From a bacterium (lineage in GTDB: Bacteria; Pseudomonadota; Gammaproteobacteria; Burkholderiales; Thiobacillaceae): a stretch of 46,526 nucleotides of DNA. Of this stretch, positions 1-46,526 are shown one piece after another (the stretch's first letter is position 1; each line of letters starts with the position of its first letter). The translations under genes were made by a program, and so were the position numbers. The DNA lies in NCBI GenBank assembly GCA_009772925.1, contig WOUQ01000018.1:1-46526 (forward strand). The letters run 5' to 3'. Below the pieces are notes generated by a model, which was given only the letters and a program-made list of their open reading frames with translations, was not told the origin of the DNA and did no database searches.

Positions 1-33
1 CCATGATCGGTAACCTCCTTTCCGCCGGTTACC
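1..33 (-). promoter_or_regulatory. Ribosome binding site and start codon of a gene leaving the left edge
   Basis: On the minus strand an ATG lies at 4-2, and a near-perfect Shine-Dalgarno sequence AAAGGAGG lies 9 bases upstream (21-14). The gene body is outside the window, so its product is unknown. An inverted repeat, GGTAACC at 9-15 and GGTTACC at 27-33, brackets the site. Folding would place much of the Shine-Dalgarno in the loop and its last bases in the stem, so modest translational control is possible but unproven. Confidence 0.45.
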
Positions 34-234
34 TTCAATTTGAAGCAACGTTCCTTCCTGACTACCTCCTTCGGTTACATTCTTTGTGAGTCAATTCGGG
101 GGCATGATCCATGCGGGCGCCAACCCAGGTTTGGCGCTAGACTTGATACAAGTTGCACGGTCTTACAGGAAACCAAGAGGATGTCGGGTGAGTCCTTGTT
201 GGTCTGGCCACGACGTTCCTAACGAGTTGCGCGC

Positions 235-867
235 ATGTTCAATGACCCCGCGAATCCGGGTGCTTCCCGGCATACCCTAAGGGATATCGATCCCGGCACA
301 AGACGTTACCGGGAGTGTGTAGAAACACCAAGGCATGTCCGGCTTCGCGGAGGCTTCTTCGCGTGGTTGCGGGCGGGCCTGCTGATGCTGCTTGTATGCG
401 CCGCCGCGCCGGCATGGGCCAGCAAGGCGATCCAGTTCGAGTTCAACGACATCGACGGCAAGCAGGTTCGACTGGAGGACATGCGCGGCAAGTGGGTGCT
501 GGTGAATTTCTGGGCGCCCTGGTGTCCCCTCTGCTGGGCGGAGGTGCCCACGCTCAACAAGATGCACAAGCGCGGCGATTTAGTGGTGATCGGTGTTGGC
601 CTGGACTATGGGCCGGACGCCGACATGGTGCGCACCACCGCGAAAAAGCATGGCCTCGAGTTCATCATCGTCGCCGGCGGTTCGCGCCGTGACGCCTCCA
701 GCCCCTACCGGCAGGTGGGGCCGGTGGATTTCTTCCCGACCTCCTATCTCTACGACCCCACCGGCGACATCGTCATGTTCGTGCCGGGCCAGGTACGGGA
801 ATCGAAGTTGCGGGTGTTCATCGACGACTGGACGCGGAAAAACACGAAAAAAGGCGGCGGCCGCTGA
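235..867 (+). CDS. TlpA/ResA-like periplasmic thioredoxin-fold protein
   Basis: This is a thiol-disulfide oxidoreductase of the TlpA/ResA family, which reduces or oxidises disulfides in the periplasm, often for cytochrome maturation. The sequence shows a hydrophobic export segment (about residues 44-62, ending AWA), then a thioredoxin fold with the WCPLC active site at residues 96-100 and the cis-proline (FFPTS) near residue 168. The ATG at 235 has no good ribosome binding site and gives a long 44-residue leader. A TTG at 367, 12 bases after GCGGAGG, would give a compact signal peptide and may be the true start. It converges with the zinc peptidase gene, 18 bases away. The substrate is unknown. 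Confidence 0.85.
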   Translation: MFNDPANPGASRHTLRDIDPGTRRYRECVETPRHVRLRGGFFAWLRAGLLMLLVCAAAPAWASKAIQFEFNDIDGKQVRLEDMRGKWVLVNFWAPWCPLCWAEVPTLNKMHKRGDLVVIGVGLDYGPDADMVRTTAKKHGLEFIIVAGGSRRDASSPYRQVGPVDFFPTSYLYDPTGDIVMFVPGQVRESKLRVFIDDWTRKNTKKGGGR

Positions 868-885
868 AGCGTCGCGTGTACTGCC

Positions 886-1566
886 TCAGCGCCGCAGGAT
901 CGCCAGCCAGCGCCACAGGTTGAGCATGGCCGACAGCGACGCGGCCACGTAGGTCAGGGCGCAGGCGGTAAGGATGCGGCGCGCAGCGGGCAGGTCGCGG
1001 GCCTCCAGCACGCCCAGCTTCAGCAGGGGCAGCGCGCGGCGGAAGCTGGCGTCGAACTCCACCGGCAGAGTGACCAGATGCACCACCGCGGCGGAGAGGA
1101 AGCCGGCCGCGCCGATGAGGGCGGTAACCAGGCCACCGCCGGGCCGACGCGAGAGCAGCATGAACACCGGCGTGATCAGCATCAAGACCGCGCCCAGTTT
1201 TTCCGCGCCCTGCGCCACCCGCACCAGGCGCGTGCGCCAAGTCAGGGGCTGGTAGCCGGCCTGATGCTGCAGGGCGTGGCCCACCTCGTGCGCGGCGACG
1301 GTCAGGGCGGTGAGCGAGCGGCCCTGGTAGTTGCCCGCGGACAGGCGCACGGTGCGGCTGGCCGGATCGTAATGATCACCCTGCTCGGTGATTTCCACGC
1401 GGACTTCAGTCAAACCGTGTTCGCCCAGCAGCCGCCGCGCCAGACTGGCGCCGGTGTGGGTGAACTCGGCGCGTTCTCCCGCATGCCGGCGCAGCACGGC
1501 GTTGGCCCACCAGCCGGGCAGCACCATCAGGACGAGAAAGACGACCAGGGCGAGGAGGTACAGCAT
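886..1566 (-). CDS. YugP-family membrane zinc metallopeptidase
   Basis: The 226-residue protein belongs to the neutral zinc metallopeptidase family typified by Bacillus YugP, whose physiological substrates are unknown. It has an N-terminal membrane segment (residues 1-20). The zinc motif HEVGH is at residues 93-97 and a conserved LPVEFDAS segment puts the probable third ligand at Glu170. Two or three hydrophobic helices lie at about 125-165 and near the C-terminus. The DHYDP motif before the catalytic region is also typical. It is separated by only 24 bases from the upstream acuI-like gene on the same strand, so the two may be cotranscribed. Confidence 0.88.
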   Translation of the reverse strand: MLYLLALVVFLVLMVLPGWWANAVLRRHAGERAEFTHTGASLARRLLGEHGLTEVRVEITEQGDHYDPASRTVRLSAGNYQGRSLTALTVAAHEVGHALQHQAGYQPLTWRTRLVRVAQGAEKLGAVLMLITPVFMLLSRRPGGGLVTALIGAAGFLSAAVVHLVTLPVEFDASFRRALPLLKLGVLEARDLPAARRILTACALTYVAASLSAMLNLWRWLAILRR

Positions 1567-1590
1567 CTCAGACAGTGAACGCGAGGGTGG

Positions 1591-2574
<984 letters not shown>

Positions 2575-2618
2575 GTCGCTTCCTTAAGGTGAAAGTCGTG
2601 TCCGCGACTCTCGAAGCT

Positions 2619-2658
2619 CCCCTCTCCCGCAAGCGGGAGAGGGGCTGGAGGTGAGGGA
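2619..2658. repeat. 40-bp palindromic repeat, intergenic copy
   Basis: The element begins with CCCCTCTCCCGC, then AAGCGGGAGAGGGG, forming a perfect hairpin at 2619-2644, and continues with CTGGAGGTGAGGGA. It lies between the AcuI-like gene and the AmpG-like gene. A second copy, 37 of 40 bases identical and in the opposite orientation, lies inside gatB at 7529-7568. It looks like a dispersed REP-like element rather than a factor-independent terminator, because no T-run follows. Confidence 0.75.
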
Positions 2659-2680
2659 ACTCGCATGGCCGACTGACGTT

Positions 2681-4204
2681 TCATTTAGGGTCGGTTACCT
2701 GGACATGCGAGTTGGCGGTGAGGGCGTTGATGCTGGCGCGCATGCGCCAGACCATGTAGAGACCGGGCACGGCGGCCGCCACCGAGAACAGGAAGAAGGC
2801 CGGCCAGCCTGCGGATTCGGCCAGCACTCCGGAGACGGGGCTGACATAGATGCGGCCCACCGCCGCCAGGGCCGAGAGCAGGGCGTAGTGGGTAGCGGTG
2901 TAGCGATGGTTGCACAGGCCCATGAGCAGGGCGACAAAGGCCGCTGTGCCCATGCCGCTGGTGACATTCTCGAAGGCGATGGCCGCCATCAGCAGGGTGT
3001 CGATGTCGCTTTCGTGGTCGAGGGCGACGAAACCCAGATCGAAAGGCGGCAGCACGAAGCTGCCCCAGGCGCCCTTGCCCAGCACCGCCAGCGCGTAAAA
3101 GCCGAAATTGGAGAGGAGTTGCAGTACACCGAAGGCGAACAGGGACTGGAACAGGGAGAGGCGCAGCATCAGCGCGCCGGCCAGCAGCGCGCCGAAGATC
3201 GTCAGCCAGATGCCGATGATCTTGTTGACGATGCCCACCTCGGCCTGGGTGAAGGCCATGCCCTTGATCAGGAAGGGCGTGGAGAGGCTGCCGGCGAAGG
3301 CGTCGCCCAGCTTGTACAGCACGATGAGCAGCAGGAAGGCCCAGGCACCGGGCTGGCGGAAGAAGCTTTCCAGGGAGCGGTTGAGCGTCTCGAAGCCCGC
3401 CCGGCGCGCGGCCCAGGCGCCCATCGGCAGGGCCAGGGCGATGCCGGCCAGGACGAACAGCAGCTGCACCCATTTGTTGGCGTCGTGCGGATCCAGCCCC
3501 AGGCCGATGAGCAGCCAGCGCGACAGAAAGGCGCCGGCCAGCACCCCGGCCAGCAGGGCCAGGAAGCCGAGCAGTTCGCGCACCGGGTCGGAGGCCAGCG
3601 ACTTGGCGGCACCGGCGGCCTTGGGCAGAGTGAGCAGGGACACCACCGCTGCCGCCACGAAGATGCCCGCCATCACCCGGTACACGGCGCCCCAACTGCC
3701 CCACTGCTCCGCCCAGATGAGGGCGATGCCGCCGGACAGGATCATGGCGACGCGGTAGCCGAATACCGACATGGAGGCGCCCAGGCCGCGCTCGCGGGGT
3801 TCCAGCATGTCGGTGCGGTAGGCGTCGATGACCACGTCCTGGGAGGCGGACAGGAAGGCCACCCCCACCGCCGCCGCCGCGAACAGCAACGGCTGGGCCG
3901 CTGGCGTCAGGCCGGACATCCACCACAGCATGCCGGCCAGGGCCAATTGCGTGAGCACCAGCCAGCCGCGCCGCCGCCCCAGGAAGGGCGGCTCGAAGCG
4001 GTCCATGAGCGGCGCCCAGAGGAACTTGAAGGTATAGGGCACCCCCACCAGGCCGAGAAAACCGATGGTGGCGATGTCCACCCCATCCACCGTCAGCCAG
4101 GCCTGCATGGCCTGGCCGGTCAGCGCCAGCGGCAGGCCCGAGGCGAAGCCCAGGAAGAGGACGGCGGCGAGGCGGTGGAAGGAGGCGAGGGAGGTCAAGG
4201 TCAA
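2681..4204 (-). CDS. ampG: AmpG-like major facilitator permease
   Basis: This 507-residue inner-membrane transporter resembles AmpG, which imports anhydromuropeptides for peptidoglycan recycling. Visible features are the N-terminal LFLGFASGLPLAL segment, the SQDVVIDAYR motif typical of the AmpG group at about residues 123-132, and 12-14 hydrophobic helices. The first codon is a TTG at 4204 that overlaps the TGA of the PIN toxin gene, so translation is probably coupled to the toxin-antitoxin operon. A second in-frame TTG lies six bases later. Muropeptide import fits the wall-synthesis genes nearby, but substrate specificity cannot be read from sequence. Confidence 0.85.
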   Translation of the reverse strand: MTLTSLASFHRLAAVLFLGFASGLPLALTGQAMQAWLTVDGVDIATIGFLGLVGVPYTFKFLWAPLMDRFEPPFLGRRRGWLVLTQLALAGMLWWMSGLTPAAQPLLFAAAAVGVAFLSASQDVVIDAYRTDMLEPRERGLGASMSVFGYRVAMILSGGIALIWAEQWGSWGAVYRVMAGIFVAAAVVSLLTLPKAAGAAKSLASDPVRELLGFLALLAGVLAGAFLSRWLLIGLGLDPHDANKWVQLLFVLAGIALALPMGAWAARRAGFETLNRSLESFFRQPGAWAFLLLIVLYKLGDAFAGSLSTPFLIKGMAFTQAEVGIVNKIIGIWLTIFGALLAGALMLRLSLFQSLFAFGVLQLLSNFGFYALAVLGKGAWGSFVLPPFDLGFVALDHESDIDTLLMAAIAFENVTSGMGTAAFVALLMGLCNHRYTATHYALLSALAAVGRIYVSPVSGVLAESAGWPAFFLFSVAAAVPGLYMVWRMRASINALTANSHVQVTDPK

Positions 4205-4617
4205 CGGATGCCCACCAGGAAGGCTGCGGGCGGCAGGATCGGGATGCCACGCCAGGGATGCATGTTCACCAGATGTGGATCGCTGGCCACGACCAGTTCG
4301 GCTTGGGCGGCCTCCGCCAGCGCGAGAAAAATGTTGTCCTTGGGGTCCGGGCAGTCCGTGACGGTTTGCGTTACCGCCAGCAGCACGGCGCGTTCACCGA
4401 AACCGGTGATGAAAGCCTCACGCTCGGCGCGGGGGGCATAGCGGTCAAACTTCTCCCGCAGCAACACCGTTCCCAATTCCGCCAGAGTTTCCGTGCAGGC
4501 GCAGACCTCGAACATCAGCAAAGCCTTCTCCAAGGCCAGAGCAGGCACGGATCGGGGGCGTATGGCCGCGCTCACCAGCACGCCCGTATCCACCACGATG
4601 CGCCTAGCGAAGCTCAT
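4201..4617 (-). CDS. PIN-domain toxin of a type II toxin-antitoxin pair
   Basis: A 138-residue PIN-domain protein of the COG1569-type putative toxin family, expected to be an Mg-dependent ribonuclease. The first acidic residue lies in VVDTGVLVSA (Asp10), a conserved TETLAEL with a central Glu follows near residue 45, and DPKDN and VVASDPHL supply the later acidic residues at about 90-112. The start overlaps the antitoxin gene by 14 bases, the classic arrangement of a toxin after its antitoxin. RNA target and activity are unknown. Confidence 0.85.
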   Translation of the reverse strand: MSFARRIVVDTGVLVSAAIRPRSVPALALEKALLMFEVCACTETLAELGTVLLREKFDRYAPRAEREAFITGFGERAVLLAVTQTVTDCPDPKDNIFLALAEAAQAELVVASDPHLVNMHPWRGIPILPPAAFLVGIR

Positions 4618-4888
4618 GCACCAGGCGGTTGATATCTTCTTCGGTCAAGGCAGCTGCCTCGGGCGTGGCGGCCAGCTTCTCCCGGTATTGGGCATACCAG
4701 CGCGCGGCCTCCTCGCGGCGCTTGCGCACGTCTACCAGTTCCTTCATGTCGTGCTCGGATACCACGTAGGCGACCGTCCGACCGCGACGGGTGACTTCAA
4801 TAGGCTCCCGCTGGGAACGGTCGATCAATTCGCCAAAGCGGTTTTGGGCTTCCACCGATGTCACTGCAATCATGGCAATCTCCGTCAA
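4604..4888 (-). CDS. Phd/YefM-family antitoxin
   Basis: A 94-residue antitoxin with the N-terminal Phd/YefM DNA-binding fold (SVEAQNRFGELIDRSQREPIEVTRRGRTVAYVVS split over residues 11-44) and an acidic, helical C-terminus that would wrap the PIN toxin. The ATG at 4873 (MIAVTSVEAQ) is an equally good start and matches the usual family N-terminus better. It is first in an antitoxin-toxin-ampG run. By family precedent it should repress its own promoter in the region 4889-4950, but I see no convincing operator. Confidence 0.85.
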   Translation of the reverse strand: MTEIAMIAVTSVEAQNRFGELIDRSQREPIEVTRRGRTVAYVVSEHDMKELVDVRKRREEAARWYAQYREKLAATPEAAALTEEDINRLVHELR

Positions 4889-5026
4889 TTAGCTAGTTCG
4901 TTCAATATAGCCAGTCTAGCCATTGTGGACGCTTTTGCCCAGCGGGTAGGTTTGTTCTGTCCCGCAACCCACGCAGCACCTTCACGCTCAAGGGCGACTC
5001 GGGCGCAGCCCGATATGGAATCCCGT

Positions 5027-5809
5027 CTAGTCCAGAGCGTGGTCGTAATCCACCACCAGCGGCGCGTGGTCCGAGAAGCGTTGTTCCTTGTACACGAACG
5101 CGCGTTGCGCCTTCGCCGCCAGGCCCGGCGTGGCGATCTGGTAGTCGATGCGCCAGCCCACGTTCTTCGCCCGGGCCTGGCCGCGGTTGCTCCACCAGGT
5201 GTAGGCCTCGCCAGTGTGGTCGGGGTACAGGCGGCGGTAGACGTCGACCAGGCCGAGGTGCTCGAACACCCGCGTGAGCCAGGCGCGTTCCTCGGGCAGG
5301 AAGCCGGAATTCTTCTGGTTCGACTTCCAGTTCTTCAGGTCCTTCTCGGTGTGGGCGATGTTCCAGTCGCCGCACAGCAGCAGTTCCCGGCCACCTGCGA
5401 CCAGATTATCCAGATGCGGGAGGAAGCGCTCCATGAAGCTGAACTTGGCCGCCTGGCGCTCGGGGGAACTGGAGCCGGAGGGCAGGTAGATCGAAATCGC
5501 CGCGAAATCTTCGAAACGGAGCTCAAGATATCGGCCTTCCCGGTCGATATCCTCGATGCCGAGCCCCTCTACGATGCTTTGCGGGGCATGTCGGGTATAC
5601 AGGCCGACGCCGCTGTAGCCCTTCTTCTCGGCGCAATGGAAGAAGCCGGCCAGGCCGGGCGGGTCGCGCATCTCCGCCGTCAGGTCGGCGGGCTGGGCCT
5701 TGAGTTCCTGGAGGCAGATCAGGTCGGCGTGCTGGGCGGCGAGCCAGGGGTAGAGGCCCTTCGCGGCGGCGGAACGGATTCCGTTAAGATTCAGGCTGAT
5801 GACGCGCAT
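5027..5809 (-). CDS. xth: Exodeoxyribonuclease III
   Basis: A 260-residue AP endonuclease and 3'-5' exonuclease of base-excision repair in the ExoIII family. The sequence shows LNLNGIRSA at residues 6-14 and LQELKAQ with the metal-binding Glu near residue 34. It also has GVGLYTR near 67-73, the CGDWNIAHTEKD block with the Asp/Asn catalytic pair at about 145-156, and the C-terminal SDHAPLVVDYD with the catalytic His. Length is normal. It is divergent from pyrE with only 18 bases between start codons, so the two genes share a promoter region. Confidence 0.95.
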   Translation of the reverse strand: MRVISLNLNGIRSAAAKGLYPWLAAQHADLICLQELKAQPADLTAEMRDPPGLAGFFHCAEKKGYSGVGLYTRHAPQSIVEGLGIEDIDREGRYLELRFEDFAAISIYLPSGSSSPERQAAKFSFMERFLPHLDNLVAGGRELLLCGDWNIAHTEKDLKNWKSNQKNSGFLPEERAWLTRVFEHLGLVDVYRRLYPDHTGEAYTWWSNRGQARAKNVGWRIDYQIATPGLAAKAQRAFVYKEQRFSDHAPLVVDYDHALD

Positions 5810-5827
5810 GGAATGAGGATAGGCAGG

Positions 5828-6475
5828 GTGCAGAGTTTCAAGACCGAGTTTCTCGATTTCGCGATTCGCCAGCAGGTATTGCTGTTCGGCGAATACAAGA
5901 CCAAGGCCGGACGCATGAGTCCGTACTTCTTCAATGCCGGCCTGTTCAACGACGGCCTGTCGCTGAAGCGGCTCGGGGAATTCTACGCCAAGGCCATCGA
6001 CGCCTCCGGCCTGGCCTACGACGGCCTGTTCGGCCCCGCCTACAAGGGCATCCCCCTGGCGGCGTCAGTGGCCATCGCTCTGGCCTCCGCCGGGCGCAAT
6101 GTGCCATACAGCTATAACCGCAAGGAAGCCAAGGACCACGGCGAGGGCGGCAGCATCGTCGGCGCCCCGCTGCGCGGCCGCATCCTCATCGTCGACGACG
6201 TGATTTCCGCCGGCACCTCGGTGCGCGAGTCGGTGCAACTCATCCGCGCCGCCGGTGCCACCCCCTGCGCCGTGGCCATTGCCCTCGACCGCATGGAACG
6301 GGGCCTGGGCGAGTTGTCGGCGGTGCAGGAGGTGAGCCGGGATTTCGGCCTGCCGGTCATCAGCATCGTCGATCTGGACGATCTGGCCGCACATTTCGCC
6401 GGCAAGGCGGAATGGCAGGCCACCCTGGGCAGGATCCACGACTACCGGGCCGCCTATGGCGTCGCGGCGGCCTGA
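5828..6475 (+). CDS. pyrE: Orotate phosphoribosyltransferase
   Basis: Converts orotate and PRPP to orotidine 5'-monophosphate in pyrimidine synthesis. The 215-residue protein has the N-terminal KTKAGRMSPYFFNAGLFNDG segment of proteobacterial PyrE, the catalytic flexible loop NRKEAKDHGEGG, and the PRPP-binding motif ILIVDDVISAGTS at about residues 119-131. I prefer the GTG at 5828 because AGGATAGG precedes it and the protein then begins QSFKTEFLDFA, the usual family start. An in-frame ATG at 5813 would add five residues. It is divergent from xth, and the DUF4124 gene begins 3 bases after its stop. Confidence 0.94.
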   Translation: MQSFKTEFLDFAIRQQVLLFGEYKTKAGRMSPYFFNAGLFNDGLSLKRLGEFYAKAIDASGLAYDGLFGPAYKGIPLAASVAIALASAGRNVPYSYNRKEAKDHGEGGSIVGAPLRGRILIVDDVISAGTSVRESVQLIRAAGATPCAVAIALDRMERGLGELSAVQEVSRDFGLPVISIVDLDDLAAHFAGKAEWQATLGRIHDYRAAYGVAAA

Positions 6476-6478
6476 CCG

Positions 6479-7105
6479 ATGAAATATCGCGCGCTTCCCG
6501 CTCTCTTGGTCCTGGCCAGTCTGGTGATGCCCGGCGCGGCCCAGGCGCAGACCACCTATCGCTGGGTGGACGAGCAGGGCCGCGTGCATTACGGCGACGT
6601 CATGCCCAGCAAGGACGCCGGTCTGGGCAACGTGGAACTGGACAAGCAGGGCCGCGTGAAGAAGGAAACCCCGCGTACCCGCCTGAGCCCCGAGGAGCGC
6701 GCCCGCCTGGAGGCGGAAGAGCGCCGGCGTGAGGAAGCCCGGCGGCTGGAGGAGGCGCGGCAGCGGCGCGATCGCGCCCTGGTCACCACCTACGTGAACG
6801 AGGCGGAAATCGATCTCGCCCGCGACCGTGCCCTGGACCAGGAGGAGGCCAACCTCAAGGGTCTGCGCATCCGCCACAAGGCGGCCACGGACAAGCTGGC
6901 CGCCGCCAACGCCCAGCTCGCGCCGCACGCGGGCAGCCAGGCGGCGCCCCGCGCGGCCGTGCAGATGCGCGACGAAGCCCGCGCCGAACTGGCCAAGCTG
7001 GACAGCCTCATCGCCCAACGCGAAAAGGCCAAGGAGGACCTCCGCCAGCGTTACGAGGCGGACAAGCTGCGCTATCGGGAACTGCGCGCCAGGCAGCCGC
7101 GCTGA
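6479..7105 (+). CDS. DUF4124 secreted coiled-coil protein
   Basis: The 208-residue protein has a clear signal peptide (residues 1-23, ending AQAQ). A short DUF4124 domain follows (TYRWVDEQGRVHYGD, residues 25-40), and then a long charged helix rich in Glu, Arg and Ala that is probably a coiled coil (about residues 75-205). DUF4124 proteins are common in Proteobacteria and have no established function. It starts 3 bases after pyrE and converges on gatB with a 6-base gap. The domain call is firm; the role is unknown. Confidence 0.85.
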   Translation: MKYRALPALLVLASLVMPGAAQAQTTYRWVDEQGRVHYGDVMPSKDAGLGNVELDKQGRVKKETPRTRLSPEERARLEAEERRREEARRLEEARQRRDRALVTTYVNEAEIDLARDRALDQEEANLKGLRIRHKAATDKLAAANAQLAPHAGSQAAPRAAVQMRDEARAELAKLDSLIAQREKAKEDLRQRYEADKLRYRELRARQPR

Positions 7106-7111
7106 GGCCGC

Positions 7112-8575
7112 TCAGCCCAGTTTTTTGCGCAGCAGTTCGTTGACCTGGGCGGGGTTGGCCTTGCCCTTGCTGGCTTTCATGACCTGACCGACCAGGGCAT
7201 TGAAGGCCTTCTCCTTGCCGGCGCGGAATTCCTCCACCGACTTTGGATTGGCGGCCAGGACTTCGTCGATGAGCGGCTCGATGGCGCCGGCGTCGGAGAC
7301 CTGCTTCAAGCCCTTGGCTTCGATGATGGCGTCGGCCTCCCCGCCTTCGTTCCACATCGCCTCGAACACCTGCTTGGCCAGCTTGCCGGACAGGGTGCCG
7401 TCCTGGATGCGCGCCAGCAGGCCGGCGAGTTGCCGCGCGGAAATTCGGCTGGCGGTGATGTCCAGTTCAGCCTTGTTCAACGCAGCGGAGAGGTCGCCCA
7501 TGATCCAGTTCGCGGCCAGCTTGGCACTTCCCTCACCCCCGGCCCCTCTCCCGCTTGCGGGCGAGGGGAGTGAAGCAAGAGTAGCCTCGAAATACTCGGC
7601 CATGGCCCGGGAGGCGGTCAGGGTGCCAGCGTCGTAGGCGGACAGACCTAGTTCTTCCCGGTAGCGGGCCTGCTTCTGCTCCGGCAGCTCCGGCAACCCC
7701 GCTTTCACCACTTCGATCCAGTCCTCGTCCAGCCTCACCGGCAACAGATCTGGATCGGGGAAGTAGCGGTAGTCGTGGGCGTCCTCCTTGCTGCGCATGG
7801 CCCTGGTCTCGCCGGTGTCCGGGTTGAACAGCACGGTGGCCTGCTGGATCCTGTGGCCGTCCTCGATCTGTTCGATCTGCCAGCGCACCTCGTAGTCGAT
7901 GGCCTGTTCCAGGAAGCGGAAGGAGTTGAGGTTCTTGATTTCCCGCCGGGTGCCGAACTCGGCCTGGCCCCTGGGACGCACGGAGACGTTGGCGTCCACC
8001 CGGAAGCTGCCCTCCTGCATGTTGCCGTCGCAGATGCCGATCCAGGTCACCAGGGTGTGCAGGGCGCGGGCGTAGGCCACGGCCTCCTTGGCGGAGCGCA
8101 TGTCCGGTTCGGAGACGATCTCCAGCAGCGGGGTGCCGGCCCGGTTCAGGTCGATGCCGGTCATGCCGTGGAAGTCTTCGTGCAGGCTCTTGCCCGCGTC
8201 CTCTTCCAGGTGGGCGCGGGTGATGCGGATGGTCTTCTCTTCGTCGCCGACCTGGATGCTCAGGTGGCCGCCCTCGACGATGGGCAGCTCGTACTGGCTG
8301 ATCTGGTAGCCCTTGGGCAAATCCGGGTAGAAGTAATTCTTGCGCGCGAACACGTTGGTACGGTTGAGTTTGGCGCCGATCGCCAGTCCGAAGCGGATGG
8401 CCCGCTCCACCGCGCCCTTGTTCAGCACCGGCAGCACCCCGGGCAGGGCGATGTCCACCTGGCAGGCCTGGGTGTTGGGCTCGGCGCCGAAGGCGATGCT
8501 GGCGCCGGAGAAGATCTTGGACTGGGTGGTGAGCTGGGTGTGGACTTCCAGCCCGATGACGGTTTCCCACTGCAT
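7112..8575 (-). CDS. gatB: Asp/Glu-tRNA amidotransferase subunit B
   Basis: GatB binds misacylated Glu-tRNA(Gln) or Asp-tRNA(Asn), activates it with ATP and receives ammonia from GatA. The opening [13 protein letters not shown], the SQYELPI block and the C-terminal YqeY-like tail domain (from about residue 340) are diagnostic. I place the start at the ATG at 8575, two bases after the gatA stop; a TTG at 8581 is also possible. The protein is 487 residues, slightly long, because a 14-residue insert [14 protein letters not shown] is encoded by a palindromic repeat at 7529-7568. The flanking YFEATLAS and [11 protein letters not shown] are conserved family sequence. Confidence 0.96.
7529..7568. 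repeat. 40-bp palindromic repeat inserted in frame within gatB
   Basis: The reverse complement of this stretch matches the intergenic element at 2619-2658 at 37 of 40 bases. Its core, CCCCTCTCCCGC-TTGCGGGCGAGGGG at 7543-7568, is a hairpin with one mismatch. In gatB it is translated without a stop and adds about 14 Gly/Ser/Pro-rich residues just before the AKLAANW helix of the tail domain. Confidence 0.8.
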
Positions 8576-8577
8576 GG

Positions 8578-10032
8578 TCAAATTCCTTGCGGTGCGCGCG
8601 CGTGCCAGTCGGTCGCCAACTGGTACTGGTGCGCGACGTTCAGCATGCGCGCCTCGCCGAAATAGTTGCCGATCAGTTGCAGGCCGATGGGCAGGCCCTG
8701 GCCGTCGAATCCGCAGGGCAGGGACATGCCGGGCAGTCCGGCCAGGTTCACGGCGATGGTGTAGATGTCGGACAGATACATCTGCACCGGATCGTCGGCC
8801 TTTTCCCCCAGCCGGAAGGCGGTGCTGGGGGCGGTGGGCCCCAGGATCACGTCACAGGCCTTGAACGCCTCGGCGAAGTCATTGGCGATCAGCCGGCGCA
8901 GGCGCTGGGCCTGGATGTAATAGGCATCGTAGTAGCCGTGCGATAGCACGTAGGTGCCGATCATGATGCGGCGCTTGACCTCAGCGCCGAAGCCTTCGGC
9001 GCGGGTCTTTTCGTACATGTCGGTGAGGTCCTTGTACTCTGGGGTGCGGTAGCCGTAGCGCACGCCGTCGAAACGGGACAGGTTGCTGGAGGCTTCGGCA
9101 GGGGCCAATACGTAATAAGCGGCGACCGACAGGCTGGAGTTGGGCAGGCTCACTTCCACGGTCTCGGCCCCCAGCTTGCGATACTGGGCGATGGCTGCCT
9201 CGACGGCCCTGGCGGTGTCGCCGCTCAGCCCCTCGCCGAAGAATTCGCGGGGCAGGCCGATCCTCAGGCCGGCCAGAGGCTTGGTCAGGTCGCGGGTGTA
9301 ATCCTCCTGCGCCCGTTCCAGGCTGGTGGAATCGCGCGCGTCGAATCCGGCCATGACGTTGAGCAGCCAGGCGCAGTCCTCCGCGGTGCGCGCCATCGGC
9401 CCGCCCTGGTCGAGGCTGGAGGCGAAGGCGATCATGCCGTAGCGCGAGACCACGCCGTAGGTGGGCTTGAGGCCGGTGATGCCGCACAGGGCGGCGGGCT
9501 GGCGGATGGAGCCTCCGGTATCGGTGCCGGTGGCCGCCGGCGCCAGGCCCGCCGCGACGCAGGCGGCGCTGCCGCCGGAGGAGCCGCCGGGCACGCGGGA
9601 GGAGTCCCAGGGGTTCTTCACCGGGCCAAAGTAGCTGGTCTCGTTGGAGGAGCCCATGGCGAACTCGTCCATGTTGGTCTTGCCGAGAGCGGGCATGCCC
9701 GCTGCCTTGAAGCGCTCGATGACATGGGCGTCGTAGGGCGAGACGAAGTTGGCCAGCATCTTCGAGCCGCAGGTGGTGAGCCAGCCCTCGGCGCAGAAAA
9801 TGTCCTTGTGCGCGATGGGCACGCCGGTGAGCGGCCCGGCCTGGCCTGCGGCGCGGCGCGCGTCGGCAGCGTCGGCTTCGGCCAGGGTCTTGTCCGCGTC
9901 CACGGTGATGAAGGCGTTGAGGGTGGGATTCAGCGCCTGGATGCGGGCCAGGTAGTCCCGGCAAAGCTCGACGCTGGAAGCCTTGCCGTCGGCGAGGAGG
10001 GTGGAGAGGGAGCGGAGGGTGTGATCAAGCAT
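8578..10032 (-). CDS. gatA: Asp/Glu-tRNA amidotransferase subunit A
   Basis: GatA is the glutaminase subunit of GatCAB and belongs to the amidase signature family. The Ser-cis-Ser-Lys triad is visible as Lys76 (PIAHKDIF), Ser151 in [11 protein letters not shown] and the nucleophile Ser175 in [12 protein letters not shown]. The length of 484 residues is normal. It lies between gatC (upstream, 104-base gap filled by a heptad hairpin) and gatB. Presence of GatCAB means the organism makes Gln-tRNA and/or Asn-tRNA at least partly by transamidation. Confidence 0.97.
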
Positions 10033-10046
10033 GGGAAGCTACGCGG

Positions 10047-10131
10047 GGGAAACGGGAAACGGGAAAAGGGAAACGGGAAAAGGGAAACGCGTCGTGCCTT
10101 ACCTTTTCCCGTTTCCCTTTTCTCTTTTCCC
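10047..10131. repeat. Heptad-repeat hairpin between gatA and gatC
   Basis: The plus strand carries six consecutive 7-base units, GGGAAAC or GGGAAAA, at 10047-10088. A 15-base spacer follows, then four complementary units (TTTTCCC, GTTTCCC, TTTTCTC, TTTTCCC) at 10104-10131. The transcript of either strand would form a long purine/pyrimidine hairpin. The 7-bp register is exact across both arms. Similar structures with different units occur at 11547-11623 and 32806-32898. Confidence 0.85.
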
Positions 10132-10136
10132 GCTCT

Positions 10137-11543
<1,407 letters not shown>

Positions 11544-11546
11544 ACG

Positions 11547-11623
11547 GGGTGAAGGGGGAAGGGAGAAGGGTAAAGGGTCCATGGCCCTGACTGCTTTCAC
11601 CCTTCCCCCTTCACCCTTATCCC
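11547..11623. repeat. Heptad-repeat hairpin between mreB and mreC
   Basis: Left-arm 7-base units are GGGTGAA, GGGGGAA, GGGAGAA and GGGTAAA at 11547-11574. Right-arm units are TTCACCC, TTCCCCC, TTCACCC and TTATCCC at 11596-11623. The arms are complementary with few mismatches, and the register is exactly 7 bp. It begins 3 bases after the mreB stop. A role in setting the MreB to MreC ratio is possible but unproven. Confidence 0.85.
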
Positions 11624-11635
11624 TTCTCGTCCCCC

Positions 11636-12541
11636 ATGTCCCCCACCTCCCATGCGCCGATGTTCGTCCGGGAGATGGGGCTGCCGCTGCGCTTCTCCCT
11701 GTACGTTCTGCTTTGCCTGTTCCTGCTCGCCCTGGACGCCCGCTACGCTGCCCTGTCCGGCCTGCGCGCCGGGCTTAATACCGTCCTCCACCCCGTTCAG
11801 ATGGTCTTGGCCCAGCCCTGGCATTGGCTGCGAGGGGCCGGCGGTTTCTTCGTCACGCACGGCGAGGTGAGCGCAGAAAATGCCGAACTGCGCCAGCGGG
11901 AGGAACGCTTGCGCGCCGATCTGCTCGATCGACGGGCGCTGGCCGACGAGAACGCGCAATTGCGCGCCCTGCTTGCCCTGCCGCCGCGGCCCGGCGTGAT
12001 TGCCGTGGTGGGGGAAATCCAGGCCGCGCTGCCCGACCCGTTCGCCCGCAAGGTGGTCATCAACCGCGGCGAAGCCCATGGCCTTGCCGCCGGCTGGCCG
12101 GTGGTGGATGCCGCCGGGCTGGTGGGCCAGGTCACCCGCGTGTTCCCCTGGACCGCCGAGGTCACCCTGCTGACCGACCGCGGCCAGGCCGCGCCGGTGC
12201 AGAACCAGCGCAACGGCCTGCGCATCATCGTTTCCGGCCAGGGTTCCGACAGTCTCCTGGAGGTGCGTTTTCTCGACGCGCACGCCGATCTGAAGGCCGG
12301 CGACCTGCTCTATACCTCCGGCATCGACGGGGTGTATCCCGCCGGCATCCCGGTGGCCGAAGTGGTGCGCACGGAACAGCCGCGCCACTCACCCTTCGCG
12401 CGCGCCCTCTGCCGACCCCTGGGCGGGGTGGGCCAGTATCGGCATGTGCTGGTGCTCAAGCCCGAGCCTGCGGCCGCCCCGACGCAGCCGCAACAGCCGT
12501 CGCCGCGCAAATCGCCGGAGTCCCGCCATGCCCCGCGCTGA
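11636..12541 (+). CDS. mreC: Rod shape-determining protein MreC
   Basis: MreC is the periplasmic scaffold of the elongasome and activates PBP2. The 301-residue protein has a short cytoplasmic tail, one membrane helix (about residues 18-36), a coiled coil (about 77-115, rich in Glu, Leu and Arg) and two beta domains containing the family sequences DPFARKVVINRG, GLVGQV and LLTDRG. The C-terminus is Pro/Gln-rich. The ATG at 11636 was chosen; an ATG at 11660 (MFVREMGLPLRF) is also credible. It overlaps mreD by 14 bases. Confidence 0.94.
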   Translation: MSPTSHAPMFVREMGLPLRFSLYVLLCLFLLALDARYAALSGLRAGLNTVLHPVQMVLAQPWHWLRGAGGFFVTHGEVSAENAELRQREERLRADLLDRRALADENAQLRALLALPPRPGVIAVVGEIQAALPDPFARKVVINRGEAHGLAAGWPVVDAAGLVGQVTRVFPWTAEVTLLTDRGQAAPVQNQRNGLRIIVSGQGSDSLLEVRFLDAHADLKAGDLLYTSGIDGVYPAGIPVAEVVRTEQPRHSPFARALCRPLGGVGQYRHVLVLKPEPAAAPTQPQQPSPRKSPESRHAPR

Positions 12542-13097
12542 ACCCGGCATAAGCAAACCCCTGCTGCCCCAGGGCGCGGAACTCGTCGCGCCACCGACGC
12601 CGGCGCGCGTCTATGTCAGCCTCGCCATGGCCCTGGCGGCCACGCTGCTGCCGTGGGCGGACGGCATGCTCTGGCTGGTGCCGGACTTCACCCTGATGGC
12701 CCTGCTCTACTGGAGCATCCGCGCGCCCCGCCTGGCCGGGTTGGGCGTCGCCTGCCTGCTCGGCCTCGTTACCGATGTCGCCGCCGGTGTGCTCATGGGC
12801 CTGAATGCGCTGGCCTATTGCGCCGCCACCTTTGTCATCCTCATGGTGCGCCGCCGCCTGGAGGGCTTCGATGTGCCCCGCCAGGCCCTGCAGCTGGCTC
12901 CGCTGTTGCTGGGCAAGGAGGCGCTGGTGTTGCTGGCCGGCCTCATGCTGGGCTTGCCGCAGGCGGACTGGCGCTGGCTCGCCGCCGGCCTTGTGGCGGC
13001 GCTGCTGTGGTTGCCCCTGGCCTGGCTGATGGACCGCCTCACCGGCTATACCCGCGTGGCGGCCCAGGGCGAAGCAGGCCCGCGCGTCCGCGTTTGA
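12528..13097 (+). CDS. mreD: Rod shape-determining protein MreD
   Basis: MreD is a polytopic inner-membrane partner of MreC. The 189-residue product has five or six hydrophobic helices from about residue 29 onward and the family motif PDFTLMALLYWSIRAP after the first hairpin. The ATG at 12528 (MPRAEPGIS) overlaps the end of mreC by 14 bases, which implies translational coupling. An upstream in-frame ATG at 12444 would add a basic leader that merely shadows mreC and is unlikely. Confidence 0.93.
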   Translation: MPRAEPGISKPLLPQGAELVAPPTPARVYVSLAMALAATLLPWADGMLWLVPDFTLMALLYWSIRAPRLAGLGVACLLGLVTDVAAGVLMGLNALAYCAATFVILMVRRRLEGFDVPRQALQLAPLLLGKEALVLLAGLMLGLPQADWRWLAAGLVAALLWLPLAWLMDRLTGYTRVAAQGEAGPRVRV

Positions 13098-13116
13098 ATT
13101 CGCCCACAGCACGCCC

Positions 13117-15087
13117 GTGAGCAGCCTGCGCCTCATCAACCCGGAGCTGGAGTTCCTGCGCTACCGGCGCCGCATGGAGATCGCCGGGGTGGGCGCGGCA
13201 CTGCTCTTCCTGCTGCTGTTCGGGCGCTTCGTCTGGCTGCAGCTGGTGCAGTACGACCATTACCAGTCCCTGGCGGAAAACAACCGCATCTCCCTGCTGC
13301 CGGCGCCGCCTACGCGTGGTGTCATCTACGACCGACAGAACATGGTCTTGGCGCAGAATTTCTCCGCCCACACCCTGGAAATCACGCCCTCCGAGACCGG
13401 CGAGAAGCTGGACGCGGTGATCGACCGACTCGCCGAGATCGTCGAAATCGAGCCGGGCGACCGCAAGCGCTTCCGGAAGATGCTGGCGGAGAGCAAGAAC
13501 TTCGAGAGCATTCCCATCCGCAACCTGCTCACCGAAGAGGAGGCGGCACGCTTCGCCGTCAACCGCTACCGCTTCCCCGGCGTCGAGGTGAGCGCGCGCC
13601 AGTTCCGGCAGTACCCCATGGGCCCCGGCTTCGCCCACGTCGTCGGCTACATCGGCCGCATCGGCGAGAAGGACAAGACGCGCCTGGAGGAGGAGGGCCT
13701 CTACGCCAATTACAAGGGCAGCGACCACATTGGCAAGCTTGGCATCGAAGCGCGATACGAGCGCTGGCTGCATGGCCGCACCGGCATCGAGAAGGTGGAG
13801 ACCGATTCCGGCGGCCACGCCGTGCGCCTGCTGTCACGTACCGAGCCGGTGGCCGGCTACAACATCTACCTGCATCTTGACGCCCGCCTGCAGCAGGTGG
13901 CGGAGCGGGTCTTCGGCGACTATCGCGGTGCCCTGGTGGCCCTCGATCCGCGCAACGGTGCCGTGCTGGCGCTGATGTCCAAGCCGGGTTTCGACCCCAA
14001 CCTGTTCGTCGACGGCATCGACACCCTGACCTGGCGCGAACTCAACGACTCGCCCGATCGCCCCCTCATCAACCGCGCCTTGCGCGCCATCTATCCGCCG
14101 GGCTCCACCATCAAGCCGTTCATGGGCCTGGCCGGCCTGGAACTGGGCCTGCGAAGGCCAGGCGACAGCATCGTCGATGCCGGCTACTTCAGTCTGCCGG
14201 GCAGCAGCCACCGCTACCGGGACTGGAAGAAGGAGGGGCACGGTGTGGTGGATCTGAAAAAATCCATCGCCCAGTCCTGTGACACCTATTATTACCAGCT
14301 GGCGCACCAGATGGGGATCGAGCGCATGGCTGATTTTCTCGGCAAATTCGGCTTCGGCGCGCGTACCGGTGTCGATCTGGACGGCGAGTTGGCCGGCCTG
14401 ATGCCAACGCCGACCTGGAAGCAGAAACGCTTCAAACAACCCTGGTGGCCGGGCGAGACGGTGATCGCCGGCATCGGCCAGGGCTACATGCTGGCCACCC
14501 CCATGCAGTTGGCCATGGCCACCATGGCCCTGGCCAACGGTGGCGTCCTCTACCAGCCGCAGTTGATCCGCGCCTGGCGCGAGCCGATCAGTGGCCGCGT
14601 GGCCTACGCCGCGCCGCGGCGGGTCGGCGAGATTCCGCTGAAGCCGGCGCATCTGGCGGTGATCCGCCAGGCCATGATCGAGGTCATGCTGCCCGGCGGC
14701 ACCGCCGCCCGCTCCGGCGCGGGGGCGCCCTACGGCATCGGCGGCAAGACCGGGACTTCCCAGGTCATCGGCATCAAGCAGGGTGCCCGCTACGACGAGA
14801 AGCGCATCGCCGCGCGGCATCGCGACCACGCCCTGTTCGTCGCCTTCGCGCCGGCGGAGGCGCCCACCATCGTCGTCGCCGTGATGGTGGAGAACGGCGG
14901 CAGCGGCAGCGGCACCGCCGCCCCCATCGCGCGCAAGGTGCTTGACTACTGGCTGTTGGGCAAGCTGCCGACCGTCTATGAGCCGGAGGAACCCGCCGAC
15001 GCTCCGATTCCGGAGGAGGCCGAGGACAGCGGTAGGGCGGAAGCCGACGTGGTGGTGGCGATACCGGCGGAGGATCTGACGCAATGA
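13117..15087 (+). CDS. mrdA: Penicillin-binding protein 2, elongasome transpeptidase
   Basis: PBP2 cross-links peptidoglycan during cell elongation. The 656-residue protein has a cytoplasmic tail and membrane anchor (about residues 20-45) and a pedestal domain. The transpeptidase motifs are STIK with nucleophile Ser330, SCD at 387-389 and KTG at 544-546. An acidic extension follows the last motif. The GTG start at 13117 gives the expected MSSLRLINPE-like N-terminus. It follows mreD by 19 bases and overlaps rodA by 4 bases (ATGA). Confidence 0.97.
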   Translation: MSSLRLINPELEFLRYRRRMEIAGVGAALLFLLLFGRFVWLQLVQYDHYQSLAENNRISLLPAPPTRGVIYDRQNMVLAQNFSAHTLEITPSETGEKLDAVIDRLAEIVEIEPGDRKRFRKMLAESKNFESIPIRNLLTEEEAARFAVNRYRFPGVEVSARQFRQYPMGPGFAHVVGYIGRIGEKDKTRLEEEGLYANYKGSDHIGKLGIEARYERWLHGRTGIEKVETDSGGHAVRLLSRTEPVAGYNIYLHLDARLQQVAERVFGDYRGALVALDPRNGAVLALMSKPGFDPNLFVDGIDTLTWRELNDSPDRPLINRALRAIYPPGSTIKPFMGLAGLELGLRRPGDSIVDAGYFSLPGSSHRYRDWKKEGHGVVDLKKSIAQSCDTYYYQLAHQMGIERMADFLGKFGFGARTGVDLDGELAGLMPTPTWKQKRFKQPWWPGETVIAGIGQGYMLATPMQLAMATMALANGGVLYQPQLIRAWREPISGRVAYAAPRRVGEIPLKPAHLAVIRQAMIEVMLPGGTAARSGAGAPYGIGGKTGTSQVIGIKQGARYDEKRIAARHRDHALFVAFAPAEAPTIVVAVMVENGGSGSGTAAPIARKVLDYWLLGKLPTVYEPEEPADAPIPEEAEDSGRAEADVVVAIPAEDLTQ

Positions 15088-16181
15088 TCCGGCGTCTGCT
15101 GCTGCGCGTGGTCGCCCATCTGGACGGGCCGCTCATGGCCATGTTGGCCCTGTTGCTGCTGGTGAGCGTCGCCACGGTGTTCAGCGCTTCCGGCGAAAAC
15201 GTCGGGCGGGTGATCGACCATCTCGTCAACATGAGTGTCGCCCTTACCGCCATGCTGCTGATTTCCCACGTACCGCCCCAGCGCCTCATGCAGTTCGCGC
15301 CGCCGGCCTATGTTCTCGGCCTCCTGCTGCTGCTGGCGGTGGCGTTGTTCGGCATTGTCGTCAACGGTTCGCGGCGCTGGCTGGATCTGGGCATCACCCG
15401 CATCCAGCCGTCCGAGCTGATGCGCCTGGCGGTGCCGATGATGCTGGCCTGGTATCTGCAATGCAAACAGGAAATTCTGAACTGGCGGCATTTCGCGGTG
15501 GCGTTCGCGCTGCTGGCGGCGCCCCTCGCCTTCATCGCCGAGCAGCCCGATCTGGGCACCACCCTGCTCATCGGCGCCTCCGGCTTCTACGTGCTGTTCC
15601 TCGGCGGCCTGTCATGGAAGGTGATCGGTGGTTTCGCCGTCGCCGCCGGGGCGGCCCTGCCGCTGGCCTGGAACACCCTGCTGCACGACTACCAGCGCCA
15701 GCGCGTGCTCACCCTCATCGACCCGGCCTCGGACCCGCTCGGGGCGGGTTATCACATCATTCAGTCCACCATCGCCGTGGGCTCCGGGGGTGTGGTGGGC
15801 AAGGGCTGGATGGCGGGCACCCAGACCCACCTGGATTTCCTGCCGGAGCGCACCACCGACTTCATCTTCGCGGTGTTCTCCGAGGAGTTCGGCCTCATCG
15901 GCAACCTGTTCCTGCTGCTGCTCTACGCCGTCATTATCTGGCGCGGCCTCTGGCTGGCGGCCAGTGCGCCCTCCCTGTTCGGCCGCCTGTTGTCGGGCGC
16001 CATCATGTTCACCTTCTTCACCTATGCCTTCGTCAACATGGGCATGGTCTCCGGCATCCTGCCGGTGGTGGGGGTGCCCCTGCCCCTGGTCAGCTACGGC
16101 GGCACCTCCATGCTGACGGTGCTCCTCGGATTCGGCATCGTGATGAGCGCAGCGAAGCATAAAAAGCTTGTAAAAACATAG
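15084..16181 (+). CDS. rodA: SEDS glycosyltransferase RodA
   Basis: RodA polymerises lipid II glycan strands and works as a pair with PBP2. The 365-residue protein has about ten membrane helices. Key SEDS segments are present: QPSELMRLAVPMMLAWYL, EQPDLGTTLLI, and the periplasmic THLDFLPERTTDFIFAVFSEEFG with its conserved acidic residues. The final PLPLVSYGGTSM loop is also present. The start codon overlaps the mrdA stop, so the two subunits should be made in step. Confidence 0.97.
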   Translation: MIRRLLLRVVAHLDGPLMAMLALLLLVSVATVFSASGENVGRVIDHLVNMSVALTAMLLISHVPPQRLMQFAPPAYVLGLLLLLAVALFGIVVNGSRRWLDLGITRIQPSELMRLAVPMMLAWYLQCKQEILNWRHFAVAFALLAAPLAFIAEQPDLGTTLLIGASGFYVLFLGGLSWKVIGGFAVAAGAALPLAWNTLLHDYQRQRVLTLIDPASDPLGAGYHIIQSTIAVGSGGVVGKGWMAGTQTHLDFLPERTTDFIFAVFSEEFGLIGNLFLLLLYAVIIWRGLWLAASAPSLFGRLLSGAIMFTFFTYAFVNMGMVSGILPVVGVPLPLVSYGGTSMLTVLLGFGIVMSAAKHKKLVKT

Positions 16182-16228
16182 CGGATACGCGCTACACTTG
16201 GAGCGCTTTATTACGTGCTGCAAGCCTG

Positions 16229-17548
16229 ATGCCCATGACCCGCCCGACCCTGCTGATTCTGGCCCTCGGCCTCGCCCTCGCCGGTTGCGGTACCGCCCCC
16301 AGCAAAACCGCGGAAAAAGAGGCGACGCCGGTCCTCCCCCCCTACAAGGGCGGCGGCTATTACAAGGATGACGGCCCCGGCGCGAATCCGCCCACCAACT
16401 TGGCTGATATTCCCGACGCCACGCCGCGCTGGGAGCCCTTGCACCGTTTCGCCAACGCGCCTTACCGGGTGCTGGGCCGGGATTACGTCCCGGTTTCCGG
16501 GAATCAGCCCTACAAGGCTCAGGGACTGGCTTCCTGGTATGGCCGCAAGTTCCATGGCAAGTCGACTTCCACCGGCGAGCCGTACGACATGTACGCCATG
16601 ACCGCCGCTCACCCGACCCTGCCGCTGCCCAGCTACGCCCGTGTCACCAACCTGGAGAACGGCAAGTCGGTGGTGGTGCGGGTCAACGATCGCGGCCCCT
16701 TCCACAAGGGCCGCATCATCGATCTCTCGTATACCGCCGCCTACAAGCTGGACGTGCTCAAGGGCGTGACGCCGGTGGAAGTGGAGGCAGTGTTGCCGGA
16801 GGACGCGCCCACCAGCTTCACCGCCCTTGCGGACGCGCCCTTCGCGCCTCCCGCCCAGGCGATGGTGGCATCGGCCAAGCTGGAGACGAGCGCGCCGGAG
16901 GCGGTGCCTGAACGCGTGCTGGTCGCGGCGGCCCCGGCCACGCCGGAGGTGCCGGTTGCCGGCGCCGGGCCCGTCTATCTGCAACTGGGAGCCTTCTCCC
17001 GTCTGGATACGGCGGATGGCCTGATGGCGCGCGCCAGCGCCATCCTTTCACGGGAATTTCCCGGCGTACTGCGGCTGCAATCCAACGGTCTGCACAAGGT
17101 TCAGGCCGGGCCGTTCACGCCCGGCGCGCAGGCCGAGCGCGCCGCCGCGCTGGTCCGCGAGGAACTCGGTATCCGGGCATTCCGCGTCAGTGAAGGCGCC
17201 CAGGCCGCGATTCCCGCGCCCGCATCGACGCCCGCATCCGTTGCCGCGTCCACAGAAGCCGTCCCCAAGCAAGCGGCGCTCCCGCTCGCGGCCGCCCCCG
17301 CTGTTCTCCCGGTCACGCCGGGCCTGTATCTGCAACTGGCCGCGTTGTCCTCGCCGGCCGCCGCCGACGCTTATGCCGAGCGGGTGCGGAGCCGTTATGG
17401 CGATGCGCTGCCGGGCGTCACCCGCATCAACACCGACAGCCTGTTCAAGGTCCAGGCCGGCCCCTTTGCCACTCCGGAGGAAGCCCAGCGCGTGGCCCTC
17501 GCCTATCAGCAGGACTTCGGCGTGCGGCCTTACCGGGTCGTGCGCTGA
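16229..17548 (+). CDS. rlpA: RlpA-like lytic transglycosylase lipoprotein with two SPOR domains
   Basis: RlpA cleaves denuded glycan strands at the septum. The 439-residue protein has a lipoprotein signal with LAGC (Cys20). A double-psi beta-barrel domain lies at about residues 92-172 and includes GLASWYGRKFHGKSTSTGE and VRVNDRGPFHKGRIIDLS. Two SPOR domains follow, at about 248-318 and 365-439, each ending in a KVQAGPF...VR pattern. Family members usually carry one SPOR. An Ala/Pro-rich linker separates the two. It follows rodA by 47 bases. Confidence 0.93.
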   Translation: MPMTRPTLLILALGLALAGCGTAPSKTAEKEATPVLPPYKGGGYYKDDGPGANPPTNLADIPDATPRWEPLHRFANAPYRVLGRDYVPVSGNQPYKAQGLASWYGRKFHGKSTSTGEPYDMYAMTAAHPTLPLPSYARVTNLENGKSVVVRVNDRGPFHKGRIIDLSYTAAYKLDVLKGVTPVEVEAVLPEDAPTSFTALADAPFAPPAQAMVASAKLETSAPEAVPERVLVAAAPATPEVPVAGAGPVYLQLGAFSRLDTADGLMARASAILSREFPGVLRLQSNGLHKVQAGPFTPGAQAERAAALVREELGIRAFRVSEGAQAAIPAPASTPASVAASTEAVPKQAALPLAAAPAVLPVTPGLYLQLAALSSPAAADAYAERVRSRYGDALPGVTRINTDSLFKVQAGPFATPEEAQRVALAYQQDFGVRPYRVVR

Positions 17549-17669
17549 AGCGACCCGGAGCGCGCCCGCCAGCATCCGGCGGGGAACCCGGCGCGCCGTG
17601 GCGGGTCCGTCCACAAGTCCGGCGCGCCGGGCCCATTCCCGATTCCACTTGTCTGACCATCCACCACCC

Positions 17670-18812
17670 ATGAAGCCGTTGCGCCTGATTCCCTGTCTTG
17701 CCCTGTCCTGTCTGAGTCTCGTCCTGCCCGCCCGCGCCGCCCTGCCGGTGCCGCCGCCACCCCAGATCGAGGCGCGCGCCTGGTTGCTGATCGATGCCGC
17801 CAGCGGCTTGCCGCTGGCGGAAAAGAACGCCGATGCGAAGGTGGAGCCGGCCTCGCTGACCAAGCTGATGACCGCCTATCTCGCCTTCAGCGCCCTCAAG
17901 GAGGGCCGCCTGAAGCCGGAGCAGACCCTGCCGGTCTCCGAGAAGGCCTGGAAGGCCGAGGGCTCGCGCATGTTCCTCGATCCCAGGAAGCCCGCGCGGG
18001 TGGACGACCTCTTGAAGGGCGTCATTGTCCAGTCGGGCAACGACGCCTGCATCGTGCTCGCGGAAGCCATTGCCGGCTCCGAGGAAGGCTTCGCCTCGAT
18101 GATGAACCAGACCGCCAAGCGGCTGGGCATGACCGGCACGCATTTCCTCAATTCCACCGGCCTGCCGCATCCCCAGCACATGACCACGGCGCGCGATCTG
18201 GCCAAACTGGCCGGCGCCCTGATCCGCGATTTCCCGGAGCATTACAAGCTCTATTCGATGCGCGAGTTCGCCTACAACGGCATCACCCAGCCCAACCGCA
18301 ATCGCCTGCTGTTCATGGATCCCAGCGTCGACGGGGTGAAGACCGGGCACACCGAGAGCGCCGGCCACTGCCTCATCGCCTCGGCCCAGCGTGAGCGGCG
18401 CCGCCTGCTCAGCGTGGTGCTGGGCGCCGGGTCGGACAGCGCGCGCGCCATGGAAAGCCAGAAACTGCTGAACTACGGCTTCCAGTTCTTCGAGACCGTG
18501 AAGCTCTATCCCGCCAACCAGACGGTCGCCAGCCTGCGTATCTACAAGGGCAAGGGCAGCCAGGTGAAGGCCGGCTTCCTCGGCGATTTCCACGTTACCG
18601 TGCCGCGCGGCTCGGCCAGGAACATCCAGGCCCAGACCGTAACCCAGCAGCCTCTGCTGGCCCCGGTCCGGCGCGGCCAGCGCCTGGGCACCCTGCGCGT
18701 GTCGGTGGATGGGCAGCCGGTGGGCGAGTACCCGCTGCTGGCCCTGGAGGACATCGCCGTGTCCGGCATCCTGGGGCGTGGCTGGGACAACATCCTGCTG
18801 ATGTTGAGGTAA
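17670..18812 (+). CDS. dacA: D-alanyl-D-alanine carboxypeptidase (PBP5/6 family)
   Basis: DacA trims the terminal D-Ala from peptidoglycan stem peptides. The protein has 380 residues. The signal peptide is cleaved near PARAALP (residues 20-26). Catalytic motifs are SLTK with Ser62 and Lys65, SGN at 122-124 and KTG at 224-226. A C-terminal beta-rich PBP5 domain follows, ending in the amphipathic helix GRGWDNILLMLR that would anchor it to the membrane. The ATG at 17670 starts directly at the signal peptide. The 121-base upstream gap is GC-rich, with two GGCGCGCC palindromes. Confidence 0.96.
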   Translation: MKPLRLIPCLALSCLSLVLPARAALPVPPPPQIEARAWLLIDAASGLPLAEKNADAKVEPASLTKLMTAYLAFSALKEGRLKPEQTLPVSEKAWKAEGSRMFLDPRKPARVDDLLKGVIVQSGNDACIVLAEAIAGSEEGFASMMNQTAKRLGMTGTHFLNSTGLPHPQHMTTARDLAKLAGALIRDFPEHYKLYSMREFAYNGITQPNRNRLLFMDPSVDGVKTGHTESAGHCLIASAQRERRRLLSVVLGAGSDSARAMESQKLLNYGFQFFETVKLYPANQTVASLRIYKGKGSQVKAGFLGDFHVTVPRGSARNIQAQTVTQQPLLAPVRRGQRLGTLRVSVDGQPVGEYPLLALEDIAVSGILGRGWDNILLMLR

Positions 18813-18830
18813 GGCGGGGAGTGCGAATTA

Positions 18831-18859
18831 GCGAGTCGGTAGTGGAGAGTAGCGAGTAG
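18831..18859. repeat. Degenerate heptad repeat downstream of dacA
   Basis: Four 7-base units in register, GCGAGTC, GGTAGTG, GAGAGTA and GCGAGTA, follow the dacA stop. The pyrimidine-rich stretch at about 18864-18885 could be a decayed complementary arm, but pairing is poor. The units resemble those of the glcF-radC hairpin, so this may be a degraded member of the same class. Confidence 0.45.
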
Positions 18860-18893
18860 GATTTCCCCCCACCCTCTCTCCTCAGCACACAGC

Positions 18894-19757
18894 ATGCCGA
18901 CCGTCTATCTCAACGGCCAGTTCCTGCCCTTGGAGGCAGCCCGCGTCCCGGTCATGGACCGGGGTTTCCTGTTCGGCGACGGGGTGTACGAGGTCATACC
19001 CGTCTACGACCGCCGCCCCTTCCGCCTGGAGGACCATCTGGCGCGCCTGCGCGCCAGCCTGGACGGCATCCGCCTGGGCGATCCGCATTCCGCCGCCGAG
19101 TGGACCGCGCTGATCGAGCGCATCGTCGGCGACGCACCCTGGCCCGACCTCGGCGTCTACCTGCAGGTCACGCGCGGACCGGGCCCGCGCGACCATGCCT
19201 TTCCCCTGGAAATCCGCCCCACCGTCTTCCTCATGCCCCTGGAACTGCCGGCGCCACCGCCGGCCCTGATCGAGCATGGCGTCGCCGCCATCACCGCCGA
19301 GGACACGCGCTGGAGCCGCTGCGACATCAAGGCCACCTCCCTGCTGGCCAACGTGCTGCTGCGCCAGCTTTCGGTCGACGCCGGCTGCGCCGAAACCCTG
19401 CTGATCCGTGACGGCCAGCTCATGGAAGGCTCCGCAAGCAGCGTTTTTCTGGTGCGGGACGGCGTCCTCCTGGCCCCGCCGAAGACGCCTCTCATCCTGC
19501 CCGGCATCACCTACGACGTGGTTCTCGAACTCGCGGCGGCGGCACACATCCCGACCGCGATCCGCGCCCTGTCCGCAGCCGAGCTGCGCGATGCCGACGA
19601 GGTCTGGATCACCTCCTCCACCAAGGAGGTCCTCGCCGTCACCCGCCTGGACGGCACACCGGTTGGCAACGGCCAACCCGGCCCCATCTACCGCCGCATG
19701 ATCGCCCTCTACCAGACCTACAAGCACACCGTCATGCGTGGAAAGGCGGCGCCGTGA
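18894..19757 (+). CDS. dat: D-amino-acid aminotransferase (class IV PLP enzyme)
   Basis: A fold-type IV aminotransferase of 287 residues that interconverts D-alanine, D-glutamate and their keto acids. It shows VMDRGFLFGDGVYEVIPVYD at residues 20-39, the PLP lysine Lys146 in CDIKATSLL, EGSASSVFLV at about 175-184, and WITSSTKEVLAV near 247-258 in the phosphate-binding region. Its position after dacA agrees with a role in D-amino acid turnover. Branched-chain or aminodeoxychorismate activity is possible in this fold, but the VYEVIPVYD segment favours the D-amino acid group. Confidence 0.87.
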   Translation: MPTVYLNGQFLPLEAARVPVMDRGFLFGDGVYEVIPVYDRRPFRLEDHLARLRASLDGIRLGDPHSAAEWTALIERIVGDAPWPDLGVYLQVTRGPGPRDHAFPLEIRPTVFLMPLELPAPPPALIEHGVAAITAEDTRWSRCDIKATSLLANVLLRQLSVDAGCAETLLIRDGQLMEGSASSVFLVRDGVLLAPPKTPLILPGITYDVVLELAAAAHIPTAIRALSAAELRDADEVWITSSTKEVLAVTRLDGTPVGNGQPGPIYRRMIALYQTYKHTVMRGKAAP

Positions 19758-20020
19758 GCGAAGCGGACAGCCTGCTGGAATTTCCCTGCGACTTTCCCAT
19801 CAAGATCATGGGCGAGCGCCATGACGACTTCGCGCGCGACATCCTGGCCCTGGTCCTGCGTCACGCCCCCGACTTTGCCGCCGAGAGCGCGGAACTGCGC
19901 GCTTCCTCGACGGGCCGCTACATCTCGCTCACCTGCACCATCCGCGCCGTCTCGCGCGCCCAACTGGACGCGCTCTACCTCGAGTTGAGCGGCGACCCGC
20001 GGGTCAAGGTGGTGCTGTGA
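19754..20020 (+). CDS. ybeD: YbeD-family (DUF493) small protein
   Basis: An 88-residue ACT-like ferredoxin-fold protein of the DUF493 family, usually found between dacA and lipB in Proteobacteria. Its role is not established; a regulatory or ligand-binding function is assumed from the fold. The sequence FPCDFPIKIMG and the spaced GRYISLTCTIRA and LYLELSGDPRVKVVL are family hallmarks. The GTG start overlaps the dat stop by 4 bases. Confidence 0.92.
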   Translation: MSEADSLLEFPCDFPIKIMGERHDDFARDILALVLRHAPDFAAESAELRASSTGRYISLTCTIRAVSRAQLDALYLELSGDPRVKVVL

Positions 20021-20039
20021 GCGGTGATCGCCGAGGCCA

Positions 20040-21137
20040 GTGAGCGCAGCCCGGCCATTCCCCTTCGACCGGCTGGCGGGCCGCGGCATCCCGGTCACCT
20101 GGCTGCTGATTGCCGTCAACCTGCTGGTGTTCGCCGCCATGCTGGGCTTCGGCGCCGGCCTTTGGCACACCGACAACAGCGTGCAACTGGCCTGGGGCGC
20201 CAACTTCGGCCCCGCCACCAAGGACGGCGAATGGTGGCGCCTGGGCAGCGCCATGTTCCTGCACTTTGGCTTTCTGCATCTGGCCCTGAACATGTTCGCC
20301 CTCTGGGACAGCGGCCGCCTGGTGGAGCGCGTGCTTGGCCCCGCCCGCTTCCTCGCGGTGTTCGCCGCCGCCGGACTGTTCGGCAACCTGCTCTCCCTCA
20401 TCGTCCAGGGCGATCGGGCGGTGTCCGGCGGCGCTTCCGGCGCGGTATTCGGCGTCTACGGCGCCCTCCTCGCCATCCTCTGGCTGGAGCGGCGGCATCC
20501 GCGCGCCGGTGAGTTCCGCCCCCTGTTCCTGGGCGCCGTCCTCTTCACCGGCATCAACATCGTCCTGGGCTTTCAGATCACCGGCATCGACAACGCCGCC
20601 CACATCGGCGGCCTGCTCGCCGGCCTGCTGGCGGGCGCCGCCCTGGCCCGCCCCGTCGACGCCGAGGCGCCGCGCCGGCGCGCCTGGCGGCCGCTGCCGG
20701 CGGCGATCCTGGTTGTGGCGGCGGCGGGACTCGCCACCCATATCCCGGAACCGCGCTACCGCTGGAGCGAGGAATTGCGCGCGCGCGGCGAGATCGGCCA
20801 GTTCCTCGGCGCCGACGCGCGCCTCGGCGTGCGCTGGGGACGACTCATCGGCCGGGCCAGCCGGGAGGGCATGAGCTTCGACGAACTGGCCGGCCACCTC
20901 GAGGCGGAAGTCAGTGACCCCTACGAGGCCAGCTTCGAGCACCTGGCCCGCCTGCGTCTCGATCCCGACGCCCCCTCGGCCCCCGCCCTCGCGGCCCTGC
21001 GCGAATACGCCGAAACCCGTCGCGACGCCGCCCGAGACCTGGTCGACGCGCTGCGCGCGCATGACCCGGAACGCGTGCGCGAGGCGCTCGACAGGGCCAG
21101 CGGCGCGGCCACCCAGGCCGCCTCGCGCGGCGAGTGA
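20040..21137 (+). CDS. Rhomboid-family intramembrane serine protease
   Basis: A 365-residue protein with a six-helix rhomboid core in the first 215 residues. The catalytic serine is Ser133 in GGASGAVFG and the catalytic histidine is His188 in [25 protein letters not shown] is the conserved second-helix motif. A further hydrophobic helix (about 218-237) precedes a charged soluble C-terminal region of about 120 residues that I do not recognise. GTG start, 19 bases after ybeD; the stop overlaps a possible GTG start of lipB. Substrates are unknown. Confidence 0.92.
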
Positions 21138-21175
21138 GCCGGGCCGGCCAGGCCGTGGCGTGCCAGAATGCGGCC

Positions 21176-21793
21176 ATGCCACATCCGCCCACCCCGCGCC
21201 ACCTCGGTCGCGTCGACTACCTGCCCACCTGGGAGGCGATGCGCGCATTCACCGCCAAGCGCGCGGCCGACAGCGAGGACGAAATCTGGCTGCTGGAACA
21301 TCCGCCGGTGTTTACCCTGGGCATGGCCGGCAAGCGCGAGCATCTGCTCGCCGACGTCGGCATTCCAATCGTTCCCATCGACCGCGGTGGCCAGGTGACC
21401 TACCACGGCCCCGGCCAGATCGTCGCCTACCTGCTGCTCGACCTGCGCCGCCTGGGCTACGGCGTGCGCGAACTGGTGCGGCGCATCGAGCAGGCGGTGA
21501 TCGACCTGCTGGCGGACCATGGCGTGCAAGGCGAGCGCCTGGCCGGCGCGCCCGGCGTCTACGTCGGCGGCGCCAAGATCGCCGCCCTCGGCCTGCGCGT
21601 GAAGCAGGGCTGCACCTACCATGGCCTGGCGCTGAACGTGGACATGGACCTCGCCCCCTACCGCGCCATCAATCCCTGCGGCTACGCCGGCATGGCGGTG
21701 ACCCAGCTCAGGGATCTCGTGCCGGATGTGCGCCAGCAGGAGGTCGAGGCGGCGCTGGCGCGGGGGTTGCTCGAGAGGATTTACGGCGGCTGA
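21176..21793 (+). CDS. lipB: Octanoyl-ACP:protein octanoyltransferase
   Basis: LipB moves octanoyl groups from ACP to lipoyl domains, the first step of lipoate assembly. The protein has 205 residues from the ATG at 21176; a GTG at 21134 would add 14 residues that resemble no family sequence. Visible motifs are [20 protein letters not shown], the catalytic Lys134 in [21 protein letters not shown], and the catalytic Cys168 in INPCGYAG. The partner lipA, often the next gene, is not present here. Confidence 0.95.
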
Positions 21794-21799
21794 TGGCGA

Positions 21800-21884
21800 G
21801 CGGGGAATGCGCGATGGGTTCGCGCATCCCGCTTCACGCCCAAGGTAAGGTCGAACCGCGACTCCGCGCCAAAACGGCGCGGAG
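21800..21884. terminator. Two hairpins between convergent lipB and the Met-rich gene
   Basis: The first hairpin (21800-21832) pairs GCGGGGAATGCGCGA with TCGCGCATCCCGC. The second (21862-21884) pairs CTCCGCGCC with GGCGCGGAG across a 5-base loop. They lie between convergent genes and probably end transcription from one or both sides. No strong U-run follows, so factor-independent termination is uncertain. Confidence 0.5.
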
Positions 21885-21891
21885 AATCCGC

Positions 21892-22587
21892 TTACTTCGC
21901 GGGCGCCGGCGCGGCCGGCATGGCGGGCATCGCCTGCATCAGCTTCAACAGCATCGCCGGGTCGATGGCCGGCAGCATCTGCGGCGCGTTCATCATCTGT
22001 CCCCAGTTGCCGTAGGTGCGCGGATCGGCGCCGGCGCCCATCCAGTTCATGTACAGGTTGGGGTTCATCGGCGCCATCATCGTGTTCATCGCGCCGGGAC
22101 TCATGGGCGCCTGCATCCAGTTGCCGTACATGCCGGGATTCATCATCTGCATGGCCGGCGACCACATCTGCGGGTTGAGCGGAGCCTGCAGCCAGTTGCC
22201 ATACATGGCCGGGTTGGCGGCCATGCCGGCCATCTGGGTGTACATCCTGGGGTCCAAGCCCGCCCCCATCCATTTCATGGCGATGGAGGGGTCGCTGAAC
22301 TGCATGTAGTTCTGCATGCTCGCCGGATTCATCAATCCGCCCATCATGCGGACATAGGTCGCCGGGTCCATGCCCATCTGGGCGAGGGCGGCGCTGGTAT
22401 TGGGGTTTGCCATGGCATTGGCCCAGGCCATGAAGGCCTGGGGATCCTTGAACGCGGCCGTGTTCCGGGTCGGGTCCAGCATCTGTTTGGCCAGGGCATC
22501 GGCGGAGGCGGGAATGGTCGCGGGAGCGGGGTCGGCGGCAAAGGCCGGAAGGGCTGCGAGGCACAGCAGGGGGATCAGGGATTTCAT
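21892..22587 (-). CDS. Secreted methionine-rich repeat protein of unknown function
   Basis: I do not recognise a family. The 231-residue protein starts at the ATG at 22587 after AAGGAA and has a clean signal peptide (residues 1-18, ending AFA). About 37 residues (roughly 16 percent) are Met, mixed with Asn, Pro, Trp, Tyr and Ala; the mature part has no Cys or His. Repeated units include MYGNWxQAPxxP (twice), a related TYGNWGQM, and WMGAGxDPRxY (twice). Such Met clustering could bind Cu(I)/Ag(I) or scavenge oxidants, or it may be structural. It ends opposite lipB. Confidence 0.8.
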   Translation of the reverse strand: MKSLIPLLCLAALPAFAADPAPATIPASADALAKQMLDPTRNTAAFKDPQAFMAWANAMANPNTSAALAQMGMDPATYVRMMGGLMNPASMQNYMQFSDPSIAMKWMGAGLDPRMYTQMAGMAANPAMYGNWLQAPLNPQMWSPAMQMMNPGMYGNWMQAPMSPGAMNTMMAPMNPNLYMNWMGAGADPRTYGNWGQMMNAPQMLPAIDPAMLLKLMQAMPAMPAAPAPAK

Positions 22588-22910
22588 GGGGGGTTCCTTT
22601 CGGAATGCTACAGGCGGGGAGGAAGGCGCCGGAGGAGAGGGAACAAGGCGCCGGGATTGGGCCAGCGAGGAATCGATGCCGGGCCACGACATTTCGCGGC
22701 GTCCGACTTGCGCATGGTGACAGATTATCGGTGGCGGGGCATGGGTTTCGGTGACCAGGCAGCGATCCTCACGCACGCAAAGGCTGTCTACCAATCAGGT
22801 GAAGAGCCGATAGCCCTGCTGGATAGCGGGGGAAATGCTGCGGCAACGAACTTCGAGCGGTGCTGTTGAGGGCTGGGCCATGGGCCGCGTTGCCGCGTTC
22901 CACCGTCGGA
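22588..22910. other. Noncoding stretch between the Met-rich gene and dut
   Basis: These 323 bases hold no ORF I accept. On the minus strand this would be the leader and promoter of the Met-rich gene. I looked for tRNA, 4.5S RNA, 6S RNA and common riboswitch cores and recognised none. An N-terminal extension of the Met-rich ORF into this region gives a low-complexity leader before a perfectly good signal peptide, so I reject it as coding. Confidence 0.5.
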
Positions 22911-23357
22911 TCAGTGCTTCCCGGTACTGCCGAATCCCCCCTCGCCGCGGTCGCTGGCGGCGAAATCCTCCACCACCCGGAATTCCGCCTGCACCACGGG
23001 CACGATGACCATCTGCGCGATGCGCTCGAAGGGCTGCACGGTGAAGGCTTCCTGGCCGCGGTTCCACAGCGAGACCATGAGCTGGCCCTGGTAGTCGGAG
23101 TCGATCAGCCCCACCAGGTTGCCCAGCACGACGCCGTGCTTATGGCCCAGGCCGGAGCGCGGCAGGATCATGGCGGCGTAGCCGGGGTCGGCCAGGTGCA
23201 TGGCGAGGCCGGTAGGGATCAATTGGGTTTCGCCGGGGTTGAGCACCACCGGTGTGTCCAGGCAGGCGCGCAGGTCGAGGCCGGCGCTGCCGTTGGTGGC
23301 GTAGTGGGGGAGCTGCTCACGGACGCGCTCGTCCAGGATTTTCAGGTCGACGTGCAT
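22911..23357 (-). CDS. dut: dUTP diphosphatase
   Basis: Hydrolyses dUTP to dUMP and PPi, which keeps uracil out of DNA and feeds thymidylate synthesis. The 148-residue trimeric dUTPase has all five motifs: [38 protein letters not shown] and the C-terminal [10 protein letters not shown]. The ATG at 23357 ([12 protein letters not shown]) is the usual start. The gene begins 4 bases after coaBC, a common pairing in Proteobacteria. Confidence 0.97.
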
Positions 23358-23361
23358 GGGT

Positions 23362-24549
23362 TTACTGGTAGCGGGTGTTGTAGAGCTGGGCGATGTGGGC
23401 GATGAGCCGGCGCGCCTGGGTGCGCTTGTCGGCCTGTTCGAGGACGTGCTTGCCGGCCTCGTCGAGCAGGATGAGCTGCACCGCGTCGGCACCCACGGCC
23501 TCGGTGACGTCGTTGGCGACGATGAGCGGCAGGTGCTTGCGCCGGCGCTTGAGCTCGGCGTATTCCTCCAGGTTCTCGCTTTCGGCGGCGAAGCCCACGC
23601 AGAAGGGCGGCTTGGGCCGGCTGCTGATGTTGGCCAGGATGTCCGGGTTGGGCGCGAGTTCCAGGGTGAGGATGTGGGCGTCCTTCTTGATCTTCTGCTC
23701 GCTGCGGTTGAGCACGTAGTAGTCGGCCACGGCGGCGACACCGATGAAGATGTCGGCCGCGTCGGCGGCGGCTTCCACCGCCGCGAGCATCTCCTGGGCG
23801 CTGCTTACCGCGACGGTTTTCGCCTCGCGCGGCGGCGCAAGACAGGTGGGACCGCTGATCAGGGTGACTTCCGCGCCGGCCTCCAGGGCGGCTCGTGCCA
23901 CCGCGTAGCCCATCTTGCCGGAGCTGGAATTGGTGATGCCGCGCACCGCATCGATGGGTTCGAAGGTGGGGCCGGCGGTGATCAGCACCTTCAGCCCGCT
24001 GAGACGCTTGGGCTGGAAGCGGGCGTCCAGGGCCTCCAGCAGATCCTCGGGTGCCAGCATGCGGCCGAAGCCCACCTCGCCGCAGGCCTGCTCGCCGCTA
24101 GCCGGGCCCAGCAGGGTGACGCCGTCGGCCTTGAGTTGCGCGGCGTTGCGTTGCGTAGGGGGCGCTTCCCACATCTGCCGGTTCATCGCCGGCGCCAGCA
24201 GCAGCGGGCAATCGCGCGCCAGGCAGAGGGTGGAGAGCAGGTCGTCGGCGCGGCCGTGGGCCAGCTTGGCCATGAAGTCGGCGGAGGCGGGGGCGACCAG
24301 GATGGCCTCGGCGCCCCGGGTGAGGTCGATGTGCGCCATGCCGTTGTCCACCCGCTCGTCCCACAGGTCGGTGAACACCGGGTGGCCGGTGATGGCCTGG
24401 AAGGTGGCGGCGCCGACGAAATGCCGTGCCGCCTCGGTCATCACCACCTGCACGTCGAGGCCGTCCTTGACCATCAGCCGCGCCAGTTCCGCCGCCTTGT
24501 AGGCGGCGACGCCGCCAGTCACGCCGAGCACGATGCGTTTGAGTTCCAT
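23362..24549 (-). CDS. coaBC: Bifunctional phosphopantothenoylcysteine decarboxylase/phosphopantothenate-cysteine ligase
   Basis: Carries two consecutive steps of coenzyme A synthesis. The N-terminal CoaC half (residues 1-185) shows the flavin-binding [17 protein letters not shown], the PAMNRQMW motif and the [13 protein letters not shown] catalytic cysteine loop. The CoaB half shows [27 protein letters not shown] and the KIKK segment. Length 395 from the ATG at 24549 is normal. An in-frame upstream extension to 24810 is a shadow of the IclR gene and is rejected. Confidence 0.97.
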
Positions 24550-24616
24550 GGGTGTCCGCGCCTCGTTGATGGGTTTCGTGGCGAGCCGGTCGCCGCCGCG
24601 AAAATCGGATTCTAGG

Positions 24617-25375
24617 CTAACCCGCGTAGCCCAGGCGGGCCGAGATGCGCTGCGCCGCTTCCTGAACCAGGGGCACCCACTCCGGCCGGCGCCGCTCCAT
24701 AGGCGCGGACACGGACAGGCCGGCCACCGCCGCGCCGGCCGCGTCCCGCACCAGGGCGCCGATGCAGCCGACGCCCAGTTCCGCCTCTTCGTCGTCGAGG
24801 GCGTAGCCACGCGCGGTACAGGCGCCCACGTCCTCCAGCAGGGTTTTCAGGTCGGCGCGGGTGTTGGCGGTGTAGGCGGGCAGCCGGGTGCGCTTTGCGT
24901 AATCGCGGATGGCGGCGGCGCCGATCTCTCCGAGCATGAGCTTGCCCACCGCGGTGACGTGCAGGGGCGCGCGGCTGCCCACCACCTGTTCCACCCGCAT
25001 CATGCGGTTGGGGGTGAGCCGTTCGACGTAGACCACCTCGTCGCCCTGGCGCACGGTGAGGTTCACCGTCTCACCCACCTGGTCGCGCAGCCAGACCATT
25101 TCCGGTCTGGCCATGGCGCGCACGTCCTGGCCCACCCGCGCTTTGGCAGCCAGGCTGAGCAGGTGGGGGCCGAGGCGGTAGTGGCCCTGCTCGTCGCGCG
25201 CCACGAAGTCATGCTCGATGAGGGCGGCGAGGATGCGGAAGGCGGTGGAGGGGTGCAGGCCGGTTTCCGCCGCCAGCACCTTGAGGGAGGCCCCGCCGTC
25301 CTCGGCGGTCAGCGCGTCGAGCAGGGCGGTCATGCGGTCGATGACCTGGATGGAGGAGGTTTTGGGTGTGTCCAT
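24617..25375 (-). CDS. IclR-family transcriptional regulator of the divergent glycolate cluster
   Basis: A 252-residue IclR-type regulator with an N-terminal winged helix (residues 8-70, including LKVLAAETGLHPSTAFRILAALIEHDFV in two segments) and a C-terminal effector-binding domain. Some IclR-family members, including IclR and AllR of Escherichia coli, sense glyoxylate, which would suit control of a glycolate dehydrogenase operon. It is divergent from the thiamine-diphosphate enzyme gene across 90 bases containing a 17-bp palindrome touching its own start codon. The link to glyoxylate is inference. Confidence 0.9.
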   Translation of the reverse strand: MDTPKTSSIQVIDRMTALLDALTAEDGGASLKVLAAETGLHPSTAFRILAALIEHDFVARDEQGHYRLGPHLLSLAAKARVGQDVRAMARPEMVWLRDQVGETVNLTVRQGDEVVYVERLTPNRMMRVEQVVGSRAPLHVTAVGKLMLGEIGAAAIRDYAKRTRLPAYTANTRADLKTLLEDVGACTARGYALDDEEAELGVGCIGALVRDAAGAAVAGLSVSAPMERRRPEWVPLVQEAAQRISARLGYAG

Positions 25376-25410
25376 ATTTCACATTATGAAATCAAAACTG
25401 CATTGTGAAA
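25376..25410. promoter_or_regulatory. Putative IclR operator in the divergent promoter region
   Basis: A 17-bp palindrome, ATTTCACATTATGAAAT (25376-25392), lies immediately upstream of the regulator's start codon. Its right half recurs as CATTGTGAAA (25401-25410), 19 bases from CATTATGAAA (25382-25391), close to two helical turns. This AT-rich patch stands out from the GC-rich surroundings. Position and symmetry suit an IclR-family operator controlling both directions. Confidence 0.55.
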
Positions 25411-25465
25411 AGCATAGCAATTAAGTAGAGTATTTCCATCCCCATCGACCCCGTGGAGTTTCGCC

Positions 25466-27679
25466 ATGATCGCAGCCACCCAACCCGCCGAAATCGCTCC
25501 CGCCTTTTGCCAGGGCATCCAGTATTACGGAACCAGCTGGCCGGGCTTCGCGGAACACGCGGCCAGGCCCGCCATCGCCGAGGGCGGCAAGGCCATCGTC
25601 GGCGCCAATGCCCCCGGCGCCGCTTACCAGACCCTGCTGGCCGCCGACGCGCTGCGCTACCTGACCCTGCAGGTCTGCGGCGCCAAGGCTTCCGGCCACC
25701 CGGGCGGCTTCGCCTCCAGCGCCGAGGCCTACGCTTCCCTGGTCATGCTGGGCCACACCAACATCGTCACCGAAGTCGGCCACCACGCCCCCGGCTTCTA
25801 CTCCGCCATGTTCCTGGATCGCTCCCTGGAGGACATGGGTATCCACACGGTGCAGCAAATGCGCGACCGCTTCCGCGAGAAGCATGGTCTTTTGGGCCAC
25901 CTGTCCGGCGCCATCCCCGGCCTGCTCGCCCCCGCCGGCCCCCTGGGCCAGGGCCAGCATTTCGCCATGGCCGGCGCCCTGCTGCATCCCGGCGTGCTGT
26001 TCCCGGTCACCATCGGCGATGGCGGCATGGGCGAGCCCTACGTGCTGAATGCCATGATGCACTTCAACACCGCCTACCCGAAGGCGACCAACTATCTGCC
26101 GGTGCTGATCTGGAACGGCTACAGCCAGGAGCACCACGCCATGTGTTCCACCTGGAGCAACGAGCAGATGACCGCCTACTGGAAGGGGCATGGTTTCGAG
26201 AGCGTGTTCCTGGTGGACGCGAAACAGTTCGACGACCAGGATCAGGCGGGTGCCTACGTGGACAGCACCGCCTTTTCCTTTGACCGGCGCCTGGCCTTCG
26301 CGGGGGCCGTGCTGCAGGCTGCCGACCATGCCGCCAAGCAGGCCCTTTCGGGCCGCCGCGCGGTGCTCATCGTCAAGCAGTTGAAGGGTGCCGGCGTGCA
26401 CAAGCTGGGCGCCAAGGCCCACAACCTGTATCCCGCCGACACGCTCGATGCCGAGCCTATTGTCGAGGGCCTCAAGCGCCGCGCCCTGAGCCCGGAGGCC
26501 TGGCAACGGGTGCGCGACAACTTCTCCCGTGCCGGCGGTGGCCCCGCCGCGAAGACCGTGGTCACCGAACACGTGCTGGACATCGCGCCCCTGCCCGCAT
26601 TGCCCATGCGGGAGTTCGCCCAGGGTGACAAGCAGGTGCCCGCCACCGCCTTCGGCGCCCTGGTGGCGGCCGTCGGCCAGGCCGATGCCCGCTTCGTGGT
26701 GACCAACGCCGACGGCAACGAAGCCTCCGCCATGGCCAACATCAACCAGGCCCTGAAGATCCGCCACCCGGTGGAGGACGCCCTCTACAACCAGGCGCCC
26801 GGCGGCCAGGTCTACGAACCGCTCAACGAGGACGCCTGCGCCGGTTTGGCCGCCGGCCTGGCCCTGTTCGGCGCCCGCTCGGTGTGGCTGTCTTACGAGA
26901 GCTTCGCTATCAACGGCTGGCCCATCGTGCAGACCGTCACCCAGGCCATGGCGGAACTGCGCCGCAAGACCCCGTCCTTCGTCTGCATGTTCACCGCCGG
27001 CGCCCTGGAGCAGGGCCGCAACGGCTGGACCCACCAGCGCCCGGAGATCGAGAACTACTTTGCCGCCCAGATGCGCAACGGCAACGTCTATCCGCTCTTC
27101 CCCTGCGACGCCAACCAGATCCAGGCGGCCTACGCGTGGGCCCTGGGCACGCACAACAAGGGCATCGCCATCATCGCCTCCAAGAGCCCGCTGCCGGTGT
27201 ACACCACTCTGGACCAGGCCCGGCAAGGCGTGGAGCAGGGCGCCGTGACGCTGCATGAGTCCGCAGGCGGCGACAAGACCGTGGTGTTCGCGGTGACCGG
27301 CGACATGGTGCTGCTGCCGGTGTTCGAGGCCAAGGACAGGCTGGAGGCGGCGGGCCGCCGGGTGCGCATCGTTTCCGTGGCCAACCCGCGCCGGCTCTAC
27401 CGGCCCACCGACGTGGCCTGGAACACGGTGTCGGAGCCGGATGGCGGCTTCATGGCCGACGCCGACTTCGACGCCTTGTTCGACGGCGACGTGCTGATCG
27501 GCGTCACCGGAGGTCCCTCCGGCCCCCTGGAACCCGTGATGCTGCGCACCCGGGCCGCCCGGCGCGACGTGTTCGCCTGGCAGCGCGGCGAGACCACCGC
27601 CAGCGCCGGCGAGATCATGGCCTTCAACGGCATGACGGCGGAGGCGATGGCGGCACGGGCGATGGCGCTCCTTGGCTGA
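25466..27679 (+). CDS. Phosphoketolase/transketolase-like thiamine-diphosphate enzyme
   Basis: A 737-residue enzyme of the transketolase superfamily. ThDP-site features are GHPGG (His78), GHH at 105-107, GHLSG near 144-148, GPLGQG at 158-163, and the GDG...N motif from 184 to Asn217. The C-terminal half looks more like phosphoketolase: PLNEDACAG (probable catalytic Glu), LSYESF, GWTHQRPE, and PCDANQI. GPLGQG and the size are transketolase-like; PVLIWNGYS and the C-terminal half are phosphoketolase-like, so its reaction is open. Start ATG follows GTGGAG. First gene of an operon with a DUF1537 kinase and glcDEF, which suggests glyoxylate or a ketose phosphate as substrate. Alternative: xylulose-5-phosphate phosphoketolase making acetyl phosphate. 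Confidence 0.85.
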   Translation: MIAATQPAEIAPAFCQGIQYYGTSWPGFAEHAARPAIAEGGKAIVGANAPGAAYQTLLAADALRYLTLQVCGAKASGHPGGFASSAEAYASLVMLGHTNIVTEVGHHAPGFYSAMFLDRSLEDMGIHTVQQMRDRFREKHGLLGHLSGAIPGLLAPAGPLGQGQHFAMAGALLHPGVLFPVTIGDGGMGEPYVLNAMMHFNTAYPKATNYLPVLIWNGYSQEHHAMCSTWSNEQMTAYWKGHGFESVFLVDAKQFDDQDQAGAYVDSTAFSFDRRLAFAGAVLQAADHAAKQALSGRRAVLIVKQLKGAGVHKLGAKAHNLYPADTLDAEPIVEGLKRRALSPEAWQRVRDNFSRAGGGPAAKTVVTEHVLDIAPLPALPMREFAQGDKQVPATAFGALVAAVGQADARFVVTNADGNEASAMANINQALKIRHPVEDALYNQAPGGQVYEPLNEDACAGLAAGLALFGARSVWLSYESFAINGWPIVQTVTQAMAELRRKTPSFVCMFTAGALEQGRNGWTHQRPEIENYFAAQMRNGNVYPLFPCDANQIQAAYAWALGTHNKGIAIIASKSPLPVYTTLDQARQGVEQGAVTLHESAGGDKTVVFAVTGDMVLLPVFEAKDRLEAAGRRVRIVSVANPRRLYRPTDVAWNTVSEPDGGFMADADFDALFDGDVLIGVTGGPSGPLEPVMLRTRAARRDVFAWQRGETTASAGEIMAFNGMTAEAMAARAMALLG

Positions 27680-27686
27680 ACGAAGG

Positions 27687-27711
27687 GTCCCCCCTTTACT
27701 AAAGGGGGGAC
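27687..27711. repeat. Palindromic repeat between the ThDP enzyme and kinase genes
   Basis: An inverted repeat, GTCCCCCCTTT then ACT then AAAGGGGGGAC, sits in the 57-base gap inside the operon. It would form an 11-bp hairpin with a 3-base loop in the mRNA and could separate expression of the first gene from the rest. It resembles a C-run/G-run palindrome class, one of which is also found within glcF. Confidence 0.65.
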
Positions 27712-27736
27712 ACCAAGCTCCTCGAGCAGATACGAC

Positions 27737-29113
27737 ATGCCCACCACCAAGATCATCGTCCTTGACGACGACCCCACCGGTTCACAGACGGTCCATGCCT
27801 GCCTGCTGCTGACCCGCTGGGATGCGGCCACCCTGCAACAGGCCCTGCTCGATGAAGCGCCCTTGTTCTTCGTGCTCACCAACACTCGCGGCATGGACGC
27901 GGCGCGGGCCGCCGCCGTCACCGGCGAGGTCTGCGACCACCTGAAGCGGGCCCTGGCGGACCTGAAGGCGGCGGGGCACCACATCCAGCCCATCCTGGTG
28001 AGCCGTTCCGATTCCACCCTGCGCGGCCACTACCCGGTGGAGACCGACGTTATCGCGGCAAAGCTGGGGCCCTTCGACGCCCACTTCCTGGTGCCCGCCT
28101 TCTTCGAGGGCGGCCGCTTCACCCGGGACAGCGTGCACTACCTGCTGGTGGACGGGAAGCCGACGCCGGTGCATGAAACCGAGTTCGCGCGGGATTCCGT
28201 GTTCGGCTACCGCCACAGCTATTTGCCGGACTACGTCGAAGAAAAGACCCGCGGCCGGATCAAGACTGGCGAGGTGGAACGTTTCCGCCTGGAAGACGTG
28301 CGCGGTGACGTCACGGCGCGGCTGCTCGGATTGACCGGCAACCGCTGCTGCGTGGTGGACGCGGAAAACCAGGCGGACCTCAACCATTTCGCCGACCAGG
28401 TCGAGGCCGCCGCCGGGAAGGGCAAGCGCTTCCTGTTCCGTTCCGCCGCCAGCCTGCTGACCGCCCTGGCCGGGCTGCCACCGCAGCCGGTGGCGGCGGA
28501 GGCCATGCACGCCTACACCCGGGGTGGCCTACCCGGCGCGGTCATCGTCGGCTCCCACGTGCAGAAGACCACGGCGCAACTGGAACGCCTGCTGGCCGAA
28601 CCCGGTGTGGTGGCCGTGGAAGTGGAGGTGGACCGTATCCAGCCCGAGCGGGATCTACTGCTCACGGAAATCCTGGAGCGGACCACCGCCGCCCACGCCG
28701 CCGGCCTCACCCCGGTGGTGTTCACCAGTCGGGTGGAGCGCCAGTTTCCCGACCAGGCCGAGCGCCTGGCCTTCGGCGTGGCCGTCTCCGCCTTCCTCAT
28801 GGAGGTGGTGCGCGGCCTGCCGCCCACCCTGGGCTTCCTCATCAGCAAGGGCGGCATCACCTCCAACGACGTGCTGTCCGATGGCCTGGCCCTGCGCACG
28901 GCGCGGGTGCTGGGCCAGGTGCTGGCCGGCTGCTCGGTGGTGCGCTGTCCGGCCGACCATCCCCGCTTCCCGGACCTGCCGGTGGTCATCTTCCCCGGCA
29001 ACGTGGGGGACGAGGCCGCCCTGGCGACGGTGGTCCGGCGTTTTTCGGAGAAACCCGCTGCGGGCGGCTCCGCCCGGCATAATCCGCGGCATGAAGCCAG
29101 CCTTTCTCTCTGA
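27737..29113 (+). CDS. DUF1537 four-carbon sugar-acid kinase family protein
   Basis: The DUF1537 family contains ATP-dependent kinases acting on four-carbon sugar acids such as 3-oxo-tetronate and erythronate. The 458-residue protein has the N-terminal substrate domain with VLDDDPTGSQTVH (residues 8-20) and LVSRSDSTLRGHYPVE (about 91-106), and the C-terminal nucleotide domain with LISKGGITSNDVLSDGL (about 370-386). The DDDPTGSQTVH version differs from the DDFTGATD of characterised OtnK/DenD, so specificity may differ. Its last 23 bases overlap glcD, so it is probably translated together with the glycolate dehydrogenase. Confidence 0.9.
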   Translation: MPTTKIIVLDDDPTGSQTVHACLLLTRWDAATLQQALLDEAPLFFVLTNTRGMDAARAAAVTGEVCDHLKRALADLKAAGHHIQPILVSRSDSTLRGHYPVETDVIAAKLGPFDAHFLVPAFFEGGRFTRDSVHYLLVDGKPTPVHETEFARDSVFGYRHSYLPDYVEEKTRGRIKTGEVERFRLEDVRGDVTARLLGLTGNRCCVVDAENQADLNHFADQVEAAAGKGKRFLFRSAASLLTALAGLPPQPVAAEAMHAYTRGGLPGAVIVGSHVQKTTAQLERLLAEPGVVAVEVEVDRIQPERDLLLTEILERTTAAHAAGLTPVVFTSRVERQFPDQAERLAFGVAVSAFLMEVVRGLPPTLGFLISKGGITSNDVLSDGLALRTARVLGQVLAGCSVVRCPADHPRFPDLPVVIFPGNVGDEAALATVVRRFSEKPAAGGSARHNPRHEASLSL

Positions 29114-30542
29114 GCTTTCCGCCGCGCTGCCCGCCCACGCCCTGCTGGCGGAGGCGGAGGCGCTGCGCCCCTACGAGTGCGACGGACTGTCCGCCTACCG
29201 CCAGGTGCCTCTGGCCGTGTGCCTGCCGGATACCCTGGAGCAGGCCCGGGCGGTGCTGCGCGCCTGCAAGAGCCACGGCGTGCCGGTGGTGGCCCGGGGC
29301 GCCGGCACCGGGCTTTCCGGCGGCGCCCTGCCGCTAGCGGACGGGGTGATCCTGTCCCTGGCCCGCTTCAACAAGATCCTGGAAATCGACCCGGCCAACC
29401 GCCTGGCCCGGGTCCAGCCGGGCGTGCGCAACCTGGCCATCTCCGAGGCCGCCGCGCCGCACGGCCTGTATTACGCGCCGGACCCGTCCTCGCAGATTGC
29501 CTGTTCCATCGGCGGCAACGTGGCGGAGAACTCCGGCGGCGTGCATTGCCTGAAATACGGCCTCACCGTGCACAACGTCCTGGCGGTGAAGATACTGACC
29601 ATGGACGGCGAGCTCATCGAACTGGGCCTGGCCGCCCTGGACAGCCCGGGCTACGACCTGCTGGCCCTGATGAACGGCTCCGAGGGCCTGCTGGGGGTGG
29701 TGGTGGAAGTCACGGTGAAGCTGCTGGTGAAGCCGGAACGCTCCCAGGTGGTGCTGGCTGCCTTCGATTCCGTGGAGGCCGCCGGCGCGGCGGTGGCGGA
29801 CATCATCGCCGCCGGCATCCTGCCCGCCGGCCTGGAGATGATGGACAACCTGTCCATCCGCGCCGCCGAGGACTTCGTCCACGCCGGCTACCCCACCGAG
29901 GCGGCGGCGATCCTGCTGTGCGAACTGGACGGCGCCAACGCGGAAGTGTCTGAACAGATCATGGCGGTGCGGGAAGTGCTGCTGCAGGCCGGCGCCGGCG
30001 AGGTGCGCACCGCCGCCGACGAGGCCCAGCGCCTCAGGTTCTGGGCCGGACGCAAGGGCGCCTTCCCGGCGGTGGGCCGCATCAGCCCCGATTACTACTG
30101 CATGGACGGCACCATCCCGCGCAAGCACCTGGCTTTCGTGCTGCGCCGCATCGCCGAACTCTCCTCCCAATACGGCCTGCGCGTCGCCAACGTCTTCCAT
30201 GCCGGCGACGGCAACCTGCATCCCCTCATCCTGTTCGATGCCAACCAGCCCGGCGAGATGAAGAAGGCCGAGGACTTCGGCACTGACATCCTCAAGCTGT
30301 GCGTGGAAGTGGGCGGCACCGTCACCGGCGAGCACGGCGTCGGCGTGGAAAAGCTGGACGCCACCTGCAGCCAGTTCGCGCCGGAAGAACTGGTCCAGTT
30401 CCACGCCATCAAGGCCGCCTTCGACCCGGCCGGCCTGCTCAACCCCGGCAAGGCCGTGCCCACCCTGCACCGCTGCGCCGAACTGGGCCGCATGCACGTC
30501 AGCGGCGGCAAGTTGCCGTTTCCTGAACTGCCGAGGTTCTGA
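29091..30542 (+). CDS. glcD: Glycolate dehydrogenase FAD-linked subunit GlcD
   Basis: GlcD is the catalytic flavoprotein of the membrane-associated GlcDEF complex, which oxidises glycolate to glyoxylate. The 483-residue protein has the FAD/PCMH fold: VVARGAGTGLSGGALP (about residues 64-79), PDPSSQIACSIGGNVAENSGG and NVLAVKILTMDG. The C-terminal oxidase domain follows with NVFHAGDGNLHPLILFD and VTGEHGVGVEK. The ATG at 29091 lies within the end of the kinase gene. D-lactate is oxidised by relatives, but glcE and glcF next door make glycolate the best call. Confidence 0.95.
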   Translation: MKPAFLSELSAALPAHALLAEAEALRPYECDGLSAYRQVPLAVCLPDTLEQARAVLRACKSHGVPVVARGAGTGLSGGALPLADGVILSLARFNKILEIDPANRLARVQPGVRNLAISEAAAPHGLYYAPDPSSQIACSIGGNVAENSGGVHCLKYGLTVHNVLAVKILTMDGELIELGLAALDSPGYDLLALMNGSEGLLGVVVEVTVKLLVKPERSQVVLAAFDSVEAAGAAVADIIAAGILPAGLEMMDNLSIRAAEDFVHAGYPTEAAAILLCELDGANAEVSEQIMAVREVLLQAGAGEVRTAADEAQRLRFWAGRKGAFPAVGRISPDYYCMDGTIPRKHLAFVLRRIAELSSQYGLRVANVFHAGDGNLHPLILFDANQPGEMKKAEDFGTDILKLCVEVGGTVTGEHGVGVEKLDATCSQFAPEELVQFHAIKAAFDPAGLLNPGKAVPTLHRCAELGRMHVSGGKLPFPELPRF

Positions 30543-31585
30543 TGGAAGCGGAACTCATCGAGCGGGTGAAGCAGGCGGCCGAGACCGCTTCGCCCCTGTG
30601 CATCCGCGGCGGCGGCAGCAAGACGTTCTACGGACGCCATTGCGATGGGGAGTTGCTGGATGTTTCCGGCCATCGCGGCATCGTCAGCTATGAACCTTCT
30701 GAACTGGTCGTTACCGCTCGCGCCGGCACGCCCCTGGCGGAAATCGAGGCGGTGCTGGCGGAACACGGCCAGTTGCTGCCTTTCGAGCCGCCCCACTTCG
30801 GCCCCGGCGCCACCCTGGGCGGCATGGTGGCCGCCGGCCTGTCCGGCCCGCGCCGGCCCTGGGGCGGATCAGTGCGCGACGCGGTGCTGGGCGTCAGGCT
30901 CATCAACGGGCGCGGCGAGGCCTTGCGCTTCGGCGGCCAGGTCATGAAGAACGTGGCGGGCTACGACCTCTCCCGCCTGATGGCTGGCGCCCTCGGCAGC
31001 CTGGGGGTGCTGCTGGAGGTCTCCGTCAAGGTGCTGCCGCGGCCCGCCGAGGAGCGCACCCGGATGTTCGAGCTGAGCGCCGAGGCCGCCGCCGCCCGCC
31101 AACTGGAGTGGGGGCGGCTGCCCCTGTCCCTGAGCGGTACCCTGTACGAAGGCGAGCGGCTTTACGTGCGCCTGTGCGGCAGCGCCCAGGGGGTCGCGGC
31201 GGGGCTCGAAGTCCTCGGCGGCGAGGCGGTGGCCGATGCGCCCTGGCAGGCCGTGCGGGAGCAGACCCTGCCCTTCTTCCAGGGCGAGGCTCCGCTCTGG
31301 CGCATCTCCCTGCCCGCCGCCGCGCCCGCCCTGAACCTGCCCGGCGCCTGCCTGACCGAGTGGGGGGGCGCCCTGCGCTGGCTGCGCACGGACCTGCCCG
31401 CCGAGCTGGTGCGCCAGCGGGCCGCCGCCCTCGGTGGCCACGCCACCCTGTTCCGCGGCCACGACGGCCGGGGCGAGGTCTTCACGCCCTTGGCGCCGGC
31501 CCTGCTGGCACTGCATCAAAGGGTGAAGCGGGCCCTGGACCCCCAGGGCATCTTCAACCCCGGTCGGATGTACGCGGGACTCTGA
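30542..31585 (+). CDS. glcE: Glycolate dehydrogenase subunit GlcE
   Basis: GlcE is a second, smaller FAD-binding subunit required for activity. The 347-residue protein keeps the PCMH FAD fold, seen in IRGGGSKTFYG, VVTARAGTPLAEIEAVLAEH, PPHFGPGATLGGMVAAGLSGPRRP in two parts, and VMKNVAGYDLSRLMAGALG. The C-terminus NPGRMYAGL matches the family. Its ATG overlaps the glcD stop (TGATG), and its own stop overlaps the glcF start in the same way. Confidence 0.95.
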   Translation: MEAELIERVKQAAETASPLCIRGGGSKTFYGRHCDGELLDVSGHRGIVSYEPSELVVTARAGTPLAEIEAVLAEHGQLLPFEPPHFGPGATLGGMVAAGLSGPRRPWGGSVRDAVLGVRLINGRGEALRFGGQVMKNVAGYDLSRLMAGALGSLGVLLEVSVKVLPRPAEERTRMFELSAEAAAARQLEWGRLPLSLSGTLYEGERLYVRLCGSAQGVAAGLEVLGGEAVADAPWQAVREQTLPFFQGEAPLWRISLPAAAPALNLPGACLTEWGGALRWLRTDLPAELVRQRAAALGGHATLFRGHDGRGEVFTPLAPALLALHQRVKRALDPQGIFNPGRMYAGL

Positions 31586-32820
31586 TGCAGACCAAGCTGG
31601 CCGATTTCATCCGCGACACCCCCCAGGGCCGGGAGGCCGACGCCATCCTGCGTTCCTGCGTGCATTGCGGTTTTTGCAACGCCACCTGCCCCACCTATCA
31701 ATTGCTGGGCGACGAGCTGGACGGTCCGCGCGGCCGCATCTACCTGATGAAGCAGATGCTGGAGGGCAATCCGGTGTCCGGCGTGACCCGGGATCACCTG
31801 GACCGCTGCCTCACCTGCCGCAACTGCGAGACCACCTGCCCATCGGGCGTGCAGTACGGCCGTCTCGTCGATATCGGCCGGGAACTGCTGGAGAAGCTGC
31901 ATCCCCGTCCGGCCAGCCAGCAACTGCTGCGCGCCGGCCTGCGCAAGACCCTGACCAGCGGCACGGTGTTCGCCGGACTGCTCAAGCTGGGAAGGGGGGT
32001 GCGCTGGGCGCTTCCGGCCACCCTGCGGGAGCATGTTCCCGCCTCCCCCTTGATCCCCCCGCCCTCCCCCGTCAAGGGGGAGGGGGCAGTGCGTTCGATG
32101 CTGGTCCTGGAGGGCTGCGTGCAGCCGGCCCTGGCGCCGGAGACCAACGCCGCCGCCGCGCGGGTGCTGGCCCGGCTGGGCATCCGCCTGATCGCCGCGC
32201 CGGAGGCCGGTTGCTGCGGCGCCGTCGACCAGCACCTGGCGGCGGCGGAAGCGGCTCGCGCCGCCATGCGCCGCAACATCGACGCCTGGTGGCCCCACAT
32301 CGAGGCCGGCGAGGGTGGAAACATCGAGGCCATCGTCATGACCGCCAGCGGCTGCGGCAGCCAGGTGAAGGAGTACGGTCACCTGCTGCGCGACGATCCG
32401 GCCTACGCGGACAAGGCGGCGAAGGTTTCCGCACTGACCCGGGATCTGTCCGAGGTGCTGGCGGCGGAGGACCTTTCCGCCTTCAAGGCGAGCCAAGCCC
32501 GCCGCATCGCCTTCCACCCGCCTTGCAGCCTGCAACACGGCCAGAAGGTGCGCGGCGTGATCGAGGCCATGCTCACCGGCCTGGGCCACGAACTGGTGGC
32601 GGTGGACGAGGCTCACCTGTGCTGCGGCTCCGCCGGCACCTATTCCCTGTTGCAGCCGGAGATCGCCGGCCAGTTGCGGACGCGCAAGCTGTCCAACCTG
32701 CAGGCGCGCGGCCCGGAACTCATCGCCACCGCCAACATCGGCTGCCAGAACCATCTCGCCGCCGCCAGCGCGGTGCCGGTGGTGCACTGGATCACCTTGC
32801 TGGAAGCTGGTAGCCGGTAG
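31585..32820 (+). CDS. glcF: Glycolate dehydrogenase iron-sulfur subunit GlcF
   Basis: GlcF passes electrons from the flavin subunits toward quinone. The protein has 411 residues. It has two 4Fe-4S motifs, CVHCGFCNATCP (about residues 23-34) and CLTCRNCETTCP (about 75-86). Two cysteine-rich CCG domains follow, with EAGCCGAVDQHL and HLCCGSAGTYSLL. The linker before RSMLVLEGCVQPA contains the insert PASPLIPPPSPVKGEGA, encoded by an inverted repeat at 32042-32083. The last few codons and the TAG stop lie inside the left arm of a heptad hairpin. It is the last gene of the operon. Confidence 0.95.
   Translation: MQTKLADFIRDTPQGREADAILRSCVHCGFCNATCPTYQLLGDELDGPRGRIYLMKQMLEGNPVSGVTRDHLDRCLTCRNCETTCPSGVQYGRLVDIGRELLEKLHPRPASQQLLRAGLRKTLTSGTVFAGLLKLGRGVRWALPATLREHVPASPLIPPPSPVKGEGAVRSMLVLEGCVQPALAPETNAAAARVLARLGIRLIAAPEAGCCGAVDQHLAAAEAARAAMRRNIDAWWPHIEAGEGGNIEAIVMTASGCGSQVKEYGHLLRDDPAYADKAAKVSALTRDLSEVLAAEDLSAFKASQARRIAFHPPCSLQHGQKVRGVIEAMLTGLGHELVAVDEAHLCCGSAGTYSLLQPEIAGQLRTRKLSNLQARGPELIATANIGCQNHLAAASAVPVVHWITLLEAGSR
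32042..32083. repeat. Inverted repeat inserted in frame within glcF
   Basis: CCTCCCCCTTGA at 32042-32053 pairs perfectly with TCAAGGGGGAGG at 32072-32083 across an 18-base loop. The stretch is unusually C- and G-run rich compared with the gene around it. It encodes a Pro-rich linker between the iron-sulfur and CCG domains, a tolerant position. Confidence 0.65.
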
Positions 32821-32898
32821 CGCGTAGCTGGTAGCCTTGAATTTCCGCGCCAAAGGCGCGCAAGACTCGCTACGAGCTACCCACTACAAGCTACCTGC
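32806..32898. repeat. Heptad-repeat hairpin spanning the glcF stop
   Basis: Left units are GCTGGTA, GCCGGTA, GCGCGTA and GCTGGTA at 32806-32833. Right units are TACGAGC, TACCCAC, TACAAGC and TACCTGC at 32871-32898, partly complementary. A small GCGCC-AAA-GGCGC hairpin sits between the arms. The glcF TAG at 32818-32820 falls in the second and third units. It probably ends or protects the operon transcript. Confidence 0.75.
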
Positions 32899-32912
32899 TA
32901 AAGGGAGGATTC

Positions 32913-33587
32913 ATGGCCATCACCGATTGGCCCGAGGGCGAGCGGCCCCGGGAAAAACTGCTGGACAAGGGCGCGGCGGCCTTGTCCGACGCGGAACTGC
33001 TTGCCATCTTCCTGCGCGTGGGGGTACCGGGAAAAAGCGCGGTGGACCTGGCGCGCGACCTGCTCAGCCATTTCGGCGGCCTGACCCGCCTGTTCGCGGC
33101 GGAGCAGGCGGCTTTCAGCGCCTTTCCCGGCATGGGGCCGGCCAAGTTCGCGCAGTTGCAGGCGGTGCTGGAAATGTCGCGGCGGGCCTTGGCCGAGGAG
33201 ATGCGCTTCGGGGATGCCCTCAACTCCCCCGCGGCGGTGCGCGACTGGCTAAGGCTGAAGCTGTCCGGCTTGCCCCACGAGGTCTTCCTGTCGGTGTTCC
33301 TGGACGCCCAGAACCGGGTCATCGAAGCGGAGGAGCTGTTCCGCGGCACGCTGACGCAAACTTCGGTCTACCCGAGGGAAATCGTCAAGCGCGCCCTCGC
33401 CCACAACGCCGCCGGGGTGATCCTCGCGCACAACCATCCCTCCGGCGTGGCCGAACCCAGCCAGGCCGACCGCTGGCTGACCGATCAGCTGAAAACCGCT
33501 CTGGGCCTAGTGGACGTGAAGGTTCTGGACCATTTCATCGTCGCCGGCGGGACGGGGTGCTCGTTCGCCGAACGCGGTTGGCTTTGA
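32913..33587 (+). CDS. radC: RadC/YeeS-type JAB-domain protein
   Basis: RadC proteins combine a helix-hairpin-helix region with a JAB/MPN metal-binding domain; their role in DNA repair is doubtful and no activity is settled. The 224-residue protein opens [18 protein letters not shown]. The HhH region is near residues 45-75 (FPGMGPAKF). The JAB motif follows: [14 protein letters not shown] at about 171-184, with a later Asp in [12 protein letters not shown] good Shine-Dalgarno AAGGGAGGA precedes the ATG. Its stop codon overlaps the -35 element of the rpmB promoter. Confidence 0.93.
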
Positions 33588-33612
33588 CCAATCGACGGGC
33601 TTCCTGTATAAA
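33584..33612 (+). promoter_or_regulatory. Sigma70-type promoter of rpmB-rpmG
   Basis: TTGACC at 33584-33589 and TATAAA at 33607-33612 are separated by exactly 17 bases, close to the sigma70 consensus. The -35 overlaps the radC stop codon. The rpmB start codon lies 41 bases after the -10, leaving a short leader. This is the clearest housekeeping promoter in the window and fits strong ribosomal protein expression. Confidence 0.8.
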
Positions 33613-33652
33613 GGCCGACTTTCCGTTTCAGTATCGTTCTGGGGTATTCATC

Positions 33653-33886
33653 ATGGCCCGTGTATGTCAGATCACCGGCAAGAAGCCGATGGTGGGGAAC
33701 AACGTCTCCCACGCCAACAACAAGACCAAGCGTCGTTTCCTGCCCAACCTGCAGTACCGCCGGTTCTGGGTCGAGAGCGAGAACCGCTGGGTTCGTCTGC
33801 GTGTTTCCAATGCCGCCCTGCGTCTGATCGACAAGAAGGGCATCGATGTCGTCCTGGCCGATCTGCGCGCCAGCGGCGCCGCTTGA
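33653..33886 (+). CDS. rpmB: 50S ribosomal protein L28
   Basis: A 77-residue bL28 of normal length for Betaproteobacteria. The N-terminus [20 protein letters not shown] and the basic [17 protein letters not shown], together with the C-terminal [20 protein letters not shown], are diagnostic. It is cotranscribed with rpmG, 12 bases downstream, from the promoter at 33584-33612. The longer in-frame ORF reaching back into radC is a shadow. Confidence 0.98.
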
Positions 33887-33898
33887 TAGGAGTCCATC

Positions 33899-34066
33899 AT
33901 GGCTAAAGGCGGACGCGAAAAGATCAAGCTGGAGTCCACTGCGGGCACCGGCCATTTCTACACCACCACCAAGAACAAGAAGACCATGCCCGGCAAGATG
34001 GAGATCAGCAAGTTCGATCCCGTCGCCCGCAAGCACGTGGCTTACAAGGAAACCAAGCTGAAGTAA
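33899..34066 (+). CDS. rpmG: 50S ribosomal protein L33
   Basis: A 55-residue bL33 preceded by TAGGAG. The sequence [20 protein letters not shown] and the ending [16 protein letters not shown] are typical. It has no cysteines, so it is the zinc-free form of L33. It forms the standard rpmB-rpmG pair and is followed by a strong terminator. Confidence 0.98.
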
Positions 34067-34092
34067 GCGCTGAATTCAGCGATTTCCTCACA

Positions 34093-34130
34093 CCAACAAA
34101 AAACCCCGCCTCGGCGGGGTTTTTTGTTGG
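34093..34130. terminator. Bidirectional factor-independent terminator
   Basis: A perfect inverted repeat has arms of 18 bases (34093-34110 and 34113-34130) around a 2-base loop. The GC core CCCCGCC-TC-GGCGGGG is flanked by A6 on the left and T6 on the right. It can stop transcription from rpmG on the plus strand and from the desaturase gene on the minus strand. Confidence 0.92.
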
Positions 34131-34139
34131 GCCTGCCGC

Positions 34140-35306
34140 TCAGGCGTAACTGCGCAGGCGCAGGGAGAACCGCGCAAGCGCCTCGATGCCGCTGGCCTCG
34201 GCCCTCTGGCACCAGTCCTGCAACTGGCGCACCAGCTGCTCGCTGCTGGCGGTGGAACGACCCCACAGAGCGGTGAGTTCCTGGCGCATCTGGTAGAGGG
34301 TCTTGAGCCGCTCGTTTTGCGCCAGTACCGAGAGCAGTTCAGCCTTTTCCAGCGGCTTGAGGGCGTTCTGGTCGAGGTTGAGCCAGCGTCTGACGCGGGC
34401 CAGATCGGGCAGCGCGCCGCGCATGTTCGACAATTCCTGCGCGTAGGCCCGCTTCATGCTGCGGCTGTAGCGGGTGAGCACGTCGTAGCGGTGGGTAATG
34501 ATGGCGTGCAGCAGGTCTGCATCGCAGAAGTGCTTGATCTCGCCCCAGCGCACCTTGGGCGCCACCTTCTTGACGCTGGCGAGGCCGAGGATTTCCAGGA
34601 TGCGGATATAGGCCCAGCCGATGTCGAATTCATACCAGCGATTGGACAGCCTGGCGGAACTGCCGTAGGCGTGGTGGTTGTTGTGCAGTTCCTCGCCGCC
34701 GATGAGGATGCCCCAGGGCAGGATGTTGGTGCTGGCGTCCTCGCAGGCGAAGTTGCGATAACCCCAGTAGTGGCCGAGGCCATTGATGACGCCGGCGGCG
34801 AAGAGGGGAATCCACAGCATCTGCACGGCCCAGATGCTAAGGCCGATGGGGCCGAACAGGACCACGTCGATGACCAGCATGAGGGCGATGCCGAGGCTGG
34901 AATGGGGGGTATAGACATGGCGCTCCAGCCAGTCGTCGGGGGTGCCGCGACCGTAGCGCTCTAGGGTATCCTGGTTTTTCGCCTCCGCCCGGTACAGTTC
35001 CGCGCCTTCCAGCAAGACCTTGCGGATGCCGAGAACCTGGGGACTGTGAGGGTCTTCCGCGGTTTCGCACTTGGCGTGGTGTTTGCGATGGATGCTGGCC
35101 CATTCCTTGGTGACGATACCGGTGGTCAGCCACAGCCAGAAACGGAAGAAGTGGCTGACCACAGGGTGCAGATCCAGGGCCCGGTGGGCCTGGGCGCGAT
35201 GCAGGTAGAGGGTGACGCCGGCGATGGTGACGTGGGTGAGGGCCAGGGCTAATAGCACATAGCCCCACCAGGGCAGTTCGATCAGGCCGTTCAGATAGGC
35301 AGGCAT
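34140..35306 (-). CDS. Acyl-lipid or acyl-CoA fatty acid desaturase
   Basis: A membrane di-iron desaturase of 388 residues, of the delta-9 stearoyl-CoA type. The three histidine boxes are HRAQAH (residues 36-41), HRKHH (about 73-77) and HNNHH (about 209-213). Four or so membrane helices lie in the first 190 residues. The C-terminal third is soluble and helical, which is longer than in minimal family members. It would introduce cis double bonds to adjust membrane fluidity. The electron donor is not evident. It ends at the shared terminator with rpmG. Confidence 0.92.
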   Translation of the reverse strand: MPAYLNGLIELPWWGYVLLALALTHVTIAGVTLYLHRAQAHRALDLHPVVSHFFRFWLWLTTGIVTKEWASIHRKHHAKCETAEDPHSPQVLGIRKVLLEGAELYRAEAKNQDTLERYGRGTPDDWLERHVYTPHSSLGIALMLVIDVVLFGPIGLSIWAVQMLWIPLFAAGVINGLGHYWGYRNFACEDASTNILPWGILIGGEELHNNHHAYGSSARLSNRWYEFDIGWAYIRILEILGLASVKKVAPKVRWGEIKHFCDADLLHAIITHRYDVLTRYSRSMKRAYAQELSNMRGALPDLARVRRWLNLDQNALKPLEKAELLSVLAQNERLKTLYQMRQELTALWGRSTASSEQLVRQLQDWCQRAEASGIEALARFSLRLRSYA

Positions 35307-35347
35307 TCAGGGACGCTCGCGCGGGAGTAATGTGCTCATTCTACGCC

Positions 35348-36634
35348 TCACGATGTCGGCGCATCGGATCTTGCGGCCAGGTGTACGACCCTTTGCGGGA
35401 AGGGGATTTCTATGTTTTCCCGCTTGAATGCGGCCCAGATCGTCCAGTTCAGGTCGGATCGCAGGTTGAGTTCTCCCTCTTCCGGGTCGCTGATCCAGAC
35501 CACCAGTTCCAGGTTGATGCCATTGTCACCAAAGGACTGCAGCCGGACCCTCGGCGCCGGAGATTTAAGCACCCGGTCATTGTCGAACGCGATGTCCAAC
35601 AACAGGGCACGGATCTTCTCCAGGTCGGAACCGTAGGCCACCTGCACTGGCAGCAGGATCTGATTGTCCTTGTCGGAAAGGCTCCGGTTGATCACCGGAT
35701 TGATGATCATGGTTTCATTGGGAATGATGCTTTCGCTGCCGTTGAGGGCGCGCAGCACCGTGTAGCGGGTAGCGATCTCCTTCACCTCGCCATAGTGCTC
35801 GTTGACCTGCACCATGTCGCCGATGCGGATGGACTGGTCCAGCAGCAGGGTGAAGCCGGACACGTAATTGGCGGCGATCTTCTGCAGGCCGAGGCCGAGG
35901 CCGACGCCCAGGGCGCCGCCGAACACCGACAGCACGGTGATGTCGATGCCCACCAGGGGCAGGGCGATGAGGACGGCCAGGACGATGAACAGGCTGCGCG
36001 CGAGCTTGCTGAAGGCCAGGCGCAGATTGGGCGTGAGGGGCATGGCGCCGATCAGGCGGCTTTCCAGCAGATGCGCCAGCCACAGCGCGACCATCAATGT
36101 CAGCGTGACCGACAGCAGCCCCACCAGCAGCGTGTACAGGGACAAATGCTGCTTGCCGGCGTTGAAGCCGACGGCATCGAGGGCGGCCACCGCCTCGTCG
36201 AGGTAGCCGGTGAGATGCAGGGCGAACACGATCCACACCAGCCAGGACACCGTCTTCTCCACCACCTGCAGGGCGCGGCTGGGGCGCAGGATGCGCCGTA
36301 GCAGGAAGAAGCAGCCCTGGATGGCGATGAAGGACAGCAGCAAAGGCATGACCAGGTTGAAGACGTGCACGCTCTGCCAATGGCCAAGGATGACGCGGCC
36401 GATCAGCACTGCGGGCAGCAGGGCGGCGGGCAGGATCAGGCGATTCCAGTCGGAATGGGTCAGGTGGCCGCGCAGGCCATCCTGGGTCTCCGTCCACTGA
36501 CGCAGCCGGTACACGGCGAAGCCGATGACCAGGGCGATGGCCGCCAGCACGGCGACCTCCGTCCACATGGCGGCATTGCCGAGGGTATCGATCAGGGGGG
36601 CGATCAGATTGCTGGGCGTTTCGGAAAGATTCAC
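35348..36634 (-). CDS. MscS-type mechanosensitive ion channel
   Basis: A 428-residue channel-like protein with six or so membrane helices in the first 260 residues. The MscS pore and beta domain follow, with FGGALGVGLGLGLQKIAANYVSGF, DQSIRIGDMVQV and LRALNGSESIIPNETMI in turn. A C-terminal alpha/beta region follows. Such channels release solutes on hypo-osmotic shock. The GTG at 36634 overlaps the stop of the nuclease gene (GTGA) and has GGA upstream. The longer ORF beginning at 37411 runs through out-of-frame nuclease sequence and is rejected. Confidence 0.9.
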   Translation of the reverse strand: MNLSETPSNLIAPLIDTLGNAAMWTEVAVLAAIALVIGFAVYRLRQWTETQDGLRGHLTHSDWNRLILPAALLPAVLIGRVILGHWQSVHVFNLVMPLLLSFIAIQGCFFLLRRILRPSRALQVVEKTVSWLVWIVFALHLTGYLDEAVAALDAVGFNAGKQHLSLYTLLVGLLSVTLTLMVALWLAHLLESRLIGAMPLTPNLRLAFSKLARSLFIVLAVLIALPLVGIDITVLSVFGGALGVGLGLGLQKIAANYVSGFTLLLDQSIRIGDMVQVNEHYGEVKEIATRYTVLRALNGSESIIPNETMIINPVINRSLSDKDNQILLPVQVAYGSDLEKIRALLLDIAFDNDRVLKSPAPRVRLQSFGDNGINLELVVWISDPEEGELNLRSDLNWTIWAAFKRENIEIPFPQRVVHLAARSDAPTS

Positions 36635-37194
36635 GGTCGATCCTGTCGGGGATTCAGGGGCAGGGAATGGATTTTGTGCCGTCTCCAGTTGGCGGCATAG
36701 GCCTCCGCCAGGGTGGCGTGGCCACGCAGCAGCAGCAGGTTTTCCGAGTTGCGGAACTGGGCGGCGTGGGTGAAATTGAAGGAGCCCGTGATCACCGCGG
36801 CGTCGGCCGTGCCGTTGTCGATCACCATGACCTTGTTGTGGGCGGCGGCGTGGTCCGCGTCGATCCATACCGGGACGCCCTGCTCCGCCAGCCAGACCAC
36901 CCGGCTGGTGGCCACGCTTTCCATCTGCTGACGATCGGCGATCATCTGCACGTCGACACCGCGCCGCTTGGCATCCACCAGGGCCTGGGCGATGTCCTTG
37001 TGGGTGAAGCTGTAGGCCTGCACCAGTACCTGTTTGCGGGCCCTGCGGACCGCTTCGACCACCAAGGCGCCGGCATCGTCGCCCGGCGTGAAGGCCACCT
37101 CTACCGAGCCGCGGGCGTCGAGGCGCAGCGGCTCGCCGGCACCGGCAACAAGGCTGGCCAGGGCCAGGACGATCAGGAATACGGCACGACTCAT
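36631..37194 (-). CDS. PLD-superfamily Nuc-like periplasmic nuclease
   Basis: A 187-residue phospholipase-D-fold protein with an N-terminal signal peptide (about residues 1-20, ending VAGAGEP). It has one HKD motif, HNKVMVID, with ITGSFNFTHAA following at about residues 145-155. One HKD per chain implies a dimeric active site, as in the Nuc endonucleases. It is probably an exported, metal-independent nuclease or phosphodiesterase. Its start overlaps rsmB and its end overlaps the channel gene by 4 bases each. Confidence 0.88.
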   Translation of the reverse strand: MSRAVFLIVLALASLVAGAGEPLRLDARGSVEVAFTPGDDAGALVVEAVRRARKQVLVQAYSFTHKDIAQALVDAKRRGVDVQMIADRQQMESVATSRVVWLAEQGVPVWIDADHAAAHNKVMVIDNGTADAAVITGSFNFTHAAQFRNSENLLLLRGHATLAEAYAANWRRHKIHSLPLNPRQDRP

Positions 37195-38492
37195 GCCCGG
37201 TGTTCGAGCACGGCCGCGAAAAACCCGTCGGCGCCGTGAGTCGCCGGCTCCAGGCGGAAATAGGTGCCCATTTCCAGGGGGATTTTCTGGGCGGCGAGCA
37301 CCTCGCCGGCCGGCAACACGCGGAATTCGGGATGCGCTGCCAGGAAGGCCTCGACGATGGCCTCGTTTTCCTCGGCGAGCAGGCTGCACGTGGCGTAGAC
37401 CAGGCGGCCACCGGGCTTCACCAGGCTGGCCGCCGAGGCGAGGATGGCGGTCTGCTTGGCGTTCAGCTCCGCCACCGACTGCGGGCTCTGGCGCCATTTC
37501 AGGTCCGGGTTGCGGCGCAGGGTGCCGAGGCCCGAGCAGGGGGCGTCCACCAGCACCCGGTCGAACTTGCCGGCCAGGCGCTTGACCTTGGCATCGCGTT
37601 CGTGGGCGATGAGTAGGCCCTGTACGTTGGAGAGGCCGGAGCGGGCCAGGCGGGGCTTCAGCCTGGCCAGGCGCTTTTCCGAAACGTCGAAGGCGTACAG
37701 GCGGCCGCTGCTGTGCATCAGGGCGCCCAGCAGCAGGGTCTTGCCGCCGGCGCCGGCGCAGAAGTCGCACACCATCTCGCCCCGGCGCGGCGCCAGCAGG
37801 AGTCCCAGCAACTGACTGCCCTCGTCCTGCACTTCGAAGCTGCCGTCGAGGAAACGTCCGTGCTTTTGCAGGGCCGGCTTGCCTTGCAGGCGGATGCCCA
37901 GGGGCGAGTAGGGCGTGGGCGCGGCGGCCAGGCCTTCGCCGGCCAGTTCCGCCAGCAAAGCGTCGCGTCCTGCCTTCAGGCTGTTGACGCGCAGATCCAG
38001 CGGCGCCGGGCTGTTGAGGGCGGCCATGAGGGCGGGCAAGTGATCACCGTATTGGTCATGCAGCCGCTCATGCAGCCAGTCGGGCAGGTCCAGGCGGATC
38101 GCTTCGGAGTGCTCGTCCAGCTTCGCGCCCTTGAGGCCGCGCAGCCATTCCAGGTCGTCCTTGTCCACCAGGAATTCGAACTCGCGCAGGTTGCGGCCGC
38201 CATGGCGGGCCAGCCAGGCCAGCAGCAGGCGGCGGGGCGTGGCAGGCGCGGCCAGCGCTTGCAGGCTGCGCAGATGGCGCAAGACGCCATACACCTCCTC
38301 GGCGATGAAGGCCCGATCGCGGCCGCCCAGCTTCGGATAGGCGCGGAAGTAGGCGGACAGGCGGACGTCGGCGGGTCGATCCAGTTCCAGCACTTCCGCC
38401 AGGGCGTCGATGGCGGCGGTCAAATCCTGGCCGGGCGTTTCAACCCGGCGCTCGGCTGCGCGCCGGCCGGACACGGACTTAGGCGCCGGCAT
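37191..38492 (-). CDS. rsmB: 16S rRNA m5C967-type methyltransferase, RsmB family
   Basis: An RsmB/NOL1-like RNA (cytosine-5) methyltransferase of 433 residues. An N-terminal NusB-like helical region (about 20-150) precedes the methyltransferase domain. Motif I is VCDFCAGAGGKTLLLGAL, motif IV is VDAPCSGLGTLRRNPD with the product-release cysteine, and motif VI is VYATCSLLAEENE with the catalytic cysteine. The ATG at 38492 overlaps the end of cbbR by 14 bases. It may modify another site than C967, which cannot be told from sequence. Confidence 0.9.
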   Translation of the reverse strand: MPAPKSVSGRRAAERRVETPGQDLTAAIDALAEVLELDRPADVRLSAYFRAYPKLGGRDRAFIAEEVYGVLRHLRSLQALAAPATPRRLLLAWLARHGGRNLREFEFLVDKDDLEWLRGLKGAKLDEHSEAIRLDLPDWLHERLHDQYGDHLPALMAALNSPAPLDLRVNSLKAGRDALLAELAGEGLAAAPTPYSPLGIRLQGKPALQKHGRFLDGSFEVQDEGSQLLGLLLAPRRGEMVCDFCAGAGGKTLLLGALMHSSGRLYAFDVSEKRLARLKPRLARSGLSNVQGLLIAHERDAKVKRLAGKFDRVLVDAPCSGLGTLRRNPDLKWRQSPQSVAELNAKQTAILASAASLVKPGGRLVYATCSLLAEENEAIVEAFLAAHPEFRVLPAGEVLAAQKIPLEMGTYFRLEPATHGADGFFAAVLEHRA

Positions 38493-39387
38493 GGTTCTGT
38501 GTGCCGCGATCGGCCAGCAGAAAGTCGAGGAATGCCCGCGCCACCGTGGAAATCTGGCGTCCGGCGGGATAGACCGCATACCAGTGCCGCTGGATCGGAA
38601 AGCCCTCGGCATCGAGCACGGCGAACTGACCGGGTTGATGCAGCACCAGGGTATGGCCGGACAAAGCGGACAGGCCCAGGCCGGAAAGGATGGCCTGCTT
38701 GATCGCCTCGTTGCTGCCCAGCTCCAGGCGCGGCCGAATCTCCAGGCCGCGTCCCAGGAACAGGCGCTCGATGGCCTTGCGCGTGCCGGACCCGGCCTCG
38801 CGCATGATCCACGGCTCCTGGGCGAGGCGTTCCAGGGTGATGCGTTTGGCTCCGGCCAGCGGATGATCCGGCGGCGCCAGCACGACAATGGGATTGTCCA
38901 TGATGGGCATGGCGACCACATCGACCTCATCGGGTGGCGTGCCGAGCAGGTAGAGGTCGTCCAGATTGTCGGTCATGCTCGCCAGCACCTGCTCCTTGTT
39001 GGTGACGCGCAGGGATACCTCGATGCCCGGATGCTGCTTGCTGAACGCCCCCAGCAAACGGGGCGCGAAATAGGAGGCGGTGGTGATGGCCATCAGCCTC
39101 AGGCGTCCCTTGCGCAGGCCCTGGCGTTCGGCCACCGACATGGCATAGCGGTCGAGGATGGCGAAGATGTCGCGGCTGGCCTGGGCCAGTTCGCGCCCGT
39201 CCTCGGTGAGCAGCACCTTCTTGCCTACCTGCTCGACCAGCGCGGTGCCCACCGCGTCGCACAGCTTCTTCATCTGCATGGACACCGTCGGCTGCGTCAG
39301 ATGCAGTTCCTCGGCGGCGCGGGTGAAGCTGCCAAGTCGGGCGATCGCCTCGAAGATCTCAAGTTGTCTGAACGTGCTGTGCCGCAT
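38479..39387 (-). CDS. cbbR: LysR-type regulator CbbR
   Basis: CbbR activates Calvin-cycle operons in response to metabolites such as RuBP or NADPH. The 302-residue protein opens with the CbbR-like winged helix-turn-helix STFRQLEIFEAIARLGSFTR and EELHLTQPTVSMQMKKL. A LysR substrate-binding domain follows. It is divergent from cbbL across 190 bases, the classic cbbR arrangement, and that context decides the name. Its 3' end overlaps rsmB, so the regulator is transcribed at the head of a five-gene minus-strand run. Confidence 0.93.
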   Translation of the reverse strand: MRHSTFRQLEIFEAIARLGSFTRAAEELHLTQPTVSMQMKKLCDAVGTALVEQVGKKVLLTEDGRELAQASRDIFAILDRYAMSVAERQGLRKGRLRLMAITTASYFAPRLLGAFSKQHPGIEVSLRVTNKEQVLASMTDNLDDLYLLGTPPDEVDVVAMPIMDNPIVVLAPPDHPLAGAKRITLERLAQEPWIMREAGSGTRKAIERLFLGRGLEIRPRLELGSNEAIKQAILSGLGLSALSGHTLVLHQPGQFAVLDAEGFPIQRHWYAVYPAGRQISTVARAFLDFLLADRGTQNHAGA

Positions 39388-39577
39388 GGTTTATGCTTGC
39401 CGTCTCGGCCGCCTCGCGGTGGCGAGGGAGAGGGTAACAGAATAGATTTAAATCTATCACGTCAATAGAAAATCGTGACTGTTATTTATGATTTGATGTG
39501 CGCATCATCCGCAGACCTCCAAATCGACAAATCGGTCGATGAGGTTCAAAGCAATCCCGAGATTAAGGAGCTTACTC
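39388..39577. promoter_or_regulatory. cbbR-cbbL divergent control region with putative CbbR sites
   Basis: A perfect 16-bp palindrome, ATAGATTTAAATCTAT, lies at 39442-39457, close to cbbR. A second dyad, GTCA at 39461-39464 and TGAC at 39476-39479, follows. An AT-rich stretch continues to about 39495. LysR-type regulators bind AT-rich dyads of this type. The cbbL start is preceded by AAGGAG at 39565-39570. No clear -10/-35 pair was identified, as expected for an activator-dependent promoter. Confidence 0.6.
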
Positions 39578-40999
39578 ATGGCTGTGAAGACGTATAGCGC
39601 TGGCGTGAAGGAATACCGCCACACTTACTGGATGCCGGACTACACCCCGCTGGACACCGACCTCCTGGCTTGCTTCAAGATTACCCCCCAGCCTGGCGTC
39701 GACCGTGAAGAGGCCGCCGCCGCCGTGTGTGCGGAGTCTTCCACCGGCACCTGGACCACGGTGTGGACCGACCTCTTGACCGACATGGATTACTACAAGG
39801 GTCGCGCCTATCGCATCGAGGACGTGCCCGGCGACGATACCGCCTTCTACGCTTTCATCGCCTACCCGATCGACCTGTTCGAAGAGGGCTCCGTGGTGAA
39901 CGTGTTCACCTCCCTGGTCGGCAACGTGTTCGGCTTCAAGGCGGTGCGCGCCCTGCGCCTGGAAGACATCCGCTTCCCCATCGCCTACGTCAAGACCTGC
40001 GGCGGCCCGCCCCTGGGCATCCAGGTCGAGCGCGACATCATGAACAAGTACGGCCGTCCCATGCTGGGCTGCACCATCAAGCCCAAGCTGGGTCTGTCCG
40101 CCAAGAACTACGGCCGCGCCGTGTACGAGTGCCTGCGCGGCGGCCTGGACTTCACCAAGGACGACGAGAACGTCAACAGCCAGCCCTTCATGCGTTGGCG
40201 TCAGCGTTTCGACTTCGTCATGGAAGCCATCCACAAGGCCGAAGCCGAGACCGGCGAGCGCAAGGGCCACTACCTGAACGTCACCGCCCCGACTCCGGAA
40301 GAGATGTACAAGCGTGCCGAGTACGCCAAGGAAATCGGCGCACCCATCATCATGCACGACTACATCACAGGCGGTTTCTGCGCCAACACGGGTCTGGCCA
40401 ACTGGTGTCGTGACAACGGCATCCTCCTGCACCTGCACCGCGCCATGCACGCCGTGGTCGACCGCAACCCGCACCACGGCATCCACTTCCGCGTCCTGAC
40501 CAAGATCGCCCGTCTGTCCGGCGGCGACCACCTGCACACCGGTACCGTCGTCGGCAAGCTGGAAGGCGACCGCGCCTCCACCCTGGGCTGGATCGACCTG
40601 CTGCGCGAATCCTTCGTGCCGGAAGACCGCAGCCGCGGCATCTTCTTCGACCAGGACTGGGGTTCCATGCCCGGCGCCTTCGCCGTCGCTTCCGGCGGCA
40701 TCCACGTCTGGCACATGCCCGCCCTGGTCACCATCTTCGGTGACGACTCCGTTCTGCAGTTCGGTGGCGGCACGCTGGGCCACCCCTGGGGCAACGCCGC
40801 CGGCGCCGCCGCCAACCGCGTCGCGCTGGAAGCCTGCGTGCAGGCCCGCAACGAAGGCCGCCAGCTCGAGAAGGAAGGCAAGGAAATCCTCAGCGCCGCT
40901 GCCTCCCACTCGCCCGAACTCAAGATCGCCATGGAAACCTGGAAGGAAATCAAGTTCGAGTTCGACACCGTCGACAAGCTGGATATCGCCAACAAATGA
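39578..40999 (+). CDS. cbbL: Form IA RuBisCO large subunit
   Basis: Catalyses carboxylation (and oxygenation) of ribulose 1,5-bisphosphate. The 473-residue protein has the catalytic lysine segment [10 protein letters not shown], the carbamylated lysine in [22 protein letters not shown] with the catalytic histidine, and loop 6 in [12 protein letters not shown]. The N-terminus [21 protein letters not shown] is that of form IA, carboxysome-associated enzymes. The ATG at 39578 has AAGGAG 7 bases upstream; the upstream ATG at 39539 lacks one. First gene of the alpha-carboxysome operon. Confidence 0.99.
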
Positions 41000-41053
41000 C
41001 GTCGCGCCGAAGGCGCGACGTCATCCCGGACGGGTCTCAAGACCGGTCCGGGA
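40996..41053 (+). promoter_or_regulatory. Tandem hairpins between cbbL and cbbS
   Basis: The first hairpin pairs ATGACGTCGCGCC (40996-41008) with GGCGCGACGTCAT (41012-41024) over a 3-base loop and contains the cbbL stop codon. The second (41024-41053) pairs TCCCGGACGGGTCT with AGACCGGTCCGGGA, one mismatch. Neither has a U-run, so I read them as mRNA processing or stability elements. The second also resembles dispersed CCCGGAC/GTCCGGG palindromes common in Proteobacteria. Confidence 0.7.
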
Positions 41054-41085
41054 TCCAGATCACACGAGTTGAAAGGAATCCTGAA

Positions 41086-41412
41086 ATGGCTGTACAAGCT
41101 TATCGTTCGACCAAGAAGTTCGAGACTTTCTCCTACCTGCCGCAGATGACCCCGGATCAGGTGCGTCGGCAGATCGCCTACTGCATCAGCCAGGGTTGGA
41201 ACCCTGCCGTCGAGCATACCGAGAAGGGCACCACCGCTCGCGTCAACTTCTGGTACATGTGGAAGCTGCCGCTGTTCGGCGAGCAGTCCATTGATGCTGT
41301 GCTGGCCGAAATCGAGGCTTGCCATCGCGAATTCCCGGACCAGATGGTTCGCTTCGTCGCGTATGACAACTATGCCCAGAGCCAGGGCATGGCGTTCGTG
41401 GTCTATCGCTGA
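41086..41412 (+). CDS. cbbS: Form IA RuBisCO small subunit
   Basis: A 108-residue small subunit, without the N-terminal transit extension of plants. The sequence [21 protein letters not shown] in two parts, [11 protein letters not shown] and [21 protein letters not shown] are typical of alpha-carboxysomal enzymes. AAAGGAA lies upstream of the ATG. It packs with CbbL as L8S8 and offers the surface recognised by CsoS2 and CsoSCA. Confidence 0.98.
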
Positions 41413-41541
41413 TGTTCGGCGGGGGCGGCGGCACGGCTTGTCCGTCCGTCGCCCATGATTCTTCCCGCATGCGGTTTGGTGCGGAGGCGGGCCGCGCAGG
41501 TTCGCGTCCGCAGCAAGCCTTAACACAGTTCGAGGTAAGTG
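41413..41541 (+). other. Gap between cbbS and csoS2
   Basis: These 129 bases hold no gene. They are GC-rich with short inverted repeats (for example GCATGCGG and GTGCGGAGG near 41468-41490) but no clear terminator or promoter. A leader that sets csoS2 translation relative to RuBisCO is plausible. Confidence 0.4.
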
Positions 41542-44220
41542 ATGACACAAGCCGCATATAGCTCGGCCAGCGCCACCCTGTCTGGGCGCGAGTTGGCCCT
41601 GAAGCGTCGCAAGGCCATGGCCTTGCACGGCAAGACCGCCGCCGTCAAAGGCGCGGATGCGCGTCAGGCATTGACCCGGCGCGTCGCCCCGGCCGCCATG
41701 CCGGCGGCCCCGACCGCTCCCGGCGTCGCGGTCGCGTCCCAGGTTGACGCCGCCGCCATGCCGGACTCCGCGCTGATCGCCCAACTCCGGGCCGCCAACG
41801 CGCCCAAGGCCAGTCGCGCCCGTCGCGAGGCGCTGAGCCTCGCCGGCAAGGCCGCCTTGCAGCCCACCGTCAGCCGTCCGTCGGGTCACGTGCGTACCAC
41901 GCGCCAGCCCGTGGCCGCCGCCGAACCCGCCACGACCTGTGGTTGCGGTTGCAACGGCGCGCCGGGTGGATGCGGCGCCGCGCAAACGCAAGCGGCCGCC
42001 GAGGTGCGCGAGGCTGCGGTTTCCAGTGTCGCCACGCAGGTCGTCGTCGCCAGGACCATTGTCGAGCCCACCGGTCGTGCCCTGGCTCGCGCCCGTCGCG
42101 CGGCGCTGGCCCAGGATGGCAAGGCCGGCCTCAAACGCGTCGCCCAGGCCACCAAGATCGCCGCCACCATGCCCGAGCAGGATTGGCAGGCCGCCATTGC
42201 CAAAGGTGCCACCGGCCGCCAGGTCGCCATGCAGCGCCGCCTGGTGCAGTCCCTGGCCGGACGCGTCGGCGCCAGCGGCGAGTCGCGCCCGAGCGGACGC
42301 ATGAAGGCTCGCCAGACCACCCCGGGGCCGGCCAAGGTGGAAGAGGGCCACACCCTCTCCGGCCAGTCCGTCACCGGCACCCAGGTGGAGCGCAGCAAGA
42401 AGGTCACCGGCAACGAACCCGGTTCCTGCCGCGCCATCACCGGCACCGAATACATCGGCAACGAGCAGTACACCGACCTCTGCGACACCCGTCCGGCTCC
42501 CGCTCCCGCGAAGGTGGGCGTGGGTAGCACGCTGAGCAGCCGCACCGTCACCGGTACCGAGGTGGGACGTTCCAGCAAGGTCACGGGCGACGAGGTAGGC
42601 GCCTGCCGCGGCATCACGGGTACCGAATACCTGTCCGCCGAGCGTTTCGACGAGTTCTGCGCGACTCGTCCGGCGCCGGTTCCGGCCAAGGTGGGCATGA
42701 CCCGAAGCGAGAAGGGCAAGACCGTCTCGGGCACCCTGGTGGGCCGCTCGGACAGGGTGACGGGCGACGAGCCCGGCGCCGACCGCGCCATCACCGGCAC
42801 GCGCTATATGCAGCCGGCCGCCGACACCGCTCCGGACAAGGTCGTGGTCACGCATACCGCTCAGGGCAAGCCGGTCACCGGCACCGCCCTGGGTCACACC
42901 GCCAAGATCACCGGCGACGAGCCCGGCGCCTGCCGGGGCATCACCGGTACCCAGTATCTGGCCACCGAGCAGTACCAGGAACTGTGCCAGAGCACGCCGC
43001 CGGCCACGCCGCGCAAGGTCAGCGTGATGTCTTCCAGCGGCAGCCAGACCGTGTCCGGCACCGAGGTGGGCCGCTCCGGCCAGGTCACCGGCGACGAGCC
43101 GGGTGCCTGCCGCACCATCACCGGCAGCCAGTATTACAACAGTGGCGATTTCGCCGAACTGTGCAAGACCCCGAGCCCGCGCAAGGTGGGGGCCATGCAG
43201 ACCCTGGCCGGCCGCACGGTGACCGGCACGGAGGTGAACACCAGCCCAAAAATGTCCGGTGACGTGAGCAACGGGTGCATTCCCGTCACCGGTATGGACT
43301 ATGTCGGCGCCACACAGACCGTGTGCGCCGAAAGCACCCAAGCGCAGCCCGTGGCCAAGGTCGCGGTGGATCAGACCTGGCGCGGCCAGCCCATCACCGG
43401 CAGCCTGCCCGGTCGTTCCGGCAAGGTTACCGGCGACGAGTACGGTAGCTGCGCGCCCATCAGCGGCACGCCCTATATCGGGCGCGGCCAGTACGGCGGT
43501 TTCTGCGCCGCGCCCGAAGTGGCGGCGCAGGCAGCCCGCGTCCGCGACAGCGCGGTGATTCCCGCCACCGCCGTGACCGGTGACCGGCCCGGCGCCGGCG
43601 GCTCCGTGGTCACCGGCGACGGGCGCGGCGCCTGCGGCCCGGTCAGCGGCACGCCCTACATGGGGCCCGACAACGGCGCCGGCCAATGCGCCGCCAGCGG
43701 CCGCTTCGTGTCCCGCGCCCGCGTCTGGGACGAACCCGCCCGGCCGCCCGCGCCCATCGACTTCAGCATCGTCTCCCCGGCGCGTCAGGCCTGGGAGCGC
43801 GGTACCCAGGCGGTGACCGGTACCGGCTACAGCGGAGAGCGCATCACCGGCCCGGTCAACAAGGCCGGCGGCCTGATCACCGGCACGCCGGAGTTCCGCC
43901 ACATGGGTGCCGCGGCTTCCCAGGCCGAACAGGCCGAAGTCGTCGCCGCTGCCCTGCGTCTCACCGGCGAGGGTAGCCAGGCCGGCACGCACATCACCGG
44001 CGACGCCTGGCATGCGCAAGGCCGTGTTACCGGTACCGAGGGTGCCTCGAGTCTGTCCCGCAACATGTCGATGCGCGGCAACCCGCGCGGCGTTGGGGCG
44101 AATGCCCAGGTGTTCCGTGAAGTCGAGCGTCCCGAAGTGCCGGAAAGCCGCATTACCGGTTCCGCCGGCAACAGCCCAAAGGGCGCGGTGGTGACGGTCT
44201 CCGGCGGAGCACGCGCTTAA
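41542..44220 (+). CDS. csoS2: Alpha-carboxysome assembly scaffold CsoS2, full-length (CsoS2B) form
   Basis: CsoS2 is a disordered repeat protein that links RuBisCO to the shell. The 892-residue product has an N-domain (about 1-253) with four basic helices of the type GRELALKRRKAMALHGK that bind RuBisCO. A middle region (about 254-600) holds six M repeats of the pattern VTGT-VGRS-KVTGDEPGACR-ITGT-Y---EQY---C. The C-domain (about 600-892) has ISGTPY/VSGTPY repeats. The third M repeat lacks both usual cysteines. The ATG at 42-44 is preferred over the adjacent GTG at 41539. A slippery site at 43245 can give a short form. Confidence 0.97.
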   Translation: MTQAAYSSASATLSGRELALKRRKAMALHGKTAAVKGADARQALTRRVAPAAMPAAPTAPGVAVASQVDAAAMPDSALIAQLRAANAPKASRARREALSLAGKAALQPTVSRPSGHVRTTRQPVAAAEPATTCGCGCNGAPGGCGAAQTQAAAEVREAAVSSVATQVVVARTIVEPTGRALARARRAALAQDGKAGLKRVAQATKIAATMPEQDWQAAIAKGATGRQVAMQRRLVQSLAGRVGASGESRPSGRMKARQTTPGPAKVEEGHTLSGQSVTGTQVERSKKVTGNEPGSCRAITGTEYIGNEQYTDLCDTRPAPAPAKVGVGSTLSSRTVTGTEVGRSSKVTGDEVGACRGITGTEYLSAERFDEFCATRPAPVPAKVGMTRSEKGKTVSGTLVGRSDRVTGDEPGADRAITGTRYMQPAADTAPDKVVVTHTAQGKPVTGTALGHTAKITGDEPGACRGITGTQYLATEQYQELCQSTPPATPRKVSVMSSSGSQTVSGTEVGRSGQVTGDEPGACRTITGSQYYNSGDFAELCKTPSPRKVGAMQTLAGRTVTGTEVNTSPKMSGDVSNGCIPVTGMDYVGATQTVCAESTQAQPVAKVAVDQTWRGQPITGSLPGRSGKVTGDEYGSCAPISGTPYIGRGQYGGFCAAPEVAAQAARVRDSAVIPATAVTGDRPGAGGSVVTGDGRGACGPVSGTPYMGPDNGAGQCAASGRFVSRARVWDEPARPPAPIDFSIVSPARQAWERGTQAVTGTGYSGERITGPVNKAGGLITGTPEFRHMGAAASQAEQAEVVAAALRLTGEGSQAGTHITGDAWHAQGRVTGTEGASSLSRNMSMRGNPRGVGANAQVFREVERPEVPESRITGSAGNSPKGAVVTVSGGARA
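43245..43292 (+). promoter_or_regulatory. Programmed -1 frameshift signal in csoS2
   Basis: The heptamer C-CCA-AAA (43245-43251) fits the X-XXY-YYZ slippery pattern in the csoS2 frame, at codons 569-570. Slipping back one base gives CCC AAA AAT GTC CGG TGA, so the -1 frame ends at 43260-43262 after three more residues. The product would have about 573 residues. Four bases past the heptamer, CCGGTGACG (43256-43264) pairs perfectly with CGTCACCGG (43284-43292). Frameshifting that yields CsoS2A and CsoS2B is known for csoS2 of Halothiobacillus neapolitanus. Confidence 0.75.
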
Positions 44221-44230
44221 GCAGCGGATC

Positions 44231-45718
44231 ATGAACACGCGCAAACGACTTGCCGCCATGCGCCAGGCCGGGGTGGTCACCCCGGCGGAGGCGCCCGCCA
44301 ATCCGGCTTGCGTCATCGGCCCGGGGCAGCGTTGCGAGCACGCCCTGGTGGATCCGGAGCTCAACCGGCGCCTGTATGCCTACGAGTCGCGAGTGCGCGG
44401 CCGCTTCGCGGCCATCGCCGACACCCTCAAGGTGTTGTCCTCGCTCCAGCACGAGTTGAATTTCGTAGCGCGGGCGCAGAACCTGGCGCGCGAGTGCCTG
44501 GGCTACGAACTGCCCGACGCGCTGCTGCAAGATGCCTGGGTGACCGGCCTCGACCTGCGTGCCCTGCATGCCCACTGCATCTTCAAGAGCTTCAAGGCCT
44601 GCGTCGAACAAGCCGACGCGGATCAGGCGCCGTGGCGGGAACGCATGCGACTGGACGAAGACTTCTTCCAGTCTTGCGGCTATCACACCCTGGATATCAG
44701 CCCCTGCGCGGACGGCCGCCTGCAGGGCCTGCTGCCCTTCGTGCTGCGGCTGGCGCCCAACGACGCGGTGCGGGTCAAGGCCTATGCCGGCGCGATGTTC
44801 GACGTCGAAGCCGACGTCGCGGACTGGACGCAACGGGAGCTGGACCGGCTCACCGGCGGCATTCCCGGCGGCGAACAGGGTAATTACCTGAAGGTCGCGG
44901 TCTATCACCTCAGCACCTCGCATCCCTGCCAGCAGGGCTGCGCCGCGCACGGCAGCAACGACGCCACGGCCATGGATGCCGCGCTCGGCCGGCTGGTCGA
45001 GCTGCGCGCCGCGGTGGAGAACACCTTTGGACTGGGCGCGGCCCCCGACATCCTGCTGATCGGCATGGACACCGACCTGGACGCCATCCGCATCCACGTG
45101 CCGGACGCCGACGGCAACATCAACCTGGCGCGTTACGTATGCAACGCCACCCTCTATCGGGAAACCCTGGGCATGCTGCCGGAAACGGCGCGCGGCCACA
45201 TCGAAGCCACGCTGGCGCGCGTCGAAGGCGCTTCGCCCTGCGCGCCGGGCATGCGCCGCCTGATTCTCGCCCTGCTGGAAGCCAACCTCTCGCAGATCGA
45301 GTACGTCATCCAGCATCACGCCGGACGCTACGCCGTGATCGGCCACAACGAGCGCTTCATCTGCGCCGGCGAGGCGATGAGCGAACTACAGTTGCGCAAC
45401 AAGTTCTACTTCGCCCACCTCGACACGGTGGAGGAGGGCGCCGCCGACATGGACGTGGGCATCAAGATCTTTAGCGGCCTGAACGTGAAGCACGGCATGG
45501 CCATTCCCATCCTGGTGCACTTCCATTATTCCTCGCGCGTGCCCGGCGCGCGCGAACGCGCGCTGCTGCGCTGCCGGCGGGTGAAGGCCGCGATCGAGTC
45601 GCGCTACGCCGATCTGCACACGCAAGGACTGCTGCGTTGCCAGATGGCGGTGAGCGATCTGCAAGGCGGCGAGCGCGCCAGCTTCGTCGAGGACGAGGTC
45701 GAAGATCATGGGCATTGA
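44231..45718 (+). CDS. csoSCA: Carboxysomal carbonic anhydrase CsoSCA
   Basis: CsoSCA (CsoS3) dehydrates bicarbonate to CO2 inside the carboxysome. The 495-residue protein has an N-terminal helical domain (about 1-140) and a catalytic beta-type domain. Zinc ligands by motif and spacing are Cys159 in CADGR (with the Asp161-Arg163 dyad), His226 in VYHLS and Cys237 in QQGCAAHG. A degenerate C-terminal domain follows. It starts 10 bases after csoS2. The N-terminal residues 1-50 are likely to anchor it to RuBisCO or the shell, by analogy with the Halothiobacillus protein. Confidence 0.97.
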   Translation: MNTRKRLAAMRQAGVVTPAEAPANPACVIGPGQRCEHALVDPELNRRLYAYESRVRGRFAAIADTLKVLSSLQHELNFVARAQNLARECLGYELPDALLQDAWVTGLDLRALHAHCIFKSFKACVEQADADQAPWRERMRLDEDFFQSCGYHTLDISPCADGRLQGLLPFVLRLAPNDAVRVKAYAGAMFDVEADVADWTQRELDRLTGGIPGGEQGNYLKVAVYHLSTSHPCQQGCAAHGSNDATAMDAALGRLVELRAAVENTFGLGAAPDILLIGMDTDLDAIRIHVPDADGNINLARYVCNATLYRETLGMLPETARGHIEATLARVEGASPCAPGMRRLILALLEANLSQIEYVIQHHAGRYAVIGHNERFICAGEAMSELQLRNKFYFAHLDTVEEGAADMDVGIKIFSGLNVKHGMAIPILVHFHYSSRVPGARERALLRCRRVKAAIESRYADLHTQGLLRCQMAVSDLQGGERASFVEDEVEDHGH

Positions 45719-45745
45719 GAGAAAGGCTGGCTTGGGGACCGTACG

Positions 45746-46003
45746 ATGAAGATCATGCGCGTGGAAAAAACCCTGGTGTCGACCAATCGCATCGATACCT
45801 TCGGTCATCGTCCCCTGCTGGTGGTGCAGGAAAAGGCGGGTGGTGCCCGCAGCGTGGCGGTCGACGCGGTGGGCTGCGTACCCGGTGACTGGGTGATCTG
45901 CGTCGGCTCCTCGGCCGCGCGCGAGGCCGCCGGCAGCAAGGAGTTTCCCTCCGACCTGACCATCGTCGGCATCATCGATCACTGGAACCCGGAGGCGGCC
46001 TGA
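45746..46003 (+). CDS. csoS4A: Carboxysome shell vertex protein CsoS4A
   Basis: An 85-residue BMC-P (bacterial microcompartment vertex) protein whose pentamers cap icosahedral shell corners. The sequence MKIMRVEKTLVSTNRI and the glycine-containing SVAVDAVGCVPGDWVICVGSSAAR in two parts are hallmarks of the EutN/CcmL/CsoS4 fold. It ends with TIVGIIDHW. It overlaps csoS4B by one base (TGATG). Confidence 0.96.
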   Translation: MKIMRVEKTLVSTNRIDTFGHRPLLVVQEKAGGARSVAVDAVGCVPGDWVICVGSSAAREAAGSKEFPSDLTIVGIIDHWNPEAA

Positions 46004-46248
46004 TGGAAATCATGCGCGTGGTCGACGAACTGGTCTGCACCCGCCGGGTACCGGGCCTGATGGCTTCGTCCTTGCGCGTGTTGGAGAGTCAGCAGGGCGC
46101 GCTGTCGGTGGCTACCGATCCCGTCGGCGTGCCCGCCGGCAAATGGGTGTTCACCAGCAGCGGCAGCGCGGCGCGTTTGGCGATGAAGGATGTGAAGGTC
46201 ATGACCGACCTGACCATCTGCGGGATCATCGACAACTGGGATGAATGA
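46003..46248 (+). CDS. csoS4B: Carboxysome shell vertex protein CsoS4B
   Basis: An 81-residue paralogue of CsoS4A, with [42 protein letters not shown] in parts, and [11 protein letters not shown]. The two vertex proteins are usually both encoded and probably form separate pentamers. A 110-base gap separates it from csoS1, which may contain an extra promoter or processing site for the abundant hexamer. Confidence 0.96.
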
Positions 46249-46358
46249 AGGTTTTGGACGGCGAAGCCGGACAGGAGTTGTGGTTAGGGACGCGATCTCC
46301 CGGCAATGCGAGTGGTCGTGAACTTGTTTTCAATGTTGTTCCTAAAAGGAGTAATGAA

Positions 46359-46526
46359 ATGGCAGAACGTATGGGTATTGCGCTGGGCATGATCGAAACC
46401 CGTGGCCTGGTGCCCGCGATCGAGGCGGCCGACGCCATGACCAAGGCCGCCGAAGTGCGCCTGATCGGTCGTCAATTCGTCGGTGGTGGTTACGTCACCG
46501 TGCTGGTGCGTGGTGAAACCGGCGCC
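46359..46526 (+). CDS. csoS1: Carboxysome shell hexamer CsoS1, N-terminal part
   Basis: The first 56 residues of a BMC-H shell protein are visible: [21 protein letters not shown] in pieces, then [35 protein letters not shown] in pieces. This is nearly invariant in CsoS1A/B/C. AAAGGAG lies 7 bases upstream of the ATG at 46359. The gene runs off the right edge. Further csoS1 copies usually follow, so the A/B/C suffix cannot be given. Confidence 0.97.

Follow-up and report, generated by a model that had tools for sequence, protein, structure and literature searches.

A conserved ThDP enzyme–DUF1537 kinase operon with glycolate oxidase genes as a proposed glyoxylate-salvage module of Calvin-cycle bacteria

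The window (46,526 nucleotides, the whole stretch of DNA that was analysed) contains an operon on the forward strand, preceded by a divergent gene for an IclR-family regulator (24617–25375, reverse strand; Pfam IclR_C at 132.7 bits, and HTH_IclR). The operon opens with the gene for a ThDP-dependent enzyme of 737 aa (25466–27679; Pfam XFP, XFP_N and Transket_pyr), the proposed ketol transferase to glyoxylate, and continues after a 57-base gap with that for a DUF1537 acid-sugar kinase of 458 aa (27737–29113; Pfam SBD_N and NBD_C), a proposed 4-kinase of 3-oxo-tetronate or a related C4 acid. These are followed by glcD (29091–30542; glycolate oxidase FAD subunit; NCBIfam PRK11230, 848.6 bits, slightly short of the cut-off of 897), glcE (30542–31585; FAD-binding subunit; PRK11282, 520 bits, cut-off 284) and glcF (31585–32820; Fe–S subunit; PRK11274, 636 bits, cut-off 333). 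With the start of glcD placed by us at the ATG at 29091, the DUF1537 gene overlaps glcD by 23 bases, and glcD/glcE and glcE/glcF overlap by 1 base each. Gene calls and domain matches confirm the gene order given in the original prediction, and the measured overlaps agree with its description of the last four genes as overlapping. GlcD falls marginally below both of its NCBIfam cut-offs (849 vs 897 and 548 vs 568 bits), yet no other model scored nearly as well for it; GlcE and GlcF exceed theirs, and the three were assigned to GlcDEF glycolate oxidase. Malate synthase, glyoxylate carboligase (GCL) and hydroxypyruvate reductase, predicted to be missing beside glcDEF, were indeed not recognised among the scanned window genes (a subset of the ORFs). 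A RuBisCO large-subunit gene (39539–40999, forward strand; PRK04208, 806 bits, cut-off 438), the sole PF00016 match of the genome, is located 6.7 kb downstream on the same contig, and under the present proposal its product would supply the phosphoglycolate.

The ThDP protein is weakly phosphoketolase-like. Both Pfam cut-offs were passed (XFP, 46.9 bits, cut-off 22; XFP_N, 35.8 bits, cut-off 23.7), and the NCBIfam cut-offs for phosphoketolase (best 104.3 vs 777 bits) and transketolase (47 vs 488 and 43 vs 682 bits) were missed; given the weak XFP matches and the missed phosphoketolase cut-off, the predicted label 'phosphoketolase/transketolase-like' is fair. The profile of the ThDP family scored 125 bits to XFP and at most 39 to transketolase, and XFP phosphoketolases are its nearest relatives by profile and fold, with 16–19% identity between the ThDP protein and the XFP structure matches. 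Residues H97, H142, E479, Y501, Q546, N549, H553 and K605 of the Bifidobacterium breve phosphoketolase, which we take to be catalytic in these roles and under these numbers (H142 and H553 are named in the titles of matched PDB phosphoketolase entries), align with H106, H145, E455, Y477, Q516, N519, H523 and K573, all eight of which are invariant in the family (112 sequences, 108 distinct). XFP residues R442 and H548 presumably bind the sugar phosphate. An Arg counterpart of R442 is absent from the family (one Arg in 112 sequences at positions 420–425, where the alignment is uncertain by a few residues), and the equivalent of H548 is R518, an Arg in 112 of 112 sequences. On sequence comparison, the ThDP protein is a member of a separate family beside XFP phosphoketolase, with the catalytic residues kept and the phosphate site predicted to be changed.

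The DUF1537 protein scored 193.8 bits to SBD_N and 128.8 bits to NBD_C, its fold matches structures 5dmh, 4xgj, 1yzy and 3dqq, and the DUF1537 profile reached 45 bits at most with PDB entry 4xfm. Its single NCBIfam match was D-threonate kinase (63.3 bits, cut-off 450) in a library that may lack an OtnK model. The kinase thus appears to stand outside the assigned models, and its proposed substrate is one that we infer; according to the available part of PMC12540250, DUF1537 kinases have C4 acid sugars as substrates.

Of 369 genomes sampled from the class, 33, distributed over 24 families, carry the ThDP gene, and the gene occurs in cyanobacteria, Nitrotoga, Gallionella and Mariprofundus. A RuBisCO-family match was present in 32 of these 33 genomes vs 155 of the 336 without the ThDP gene (Fisher 2e-9, ignoring kinship), where the 155 include weak matches that are possibly RuBisCO-like proteins. 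Scores were form I-like in 31 of the 32 and weaker in G318, and the one ThDP-positive genome without a RuBisCO match (G033) is 86% complete. DUF1537 was located downstream of the ThDP gene in 19 of 20 fetched stretches and within 2 kb downstream in all 69 further non-cyanobacterial loci with room; the relative L036 has a ThDP gene and no DUF1537 beside it, and G480 has DUF1537 (63%) and no ThDP gene. Among 117 genomes of the cyanobacterial phylum, 43 carry both genes, none the ThDP gene alone, six DUF1537 alone (five of them with matches at 38–49% identity) and 68 neither, the two genes being non-adjacent wherever both positions were listed. GlcE exceeded its cut-off in 32 of the 33 ThDP-positive genomes vs 32 of 47 chosen genomes with RuBisCO and without the ThDP gene. 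The operon is not a local oddity, and its distribution is more than chance; the outcome named with the original prediction as refuting it, a gene order confined to one or two relatives or independent of RuBisCO, was looked for in this survey and did not occur.

A putative, conserved palindromic operator (ATTTCACATTATGAAAT, 25376–25392) is located between iclR and the ThDP gene and overlaps a promoter-like −10 element of iclR. The palindrome, with at least 8 of 10 arm positions matching, was present in 76 of 83 intergenic regions (two region pairs come from the same genome). The sequence TTTCRYAWTRYGAAA has one exact match in the source genome, at this operon; the 33 ThDP-positive genomes hold 24 exact sites in total, 23 at this operon, with any site in 19 genomes and none in 14. 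In ThDP-positive genomes, 15 glcE regions lying apart from the cluster, some of them cut by contig ends, contained no operator of at least 13.8 bits (the score of the weakest cluster site) and two weak operator-like sites of 12.4 and 11.5 bits, so that the regulator provides no link between these glc genes and the pair. All 20 fetched stretches have a divergent iclR gene next to the ThDP gene, and 61 of 65 further loci with room have it at a distance of at most 600 bases. The regulator is apparently dedicated to this operon and would control it from one operator, with glyoxylate as a candidate signal. Its best NCBIfam match was BhcR (172.6 bits, cut-off 350), which leaves it outside that equivalog, and its effector-site cysteine region is common to IclRs of other effectors and therefore uninformative on glyoxylate sensing.

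The source genome has no GCL over the cut-off (best 335 vs 711 bits) and no PF01274 match for malate synthase; GCL passed in 0 of 33 ThDP-positive genomes vs 2 of the 47 RuBisCO-positive, ThDP-negative ones, and malate synthase was missing from 25 of 33 vs 36 of 47. The predicted lack of GCL is therefore borne out in the source genome and throughout the ThDP-positive set but is not peculiar to it, both enzymes being equally rare in genomes that lack the module. Tartronate-semialdehyde reductase (TSR) exceeded its cut-off in 4 of the 33 genomes, with nothing above 100 bits in 10, and a DUF4147 glycerate kinase was present in 23 (one a fragment) and missing from 10. Only the ThDP enzyme and DUF1537 are constant across the set, and the variability of the other two suits a route ending at DHAP without a reductase.

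With the gene content, the conservation of operon and operator, the co-occurrence of both enzymes and the link to RuBisCO and glycolate oxidase established, the genomic data give good support to a role of the operon in glyoxylate salvage. In the most economical reading, GlcDEF would oxidise glycolate, derived from the 2-phosphoglycolate of RuBisCO, to glyoxylate; the ThDP enzyme would transfer HOCH2-CO- to glyoxylate, with a ketose phosphate of the Calvin cycle or some other ketol as donor, to give 3-oxo-tetronate; and the DUF1537 kinase would phosphorylate this product at C4. The phosphorylated beta-keto acid would then lose CO2 to form DHAP, presumably spontaneously or via an F_bP_aldolase-type enzyme, and the net conversion would be ketose phosphate + glyoxylate + ATP → aldose phosphate + DHAP + CO2. 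That the operon itself contains no decarboxylase counts against this reading. Consistent with DHAP as end product, an F_bP_aldolase-family gene directly follows DUF1537 in 5 of 100 relative loci (L044, L067, L081, L091, L104; the 100 include two pairs from the same genome), and in threonate breakdown DHAP is produced by this family in the form of 2-OtnC (PMC12540250, available part). The original interpretation is supported in part, by the wide conservation, the ties to RuBisCO and glycolate oxidase and the lack of GCL over the cut-off and of malate synthase in the source genome; its chemistry keeps its conditional form. We assign a probability of roughly 0.5 to a dedicated glyoxylate-salvage operon that works by ketol transfer, C4 phosphorylation and CO2 loss to DHAP. 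That these steps constitute a natural route not described in the literature searched, with a new ThDP family, and common to iron-, sulfur- and nitrite-oxidising proteobacteria, Mariprofundus and many cyanobacteria, is put forward tentatively, at slightly less than an even chance.

In a glycerate-type salvage, the ThDP enzyme would be a new glyoxylate carboligase forming tartronate semialdehyde or hydroxypyruvate, TSR or hydroxypyruvate reductase would yield glycerate, and DUF1537 would be the glycerate kinase giving 3-phosphoglycerate. TSR-like genes near the cluster in eight loci (in L105 and L067 passing the TIGR01505 cut-off, in L116 missing it, and in L091, L114, L118, L124 and L127 recognised by similarity), immediately after glcF in L091 and L118, would suit such a variant, as would the hydroxyacid dehydrogenase-like gene judged by eye in L105 and the GCL count of zero. 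We nevertheless consider it unlikely, since TSR passes in so few ThDP-positive genomes, 23 of them already possess a classical glycerate kinase, and the ThDP family is of the phosphoketolase type, whose known relatives use ketols and not two 2-oxo acids. A phosphoketolase making acetyl phosphate, for example feeding malate synthase with glyoxylate, while DUF1537 serves another step, is distinctly unlikely: it would leave the near-perfect DUF1537 tie unexplained, malate synthase is mostly missing, the R442 and H548 equivalents differ, and the NCBIfam phosphoketolase cut-offs are missed widely. It is favoured by the XFP kinship and the eight kept residues, among which Q516 and N519 could mean acetyl-phosphate chemistry instead of ketol transfer, and by a malate synthase gene after DUF1537 in L032/G241 (by eye; PF01274 match at G241:C1). 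The probable cyanobacterial counterpart is named pket2 in PMC7744508, the available part of which reports no activity for it and states that verification is needed.

Just as doubtful is a catabolic or repair route for an imported or damage-made C4 acid sugar, in which the ThDP enzyme would split a keto acid and glycolate or glyoxylate would be the product. The C4 acid sugars used by DUF1537 kinases (PMC12540250, available part) fit this, and TRAP-transporter-like genes were seen by eye after DUF1537 in L035, L037, L067, L070, L090 and L104; the RuBisCO tie and the presence in cyanobacteria, Nitrotoga, Gallionella and Mariprofundus argue against it, and among the loci examined the pair has no invariable neighbour that is a dehydrogenase, an isomerase or a transporter. 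Chance inheritance of a phosphoketolase relative together with a DUF1537 kinase of no common pathway is very improbable: the co-occurrence counts ignore kinship, but the two genes are neighbours in all 69 loci with room, co-occur non-adjacently in 43 of 43 ThDP-positive genomes of the cyanobacterial phylum and share an operator. As regards ketol transfer to glyoxylate, a mutant of Synechocystis in which three known branches of glyoxylate metabolism are blocked reportedly needs high CO2, which argues against an efficient fourth branch there if that strain carries both genes.

If true, the proposed route would fill part of the phosphoglycolate-recycling gap in Calvin-cycle bacteria without GCL or malate synthase, the latter being given in the available part of PMC7486775 for 0% of RuBisCO-bearing Acidithiobacillales, Halothiobacillales and Nitrosococcales and 2% of cyanobacteria. 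Two enzymes and one ATP would suffice, with no NAD(P)H or other reductant and no ammonia, and one of the two glyoxylate carbons would be returned to the Calvin cycle. The cyanobacterial pket2, or putative transketolase sll0529 and alr1850 (PMC7744508, PMC7281370, PMC4915528), is probably the counterpart of the ThDP enzyme, and this 'second phosphoketolase' would gain a function. In the available parts of these three papers it is treated as a second phosphoketolase or transketolase and is linked neither to a DUF1537 kinase nor to glyoxylate as a substrate; PMC7744508 speculates on pket2 inhibition by glyoxylate, and a figure legend on NdhR-controlled low-CO2 genes in PMC7281370 mentions it as a putative transketolase of unknown function. 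The conserved pair, often beside glycolate-oxidising genes, may represent an undescribed recycling of the RuBisCO oxygen by-product by the chemistry proposed here, and could serve as a photorespiratory bypass built from natural enzymes.

With XFP phosphoketolases (Bifidobacterium, cyanobacterial Xpk), the ThDP family shares fold and catalytic residues; it differs in its low identity, the missed NCBIfam cut-offs, the changed phosphate-binding residues and its association with DUF1537 and, in many cases, with glycolate oxidase. L-Threonate/D-erythronate catabolism is said (by Zhang in 2016) to use OtnK and OtnC. As described in the available part of PMC12540250, that catabolism resembles the present system in its DUF1537 kinase, in DHAP, the end product proposed here, and in the F_bP_aldolase-family gene beside the kinase in five relatives; here, in contrast, glyoxylate would be the starting material for a C4 acid that is not imported, the kinase appears to lie outside the assigned models, and neither threonate dehydrogenase nor OtnI was recognised in the ThDP–DUF1537 unit. 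Phosphoglycolate salvage in the chemolithoautotroph Cupriavidus necator, by the glycerate pathway and the malate cycle, likewise has GlcDEF turning RuBisCO-derived glycolate into glyoxylate, but proceeds through GCL/TSR or malate synthase (PMC7486775, available part), whereas the source genome has neither GCL over the cut-off nor malate synthase and its operon instead carries a ThDP enzyme of another family together with a DUF1537 kinase.

All six genes of the original prediction (the divergent IclR regulator, then the ThDP enzyme, the DUF1537 kinase, glcD, glcE and glcF) were recovered by gene finding and Pfam/NCBIfam searches of the window, with order and overlaps as claimed. The window is the complete contig C31 (46526 bases) and carries, besides the operon, a RuBisCO large subunit gene (39539–40999); the 3.22-Mb assembly has no other PF00016 match. 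A CbbR-like LysR gene scoring below the CbbR cut-off lies divergent to the RuBisCO gene (38479–39387), and a carboxysome shell carbonic anhydrase gene follows downstream, near the contig end (44231–45718). Two other genes of the window are recorded in passing: a DesA-family fatty acid desaturase (34140–35306, minus strand) with a C-terminal tail common to ISL3 transposases (NCBIfam DesA/ISL3 alpha bundle tail), and an ORF (21892–22794, minus strand) with a signal-peptide-like stretch and, by eye, many Met/Asn/Pro/Trp-rich near-repeats resembling MYGNWMQAP, possibly an unusual repeat protein.

Genomes were sampled as even draws, not at random, from the Gammaproteobacteria (369) and the cyanobacterial phylum (117). 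The ThDP gene was found in 33 of the 369 class genomes, from 24 families, at 64–76% identity, this genome itself aside. A RuBisCO-family match was present in 32/33 of these ThDP+ genomes versus 155/336 ThDP− genomes, in counts unadjusted for kinship, which bears out the expectation that the unit tracks RuBisCO; the sole ThDP+ genome without such a match, G033, has 86% completeness and 6% contamination. Among 20 fetched stretches, the divergent IclR gene was present in all, DUF1537 in 19 (absent in L036) and glcD in 11. A scan of public genomes found at least 517 relatives, of which the best 80, a set leaning to near relatives, were used; these include Thiobacillus, Gallionella, Sideroxydans, Nitrotoga, Sulfuriferula, Halothiobacillus, Mariprofundus and six cyanobacterial records. 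Within the 74 non-cyanobacterial loci of these best 80, and counting those with room on the stretch, DUF1537 followed the ThDP gene within 2 kb in 69/69, IclR was divergent within 600 bases in 61/65, and a same-strand glcD was found no more than 5.5 kb downstream in 25/41; at least two of the 16 loci without downstream glcD (L063, L078) carry glcDEF on the opposite side.

The six cyanobacterial ThDP loci contained no DUF1537 gene within the stretch fetched, and a DUF1537 gene 66–68% identical was found elsewhere in the genome in 4/4 cyanobacterial genomes tested. Across the 117 genomes of the phylum, some of which may be non-photosynthetic, both genes occurred in 43, the ThDP gene alone in none, DUF1537 alone in six and neither in 68 (Fisher 7e-26, kinship ignored); among the pairs with both positions listed on one contig, the closest seen were about 21 kb apart (G437). 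Of the six genomes with DUF1537 alone, five have matches of 38–49% identity, which may represent other family members; G480, at 63%, is a true exception. That the two genes go together even where they are not neighbours is the strongest indication that their products work together. In G402, one of the sampled genomes of this phylum, the DUF1537 gene (C1:4246310–4247638, in a longer open frame) is 72% identical to that of the window, other matches in the phylum reaching at most 69%, and acquisition by transfer is possible.

The intergenic region between the IclR and ThDP genes contains the palindrome ATTTCACATTATGAAAT (25376–25392), which recurs in 76 of 83 such regions (those 30–500 bases long with both flanking genes located; among the 100 loci and the 83 regions, two pairs represent one genome each). 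An exact degenerate search of the 33 ThDP+ genomes gave 24 sites in 19 genomes, and the reversed control pattern gave 2. Since 23 of the 24 sites are at this operon, as is the sole exact site in this genome, the IclR protein looks like a local regulator, judged from its putative operator. A wider regulon was considered and rejected, the single off-cluster site (G263:C4) having no recognisable target beside it by eye (L187); in the glcE regions retrieved from outside the cluster, no operator match equalled even the weakest site of the cluster. Structure alignments of the IclR protein were uninformative on its effector.

The ThDP protein gave weak Pfam matches to XFP, XFP_N and Transket_pyr, and approached no phosphoketolase or transketolase cut-off in NCBIfam. 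A profile of 19 sequences scored 125 bits against phosphoketolase (XFP) structures, whereas transketolases reached 39 at most; the predicted fold is nearest XFP (TM 0.71 by query and 19% identity for the first match; mean pLDDT 77.7, with active-site loops of low confidence). By hand count on the printed alignment, the XFP catalytic residues H97, H142, E479, Y501, Q546, N549, H553 and K605 correspond to H106, H145, E455, Y477, Q516, N519, H523 and K573, all eight invariant in 112 sequences (108 distinct, some in twice) from proteobacteria, Mariprofundus and cyanobacteria. Of the XFP phosphate-binding residues, R442 has no Arg counterpart, and an invariant Arg, R518, stands at the position of H548. 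Because the catalytic residues are kept and these two are changed, the enzyme should form the usual ketol-ThDP intermediate with an altered site for the remaining part of the substrate, where R518 could hold a carboxylate. A rival reading, that the enzyme is a phosphoketolase, has the same fold and catalytic residues to draw on and the same two substitutions to accommodate.

The kinase has two DUF1537 domains (Pfam), and its fold matches with E ≤ 0.001 are exclusively DUF1537-type structures; it is far from the sole NCBIfam model matched, and the top PDB score of its profile was 45 bits. In 97 DUF1537 sequences (91 distinct), each position of the motif SRSDSTLRGHYPxE apart from x is conserved to 98% or more. 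In Candidatus Nitrotoga sp. M5 (L056), two tandem copies follow the ThDP gene (12290–13621 and about 14062–15411), the second match with one in-frame TGA.

For the enzymes of glyoxylate use, the 33 ThDP+ genomes were compared with 47 RuBisCO+ ThDP− genomes hand-picked from the 155 (at least 97% complete, RuBisCO E-value 1e-131 or better). Glycolate oxidase accompanies the module (GlcE over cut-off in 32/33 versus 32/47), and the known glyoxylate sinks that were searched for are as scarce in one group as in the other: glyoxylate carboligase (GCL) over cut-off in 0/33 versus 2/47, malate synthase in 8/33 versus 11/47. The suggestion that the unit tracks the absence of GCL thus found no backing; the module as a complement to missing GCL or malate synthase was rejected, and the lack of both is no module-specific evidence. 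Tartronate-semialdehyde reductase (TSR) was over cut-off in 4/33 versus 6/47, and a DUF4147 glycerate kinase was present in 23/33 (one a fragment) versus 25/47. GlcDEF and a DUF4147 glycerate kinase are encoded in this genome, where a TSR-like protein falls short of the cut-off (312 of 341 bits) and neither a GCL over cut-off nor a malate synthase match was found. A glycerate pathway, in which the ThDP enzyme would replace GCL and the DUF1537 protein would be the glycerate kinase, is kept as a rival and was lowered, because neither TSR nor glycerate kinase is constant among ThDP+ genomes. A role in 4-phosphoerythronate repair was dropped, there being no supporting gene. The most likely working of the operon is ketol transfer onto glyoxylate, which would give HOCH2-CO-CHOH-COOH; phosphorylation at C4 would keep the product from being lost as free dihydroxyacetone, and decarboxylation of the phosphorylated acid would yield DHAP, the overall sum being redox neutral. 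Such a route would account for the constancy of just two extra enzymes and for their association with RuBisCO and glycolate oxidase, and it would need neither a reductase nor a transaminase nor a separate end enzyme.

In the portions of the literature available, the cyanobacterial genes sll0529/alr1850, probable members of this ThDP family, are named pket2 or transketolase (PMC7744508, PMC7281370, PMC4915528), no assay of the product being found in those portions, and sll0529 is given as Pkt2 (PMC11257934). Double deletion of Synechocystis xfp1 (slr0453) and xfp2 (sll0529) is described as leaving growth on glucose and CO2 equal to or slightly above wild type (PMC9034593, in part), which says little about phosphoglycolate salvage at low CO2. 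According to the text available of PMC7895386, phosphoketolase shows no enrichment among Calvin-cycle genomes, and glycolate oxidase is both rare and depleted there, a finding that speaks against a general link between glycolate oxidation and RuBisCO; the ThDP family would have been missed by these counts if it carries no phosphoketolase EC numbers. The proposed route was not found in the portions available of PMC11316390. In literature comprising few subscription journals and no preprints, no paper joining tetronate with photorespiration was found, nor one combining DUF1537 with at least two of phosphoketolase, RuBisCO, four-carbon acid sugar kinase and glcDEF; DUF1537 and glycolate are mentioned together in two papers.

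The neighbours of the pair vary. Eight loci have TSR-like genes nearby, and several have TRAP-transporter-like ones. A malate synthase gene is directly 3′ of DUF1537 in L032 (10394–11992), from G241, one of the eight ThDP+ genomes with this enzyme, and a glutathione-S-transferase-like gene was seen by eye between glcE and glcF in L095 (16551–17210), L043 (13356–14015) and L045 (14303–14962). An F_bP_aldolase-family gene, for a protein of about 280–300 aa, directly follows DUF1537 in five loci (L044, L067, L081, L091, L104) and stands on the other side in two. The four proteins scanned of the five (all except L044) were below every aldolase equivalog cut-off; L081 was barely over the broad cbbA subfamily cut-off (217 versus 216 bits), L047 was also over it, and the assignments for L044 and L068 are by similarity. 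The aldolase-, TSR- and TRAP-like neighbours suit glyoxylate or C4-acid metabolism and pick out no single route. The aldolase-family protein of the five loci is a candidate for the decarboxylase acting after the kinase; among known systems, the text available of PMC12540250 describes conversion to DHAP of 2-oxo-L-threonate by 2-OtnK with the F_bP_aldolase protein 2-OtnC, and of 3-oxo-L-threonate by 3-OtnK/3-OtnC.
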